Source of the DNA: a virus
Reading direction: 5' to 3' (one strand)
IMG/VR virus record: IMGVR_UViG_3300009285_008010
Span: 1-23,144 of that record
Length of the DNA stretch: 23,144 bases
The position numbers and the translations under genes are program-made. The notes beneath the pieces are model-generated. The model worked only from the letters and a program-made list of their open reading frames with translations. It was not told the DNA's origin and searched no databases. Of this stretch, positions 1 to 23,144 are shown piece after piece. How positions within the stretch are numbered: the stretch's first letter is position 1; each line of letters begins with the position of its first letter.

Positions 1-2330
1 GCCAGGACGACGTTCTCGGCGTAGGTGCCTCGGGTCAGGTCGATGACCGGGATGCCAACGTTGGCCGCGATGCCCACAGCGTCACCGATCGTCCAGGTGT
101 GCCCGTAGCCGGCAGTGTCCGCGATGATTGGCCCACTCCCGATCCCGCGGAACTCGCTCGCGTAGTCCCGCGCCAGGTCCACGACCAGCGGGTCCGGCAC
201 GTAGGTGCGATACCCGCCGCTGCCCACGATGACCACGGCGAGAGAGTCCATGCTCTCCGGCCAGGGCGCTACGTCGTAGATCGTGCCGCACCCGGTGCAT
301 TTGAGCGTGTCGATCAGGGCACCACTCACGCTACGCACCTCGACGGTGGCTTCGTCCACGAGGTAGACGAGGCCACGATGGGCGCGAGCCTTGTCCACGT
401 CGCCGCCGGTCATGAGGGTGTCTGGGGTGGGCGACTCGATGAAGGGAAGAGCACGAGCGTAGGCGTTGGCAAAGAATGATGCTGGAGCTGCGCTTGTAGT
501 ATCCAGCACAGCAAAAGCTATGCGACCGCGTGCCTCATATATGTTTGTGACAAGGGCTCCGGCGGTCCAATGGCAGTAAAGACAGAGGTCGTATCCATCG
601 TCGGTCACATCTCCCGTAGCACTCGCCGAGCCGACCAAAACTCCGTCAAGATACAAATAGACCGTGGCTCCATCATAGGTCAAACCAGCCAAATGCCAGT
701 TGGTGTCAGCTGTGATAGTTGGGCCCGTGATTGTCTTCAACGTGCCGTCATGGACCCTTCCTTCAAGTTGGTCACTTGAGTTGATAGACAAACTCCATCC
801 GCGGGTGGAGTCCAGTTCATATCGACCAAATATGATTTCGAGGGTGCCCGTATCAGTGGATCGCGTGAACCACACATAGGAGGTCAAAAGCGTGACAGCA
901 TTCGGAGCATTGGCACTGTAGATCACACCGTAAGCGGTTCCAGCCGCGTTGGCGACGTAAGACCCAGACGGCGAGGATGCGCTTGAGGTAGCCGAAAGAC
1001 CGGACAGCGTCCACGGGACAGCTGCGTTCGCGTCGTTGTGTGAATCATAGGACGAAAAGGCAATGCTCGCGCCTGCGTATATGAGCGGTCGCACGCCTCT
1101 GCTTGCGTTGATCTCCTGCTTGCTGCCCTTCGTGTTGTCGCCAGCCTTCGCGTCGAGGATGTAGAGCCCTGAGTCCGCCGCCGCGTAGATCCTCGGGCTG
1201 TTGTTGCCTGAGCCGCTGAGGCCGGGAAGGGCGGCAGCAGCAGAGTATACCGCCGGCGTTCCCCATCGGATATCCTCAGCGAACGCTGTGGCGTTATTCC
1301 ACACATGGTTATGCGCGAAGGCGTCAGCAGTTTTTGAGAAAATAGAGTAGTACCATATAAAGTGGTCTTGCACGCCCGTTTCGTCGTAGACGCCGTAAAT
1401 CGAACCGTTCGGCAACATACGAAGAAATGGGAATGGACTAGTCAGAGCCGAATCGTAGATGTACATCGTCCCAGTGGCATCATAGCGACTGGCACTCATC
1501 CCACCAGCCGTCCCAACCACCCACAACAGCCGCTGCCTCCCGACTTCATCCACTCCTGCCAAGCCGGAGAATGGACTGCGCTGCATGGCCAGAGCGTAGA
1601 CGGTGGCGTTGACGATGGCCGGGCTACTCGAGAGCACCGTCCACCCACTGCCGGAGTTGCAGGCACTCAAGGCGCCGTTGTACTGCTGCCACCCACCCGT
1701 GTCGAACTTGTAGGCCTTGTCAAGTCGGAAGTCCACGAACGTCAGATCGGCACCGCCACTGCCAGCGATGCCAAGCACGCCGTCCAGGAACGCCAGATCC
1801 GTGACGACGGGACTCGCGTCCTGCAGGCAGTTGTTCGCGCCAGGCTCCAGAGTGATGACTGGGCCCGCGGAGAGATTCAGCCTGTTGTAGATCCTGACGC
1901 TGTCTCCGCCGTCGGTGGCTATCCCCATCCCGTGCGTCGGCAGCCAATCCGCGTCGTCTCGCACGTAGCTACCGTTGTGCTCGTCGGCCCGGAACTCCTG
2001 ATACGTGCTGCGCAGGTTGCACTCGCTCCCCACCCAGTCGCACATGCCGAGATCGTTCTTGTCGTTGAGATTCCACGTCACCACGAGCTTGCCGCTCGTG
2101 TTCGCGGTGACGGTGGTGTCGACGAACGACAGCTTGAGCGCCGCCGACGGTGCCAGGTTCCAGGTGCCGGTCAGGTCCAGGGTGCCGGCGACAGTCAGCG
2201 TATCGTCGGCGGCGACGTAGAGGCCCAGCCCAGTCCCGTTCGTCTTTTTCGCCTGCCACCTGCCACCGTCGGCCTGAACTCCGACGGCACAGCAGCAGAG
2301 CACTGCCACCAGCGCGAGTAGGCGCTTCAT
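1..2330 (-). CDS. Secreted-type LamG-domain protein, C-terminus cut by window edge
   Basis: Frame is open for 776 codons and runs off the window at base 1, so the C-terminus is missing. The N-terminus is a plausible Sec signal peptide: Lys-Arg at 2-3, a hydrophobic core over about residues 4-17, and a V-Q-A site before Asp21. Residues about 150-450 are rich in short beta-like segments with YIYD and LYILD motifs and may form a propeller; this is inference. Residues about 480-615 look like a LamG/concanavalin-A-like lectin domain (WHLAGLTYDG followed by VYLYLDGVLVG). The ATG overlaps the stop of the upstream gene as TGATG. The place after the tail-tip genes suggests a receptor- or glycan-binding fibre or accessory protein, but a signal peptide is unusual for a virion protein. 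The LamG section looks more AT-rich than the flanking coding DNA. Confidence 0.8.
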   Translation of the reverse strand, partial: MKRLLALVAVLCCCAVGVQADGGRWQAKKTNGTGLGLYVAADDTLTVAGTLDLTGTWNLAPSAALKLSFVDTTVTANTSGKLVVTWNLNDKNDLGMCDWVGSECNLRSTYQEFRADEHNGSYVRDDADWLPTHGMGIATDGGDSVRIYNRLNLSAGPVITLEPGANNCLQDASPVVTDLAFLDGVLGIAGSGGADLTFVDFRLDKAYKFDTGGWQQYNGALSACNSGSGWTVLSSSPAIVNATVYALAMQRSPFSGLAGVDEVGRQRLLWVVGTAGGMSASRYDATGTMYIYDSALTSPFPFLRMLPNGSIYGVYDETGVQDHFIWYYSIFSKTADAFAHNHVWNNATAFAEDIRWGTPAVYSAAAALPGLSGSGNNSPRIYAAADSGLYILDAKAGDNTKGSKQEINASRGVRPLIYAGASIAFSSYDSHNDANAAVPWTLSGLSATSSASSPSGSYVANAAGTAYGVIYSANAPNAVTLLTSYVWFTRSTDTGTLEIIFGRYELDSTRGWSLSINSSDQLEGRVHDGTLKTITGPTITADTNWHLAGLTYDGATVYLYLDGVLVGSASATGDVTDDGYDLCLYCHWTAGALVTNIYEARGRIAFAVLDTTSAAPASFFANAYARALPFIESPTPDTLMTGGDVDKARAHRGLVYLVDEATVEVRSVSGALIDTLKCTGCGTIYDVAPWPESMDSLAVVIVGSGGYRTYVPDPLVVDLARDYASEFRGIGSGPIIADTAGYGHTWTIGDAVGIAANVGIPVIDLTRGTYAENVVL

Positions 2331-2662
2331 CAGATGATCCCTCCAGTTCCGACGACAACGCCGTCGGTCATTGAGCTTGGGGTCGCGGCAGCTTGGCTCG
2401 TGCCGCTCTTCAGTCGCAACTGAATGTTCGCTGTGTCCGTGTTATCCAACCACTGTGCCATCCAGATCGACGCTGAGCCTCGCAGGAACAAGGGGTCTTG
2501 CCACGAACCCTTGAGCCCGACCGCCTCGGCTGGGTCCATGATGGCACTGACGGCCTCGTGCAGATAGTCCGTGTTGTCGGCCAGTTGATCGTGGTCGGTC
2601 TTCTTCGTCGTGTTGCCGATCGTCACGGTCCGATCGGACGTAAACGTCTCTGAGTTAGCCAT
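2330..2662 (-). CDS. Small tail-fibre-associated protein candidate
   Basis: 110 residues. The segment TIGNTTKKTDHDQLADNTD near the N-terminus resembles the start of many phage fibre or appendage proteins, where a similar NTTK...D...LADNTD stretch precedes a short helix; this is recalled family resemblance, not a search. The rest is Ser/Thr/Gly-rich and ends with GTGGII. I chose the ATG at 2662, which overlaps the end of the preceding gene by 8 bases, rather than the longer frame that begins inside that gene. The stop overlaps the ATG of the LamG gene (TGATG), so the two are probably translationally coupled. A linker between tail tip and fibre is a possible role. Confidence 0.65.
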   Translation of the reverse strand: MANSETFTSDRTVTIGNTTKKTDHDQLADNTDYLHEAVSAIMDPAEAVGLKGSWQDPLFLRGSASIWMAQWLDNTDTANIQLRLKSGTSQAAATPSSMTDGVVVGTGGII

Positions 2663-2969
2663 TGGCGACCGTGCCTTCCATAGACGCTGCCATCTCCGTG
2701 AACTTCGCGTGCCACGCGGAGACTTCCATTTCAATCTGTCGCATCATGTACCGACAACACCTCGCCCGAGCCACATCTTTGGCTCGCTGCCCTTGCCACT
2801 TGCGAACCAGTGACGGCCTGGCGTCCGTCTTGTCAACGGCCAGTTCGTCCCACTGCTCAACACACGCGTCCAAAATCTGCGCCTGGGCTTCCATTTCTTC
2901 CCACGATCCGGCCCTGTCTATGATCGCTCTGCGAATCTCCAGAAGTCTGATCAGCATGTCCGTAGACAT
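2655..2969 (-). CDS. Small helical phage protein of unknown function
   Basis: 104 residues from the ATG at 2969 (MSTDMLIRLL), which has GGGAG four bases upstream. The frame is open further back, with starts at 3002, 3005 and 3071, but the DNA beyond about 3005 belongs to a transposon remnant read on the other strand, so the longer forms may be partly accidental. The protein is charged and apparently mostly helical, with Trp, Cys and Met scattered through it, and has no motif I recognise. It lies between tail-tip and fibre-type genes and overlaps the next gene by 8 bases, so a tail accessory or assembly role is possible. The function is unknown. Confidence 0.55.
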   Translation of the reverse strand: MSTDMLIRLLEIRRAIIDRAGSWEEMEAQAQILDACVEQWDELAVDKTDARPSLVRKWQGQRAKDVARARCCRYMMRQIEMEVSAWHAKFTEMAASMEGTVANG

Positions 2970-3008
2970 CGGACTCCCAGGAAGAGCAGGAACCCACAGC
3001 ATCATCCC

Positions 3009-3225
3009 TTGCTGGATATGGTCGCCGCCCGTCAGATCCAAGAGCAGTTCCTTTGCAAGGCGTGTGGTCACACGGCCAACGCCGACGTGAATGCTGCGCG
3101 GAACATCGCGCGGTTGGGGCGGCTCGTAAGCCCGCCTGAAGCATCGGAATCCCAGCAGCTATCCCTCGTTGCTGGGCAGTACAGGTGCAAAGCCTCCGAC
3201 TTTGGTCGGGAGCCGCTTACCCCCA
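3009..3225 (+). mobile_element. Remnant of IS200/IS605-family element, right-end portion
   Basis: The TnpB C-terminus is followed at the expected place by a right-end hairpin with the family look (AAAGCCTCCGACTTTGGTCG and following bases). The 3' boundary is probably near 3216-3225, just past the hairpin, where the last codons of the minus-strand tail-tip gene lie. No left end, tnpA or full tnpB is present. Both boundaries are approximate. The remnant accounts for most of the otherwise gene-free stretch 2970-3216. Confidence 0.65.
3193..3212 (+). repeat. Right-end hairpin of the IS605-type remnant
   Basis: Imperfect inverted repeat: CTCCGAC at 3194-3200 pairs with GTCGGGAG at 3205-3212 around a TTTG loop, with one bulged G. 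In intact IS200/IS605 elements this structure is the subterminal hairpin of the transposon end and lies in the 3' part of the TnpB guide RNA. Whether it is still transcribed or used is unknown. Confidence 0.65.
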
Positions 3226-4860
3226 CCTGCTGATGTTAAGAGAGAGGATGTTTCCGGCCTCCGCGTAACCAAGGGCTGTGCACCAGAACCCGCTCGTGTC
3301 CTTGTCGGCGTCCCACGGCCCCGCCGTGTCCGACGTCCAGCGCCCAAGTCCGAGCAAGAACAAGTGGAACCCAGATATGCGCGTCGTCATCGTGGACAGT
3401 TCGGTTTCGATTCTCCGAATCTGGATGGCGCGATTGGTAAAGATGTCGTAGGTCAAGTCGATCTGGTCGGCCAGGTTTAGTAGCAGCCCCCTTGTGCCGA
3501 CCCGCATCTGCACGTTCATCGGCTCCTTGGTGTAGGTCGCCAGCTCGATGTTGACCCGATCCTGAACGTCGGCCGTTCTGTAGTACCACTCGAAATCCAT
3601 CGGCCTCTCGACGATGGCCGACACCTCGGCTACGGACGCCGTCACCTGCAGGATGTACGAGCCAGCAAACAGCCCGTTGATCGGATCGTATCTGAATCGA
3701 CTCCTTACCCGGTTGGCGAAAAACCTATCGGGGTCCTTTTGTGCCAGAAAATCCGCCTTCTCCGACTGCTCGTCTTCCAACATGATGTCGGAGTCTCGAA
3801 TCGAAATCCTCGTAGGATCAAGGTCTAGGCCGCGGAACTTAGGAGAGTACTTGCCTCCGACGAAACGCATGTCAACTTGCGATTCGTTCAACAGCCCCTT
3901 GGCAAGAGTCTCCGTAGACACCTGGTCTCGAATAAACCTCCGAACCACGGCGCCCACGGTCCCCGACACGTTGATGGAGTTGTAGGCCGTAACGTTCAGG
4001 TCGGTCCCAGTAAGGCCAACCCACATCGTCTGCATGTTTCGGTACACATCCATGGGCCGCTCGATGAGTGACCCATTGATCGTCTTGATTCCCTCGCAGT
4101 TGACAGAGACAGTGTCGGTTGTGGAGCTGTATGCTACGGACGCATCGATGCCGAAGGTTCCGTCTGTCAGGCAGATGTTGTTGACCTGTGTCACCAGGCT
4201 CAGGGCAACAGAGTTCTTCATTACGCGAGTCAGGCTTTTCAGTCCGTGGTCAGCAATCTTGAAGGTCTTTTGGGCGGCCACCATGTTTGTGCAAACAACC
4301 GGGATCGACAAGCTGCCGTTTCCAGATCCAGCGGACAGGCCCCAGTCCCCGTAGACGATCGGAATCGGCTGGTTCAGCCCCTTGTCTTCGACGCTGGGAA
4401 ACAGCTCGCGATCGAACACGCGAGGAGGAAGAACCCGGCGATGACGTATACGCTGGTCCACCACCGTGATGTGGGCCACGTCCTCATCCCAACCGATGCC
4501 GTTCGGATGGGCGACGTACCCCGAAAACACCTCGCTGTAGTTGGACTTCCGGACCCCTTCTCCAATCCACATCCGCACTCGCCGGTTGGCAAAGGGGTTC
4601 GCGTCGATCAGTCGTGCCAGTTCTCCGTCACTGTTGTCGATGGAGAAGTCGAAGTTCTGCACCGTCTCGTGGGGCTCCAGAAAGGTCCCCAGGTCGCGCA
4701 CCAGGGACCCGGACGACGGCAGGCGGCCCTCGTAGAAAGCGCCCACCGTGTTGGACTCCTGAATCGAGATGTCCTCGTCCGCATAGCGCAGCGTCGTCGA
4801 GTCCAGATAGAACTCGGCAAGCCAGTGAAACTCGGCAGAGGCCCCAGTAGCGTTAAACAT
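3217..4860 (-). CDS. Tail-tip / baseplate-type structural protein
   Basis: 547 residues. The N-terminal third contains a run ending in VFSGYVAHP, then a V-V-D-Q segment and PIPIVYGDW. Similar patterns (a bounded small domain, a GYV strand, then I-P-(I/V)-V-Y-G) are known to me from tail-tip and hub-type phage proteins, so I call it a tail-tip protein by pattern and position. The middle and C-terminal parts are beta-rich with no catalytic motif I can see. The ATG at 4860 has AGG eight bases upstream. In the transcript it follows the 260-residue tail gene, separated from it by the antisense HNH gene. The last codons overlap the end of the IS605 remnant, so the native C-terminus may have been altered. 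Hub, distal tail or fibre-attachment roles all remain open. Confidence 0.75.
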   Translation of the reverse strand: MFNATGASAEFHWLAEFYLDSTTLRYADEDISIQESNTVGAFYEGRLPSSGSLVRDLGTFLEPHETVQNFDFSIDNSDGELARLIDANPFANRRVRMWIGEGVRKSNYSEVFSGYVAHPNGIGWDEDVAHITVVDQRIRHRRVLPPRVFDRELFPSVEDKGLNQPIPIVYGDWGLSAGSGNGSLSIPVVCTNMVAAQKTFKIADHGLKSLTRVMKNSVALSLVTQVNNICLTDGTFGIDASVAYSSTTDTVSVNCEGIKTINGSLIERPMDVYRNMQTMWVGLTGTDLNVTAYNSINVSGTVGAVVRRFIRDQVSTETLAKGLLNESQVDMRFVGGKYSPKFRGLDLDPTRISIRDSDIMLEDEQSEKADFLAQKDPDRFFANRVRSRFRYDPINGLFAGSYILQVTASVAEVSAIVERPMDFEWYYRTADVQDRVNIELATYTKEPMNVQMRVGTRGLLLNLADQIDLTYDIFTNRAIQIRRIETELSTMTTRISGFHLFLLGLGRWTSDTAGPWDADKDTSGFWCTALGYAEAGNILSLNISRWG

Positions 4861-4900
4861 GGATACTACCTATGTTTATCCGTAGAGTATCATTATTGAA

Positions 4901-4906
4901 AGGGGG
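4901..4906 (+). promoter_or_regulatory. Ribosome binding site fixing a TTG start
   Basis: AGGGGG lies six bases before the TTG at 4913. The frame has a TAG stop at 4883 and no in-frame ATG near the N-terminus, so this site decides the start of the HNH gene. Confidence 0.6.
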
Positions 4907-4912
4907 CCGAAG

Positions 4913-5584
4913 TTGTTGGATCTGGACAGCCGGGATTTGCGCCGCTTCTGGTCGAAGGTGGAGATCTCCAATGGATGCTGGGAGTGGCATGGCCGCATTG
5001 CCAGGCGCTATGGAGGGTTTTGGCTGCGTGACGCCCAACAGCAGGCCCACAGAGTCGCTTACCATAACTTCATCGGACCAGTCCCTAACGACCAGCTCGT
5101 CTGTCACCACTGTGACAATCCGATCTGCGTGAGGCCGGACCACCTTTTTCTCGGAACCAATAGCGATAACCGCGTCGACTGCATTCACAAACAGCGGCAC
5201 AACTCGCCATGGGGCGAGAATCACCACATGACCAAGCTGACGAACGACGACGTTCTTTGCATCAGAGGGCTGATTGCTTCTGGCATCAGGGACAAGGAAA
5301 TCGGTAGACAGTTTGGAGTGAGCAACGATGTGATCGGCGGCATTCGCCGTGGCAACACGTGGAAGCACATGACGGCCCCGGGCGCAGTACGAGAAAAGTG
5401 GAACCGCGCCAGGGGCGAGCGAAGCTCGACGGCGAAGCTGAAAGAACCAGAGGTGTGGATGATTCGGCATCTTGTTCATCATGGCTGTACTAATAAGACA
5501 GCGGCATTGATGTTTCGTGTATCGCCATCTTCCGTTGACTTCATCCGTCGGGGCATTACCTGGCAAGACGTGAAGTACCCTTAG
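4913..5584 (+). CDS. HNH homing-type endonuclease with two HTH modules
   Basis: 223 residues from a TTG start. Residues about 10-95 form an HNH_3-type nuclease: AHRVAY at 45-50, VCHHCDNP at 63-70 and CVRPDHLFLGT at 72-82, giving His65/His66, Asn69 and His77 as likely catalytic or metal-site residues. Two related DNA-reading modules follow, about 108-153 (KLT...IR...GVS...IRRGNTW) and 175-220 (KLK...IR...RVS...IRRGITW), each resembling the helix-turn-helix tail common in phage HNH enzymes. It is the only clear complete gene on the plus strand. Its TAG stop shares two bases with the TAA stop of the convergent tail gene. It probably acts as a free-standing homing endonuclease cutting related phage genomes; the target is unknown. 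Confidence 0.92.
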   Translation: MLDLDSRDLRRFWSKVEISNGCWEWHGRIARRYGGFWLRDAQQQAHRVAYHNFIGPVPNDQLVCHHCDNPICVRPDHLFLGTNSDNRVDCIHKQRHNSPWGENHHMTKLTNDDVLCIRGLIASGIRDKEIGRQFGVSNDVIGGIRRGNTWKHMTAPGAVREKWNRARGERSSTAKLKEPEVWMIRHLVHHGCTNKTAALMFRVSPSSVDFIRRGITWQDVKYP

Positions 5585-6363
5585 TTCTTCTCACTCAGGG
5601 TCAATTCTTGCAAGCTTGACTGCCGGACTACGTCGCTGCTCCATTCAAGGGGCTGCGAGAACTCGGCGTATATCGTGTTGTGCGACGGCCGGTCTATCGG
5701 GTCGAGCGCAAACACAAAGGCCGTGTGCTGTCCTACGCTCCGGTACAGCGCCACCAGCTCGTCTCGCTGTGGCTCCAAGACCCTGCCCACGGAATACGTG
5801 AACTCCTGATACGTGGGCCTCGTGTTGGCGTATCCCTGGCGTCCCGCAGTGACCATACGCCTCGAAGGGTCTACGTACCTGGACTCAAACCCCTCCCGAA
5901 GGTTCTGTGTCGGCTGCGTCCATCTGCCAACCGCGATCCGGCCAATCTCGATGTTGGACGAAGCATTGCCGGAGTCCCGCATGTATAGACGCCAATGTAG
6001 GTACGTCTCCACTGACGAGTAGAAGTAGCCGATCTTCGGCACCTGGCTGCCCAGGGAGTCTGTGACAACCGTCAGGGTCGTGTTCAGCGCTGGGCCCGAG
6101 TCGAAGTTGGAGGTCGTATTGCCCTGCCACAGGACCACCGCGTTCTTCGTCAAACTGTGCCTGCCGATGAAGACGCAGTTGATGCCCGTAGCCCCTCCGG
6201 ACGCTTTGAACTGCACCCACTCGTTGCTCTTGCCGGTGGTCCGGTAGACCTTCCGGATCAGTTTGTCCCGGACATTGATAGCTGGCAGCCCAGAAGTCTC
6301 TGACGACGCGCTCACCGTCGCGTCGTCGAGAACCGAGCCCCGCAGCCATCGAACCTGGTTCAT
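5581..6363 (-). CDS. Tail protein, possibly galactose-binding-like fold
   Basis: 260 residues, ATG at 6363, ten bases after the tape measure stop with GGGA in the gap. The first half has the look of a discoidin/galactose-binding-like beta sandwich (NEWVQFKASGG, VFIGRHSL, YLHWRLYMRDSG, IEIGRIAVG); this is pattern recognition, not a search. The second half is a compact domain that may pack against the tail tip. The first gene after the tape measure in long-tailed phages is usually the distal tail protein or another tip component, which fits. It was probably once adjacent to the 547-residue gene, before the HNH gene entered between them. The fold and exact role are uncertain. Confidence 0.72.
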   Translation of the reverse strand: MNQVRWLRGSVLDDATVSASSETSGLPAINVRDKLIRKVYRTTGKSNEWVQFKASGGATGINCVFIGRHSLTKNAVVLWQGNTTSNFDSGPALNTTLTVVTDSLGSQVPKIGYFYSSVETYLHWRLYMRDSGNASSNIEIGRIAVGRWTQPTQNLREGFESRYVDPSRRMVTAGRQGYANTRPTYQEFTYSVGRVLEPQRDELVALYRSVGQHTAFVFALDPIDRPSHNTIYAEFSQPLEWSSDVVRQSSLQELTLSEKN

Positions 6364-6373
6364 TTTTGTCCCG

Positions 6374-9300
6374 TCAGCTCTGCAGGTTCGAACGGATCAA
6401 TCGTTGATCGAACTCCGTGAGACCAAACCTTGCCCCGCGACGGATGCCGTCGGACACGGCCTGCTGGATCATCGGCATCTGGGCTCTTAGCATCTGCACC
6501 ATTTCCCTGTCAGACGCCGAGCTGAGGTTGAACGTCACGTTGATGCCTCCGGACATGCCGCCAGACCTAACAGAAGCCGCGTCTCGCGCGTTGAGAATCA
6601 TCTCGCCGCCGTGCACGATTGCTGGCACCGGAGTACTGGGGGTCCCGGGAACTCGACTCAGTCCTCGCCGAGCGACAACGTCGAACCCGAAGGCGCGCAG
6701 AGCGCCTTCGGACGTGTCCACATTGAACCCCTTGGCCAGGTTGGCCAGGGAGATTGCGAAGTCGTCGCCCATGGAAGCCGGCCAAGACGACGAGATGGCA
6801 CGAACGGTCTCGACTTCGTTCTCTCGTCCGAAGCCAAGAGCGAGGCCCTTGCTGATTGAGCGCGACTCCCACATGTCTTGAAGCCACTGTGTAATGCGCT
6901 GTCCAAAAGGCGCCTGTGTCGACTCTCCGGTTCTTTGCCCGGCCACGTTGTACTGTCCAGATCCGCCTTCATCGGCGACATGTGATCCAGGAGCCACGTC
7001 TAATCTCGCGCCGGCTCCAGGCACGCTTGTGAGATCCTCTGTTACTCCCGGAAGAGGCTCCGCTGGATCTTGGCCAGTGATATCGTTTATCAACCCAATC
7101 GTCTCATCCGGAAAGACGAGCAGTGCAGCAGCAGCGGCGAACGCGGCCGTGAGGGGATTGCCCAGAAGCATCATCACCATAGAGCCCCACGACCCACCGG
7201 GCATCAGTGGTCCAGCGGCCGTGAAGGCCTCTGCAACCACCTGGGCAATACTTGTTCCAAACGCCCCGAGCACGCCCTCCGCAAACGCCAACCCCTTCAG
7301 AATTGGGTCCGGGATGTTGATGCCGGTCAGTTCCTCGAAGCCCTTTCCGGCCGCCCAAACCATAAGTCCGTTCTTGATGCCGTTGCCAAGTCGAGACCCT
7401 AGAGTAGTTACCCCCCCAATGTTTGGTGGCAAAACGGTCGGGATTGCATCAATGGCATCCCCGATCTTGTCGGCAATAAACGCGAAGCTAGACCCACCCC
7501 ATGCCGTCTTGAATGCGCCGTGCAGCTTTCCAGCCAGCCCGCTGTCGCCGCCGCCAAACAGGGAAGCCGAATCCACAAGATCGACTGCCGAGCGCAACTT
7601 GCCGCCTAAGTCGAGCGTATCAAACCCCTCTTTAATCGCCCCGGCAGCCTTGCCACCATGCGCCGTGGTGAAGTCTGTGATCTTGGTCCCGACACCTGTG
7701 AACACCGAGGCTGCGTCCGTAACCAGATTGCCCAGCGTCCCGGAACCAGACTTGATCGCTCCGACGATCTTGCCGGCGTTGTCACTGTCGAAGTCCTTGA
7801 TCTTCCCTGCGATACTACCAATTGTCGACCCGACGTCGGTTTCCAAGTTGCCCAGCGTCCCGGAACCAGACTTGATCGCTCCGACGATCTTGCCGGCGTT
7901 GTCACTGTCGAAGTCCTTGATGCTGCCAGCAACAGAGCCAAGTTCCGTCTTCACTTTTTCGGCTAAACCAAGCTCTCCGACTCCTTCCTTTACTGCACCA
8001 CTCGCACGCTGCCCAGCGGCCTTCGCGGTAGCCTCCTCTGCGCTTCCGCCGATGAACATACCTACGAAGCCTCTCATAAGTTCTGCTGCCAGCAAATCCG
8101 TCAGGCTCGTCTGGAAGCCTTCGACTACCATGTCCTGCATCTGTGAGCCAAAACCGCGCAAGCGGCCCATGAATCCGGTCTGCGCCTCAATCTTGTCGAT
8201 CAGGTCGTTGAGGGCCTCTCTTGCGGCGTCCACGCTTTCCTGGGTGGCCCGTGGGTCTGCCAGTCCGAGAATCTGGTCTCTGACTGCGCCGGCCTGAGCA
8301 GACAGCCCACCAGACAGCCCCTGCGTGGCCGAGTCGAAGATCCCTTGGATTCTGGCAATCTCCGCGGACGTGGCTGCTTCGGATTCTCCGAACACGTCCA
8401 GTTGTATTCCGGTCTCAGAGTCGGCGCCCAGAAGACTACGCAGCGACTTCAGCTTGTCCGCGGCCTTCTCAAGGGCTTTCTGGTCTTCCCGTCCGAAGAA
8501 CAAGGTCTTCAGGCCGCTGGCCAGGCTCTTCTCCAAGTCGCCGAGGATCTTCTTCGTCTCGTCGGCGACGTTCTTGGTCAGCGTGCCGAGACTCTTTGCG
8601 TACTCCTTCACGCCCTGGTCGATTCCGCCTTTGATCTCGTCGGCCAGCTTCTGCCACCACGGGATCATCTTCTCGACAGCCTTCTTGGTCTCTTCCTCGA
8701 TGGCGCCTGGCGCGCCCTTGGCTCGCGTGGCTGCGTCCTCGAATGGACGGAACAGGTCTCCCATGCGCGTGCTCAGCGCGCCCAGTTTAACGCCGAGGTC
8801 TGTGTCCAGGCCCACTTCCGCAGATAGCTGAGAAAGCACCCCCATGATGTCAGCGCCAGCATCGACAAACGCTCCACCAATGGTTGTTCCGGCTCCAGCA
8901 AGAGCTTCCTTGAGGTCGTCTATGTCCTGACTCGCCCCCTCAATTTGCGTCAAGTCGAGGATCTTAAACTCCAGCTTGTCTATTTCCTCGACCTTACGTT
9001 TCGCGTCATCCAGTTCCGCAGTGACGTTGACTCCGAAATACGATAGGGCCGCACTGAATCGTTCGAGTAGCGCGATCCACGCTACGTGCATTGGTCGAAT
9101 TAGCCACTGGAAAAACAACGTGACAACGTTGTCCCAAAGTTGAGTCCAATACGCCACGCTCGTAAACACTTTTATCAGCAGCTTGAACGCCGCCCATGCC
9201 ATTTTCGGCAGATCAACCAGTAACAACACGACAAACCCAGCGGTCAGCTCTGACAGAATCACAGAGGTGGTTCGGCCAAACGCCGTGAGAAGCGCGGACA

Positions 9301-10576
9301 GAAATGGGGCCACGCCATTGCTTTTGATTGTATCCCACGACCCAACAAAGGCCCCCACGAAAATGCCGACGGCATCCGTAACGATGGATAACGCCTCAAC
9401 GGCTCTGGCGAACACCTGCACCGAGATCGACCCAAACTTGACGAAGCCGTCGATGACGGACTCGATGGTTCCACCGCTTGGCGCCAGCAGCTTCAGGCTG
9501 TCAATCAAGATCAGCACGGAGCCGCCGATAGTGTTGGCCCACTCGTCGAGCTTGCCCTTGCTCTGCAGGCGCTCGATCTCTGTCAGGATACCGCGAAACC
9601 CTTCCTTCGCAGCGCGAAACACGCCACTGTCAGAGATGGCGGCCCTGAAGTTGAACCAGGCATCAGACAGCATAGACATGATGCCGTTAAAGCTGGCCGC
9701 CTGCTTTTCCATCAGGCCGTTGAAGCCTTTGAACTCTCCGGACCCCTCCTGAATCACCTTGCGAACGGCCTCGACAGCCTCCTTCGCTGTACCAGTGAAC
9801 GACCCGGCCTTGGTGAACAGCTCTGGACGAAGCGCGCGCAGGTTGATGCCGAAGTCGCGGAACCGCTCCAGGGCCTCTCCGAAGTCGCCAGACTTCAGGC
9901 GCCCGAAAGCTCTAGTCAAGTCGAGGACGTTGGCGCCCGTGCCGGCAGCGGCGTTGCCGGCGTCCCGGAGCACCCCTTCGACCTCTTTCAAGGAAAAGCC
10001 GAAGGCCAGCAACTGGCGCCCGCCGGCGATGACCTCTGGAAGCTCGAAGGGAGTCTGTGTTGCGAAGTCACGGAACAGCTTCATCGCCTCCCTGGCCTTG
10101 TTCGTTGAGCCCAGGAAGGTGGCCAGGCTGATCTCGGTCTGCTCCAGGCTGGCGCCGATGGCGATGGACGACTTCGCAAGCCCGATGAACACTGCCGTGG
10201 CTGCTGCCCCGGCTCCAGCCACAGCAAGCAGTGGAGCGACGACGCCGGTAACCGCGGCTGACGCAGCCACCGATCCGGTGGTGACCTGCAACAGGCCACG
10301 GGACAGGTTCTTGATCCCGGCGCCCATTGTGGTCATCCCGGCCACCAGGCCGGACATACCACCGCCCATGACGCGGAAGGACGCGAAGAACTGCGACATG
10401 CCGATGCCCAGTCGAGCGACTCCGGCGGTCGTGTTCCGCATCGTTTGGTTGACGCCGGTGGCCTTGTTCTTGAAGGCTCCGAGGTCCTTCTCGGCTCCCC
10501 GCAGGTACTTGCCGAGTTGAGCGAATGCCCGAGCGGCGTCGTCCCGGCCCTTGATCGTTAGGACAATGTCGGGCAT
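6374..10576 (-). CDS. Tail tape measure protein
   Basis: 1400 residues, by far the largest complete gene here. The N-terminal 300 residues match tape measure style: a coiled lead segment, a hydrophobic Ala/Gly-rich stretch at about 100-135, then SLEQTEISLATFLGSTNKAR, a pattern familiar from tape measures. More hydrophobic segments follow (LTAGFVVLLLVDLP, PLTAAFAAAAALLVFP), with long helical spacers between. Residues about 840-1010 contain 40-residue repeats, two of which are nearly identical (DFDSDNAGKIVGAIKSGSGT). At about 1.5 angstrom per residue, the family rule of thumb, the tail would be near 210 nm. The ATG is three bases after the stop of the frameshifted chaperone, the standard arrangement. 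The protein fills the tail tube, sets its length and is probably ejected with the DNA. Confidence 0.95.
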   Translation of the reverse strand: MPDIVLTIKGRDDAARAFAQLGKYLRGAEKDLGAFKNKATGVNQTMRNTTAGVARLGIGMSQFFASFRVMGGGMSGLVAGMTTMGAGIKNLSRGLLQVTTGSVAASAAVTGVVAPLLAVAGAGAAATAVFIGLAKSSIAIGASLEQTEISLATFLGSTNKAREAMKLFRDFATQTPFELPEVIAGGRQLLAFGFSLKEVEGVLRDAGNAAAGTGANVLDLTRAFGRLKSGDFGEALERFRDFGINLRALRPELFTKAGSFTGTAKEAVEAVRKVIQEGSGEFKGFNGLMEKQAASFNGIMSMLSDAWFNFRAAISDSGVFRAAKEGFRGILTEIERLQSKGKLDEWANTIGGSVLILIDSLKLLAPSGGTIESVIDGFVKFGSISVQVFARAVEALSIVTDAVGIFVGAFVGSWDTIKSNGVAPFLSALLTAFGRTTSVILSELTAGFVVLLLVDLPKMAWAAFKLLIKVFTSVAYWTQLWDNVVTLFFQWLIRPMHVAWIALLERFSAALSYFGVNVTAELDDAKRKVEEIDKLEFKILDLTQIEGASQDIDDLKEALAGAGTTIGGAFVDAGADIMGVLSQLSAEVGLDTDLGVKLGALSTRMGDLFRPFEDAATRAKGAPGAIEEETKKAVEKMIPWWQKLADEIKGGIDQGVKEYAKSLGTLTKNVADETKKILGDLEKSLASGLKTLFFGREDQKALEKAADKLKSLRSLLGADSETGIQLDVFGESEAATSAEIARIQGIFDSATQGLSGGLSAQAGAVRDQILGLADPRATQESVDAAREALNDLIDKIEAQTGFMGRLRGFGSQMQDMVVEGFQTSLTDLLAAELMRGFVGMFIGGSAEEATAKAAGQRASGAVKEGVGELGLAEKVKTELGSVAGSIKDFDSDNAGKIVGAIKSGSGTLGNLETDVGSTIGSIAGKIKDFDSDNAGKIVGAIKSGSGTLGNLVTDAASVFTGVGTKITDFTTAHGGKAAGAIKEGFDTLDLGGKLRSAVDLVDSASLFGGGDSGLAGKLHGAFKTAWGGSSFAFIADKIGDAIDAIPTVLPPNIGGVTTLGSRLGNGIKNGLMVWAAGKGFEELTGINIPDPILKGLAFAEGVLGAFGTSIAQVVAEAFTAAGPLMPGGSWGSMVMMLLGNPLTAAFAAAAALLVFPDETIGLINDITGQDPAEPLPGVTEDLTSVPGAGARLDVAPGSHVADEGGSGQYNVAGQRTGESTQAPFGQRITQWLQDMWESRSISKGLALGFGRENEVETVRAISSSWPASMGDDFAISLANLAKGFNVDTSEGALRAFGFDVVARRGLSRVPGTPSTPVPAIVHGGEMILNARDAASVRSGGMSGGINVTFNLSSASDREMVQMLRAQMPMIQQAVSDGIRRGARFGLTEFDQRLIRSNLQS
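7728..7801 (-). repeat. Direct repeat copy in tape measure gene (74 bp)
   Basis: Identical base for base to 7848-7921. The period is 120 bp, exactly 40 codons, so the reading frame is kept. This is the C-terminal copy and encodes residues about 926-950. Confidence 0.9.
7848..7921 (-). repeat. Direct repeat copy in tape measure gene (74 bp)
   Basis: Partner of the repeat at 7728-7801, encoding residues about 886-910. The absence of even silent differences implies a recent duplication or ongoing gene conversion. Confidence 0.9.
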
Positions 10577-10579
10577 CTC

Positions 10580-11029
10580 TTATCGACGCTTGCCTTCTGC
10601 CTGCACCTGGCGGTGCATGTGCTCAAGGTTTTTGGCTCGGGCCTGCTCGGCCTGCATGTCTGACTGCAGGCTGTAGAACTCAGACTCTATCGTCGCCAGC
10701 GCCCACATGATCCAGTTGTCCTGTTCCATGGGGGCGCCATCGTGTGGGTATGAGGTCCTCTGGACGCCCCACCCGGAGAGTCCAGGAATGCGGGTGTAGC
10801 ACAGCCAGAACAACGACACGGCGGCCCATGCTTCCCCGCCGATTGCCGACGACGGGCACTCCCACATGTACTCCGTGCCGCCGAGATAGTGTGTCGGGAG
10901 TCCGTGCTGCTGATCCTCTTCCGTCAGCCAGTCGCCACCGCAGTTTCTGGACTGCTGGAGCTGCTGGGCAATGCAGGACCGGCAGTCGAACCTGAGCCCA
11001 AGCTCTCTGGCTCTGACTGCCCGGCGGAG
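10580..11029 (-). CDS. Tail chaperone T extension, made by -1 frameshift
   Basis: This frame is stop-free for 149 codons from the slippery site at 11029 to a TAA at 10580. It has an ATG at 10867 (MWECPSS) but no need for it, because the 54 codons before that ATG are also open. Ribosomes slipping -1 at A AAA AAC would join 131 residues of the G protein to 149 residues here, a 280-residue G-T product. In lambda-like tails G and G-T load the tape measure before tube polymerisation. The extension contains a Cys/Trp-rich part and ends in a basic helical tail. It ends three bases before the tape measure ATG, the conserved place for this pair. Confidence 0.82.
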   Translation of the reverse strand, partial: LRRAVRARELGLRFDCRSCIAQQLQQSRNCGGDWLTEEDQQHGLPTHYLGGTEYMWECPSSAIGGEAWAAVSLFWLCYTRIPGLSGWGVQRTSYPHDGAPMEQDNWIMWALATIESEFYSLQSDMQAEQARAKNLEHMHRQVQAEGKRR

Positions 11030-11421
11030 TTTTTTTCCTCCGCCTCTGCGCCCATGCTCTCCGACATGATGACGCCGGCGACCTCGCCGAATATCAGCAT
11101 GTGCGTCATGCCCATGGCCTTGACGATCGCCCCGCTATCGGACACGGGCTCGCCGTCGATCTCGACATTGGCCCACGCCTGGGAGTACTTTGTCAGCACG
11201 TACTCCACGAGGTTCCAGTTGATCCTGACGACATCCATGGGCGCCTGGCCGGCGTCGCCGAGCTTCGCCATGTCGACGCCGGAGTCTTCCTGGATCTTCA
11301 TCACGTCGCCGACCGACATCGTGCGGTACTCGCACGACACCTGCTCTGCCTTCGGCAGGTCGGCGTTGCCGCCGTGCGTGGGCACGTACTTGCGCCACGC
11401 ACGAATGATCTTCAGAGCCAT
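10924..11421 (-). CDS. Tail assembly chaperone G (zero-frame product)
   Basis: 165 residues from the ATG at 11421, which has GAGG eight bases upstream. A GTG at 11454 is possible but its site is poorer. The body (MALKIIRAWRKYVPTHGG, then a helical acidic domain) is followed by a low-complexity Ser/Pro/Gly tail after the slippery site, as expected where the zero-frame end is free to drift because the other frame is under selection. Position between the tail tube gene and the tape measure, with the frameshift signal, identifies the gene better than sequence does. The product should be in large excess over G-T. Confidence 0.85.
   Translation of the reverse strand: MALKIIRAWRKYVPTHGGNADLPKAEQVSCEYRTMSVGDVMKIQEDSGVDMAKLGDAGQAPMDVVRINWNLVEYVLTKYSQAWANVEIDGEPVSDSGAIVKAMGMTHMLIFGEVAGVIMSESMGAEAEEKNSAGQSEPESLGSGSTAGPALPSSSSSPETAVATG
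10979..11024 (-). promoter_or_regulatory. Stem-loop stimulating ribosomal frameshift
   Basis: On the transcript, CCGGGCAGTC (11024-11015) pairs with GACTGCCGG (10987-10979) with one bulged G, and inside it GAGCC (11013-11009) pairs with GGCTC (10998-10994). The structure begins four bases after the slippery heptamer, close to the spacing at which stimulatory structures act. Pairing was done by eye and no energy was computed. Confidence 0.7.
11029..11035 (-). other. Slippery heptamer A AAA AAC for -1 frameshift
   Basis: The G frame reads GAA AAA AAC here, so the heptamer is exactly in the X XXY YYZ register. A -1 slip continues into the frame that ends at 10580. A AAA AAC is an established efficient bacterial slippery sequence. 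It also lies in the loop of a perfect seven-base inverted repeat (11038-11044 with 11023-11029). Confidence 0.88.
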
Positions 11422-11459
11422 CTGCCGTTCCTCTCTTGTGGAGCCCCCCTTCACGCGCT

Positions 11460-12653
11460 CTACAGGAAGCGGACCTTCAGCGAGTCGTTGCCGTTGACCC
11501 CGAGAGCCCGACCGGCGATCGACACGCGCATCATCCCCTGGTCCTGGATCTCTGGAGGTGACATGTCGAAGAAGGCGTTCTTCATGTGCATCTTGAGCGT
11601 CTTGTGCGCCTGACCGCCGATGTTGACCTGGATGTTCTGCGCGACGTTCCCTTCCATCTCGCCGATCAGAACCCCCACCTCATCCTTCTTCACCAGGAAG
11701 TCGAGGCTGAAGGTGACGTTGCGGCGATCATCGCGCAGCACCCGGCTCGGACTGTCGTAGCCAACCTCTTCGTTGAGAAGGCTGCGGTTGTCCTCGAACG
11801 TGACGCGACCACCGAGGCAGTCGATGAGAGTGGACGATCCGTCCAGGGAGACGAAGCCGAGGCGGGCGTGGATCGGACTTCCGGCCGTCGTCGGCACAGG
11901 GTTGTAGGGCACGATCGCGCGGCCCGACGACAGCGTGATCCCCAAGGACTCCGAGAAGGTGATGACGCCGGAGGTGTGGTTGATCGTGTCGATGACGATC
12001 CCAGATCCGCCGCCGCTGGACGTGTGCACCTTGAACAGGCTGCCGACGGAAAACTGGCGCGGAGAGGTGGCGCGGAACGACGACGCGGCAGACGCGATTG
12101 ACACGTATCCCGATCCCACCGACGAGTTGCCGGTCTTGCCCCAGTCCTTGGCCATGCCGCGGAAGGTGACAGTCGCCAGTCCGTTCTGCCCCTGGCTGCC
12201 GAAGGCGATCTCGCCGGAGTTGACGATGGCGCCCCGGACGTGGTCCTGGTACTCGGCCACCCCCTGGCCACCGCCGGTGCGGATCGCGCGACGAATCGTC
12301 AGGGACCAGGTGTGCGCCGTGGCCTGGATGTACTCCAGGGCTGTCGTGTTCATCGACAGGCGACCGAAGAGGTTTTGCCACAGCAGGTCGTTGTCCGGCT
12401 CCGTGGTCACTGACCCCGACGGGAGGATCAGGCACGACGCCTCCCACTCGGCGCTCTTACGGCCGACGTACCGCTCGAGGTGGTCCGAGCTGCCGGACCG
12501 GTCGGGCCTGGGCTCCCGCTCTTCTGCTGGCGTGAAGGAATCGCTGAGAGTGAAGAATGCGTCGGCGCCGTTGAGGCGCTGGGCCGCGCCGTACGAACCT
12601 TCGCGGTTGACGAAGAGTACGGTTTGGCTGCCGGGAAAGAGTTCGTTTGCCAT
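11460..12653 (-). CDS. Major tail tube protein
   Basis: 397 residues. The ATG at 12653 has a strong AGGGGGG site. The N-terminus (ELFPGSQTVLFVNREGSYG) and the repeated beta strands with Ser/Gly turns look like a tail tube protein, which forms the hexameric rings around the tape measure. Position immediately before the chaperone pair is the classical one for the tube gene. At 397 residues it is longer than many tube proteins; the section at about 185-245, with HTSSGGGSG and a repeated TSG, may be an inserted domain exposed on the tail surface. The last strands (VSIAGRALGVNGNDSLKVRF) close the fold. Tube identity rests on order plus overall look. Confidence 0.8.
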   Translation of the reverse strand: MANELFPGSQTVLFVNREGSYGAAQRLNGADAFFTLSDSFTPAEEREPRPDRSGSSDHLERYVGRKSAEWEASCLILPSGSVTTEPDNDLLWQNLFGRLSMNTTALEYIQATAHTWSLTIRRAIRTGGGQGVAEYQDHVRGAIVNSGEIAFGSQGQNGLATVTFRGMAKDWGKTGNSSVGSGYVSIASAASSFRATSPRQFSVGSLFKVHTSSGGGSGIVIDTINHTSGVITFSESLGITLSSGRAIVPYNPVPTTAGSPIHARLGFVSLDGSSTLIDCLGGRVTFEDNRSLLNEEVGYDSPSRVLRDDRRNVTFSLDFLVKKDEVGVLIGEMEGNVAQNIQVNIGGQAHKTLKMHMKNAFFDMSPPEIQDQGMMRVSIAGRALGVNGNDSLKVRFL

Positions 12654-12680
12654 CTGGGTTGCCCCCCTTGGGTGTGTGGG

Positions 12681-12866
12681 TTACGAGGACTCGCCCGCCT
12701 CTTGAGCGCCCTTCTTCGAGGGGCGCACGGTGGCCGGAGGCTCCACTTCGGGGAGAAGGCGGAAGTTCTTCCCGGGGTTCGTGTCCGACTCGACGATCGT
12801 TCCTTTTTCGACCTGGGTTGCTCCGACCCTGCAGGGGCCACTGCCTTCGTAGACGTACTTGGCCAT
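12681..12866 (-). CDS. 61-residue protein related to the glycosyltransferase N-terminus
   Basis: Starts MAKYVYEGSGPCRVG and continues with IVESDTNPG; the C-terminal 20 residues are polar and probably disordered. AAGGAG lies eight bases before the ATG, so translation should be efficient. The first 38 residues match the N-terminus of the glycosyltransferase at 20365-21516 at 21 positions (MA-YVY-GS-PCR-G, ESxTNPG). It sits between the tail terminator candidate and the tube gene, so it is probably a virion or assembly protein. The DNA of the two copies has diverged, so the duplication is old or the modules were acquired separately. The biochemical role is unknown; a small beta-fold adaptor or decoration module is my guess. 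Confidence 0.75.
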   Translation of the reverse strand: MAKYVYEGSGPCRVGATQVEKGTIVESDTNPGKNFRLLPEVEPPATVRPSKKGAQEAGESS

Positions 12867-12882
12867 TGTTCCTTCTCCTTGG

Positions 12883-13371
12883 CTACAGCATTGTCACAAC
12901 GCGGATCGTCACCTGGGCCTCTTGGATCAGGCCAGAGTCTCCGGCCATCATCGGTGCGTAGTTCCGAGGTGGAACTGCCTGCGCGTCCTCGACGGTGCTC
13001 CCGAGGGTTGGGTTGTCCTGCAACACCTGCTGTATCGCTCGCAGGTACCGGCCGCACCGCCGCTTCAGGCGCTCCTCGTCGATGTTCCCTCCGTCGACGA
13101 CCGCGGCCGTCAGGTAGTGGAACTCGATGTCGTATCTGTCCTCACCGGTCGGCAGGCCCGGGTCGGCGCGGTCCGGGATGATGCACAGAAACGGAGGAGC
13201 TGCTAGCCGCCTCTTCTCGGCGATGAACATGCTGGCGCTCGGAATGGCCGGGAGACCGATTCCGTCGCTGTAGTCAGCGGCGACCGTCACCAGGGCAGCG
13301 TCCAGGTTGGCGCGCATGATGGTGACCACCTGGTCGGCGACCCAGACGGTGTCCTTCTTGCCGGCCCCCAC
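12883..13371 (-). CDS. Tail terminator / tail completion candidate
   Basis: 162 residues from a GTG at 13371, two bases beyond the previous stop, with GGGAG upstream in the end of that gene. It begins with a helix (VADQVVTIMRANLDAALV), includes FIAEKRRLAAPPFLCIIPD, and ends with a strand (EAQVTIRVVTML). This size, helix-then-sheet layout and position after the gpG-family gene and before the tube gene fit tail terminator or neck proteins (gpU type), which cap the tube. Similarity to a named family is not proven from sequence alone. Confidence 0.65.
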   Translation of the reverse strand: MGAGKKDTVWVADQVVTIMRANLDAALVTVAADYSDGIGLPAIPSASMFIAEKRRLAAPPFLCIIPDRADPGLPTGEDRYDIEFHYLTAAVVDGGNIDEERLKRRCGRYLRAIQQVLQDNPTLGSTVEDAQAVPPRNYAPMMAGDSGLIQEAQVTIRVVTML

Positions 13372-13372
13372 G

Positions 13373-13888
13373 TCAGAAGTTCTCCCGCTCGAACTGCCCG
13401 GACTCGATCAGGAACTTGTGCACCAGTCGCACCCAGAACCGGGCCTGCGCCTCGGTGATACGGATGGGCTCGCGGCGCTTCATGCTCGTTGTCCCGGTCT
13501 GGTGGCGCCCGGAGTACGGAACCCTGGTGCCAAACGACATCGACGTAGGCATCGGCATGAACACCGCGTCCGGATGGTTGCGCTGCGTCAGGCTGTCCAT
13601 GAGTCGTCCGGTGCGAACCAGAATCTTCGATCCGAATCCCTGTGCCCTTTTCCTCGCGGCGTACGCTGGGTTCAGTGGAGCCCACGCCCCCCACGGGCCC
13701 GCGGTCTCCATCTCTCTGGTCGGGCTACCGGAGTTCCCCTGCCGCACGAACAGGACCCGCTCTCGTTTCAGGAAGTCGTCATACAGGTCCTCCCACACGG
13801 GACGCAGGTCCTTGATCGCGGCGGCCGACACGGCCAGCGCCCGGTTCACCTGCTTCACGCCCGCGATCTCGATGGCCAGTTGGAACAC
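13373..13888 (-). CDS. Virion morphogenesis (gpG / tail completion) family protein
   Basis: 171 residues, GTG start at 13888 with AGGG upstream. The pattern WAPLNPAYAARK followed by ILVRTGRLMDSLT is the signature of the phage virion morphogenesis family (Mu gpG / P2 gpS like, PF05069), which acts in head-tail joining or tail completion. Residues after about 105 carry FGTRVPYSGRHQTGT, also typical of that family (a Y-x-x-x-H-Q-x-G element). It follows the neck candidate by eight bases. The gpG label here is the Mu/P2 family, not the lambda chaperone G. Confidence 0.8.
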   Translation of the reverse strand: MFQLAIEIAGVKQVNRALAVSAAAIKDLRPVWEDLYDDFLKRERVLFVRQGNSGSPTREMETAGPWGAWAPLNPAYAARKRAQGFGSKILVRTGRLMDSLTQRNHPDAVFMPMPTSMSFGTRVPYSGRHQTGTTSMKRREPIRITEAQARFWVRLVHKFLIESGQFERENF

Positions 13889-13896
13889 GGGTCACC

Positions 13897-14397
13897 CTAC
13901 CACTGGGTATCCATGGTGAACGTCGGCTCGCGCTCGACGCCGTTGACGGGGCTGAACGACGCCGCTGGCTTGCGCTCCCCGTCGTGGCGGGTCGGGTTTC
14001 CGGTCCTGGCAGCGCCCGGCAGCGTGACGTCGCCATTCTTCAGCGCCGTCCACATCCGGGAGTACTCTTTCTGCAAGAAGTCGGCCGTGTCCGAGCTGCG
14101 GCCGTCGACGCTGGCAGCCGCGGCCTCGATGGAAGACGCCACGCCGACTGCCGACATCCGGCGCACGTAGGCCAAGCCGGTCGAGTTGCCGCTGGCGATG
14201 GGAATGACGAAGCCCATGACCGACAGGAGCGAGTTCAGCTCCTGGAACCTGTCGCGCGCGATCGCGCACGCTTGCATCCTGGACGGCCGCGTGTAGGCGT
14301 TGTCGAGGGTGACGTGCGGGATGTGGGCCAGGATGGCGGAAAACGTCGCGTAGCTGTCGACGCTTACCTCCAGGCTCTGTGTTGAGTTGAGGCTCAC
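13897..14397 (-). CDS. Neck/connector candidate, unknown family
   Basis: 166 residues from a GTG at 14397. The GTGA overlaps the stop of the sugar epimerase gene by four bases, so translation is probably coupled to the glycan island. The sequence starts SLNSTQSLEVSVDSYATFS and is mixed alpha/beta with a polar Pro/Gly C-terminus. The segment LDNAYTRPSRMQACAIARDR resembles gp6-type head-tail connector proteins only loosely. Position just upstream of the gpG-family and terminator genes argues for the neck. The function is inferred from order alone. Confidence 0.6.
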   Translation of the reverse strand: MSLNSTQSLEVSVDSYATFSAILAHIPHVTLDNAYTRPSRMQACAIARDRFQELNSLLSVMGFVIPIASGNSTGLAYVRRMSAVGVASSIEAAAASVDGRSSDTADFLQKEYSRMWTALKNGDVTLPGAARTGNPTRHDGERKPAASFSPVNGVEREPTFTMDTQW

Positions 14398-15407
14398 TTC
14401 AGGGCCTCCAGGTTGGAGGTGACCCAGGCGTCGATGTCGATGATCACGGTCTCTGGGCTACGAGACGGCTCCCATCCGTACCGAGCCTTCACCTTCGAGG
14501 TGTCGGACACGTAGTGCGCGAAGTCGGCGCGCCGCGGCGTCCCTGATTCCGTCACCCGGGTAGACATCCCAGTGACCCCCTGGCACAGCTCCGTGCACTC
14601 TCGCAGGCTGAGGCTGTAGCCGCCGCCGCCGACGTTGAAGACCTGGGCCCCTGCTTCCGGGTCCAGGATCTGCAGGCTCACCAGGTCCGCCAGGTCGTCG
14701 ATGTGCAGGACGTCCCGGACCTGCAGGCCCTCGAAGCCGATGTACTCGAGGGGCAGCCCAAGGCGATGGGCGATCACCCACCATGCCACCCAGCCCTGTT
14801 CGACCTTGCCCCACTGCCACGGCCCGGCCAGGCAACTGCAGCGGTTCACCACCGCCGGGAACCCGAAGGACTCGGCCCATTCCTGGATGATCAGGTCGCT
14901 GGCCACCTTCGAGGCCCCGTACAGGCTCCGGTCCCCGCCGTCCAGCGGGCACGTCTCGTCGATCCGGACGTCCGTGTGCAGCCGGGTTGGCCGCCGCTCC
15001 AGGGGGCCATTCTGGGCATCTACGGCCCAGACCGGGTAGGCCTTGTTGGAGGACCAGAAGACCACCTGGGCGCCAGACCGGCGGCAGTGCTCCAGGAGGT
15101 GCAGCACTGCGACGGTGTTGTTCTGGAAGTCGAACATCGGGTTCCGGTAGCCGTCGATGGCAGACGGCTGCGCCGCGCAGACCAGGATCGTCTCCGGGTC
15201 GAACTCCGACAGGAAAGCCCAATCCTCTGGGCAGCGGGTGTCGGCGTGCTCGAATCGGACCCCGGCCTCCGACAGCCTGACCAGGTTTCGCTCCGACCCC
15301 CGCCGACGCAGGTTGTCGGCCGACGTCACGTCGTGACCATGGCGAGACAGGCTGACGGCCAGGTTGGCGCCCACGAAGCCGGCACCGCCGGCGATCAGGA
15401 CCCTCAC
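14394..15407 (-). CDS. CDP-tyvelose 2-epimerase-like SDR enzyme
   Basis: 337 residues from a GTG at 15407 that overlaps the previous stop (GTGA), with GGAGG eight bases upstream. Rossmann motif GGAGFVG at 7-13; catalytic pair Tyr163 and Lys167 (YGASK); Ser119-Ser120 in the SSNKAYP segment. The stretch around GPWQWGKVEQGWVAWW then LQVRDVLHIDDL closely recalls CDP-paratose 2-epimerase (RfbE), where a comparable yDQGWVgWF...QVRDVLHaeD occurs. Enzymes of this group invert C2 of a CDP- or related sugar using bound NAD. The substrate cannot be read from sequence; other extended SDR epimerases or dehydratases are possible. It directly precedes the neck genes. Confidence 0.82.
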   Translation of the reverse strand: MRVLIAGGAGFVGANLAVSLSRHGHDVTSADNLRRRGSERNLVRLSEAGVRFEHADTRCPEDWAFLSEFDPETILVCAAQPSAIDGYRNPMFDFQNNTVAVLHLLEHCRRSGAQVVFWSSNKAYPVWAVDAQNGPLERRPTRLHTDVRIDETCPLDGGDRSLYGASKVASDLIIQEWAESFGFPAVVNRCSCLAGPWQWGKVEQGWVAWWVIAHRLGLPLEYIGFEGLQVRDVLHIDDLADLVSLQILDPEAGAQVFNVGGGGYSLSLRECTELCQGVTGMSTRVTESGTPRRADFAHYVSDTSKVKARYGWEPSRSPETVIIDIDAWVTSNLEALK

Positions 15408-15754
15408 AGGCTGACCTCCGCTGCGAGGGCGCCACGGCCTGCCGTGGGGGCTCTCTTGGCCGGCTTCTTGGACGTGGGGCCGTCCGAACGCAACGGCTTA
15501 GCCCTCGACGCCTGACCCCGCCAGGGGGCCCTGCTCGTGGTTCGCGCCCAGGCCCGCGGCCCCCGTCCCGCCCGGCCGCCCGTCCGTGGCAGAAGGCCCG
15601 TGAGGCTGCGAGCCGGGCGACTGCCCCTGGCCACCTGGATCTGCCCCACCATGTCGAGCGCGTAGATCCGCCGCCGAGCCCGGCTGAGCGCCTCCAGCTC
15701 GAGCCCGAGGCCGGTGGCCAGGGCGTGGATCTCTTCGTGGTTGTGGGGCTGCAT
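15404..15754 (-). CDS. Basic protein of unknown function
   Basis: 116 residues starting MQPHNHEEIHALATGLGLEL. The ATG at 15754 has a perfect AGGAGG six bases upstream; the frame is open much further back, but that part overlaps the WecB-like gene. The N-terminal 45 residues look helical; the remainder is very rich in Arg, Pro, Gly and Lys (RGALAAE near the end) and resembles nucleic-acid-binding or disordered tails. No family recognised. The stop overlaps the epimerase start (GTGA). It sits between two sugar enzymes, so it may be a spacer gene with an unrelated role. Confidence 0.6.
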   Translation of the reverse strand: MQPHNHEEIHALATGLGLELEALSRARRRIYALDMVGQIQVARGSRPARSLTGLLPRTGGRAGRGPRAWARTTSRAPWRGQASRAKPLRSDGPTSKKPAKRAPTAGRGALAAEVSL

Positions 15755-15760
15755 GGGGGC

Positions 15761-15766
15761 CCTCCT
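15761..15766 (-). promoter_or_regulatory. Consensus Shine-Dalgarno, sets start of the basic protein
   Basis: AGGAGG with a six-base spacer before the ATG at 15754. It is preceded by a GCCGCT ATC AGCGGC hairpin at about 15772-15786, which has no T-run and so is not a terminator. Confidence 0.7.
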
Positions 15767-15806
15767 CCCTTGCCGCTGATAGCGGCGGGAGTGGACCCCT
15801 GTGGGA

Positions 15807-16946
15807 CTACGCCGGGGGGACCGGCGAAAGCAAGATTCGCACCACGGCGTCAGCCGTCGGCCGAGACGTGTAGTCTGGTGGCGTCTTGTTGAAGCCGCGG
15901 TCTCCGGAACATGCCGCCTCAGCGGCCACCCGAAGGGGCAGGCTGCTTCCTGGGGCCCACAGGACGGCCCCACCGCGCTCCATCACCTCCTGGCGCTCCA
16001 TGTAGTCCCGCAGGACCACCAGGGGACGGCCGAGCATCGCGCACTCCTCTGGGGCCGTCCCGGAGTCGGACAGCACCAGCTTGGCCGTTGCCTCCAAGGC
16101 GACGAACTTGCCGAACGGCAGAGGGTCGACGTCGACGATACGTCGACGATACGAGGCCTCGTCGCGGGCATTGCGGACCCCAATCGCCTTCAGGCGCGCG
16201 CGGGTCCTTGGATGGGTCGACAGGACGCACTTGGTGCCCAGGTGCACGCACAGGTCGTTGATCGCGTCCAGGAACGCTCCCAGGCGCTCCGGATCGTCCA
16301 CATTCTCGGCCCGGTGAAGGGTGGCCAGGATGCCAGGGCTACCCAGATATGGCGACCAGGTGGAGCGCATCCACGGCTCTGGCTCCATGACGCTGCGATT
16401 GGAAACCGAGAAGTACCCCGCCAGCACCTCGGCCAGTGGGTTACCCACCACATACGTCCTCGCCAGCGGCAACCCCTCCGCAACGAGATTCATCCTGGCC
16501 CGTTCCGAGTAGCAGAGATGCACCGTAGACACGTGGTCGATGACGCGGCGGTTGACCTCCTCCGGGCTCTGGGGGCCGTGGCACCGGTTGCCGGCTTCAA
16601 GGTGAAACACCGGGACGCCAAGCCTGGCCGCGATCAGGGCGCCGACGGAGCTGTTCGTGTCGCCCAAGACGAGAAACTTGTCGGGCCGGAAGTCGCGCAA
16701 CCACGCCTCCAGCTTCGGCAAGAAGATGGCCATCTGCTCTGCGAAGGCGCCGCCTCCAGCCTCCACGCGCACGTCTGGCGCGCGCAGGCCGAACTCCTTG
16801 AAGAGATCGCCGTCCAGCTCGGGGGAGTAGTTTTGGCCGCTGTGAAAAACGCCGTGCGAAGCGCCAAGCATCCCGTCGAGCAGCGGAATGATCTTAGAGA
16901 GGCGGACGATCTCCGGACGTGTCCCGAGAACCGTGGAGACCTTCAT
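15807..16946 (-). CDS. wecB: UDP-N-acetylglucosamine 2-epimerase (non-hydrolysing)
   Basis: 379 residues, close to the 376 of E. coli WecB. It begins MKVSTVLGTRPEIVRLS, the family start. Asp96 (GDTNSS), Glu118 (HLEAGNR), Glu130 (PEEVNRR) and His211 (LHRAENVD) stand at the places of the E. coli Asp95, Glu117, Glu131 and His213 residues. LSDSGTAPEECAMLGRP near 292-308 is the UDP-binding signature. It interconverts UDP-GlcNAc and UDP-ManNAc. The start at 16946 is supported by ATGA overlap with the small membrane peptide; an in-frame ATG at 16961 is less likely. Close relatives (SpsC/NeuC-type) act on modified UDP-HexNAc, so the substrate may be a derivative. Confidence 0.92.
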   Translation of the reverse strand: MKVSTVLGTRPEIVRLSKIIPLLDGMLGASHGVFHSGQNYSPELDGDLFKEFGLRAPDVRVEAGGGAFAEQMAIFLPKLEAWLRDFRPDKFLVLGDTNSSVGALIAARLGVPVFHLEAGNRCHGPQSPEEVNRRVIDHVSTVHLCYSERARMNLVAEGLPLARTYVVGNPLAEVLAGYFSVSNRSVMEPEPWMRSTWSPYLGSPGILATLHRAENVDDPERLGAFLDAINDLCVHLGTKCVLSTHPRTRARLKAIGVRNARDEASYRRRIVDVDPLPFGKFVALEATAKLVLSDSGTAPEECAMLGRPLVVLRDYMERQEVMERGGAVLWAPGSSLPLRVAAEAACSGDRGFNKTPPDYTSRPTADAVVRILLSPVPPA

Positions 16947-17068
16947 TTCGTCAAATCCCATTCCCACGCCTCGTCGTCGAGTAAAATCATACCAATCCAA
17001 CTTCCAAGCACGGGAGCGAGAACAACGACCAAGGTCCATCCTAGTGTCCGTCGCAGTCGGCGTCTCAT
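16943..17068 (-). CDS. Small single-span membrane peptide (41 residues)
   Basis: MRRRLRRTLG, then a hydrophobic run at about 11-30 (WTLVVVLAPVLGSWIGMILL), then an acidic end DDEAWEWDLTK. Positive charge before and negative after predicts N-in, C-out. The ATG overlaps the stop of the RmlD-like gene (ATGA) and the TGA overlaps the ATG of the WecB-like gene (ATGA), so the ORF exactly fills the gap with coupled translation at both ends. This exact tiling in a co-directional operon makes chance unlikely. GGGA lies five bases before the ATG. The function is unknown; a membrane anchor for the sugar enzymes is possible. Confidence 0.72.
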   Translation of the reverse strand: MRRRLRRTLGWTLVVVLAPVLGSWIGMILLDDEAWEWDLTK

Positions 17069-18015
17069 GTCCGTCCCGTGTTCCAGTATTCAAAGCCGCG
17101 GTCGTGTGTCGGCCAGTGCTCTGCCCTGCAGAACTCGGCCAGCTCCCACACCATCTGCTCGACGGTCGGGGCGCCATCGTAGCCACCTTGACGCCAGAGC
17201 CAGTCGACGACCTCTGGAGCCGACGTCGCCAGGCGCATGTCCACGGGCCATCCCGTCAGCACGGCATTGACGACCCGCTCCTTCAGCCTGAAGGCCTGCA
17301 GGATCGTCGACACGAGCCGGTCCTTGCTGACCGAAGAGGCCGGCACGAGGTGAAATAGCCACCGCTCAGCGGGGATCGACACCGGGCCACACGCCGGCAT
17401 GAGTTCTCCCCCCATGATCCCCATCGCGATCTTCGCCCAGGCCAGCGTCGTAATGCCGTTCCACAGATGGTCGGCGTAGCCGGCGCCGATGAACCCGCCG
17501 ACCACATTGCCCAAGAGGTGGCGAGGCGGGAAGCGGCACTCCGGTCCGATGATCGACGCCCGAAGCCGAATCGTGTTGGCCAGCGGCCCTTCTTCTCCGT
17601 CGCCCTTCGACTGCCCGTACTCGTTCACCGCGTCGAAGTTAGACTGCTCCGCGTACGGAGCCCTTCCTCCACTGCCGTCGAACACGCAGTCTGTGCTCGG
17701 GTGGAGAACCGGCGGGCCCAGGCCGTCAACCACTCGCGGGAAGTGCGCGTTGACGGAGTAGGCGGCGTCCTCCTTCATCAGAGGCTTCGTTGCCCCGATG
17801 CAGTTGACGATCCAGTCACACCCATCGGCGAGGCGCTTCAGGTCCTCTTGCCACGCCGTGTGGTCGACAGCGAATCGTCGCCACCAGGTGTTCACCAGCT
17901 CGTACGGGTAGGGCGCCGGCACTCGCGCGGTGACCAGGACTTCCCACTCGTCAGGCAGCACCTTGGCCACCATCGAGCCCAGCATACCGGTGCCGCCAAG
18001 AACGAGAACCTTCAT
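17065..18015 (-). CDS. RmlD-like sugar-nucleotide reductase
   Basis: 316 residues. Rossmann motif GGTGMLG at 7-13; PSTDCVFDG at 106-114 with Ser107-Thr108; YGQSKGDGE with Tyr133 and Lys137. These are the marks of the RmlD substrate-binding family, which reduces a 4-keto sugar nucleotide (dTDP-4-dehydrorhamnose in the classic case). The start overlaps the previous stop (ATGA). The C-terminal part is longer and less conserved than in RmlD, with WPVDMRLATSAPEVVDWLW, and the family also includes reductases for other keto-sugars, so the substrate is left open. No RmlA or RmlB gene is in the window. Confidence 0.83.
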   Translation of the reverse strand: MKVLVLGGTGMLGSMVAKVLPDEWEVLVTARVPAPYPYELVNTWWRRFAVDHTAWQEDLKRLADGCDWIVNCIGATKPLMKEDAAYSVNAHFPRVVDGLGPPVLHPSTDCVFDGSGGRAPYAEQSNFDAVNEYGQSKGDGEEGPLANTIRLRASIIGPECRFPPRHLLGNVVGGFIGAGYADHLWNGITTLAWAKIAMGIMGGELMPACGPVSIPAERWLFHLVPASSVSKDRLVSTILQAFRLKERVVNAVLTGWPVDMRLATSAPEVVDWLWRQGGYDGAPTVEQMVWELAEFCRAEHWPTHDRGFEYWNTGRT

Positions 18016-18254
18016 CCAACCAGCTCCTTGAACTTGGCCTTCGCGTCGAACAGCGCGTCGTAGACCTGATCCCTGTGCGCGACGTTCAGGTAGTCCACCT
18101 CGATCTGCCGCCCGCTCCTGAGCGTGATCTGCAGTCCGTCGATCACCTTCTCGGTGTCCCCCACCAAGCGCAGCAGGTTGACCTTCTTACAAGCGGCAAC
18201 CTCTTGGACCTCGACGAAGAACGTCTCGCAGTCCAGAAGGATTCCGGCAATCAA
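18012..18254 (-). CDS. Small protein of unknown function
   Basis: Eighty residues if the TTG at 18254 is used; that TTG overlaps the stop of the cupin gene (TTGA), matching the operon's habit. Alternative GTG starts at 18284 and 18293 would overlap the cupin gene by 34-43 bases. The sequence has beta-strand-like parts (LLDCETFFVEVQEVAAC, ITLRSGRQIEVDY) and an acidic/basic helical end (VYDALFDAKAKFKELVG). No motif recognised. The stop overlaps the RmlD-like start (ATGA). No ATG is available in the frame, so the start is uncertain. Confidence 0.6.
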   Translation of the reverse strand: MIAGILLDCETFFVEVQEVAACKKVNLLRLVGDTEKVIDGLQITLRSGRQIEVDYLNVAHRDQVYDALFDAKAKFKELVG

Positions 18255-18763
18255 CGGAAGGACTCGTCCCAGACGCCGGGCCACTGGTCCCACGGCAGCC
18301 GCCGGTCGTCATCTCGAGCTTGTTCGATTGTCGCCGTCGAGAACACCCCGAGGATCGCGCCGTCGGTTAGGCTCTGATGGCCGTGATACCACCCCCCTGG
18401 CACGTGGAGAATTTTCGTCTGGTCGAGAACGAGCCTCTGTGGCTTGGCTTCGACGATCTGCACAGGACGTTCCCCTGATGTGGCCGTGGACAACTTGGTG
18501 TCCCGCTCTGCGACCAGCCTGTCTATGTCCCCAACTGTAGCCACTTTCCACACCCCAGAGACAGGCCACAGAAAAGTGCCCGATGTCGCGTGGCCGTGCC
18601 ATGCGCGCACAAAGCCTCGGCGATGATTCCGGACCATGTAAAAACGCGCGACTCCAGCAAGGCCGAACTCGTTGCAAAACGTCAGTACGCCGCGGTCGTC
18701 AACCGACCTAGCGGCATTGATGAGCTTCGGCTCACTGTCATACTGGATCGTCATACTCCCCAT
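18251..18763 (-). CDS. RmlC-like cupin sugar isomerase/epimerase
   Basis: 170 residues. RAWHGHATSGTFLWPVSGVW at 53-72 and HVPGGWYHGHQSL at 120-132 form the two faces of a cupin active site, with His56, His58 and His127. The layout resembles the dTDP-4-keto-6-deoxyglucose 3,5-epimerase and the 3,4-ketoisomerase (FdtA/WxcM) groups. The second group is smaller and so fits better by length. It acts on the keto-sugar made by a missing 4,6-dehydratase. ATG at 18763 has GAGG five bases upstream; the ATG at 18754, overlapping the epimerase stop as ATGA, is the alternative. Confidence 0.78.
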   Translation of the reverse strand: MGSMTIQYDSEPKLINAARSVDDRGVLTFCNEFGLAGVARFYMVRNHRRGFVRAWHGHATSGTFLWPVSGVWKVATVGDIDRLVAERDTKLSTATSGERPVQIVEAKPQRLVLDQTKILHVPGGWYHGHQSLTDGAILGVFSTATIEQARDDDRRLPWDQWPGVWDESFR

Positions 18764-19683
18764 CTTGCCCTCTGGTGTTCGCGGTTGTGGAACCGCTGGG
18801 CGTCCGGATTGGCGAGTCGCCCGGACGTATACAGGTCGATCACTTCCCGGACACCTTGCCGTACCGTCGTAGCGGGAGCGAACCCAAGCACGTCCCTGGC
18901 CTTCTCTCCCAGGACTCGGTAGTCCCTGGCGTCCGCTCCGGGGTCTTCCCGCCAGTGCACTTTCAGCGACGGGGCCTCCGCCGCCACGGTCTGCGCCAGT
19001 TGCCCGATGGTCAGGTTGGCACCGACCAGGTTGTAGATGCCCGATGGCCCGGCAAGCCCTAGCACCATGGCCGCCGCTGCGTCCTTTACGTGCAGGAACG
19101 GCCTCCACTGCTTCCCTCCGAACACCTCGATGCTGCGGTTCCGGACCGCCGACACCGACATGGCGTTGATGACCAGGTCCAGGCGGAAGCGGCCGTGCTC
19201 TCCAGGTAAGCCGAACAGGGTCCCAAGCCGGAAGACCACAGCGTCAGAGTCCCTCAGGCGCGTTTCCGCTTCTGCCTTCGTCTTTCCGTAGACCGACAAC
19301 GGAGCGACGTCCGACTCCTCGGACAGAAGCTCGTCCCTCCTCCCGTATACGGAGCACGTCGAGGGAAACACGATGCGCCCGCCAAACGCCTTCCTGGCGA
19401 AGTGTACCGCGTCGGCGTTCGTCAGTCGCGCGACCTCCTGCTGTACCTCGCAGACGGCATCGCCAACGAGAGCCGCGAGCCACACCACGGCGTCGGCCCA
19501 GTTCAGGTGAGGCACCAAGCGTGCCCAATCCAGGACGTTGCCACAGGCGAAGTCGACGTCACGTAGGTAGATGTCGTCGTACATCAGAGCATCGAATACG
19601 CGCACGTCGTGGCCAGCCTCCAGCAGGGCGCTGACTGTTGGCGCCCCCAGGTATCCGCAGCCGCCAGTGACCAGGACCTTCAC
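18751..19683 (-). CDS. NAD-dependent sugar epimerase/dehydratase
   Basis: 310 residues from a GTG at 19683 overlapping the previous stop (GTGA). Rossmann motif GGCGYLG at 7-13; PSTCSVYG at 107-114; catalytic Tyr132 and Lys136 (YGKTK). Later FRLGTLFGL and the FLHVKDAAAAMV segment are typical of UDP-glucose 4-epimerase-like extended SDR enzymes. The open frame extends upstream of the GTG, but that part overlaps the preceding gene. Epimerisation or reduction of a nucleotide sugar is expected; GalE-type, GDP-sugar and 4-ketoreductase activities cannot be separated by eye. Confidence 0.85.
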   Translation of the reverse strand: MKVLVTGGCGYLGAPTVSALLEAGHDVRVFDALMYDDIYLRDVDFACGNVLDWARLVPHLNWADAVVWLAALVGDAVCEVQQEVARLTNADAVHFARKAFGGRIVFPSTCSVYGRRDELLSEESDVAPLSVYGKTKAEAETRLRDSDAVVFRLGTLFGLPGEHGRFRLDLVINAMSVSAVRNRSIEVFGGKQWRPFLHVKDAAAAMVLGLAGPSGIYNLVGANLTIGQLAQTVAAEAPSLKVHWREDPGADARDYRVLGEKARDVLGFAPATTVRQGVREVIDLYTSGRLANPDAQRFHNREHQRARWGV

Positions 19684-20297
19684 TTGGAACCTGCGTGCCG
19701 TTCGCAGACCAGCGTTCTCCCGCCGTCGACGAACCCTGTGGCTGGGTTCGGGCATCCAGCGGCGGAACACGCAACTGTGCCCTCTCTGACGCTCAGCATC
19801 TCTCGCAGCATCTGGTCCCCAGCGTTGACCAGGTCGCTGCGTCTCTGGTTGGAGCCATCGCACACTAGCTGCCACTCGTGCAGCTCTCGATAAGCATCCT
19901 CGTAGCCGGTAGAGCCTGCTCCGCTGAGTCGCTTCCTCAGCGCCATGATCTCGTCCTGTGCTTCCCAGTACCTGGCGTGACAGGCGGTCAACTCGGAGAT
20001 GATGGTCCCTATGGACGAGGCCGTCCCAGGCAGATGGCACTCGTGCTCGTGGAATCGTAGGACCTGGTTGACCCGCGGTTCCCGGTGGCCGCTGATGCAC
20101 TCAGCCAGGTACAGGGACGATGTGTCGACCAGTTCAGCGGCCTGTTCCCTGGCGACGGCCGCTTCCGCGGCTTTGTCTGGGTCTCGGCAGAAGTGGTAGT
20201 ACTTCAACTGGCAAATGATGAGTCTATCAACAAGCTGCATCCAGGAGTCGACCACACGCAGGCCCGGAACCTCGTAGTGCAGTGACGGCATATTCAT
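19680..20297 (-). CDS. Possible DUF4254-like protein with zinc-finger-like end
   Basis: 205 residues from the ATG at 20297 with GGAGG eleven bases upstream; a TTG at 20435 is the alternative but would read through the end of the glycosyltransferase gene. Two helical blocks, about 16-60 (SWMQLVDRLIICQLKYYH) and 97-160 (ISELTACHARYWEAQDEI ... SNQRRSDLV), resemble the L-I-D-R-L...W and N-Q-x-R-x-D-L-I segments of DUF4254 proteins, which occur in polysaccharide gene clusters; this is from memory. Residues 177-201 have Cys178, Cys182, Cys198 and His201 in a zinc-finger-like arrangement (CxxxC...CxxH). Function unknown. Confidence 0.6.
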   Translation of the reverse strand: MNMPSLHYEVPGLRVVDSWMQLVDRLIICQLKYYHFCRDPDKAAEAAVAREQAAELVDTSSLYLAECISGHREPRVNQVLRFHEHECHLPGTASSIGTIISELTACHARYWEAQDEIMALRKRLSGAGSTGYEDAYRELHEWQLVCDGSNQRRSDLVNAGDQMLREMLSVREGTVACSAAGCPNPATGFVDGGRTLVCERHAGSK

Positions 20298-20380
20298 CTG
20301 CGGTTCTTCCTCCGCGAGTCGCGCTGCATCCGACGGAGCTTCCGCTTCTTCAGCCAGGCCTTCTTTACGCTGGTCGACAC
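20294..20380 (-). CDS. Candidate 28-residue highly basic peptide
   Basis: Starts with GTG at 20380, with GGAG seven bases upstream, inside the last codons of the glycosyltransferase gene. Its TGA overlaps the ATG of the next gene (ATGA). It fills the 67-base gap between them in a third frame. Fourteen of 28 residues are Lys or Arg (KKAWLKKRKLRR, then SRRKNRR). The site and the overlaps argue for translation; the short length argues for caution, because open frames this short arise by chance. If real, it could bind RNA, DNA or membranes, or serve only to couple translation across the gap. Confidence 0.42.
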   Translation of the reverse strand: MSTSVKKAWLKKRKLRRMQRDSRRKNRR

Positions 20381-21516
20381 GGTTCGTCTCCAAGGACAAT
20401 GGGAATTCCTGATAATTCTGCGCTGTCGACAACAAGATTATATGGGCATGGATTGTTCTGTGTCCACGCGAATGTCCGGTCGTCCCTGTGATTCATAACC
20501 TTGTAGTCACCAAGTTGGTGAATAGGAACAACGTCCGCCCTATCCAACACCATCTCCTTCTCTTTGGATGAAGGGTACTTCTTGCGAGACGCCACGACGA
20601 AGGCCTTGAATAACTCGCACTCTGGAGATGGATGTTTGACAGACAGGGGAGTGCCAGCAATAACTCTTCCCCAGAGGACCTCATATGCCTCAAGCAGAAG
20701 CGACGTTTCCCCCATGAAAACGTGGTCGCCGACGTGTGTCCGGTATTCCTTCGACCACAAGATGTTTGCCGACACTAATCGTCGTTTGTTTGCCAAGAAC
20801 TTATCAACCATCGGCAACAGATTAGTAACGTGCTCATCATTGCGGACCCTGATGACATACTCGGCATCACATCTCTCCAGTGCTGCTTTCACTCCCGCCA
20901 CCTGATATGCGAACCGTTGCCAGTGTGGCGGCCACCCGGACGAAACTGTTGGTCTCTTGGTTCGCGCTATCACCACGCCATTGGCAATCGGAACCCTACG
21001 CTCGTCTTGGTCCTCAAAAAACTGCACGATCACAGGGCCCAGGCTTGCGTAGTAATCTACCGTTGTAAGGTCCGTGTCTTCCATAAGCAACCCGGACGAA
21101 ATAACGGCCATTGAGCCAGGCGCAGGGCTCCTGTCTTTCGGAGGCATGACTGCGGCGACACGTGCGATCTCGACGACTTTTTCCTGGACACATTCGGGCC
21201 CTTCTTCCTCTACTACGGCCCGGTGGCGAATGGCCGCCAAGCACTCCCGCTTGTTCTTCGAAAGAAACGTGCGCAGGTCGTCTGGGAGGCCGTCCGGGGC
21301 ACGCCACCTGATGTTGTCGCCGTATACTTCCAGCGAAACGCCTGCCGCTGAAGCGCGGGCCAGCATGGCCTCGACGACAGAGGGCACAGGCAGCCCTGGC
21401 GCAACCAGATGAAACCGCCGACCAGGGTTTGTCTCTGACTCTATGACTTCTCCCGGATTGACAAGTCCAGACCCAATCCTACATGGGGCGCTTCCATCAT
21501 ATACGTACCGCGCCAT
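20365..21516 (-). CDS. Modular WavE-like glycosyltransferase with two docking-type domains
   Basis: 383 residues from the ATG at 21516. Residues 1-40 (MARYVYDGSAPCRIG) match the 61-residue tail-operon protein. Residues about 46-100 (LARASAAGVSLEVYGDNIRW, DGLPDDLRTFLSKNKRECL) resemble the TubC_N docking domain, known at the N-termini of some NRPS/PKS proteins and elsewhere. Residues about 135-355 resemble WavE-type lipopolysaccharide synthesis glycosyltransferases: WQRFAYQVAGVKAAL, then AEYVIRVRNDEH at 219-229 as the likely nucleotide/metal site, and HVGDHVFMGE at 261-270. The donor and acceptor are unknown. The gene is visibly more AT-rich than its neighbours. It follows the methyltransferase by four bases. 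Confidence 0.75.
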   Translation of the reverse strand: MARYVYDGSAPCRIGSGLVNPGEVIESETNPGRRFHLVAPGLPVPSVVEAMLARASAAGVSLEVYGDNIRWRAPDGLPDDLRTFLSKNKRECLAAIRHRAVVEEEGPECVQEKVVEIARVAAVMPPKDRSPAPGSMAVISSGLLMEDTDLTTVDYYASLGPVIVQFFEDQDERRVPIANGVVIARTKRPTVSSGWPPHWQRFAYQVAGVKAALERCDAEYVIRVRNDEHVTNLLPMVDKFLANKRRLVSANILWSKEYRTHVGDHVFMGETSLLLEAYEVLWGRVIAGTPLSVKHPSPECELFKAFVVASRKKYPSSKEKEMVLDRADVVPIHQLGDYKVMNHRDDRTFAWTQNNPCPYNLVVDSAELSGIPIVLGDEPCRPA

Positions 21517-21520
21517 TGGC

Positions 21521-22141
21521 TCATGTTTCTCTGCGCGCAAACCACCATGCCCGGTGGTCGTGGGCCCACGTCCAGTTGTTTCTCGCTTTCCATGTGTAAT
21601 TATGATGGCCGACGTTAAGCCCGGGATCAACGACGCGCATCGAGGCCATACCATTGGATGACAATTCGCGCTCTATCCATTGCGGAGACGGCCGACACCC
21701 TATGCGGTCAAGTGACTGATCGTAGTCAACGTGCTCTGTCAGAAACAACATCGCCTGCGAATCGTCACAATCCAACACCAACGAGTCAACGACCACGTTA
21801 TCGCTGTGGCCACATGCCCACTGCAGAAATGCCGCTGGTTGCCGGAGGTGGTATAGTATCCCGAGCGCAAGAATCATATCAAACCTACGTGCCAAGCGTG
21901 GATCGTTCAGCACGTTGAAATCAACAACCATGCTGCGCGCTCTGTTGGCAATGTGTTCTGGGCGCCCGTCGGCATAGAAGGCCGTCGCACCAATTTTCTC
22001 CAGGCCGTCGCCTATGTATCCATGCCCGCATCCGCAATCTATGACGCTGGCCCCGCTGAAGAACTCGCGCGCATAGTGGTCGACTATCACCGCCAGTCTC
22101 TTGGCGCTCCACTCTTTGTACGTGTCTGTCCAGACGGTCAC
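21521..22141 (-). CDS. Class I SAM-dependent methyltransferase
   Basis: 206 residues from a GTG at 22141 overlapping the previous stop (GTGA). Motif I is VIDCGCGHGYIG at 33-44, which binds S-adenosylmethionine; MILALGILYHLRQP further on is the usual motif around strand 4-5 of the UbiE/Methyltransf_11-23 type. Placed among sugar genes and just before a glycosyltransferase, it probably methylates a sugar hydroxyl, a phosphate or a glycan end, capping or modifying the chain. Small-molecule or DNA targets cannot be excluded, but there is no target-recognition domain or DNA-methylase catalytic motif (such as DPPY). The gene is more AT-rich than the flanking ones. Confidence 0.83.
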   Translation of the reverse strand: MTVWTDTYKEWSAKRLAVIVDHYAREFFSGASVIDCGCGHGYIGDGLEKIGATAFYADGRPEHIANRARSMVVDFNVLNDPRLARRFDMILALGILYHLRQPAAFLQWACGHSDNVVVDSLVLDCDDSQAMLFLTEHVDYDQSLDRIGCRPSPQWIERELSSNGMASMRVVDPGLNVGHHNYTWKARNNWTWAHDHRAWWFARRET

Positions 22142-22866
22142 AGTTTCCACGGACGGGCCTCCAGGGCGAGCTTCAGGTCGGCCGGAGTTCCGAGTCCCCA
22201 CATGCGTGGCACAGGGTAGGCGATGATCCTTGCGCCGTCCACGATCATCTCGTTGTAGGACGGGCAGAGGTAGTACTCATTATTCACCCGGCGGCCACCG
22301 TCCATCATCTTCTTGATGGACTCGAAGCAGTCCACTGCTCGGCGCCAGTAGTAGATCCCGACGGTGGCGTCCTGGCTGATCGGCACCTTCTCGGCGACCT
22401 CGGTGACGACCATGTCGTCTCCGAACTTCGCATAGGACCACTTCGCCCCCGAGGCCCTGAACGTCACGATGGCGCCGTCGCAGTCTTCGCGCCAGACGTA
22501 GGCGGCAAAGTGATCATGGTTCCAATCGACCCACTGGTCGGAGTTGGCGATCAACAGAGGGTCGTCCGGCCTGAACTCGTTCCGAAAGTCGTAGATCGTC
22601 GCCGCGGTGCCATCCGGGTTCGCGCCCCACAGGAGCGTTTTGACTGGACATCGCAGGGATAGCGACTCGGCCATCTCCCTGTGCTCTTCGAGCGCGTTGA
22701 GAACAACACCATCATTACTGAAGGCAGTCGGCAGATTGTAGACCACCCGCTCCACCATTGGCACGCCGTCCACGTCGATGAACGGCTTCGGCTTCTCGTA
22801 CCCGGCCTCGGCGAACCGCCGTCCCTTGCCGGCCATCGGAATGAGGATCTGCAGCCCGCCGCTCAT
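22138..22866 (-). CDS. Sugar-phosphate nucleotidyltransferase
   Basis: 242 residues; the ATG at 22866 overlaps the HAD gene stop (ATGA). MAGKGRRFAEAGYEKPKPFI at 11-30 is the glycine-rich nucleotide-binding motif and lysine of NTP_transferase enzymes; NSDQ at 108-111 holds the metal-binding Asp, and EYYLCPSYNEMI plus WGLGTPADL lie in the C-terminal half. It transfers a nucleotidyl group from an NTP to a sugar 1-phosphate (or other phosphate), the activation step for later enzymes. The nucleotide and sugar are unknown. No LbH hexapeptide tail is present, so it is a single-domain form. Confidence 0.87.
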   Translation of the reverse strand: MSGGLQILIPMAGKGRRFAEAGYEKPKPFIDVDGVPMVERVVYNLPTAFSNDGVVLNALEEHREMAESLSLRCPVKTLLWGANPDGTAATIYDFRNEFRPDDPLLIANSDQWVDWNHDHFAAYVWREDCDGAIVTFRASGAKWSYAKFGDDMVVTEVAEKVPISQDATVGIYYWRRAVDCFESIKKMMDGGRRVNNEYYLCPSYNEMIVDGARIIAYPVPRMWGLGTPADLKLALEARPWKL

Positions 22867-23144
22867 TTCCAGTTCCCTTCGTCGATGATCTTCCTGATCG
22901 TCAGGTAGTTGACCTTCTGGTAGACGAGCTGCGCGACGTGGCATCCAGCATCCGTCGCCGACTGCACGCCCCGTTCGTGGTCCTCTACGGCCAGCGCTTC
23001 GCAGGGCCGGACGTTCAACCTCCGACACGCCAGTAGGTACGGGTCCGGCGAAGGCTTGGGACTGACAACGTCCTCGTTGCTGACGGTATCCGTCATGAAT
23101 TGCCGCAATTCAGACCGGTCCAGCAGTGCGTCAACGGACGCGCG
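22863..23144 (-). CDS. HAD-family sugar phosphatase, N-terminus outside window
   Basis: Only the C-terminal 93 residues are present. SPKPSPDPYLLACRRL carries the motif III Lys followed by PxPD, and AVEDHERGVQSATDAGC the motif IV Glu-Asp, as in beta-phosphoglucomutase-like HAD enzymes. Motif I (DxDxT) and most of the cap lie beyond base 23144. These enzymes dephosphorylate or mutate sugar phosphates, which fits a supply step before the nucleotidyltransferase. The stop overlaps the next ATG (ATGA), so the two are probably coupled. Confidence 0.85.
   Translation of the reverse strand, partial: RASVDALLDRSELRQFMTDTVSNEDVVSPKPSPDPYLLACRRLNVRPCEALAVEDHERGVQSATDAGCHVAQLVYQKVNYLTIRKIIDEGNWK

Follow-up and report, generated by a model that had tools for sequence, protein, structure and literature searches.

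The N-terminal module of a conserved phage tail-operon protein is also carried by a putative glycosyltransferase with a predicted docking-type domain

The folded part of a small protein that is conserved in the tail operon of a phage family occurs a second time in one metagenomic contig, where it forms the N-terminus of an enzyme encoded in a sugar cassette and is followed by a predicted docking-type domain, of a kind familiar chiefly from the assembly lines of antibiotics. The DNA analyzed, referred to here as the window, is the whole IMG/VR record IMGVR_UViG_3300009285_008010 (23,144 bases) and is probably a fragment of a tailed-phage genome. Every gene discussed is carried on the minus strand of the window (Table 1). 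The tail genes are ordered as a 166-aa gene, the Phage_tail_S neck protein, a 162-aa gene, the small protein and the major tail protein (MTP), after which follow chaperone-like genes, the tape measure and distal tail genes.

Table 1. Positions of the module copies and neighboring features in the window.
Feature	Position	Strand	Basis or remark
Free 61-aa module protein	12681..12866	-	ORF; folded module, residues 1-39, at 12750-12866
Enzyme ORF, 383 aa	20365..21516	-	7.5 kb upstream of the free module gene, inside the sugar cassette
Enzyme N-terminal module, residues 1-39	21400..21516	-	21/38 identity; AF2 pLDDT 90-95
Enzyme predicted TubC_N-type beta-hairpin docking domain, residues ~44-104	21205..21387	-	PF18563; phmmer; VIA-align
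Enzyme C-terminal part, residues ~130-383	20365..21129	-	Putative catalytic part; putative WavE-like GT-A glycosyltransferase
Major tail protein (MTP), directly downstream of the free module gene	11460..12653	-	Inferred from position
Probable tail terminator, 162 aa, encoded upstream of the free module	12883..13371	-	Identity from position
Tail completion / neck protein (Phage_tail_S)	13373..13888	-	PF05069 E 5e-6; phrog_26 E 2e-10
Tape measure protein	6374..10576	-	PF20155 E 3e-5, below the curated cut-off; same place in L006
DUF4254 gene adjoining the enzyme	19680..20300	-	PF14063 E 1e-5, just below the curated cut-off
SAM-dependent methyltransferase	21521..22201	-	PF13489 E 7e-9; ends 5 nt before the enzyme start
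Sugar cassette around the enzyme	14394..23144	-	HAD gene partial

A sequence-only reading of the window had placed one copy of the module on a free protein in the tail operon and the other on an enzyme, with 21 identities among the first 38 residues. The ORFs and a gapless alignment bear out the coordinates and the identity, and the ORFs together with the conserved tail-operon position bear out the arrangement. The local BLOSUM62 score of the two modules is 142, as compared with 28.4 ± 4.5 for shuffled sequences (maximum 58 in 3000 shuffles). With the enzyme module as query in a six-frame search of the record, the small gene was the sole other match (E = 6e-14), and the reciprocal six-frame search with the small-gene module agrees. 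Clear similarity is limited to residues 1–39 of both proteins. At the codon level, the modules are identical at 67% of first, 77% of second and 28% of third positions, and the same codon is used for 7 of the 21 shared residues. Silent sites are saturated (pS = 0.86) and pN is low (0.28), which shows that the similarity was kept by selection at the protein level and does not stem from an assembly duplicate; the saturation also rules out a recent duplication of the module. Thus, the relationship is old and selected, both copies are under selection as proteins, and the fusion is not the product of a recent local copying event.

Scans of IMG/VR for the module with single sequences or with stricter patterns gave no matches. 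The family was opened with a degenerate, looser DNA pattern of the module, which brought up three records in IMG/VR, each with a free relative of 60 aa, and further lineages were reached using the MTP alignment as query. In the three records the tail operon is collinear with that of the window, and the MTP, the 547-aa, the 260-aa and the neck proteins are 47–53% identical to those of the window. The MTP is 52–63% identical to its homologs in L006, L011, L014 and L015. The 162-aa gene is conserved in position (42% identity to L006), and the tape measure has a counterpart in L006 (PF20155, E 6e-63). The free module gene was found directly upstream of the MTP gene in eight lineages: L006/L005/L007, L011/L012/L013, L014, L015, L033, L034, L035 and the window. 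The free module proteins of the relatives are 58–73 aa long and have the same N-terminal module of ~40 residues, in which Y6, G8 and R13 are common and G15, G22 and P31 are mostly present (alignment A9). The window's free protein agrees with this family in both sequence and synteny, the enzyme copy in sequence alone. The gene of the 61-residue protein is thus conserved in the tail operon of this phage family, and its proposed status as a genuine tail-operon gene is upheld by the adjacency to MTP in the eight lineages. A profile of the module detected exactly one copy in each of the related records, whereas the window has two. Neither a second copy nor an enzyme-fused copy was seen in the 11 related records, many of which are fragments, and the suggested search for the module on further enzymes thus gave no additional case in this set.

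In a tree of the modules the two window copies form the closest pair, with a support of 94/97 that was obtained from 38 columns and is just under the tool's own threshold. The enzyme module has 21 identities with the window's free protein and 11–18 with the modules of relatives. It has kept the family residues Y4, Y6, G8, R13, G15, G22, E26, P31 and F35, and V5, S9, C12, S27, N30 and G32 are common to both window copies and not to L006. GC3 is 0.59 for the enzyme and 0.64 for the methyltransferase, as compared with 0.70–0.91 for the other genes compared. Within the enzyme it is 0.47 in the module, 0.49 in the docking part and 0.58 in the catalytic part, and in the free gene it is 0.79. The tree favors a fusion in the window's own lineage or near one, and the low GC3 favors import of the enzyme together with its module from another phage.

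AlphaFold2 (AF2) predicts five short strands in the free protein, with a pLDDT of ~89 over residues 1–40, and a disordered C-terminus of ~20 residues with a pLDDT of about 50. For the enzyme module the same ~40-residue beta fold is predicted, so that the AlphaFold comparison called for in the sequence-only reading yields one confident shared fold. The fused copy ends where the free protein turns disordered, suggesting that the whole domain was taken. Against solved structures, Foldseek returned SH3 domains with E ~5, and VIA-align returned SH3 domains with Z 2.0–2.7 and a GINS subunit as top row (Z 3.2). These SH3-like matches are weak, and we describe the module as probably SH3-like. In BFVD, Foldseek matched it to many uncharacterized phage proteins of 50–80 aa (best E 0.004, prob 1.0), and the fold is probably common among small phage proteins, some of them of the head-tail region. 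The module had been regarded as distinctive, which holds for its sequence, unmatched outside the group as far as searched, but not for its fold, which resembles those of many small phage proteins. Neither differing folds of the two copies nor a generic fold on many non-phage proteins, both named earlier as grounds for rejecting a shared module, was found, the second in searches of 398 Pseudomonadota genomes and a pattern scan of 84,980 genomes.

A sequence search of 398 Pseudomonadota genomes did not turn up the module, and a scan of 84,980 genomes with the module pattern gave two chance hits alone, both unrelated to the module by translation. Nine module sequences had no Pfam match at E ≤ 1; in PHROG the best E for the module was 0.15, and the DUF2635 and Mu gp38-like families were not matched. 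Neither the enzyme nor the small protein nor the tail proteins had a convincing match in sequenced phages or plasmids. Matches to a lysin A (E 0.2), to a Stenotrophomonas phage prohead protein (E 9) and to a Serratia phage (E 1) were at chance level. No other record in the collections searched carries the enzyme. An MTP search of the 84,980 genomes found none, and hence no prophage or host. The MTP homolog of L006 gave a weak match to the tail subunit of Caulobacter phage Sansa, the sole isolated phage with an MTP match; beyond it we found no isolated relative of the phage group, and Sansa has no annotated module-like gene before its tail subunit. Scans by pattern and searches genome by genome are liable to overlook copies that have diverged. 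As far as searched, the module sequence family appears limited to this group of phages.

The module of the enzyme is separated from the putative catalytic part by a predicted TubC_N-type domain that had been overlooked in the sequence-only reading. PF18563 matched the enzyme with E 6e-5 and 23.5 bits in a scan of the whole protein and reached 27.5 bits in a six-frame search, the cut-off being 26 bits, and phmmer matched the docking region to TubC (2jug). The AF2 model of this region has the order alpha-beta-beta-alpha-alpha (H45–57, E61–65, E68–72, H79–87 and H89–104). In VIA-align its best match was the docking domain of AerJ (8aqq, Z 7.9). The top eight rows were all docking domains of non-ribosomal peptide and polyketide synthases (NRPS/PKS), with Z 5.4–7.9, and the next, unrelated row had Z 3.4. 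The docking matches include AerJ, EpoB, Kj12A/B/C and an enacyloxin protein. The domain does not form the N-terminal end of the enzyme, as 43 residues of phage module precede it, and the part downstream of it has no NRPS/PKS domain match. Residues ~44–104 are therefore a docking-type domain by predicted fold and not an NRPS docking domain by context. Beta-hairpin docking domains bind a short C-terminal linear motif of their partner and hold enzymes together (PMC9113145). A Foldseek search of BFVD with the whole enzyme, whose output was mostly noise caused by the unmodelled part, showed a TubC_N-type domain in other phage proteins (A0A6J5MQD0, prob 0.93).

Residues ~130–383 had no match in Pfam, PHROG, NCBIfam or PDB, and the AF2 model of this part is not confident. 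A collinear, weak similarity to a WavE protein scored 52, a value reached by 0.6% of shuffles (32.6 ± 4.8), and a decoy ORF scored 43; hhalign of the catalytic part with WavE gave E 0.24. The WavE-like stretch reads Q..GVKAA...R.D...KR...H.GD...G. The WavE model PF07507 had no match in the window at E ≤ 10, and the same model finds true members elsewhere. The label of glycosyltransferase that the enzyme had been given is thus not backed by a family match, and the WavE-like similarity is merely suggestive of it; a putative glycosyltransferase is a reasonable guess from the sequence.

The cassette contains NAD-epimerases, a WecB-like 2-epimerase, an RmlD-like SDR, an FdtA-like cupin, DUF4254, the enzyme, the methyltransferase, an NTP-transferase and a partial HAD gene. 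Homologs of the NTP-transferase, DUF4254, the HAD fragment and the epimerase that adjoins the tail genes occur in L014, L015, L034 and L035. There they lie upstream of the tail genes, and radical-SAM and other enzymes are added. As these genes are common to the relatives, the cassette is an old feature of this phage group. The transferase-like genes of the relatives show no detectable similarity to the catalytic part of the window enzyme, and the enzyme with the docking module is particular to the window among these relatives.

What has been computed is the homology of the modules, the conserved position of the free gene, the fold that the two copies share, the fold of the docking domain, the purifying selection and the cassette context; we infer the activity of the enzyme, its partners and the virion as its target. 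The free protein would be an accessory protein of the tail operon, consisting of a beta module of ~40 residues and a disordered tail, and encoded before MTP. A copy of its folded part would have become the N-terminus of the enzyme, in the lineage of the window or in a close donor relative. This first module could let the enzyme bind what the free protein binds, plausibly a protein of the tail or neck or an assembly intermediate, and the second, docking module could bind a short linear motif of another protein, whereby a sugar would be placed on or near a virion component. That the enzyme bears two recruitment modules, the first of which leads it to whatever the free tail protein binds, is the likeliest reading, with a probability that we put somewhat short of even. 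It draws on the adjacency of the free gene to MTP in eight lineages, on the conservation of the sugar cassette in relatives, the copying of the whole domain without its disordered tail, on the closer similarity to the window's tail protein than to those of relatives, on the purifying selection on the module and on the bona fide docking fold next to it. A second domain, of a known docking type, in the same enzyme makes a role in recruitment more plausible. Counting against it, a single metagenomic contig carries the fusion, the 11 related records (many of them fragments) showed no second copy, the transferase-like genes of relatives are not detectably related to the enzyme, and the catalytic part lacks a family assignment. 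Small beta modules of this shape are also common in phage proteins and could instead serve stability or oligomerization. The larger claim, that the phage addresses a sugar enzyme to its own virion by means of a tail-operon paralog and an NRPS-type docking domain, is more doubtful.

The module may instead act as a passenger or as a scaffold. Phage genomes are mosaics, and an old recombination may have fused the start of the small gene to a docking-domain transferase, with a module that does not bind the partner of the free protein. The low GC3 of the enzyme and methyltransferase, which may be an imported unit, the single occurrence of the fusion and the commonness of the module fold in small phage proteins are in line with such an event. 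The module would then have been kept merely for its start, for solubility or for oligomerization. Strong purifying selection that includes V5, S9, C12, S27, N30 and G32 exceeds what maintenance of the fold needs, although these six residues might merely mirror a shared recent ancestry. We regard this reading of the module as a structural passenger as rather doubtful.

Beta-hairpin docking domains normally chain the enzymes of one pathway (PMC9113145), and the cassette resembles envelope-sugar pathways in its epimerases and its RmlD-like, FdtA-like and NTP-transferase genes. The two modules might thus dock the enzyme to other cassette enzymes or to a sugar acceptor carrier, and the enzyme would make a glycan that is free or on the host surface and unconnected with the virion. 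We hold this to be unlikely, since it leaves unexplained why a tail-operon protein was copied whose position next to MTP is fixed in eight lineages. That the module, docking domain and transferase are not joined in any real genome, through an assembly chimera or an ORF artefact, would fit the single contig and the lack of the enzyme in a second record. This is highly improbable given a single uninterrupted frame of 383 codons with the family start M-A-K/R-Y in place, the methyltransferase gene that lies just 5 nt upstream and is tightly coupled to the enzyme, and the similarly low GC3 of all three parts of the enzyme as compared with the free gene.

The reading bears on how phage modifying enzymes pick virion proteins as substrates. 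Should the module act as an address tag, simple binding tests with the enzyme and the small protein would identify the target, and one could look in other phages for a general rule by which a duplicate of a structural-operon protein is joined to an enzyme. NRPS-type docking domains would, if this is true, have left their usual setting for a phage sugar pathway. Regardless of this, the analysis defines, for this phage group, a family of conserved tail-operon proteins and a sugar cassette that recurs.

Phage transferases, virion glycosylation, docking domains and small SH3-like phage proteins are already known; the combination of tail-operon paralog, docking domain and sugar enzyme was not found in the collections or literature searched. 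In mycobacteriophages, phage-encoded virion glycosylation is reported on subunits of the capsid and of the tail tube (Freeman et al. 2023, as cited in PMC12619734), and the precedent, as outlined in that source, supports the virion as a target here. The window resembles this system in having a putative sugar-transferring enzyme in a tailed-phage genome. It differs in that the account in PMC12619734 describes no N-terminal copy of a tail-operon protein. Foldseek matches to Mycobacterium phage Charlie gp10 and Xanthomonas phage DIBBI gp11 had probabilities of 0.75–0.97 and E-values of 0.2–0.3. With the matches assigned to UniProt entries by length and position, the gene of Charlie gp10 is flanked by those of the head-tail stopper and the major tail protein, and that of DIBBI gp11 lies between the major head protein and neck genes. 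The window's free protein is similar to both in length and genome region; Charlie gp10 has no detectable sequence similarity to the module, and the two are free proteins alone, unlike the window module. To WavE-type glycosyltransferases (PF07507) the enzyme shows a weak collinear similarity that is suggestive at most, and it differs from them in lacking a family match at E ≤ 10. It is like NRPS/PKS docking proteins (PF18563) in the predicted fold of its second domain, the Pfam score of which lies around the cut-off. Unlike theirs, this domain is preceded by a 40-residue phage module instead of standing at the extreme N-terminus, and it precedes a non-NRPS enzyme in a phage sugar cassette.

The HNH gene among the window's tail genes lies on the strand opposite to its neighbours, between genes for 547-aa and 260-aa tail proteins, whereas in the related phage L006 these two genes adjoin directly. 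We consider it a probable homing endonuclease insertion. Internal amino-acid repeats were seen in the tape measure proteins of both phages. In two lineages (L011/L012/L013 and L033) an extra gene stands between the probable tail terminator gene and the module gene; its product contains a hydrophobic stretch and had no match in Pfam.

Five relatives encode radical-SAM enzymes in the sugar cassettes lying upstream of their tail genes, an assignment confirmed by Pfam for L034 and putative for L014, L015, L033 and L035. One of these enzymes has a B12-binding domain.

Features of the window and of related IMG/VR phage records (L numbers)
Feature	Record	Position	Details
HNH endonuclease gene	window	4913-5584 (+)	PF13392, E 2e-11
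Tape measure gene with repeats	L006	6038-10675	unit ~30 residues, GYDWSFADYNAARRGQGFSLEGMYDTAAKQPM, many copies
Tape measure gene with repeats	window	6374-10576	unit ~28 residues, GKIKDFDSDNAGKIVGAIKSGSGTLGNL, one pair
Extra ~160-aa gene	L011	9262-9747	also L012, L013
Extra ~160-aa gene	L033	6491-6964	
Radical-SAM, putative	L014	6585-7721	
Radical-SAM, putative	L015	6428-7414	
Radical-SAM, putative	L033	3486-4619	
Radical-SAM	L034	3194-5278, 5828-6826	
Radical-SAM, putative	L035	3190-4344	
DUF4254-like gene	window	19680-20300	homologues in L014, L015, L034, L035
93-aa ORF	window	18012-18293	

The 93-aa ORF of the window's cassette, which partly overlaps the FdtA-like cupin gene, is without a family match. 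The DUF4254-like protein is a constant member of the cassettes of the window and the four relatives listed with it.
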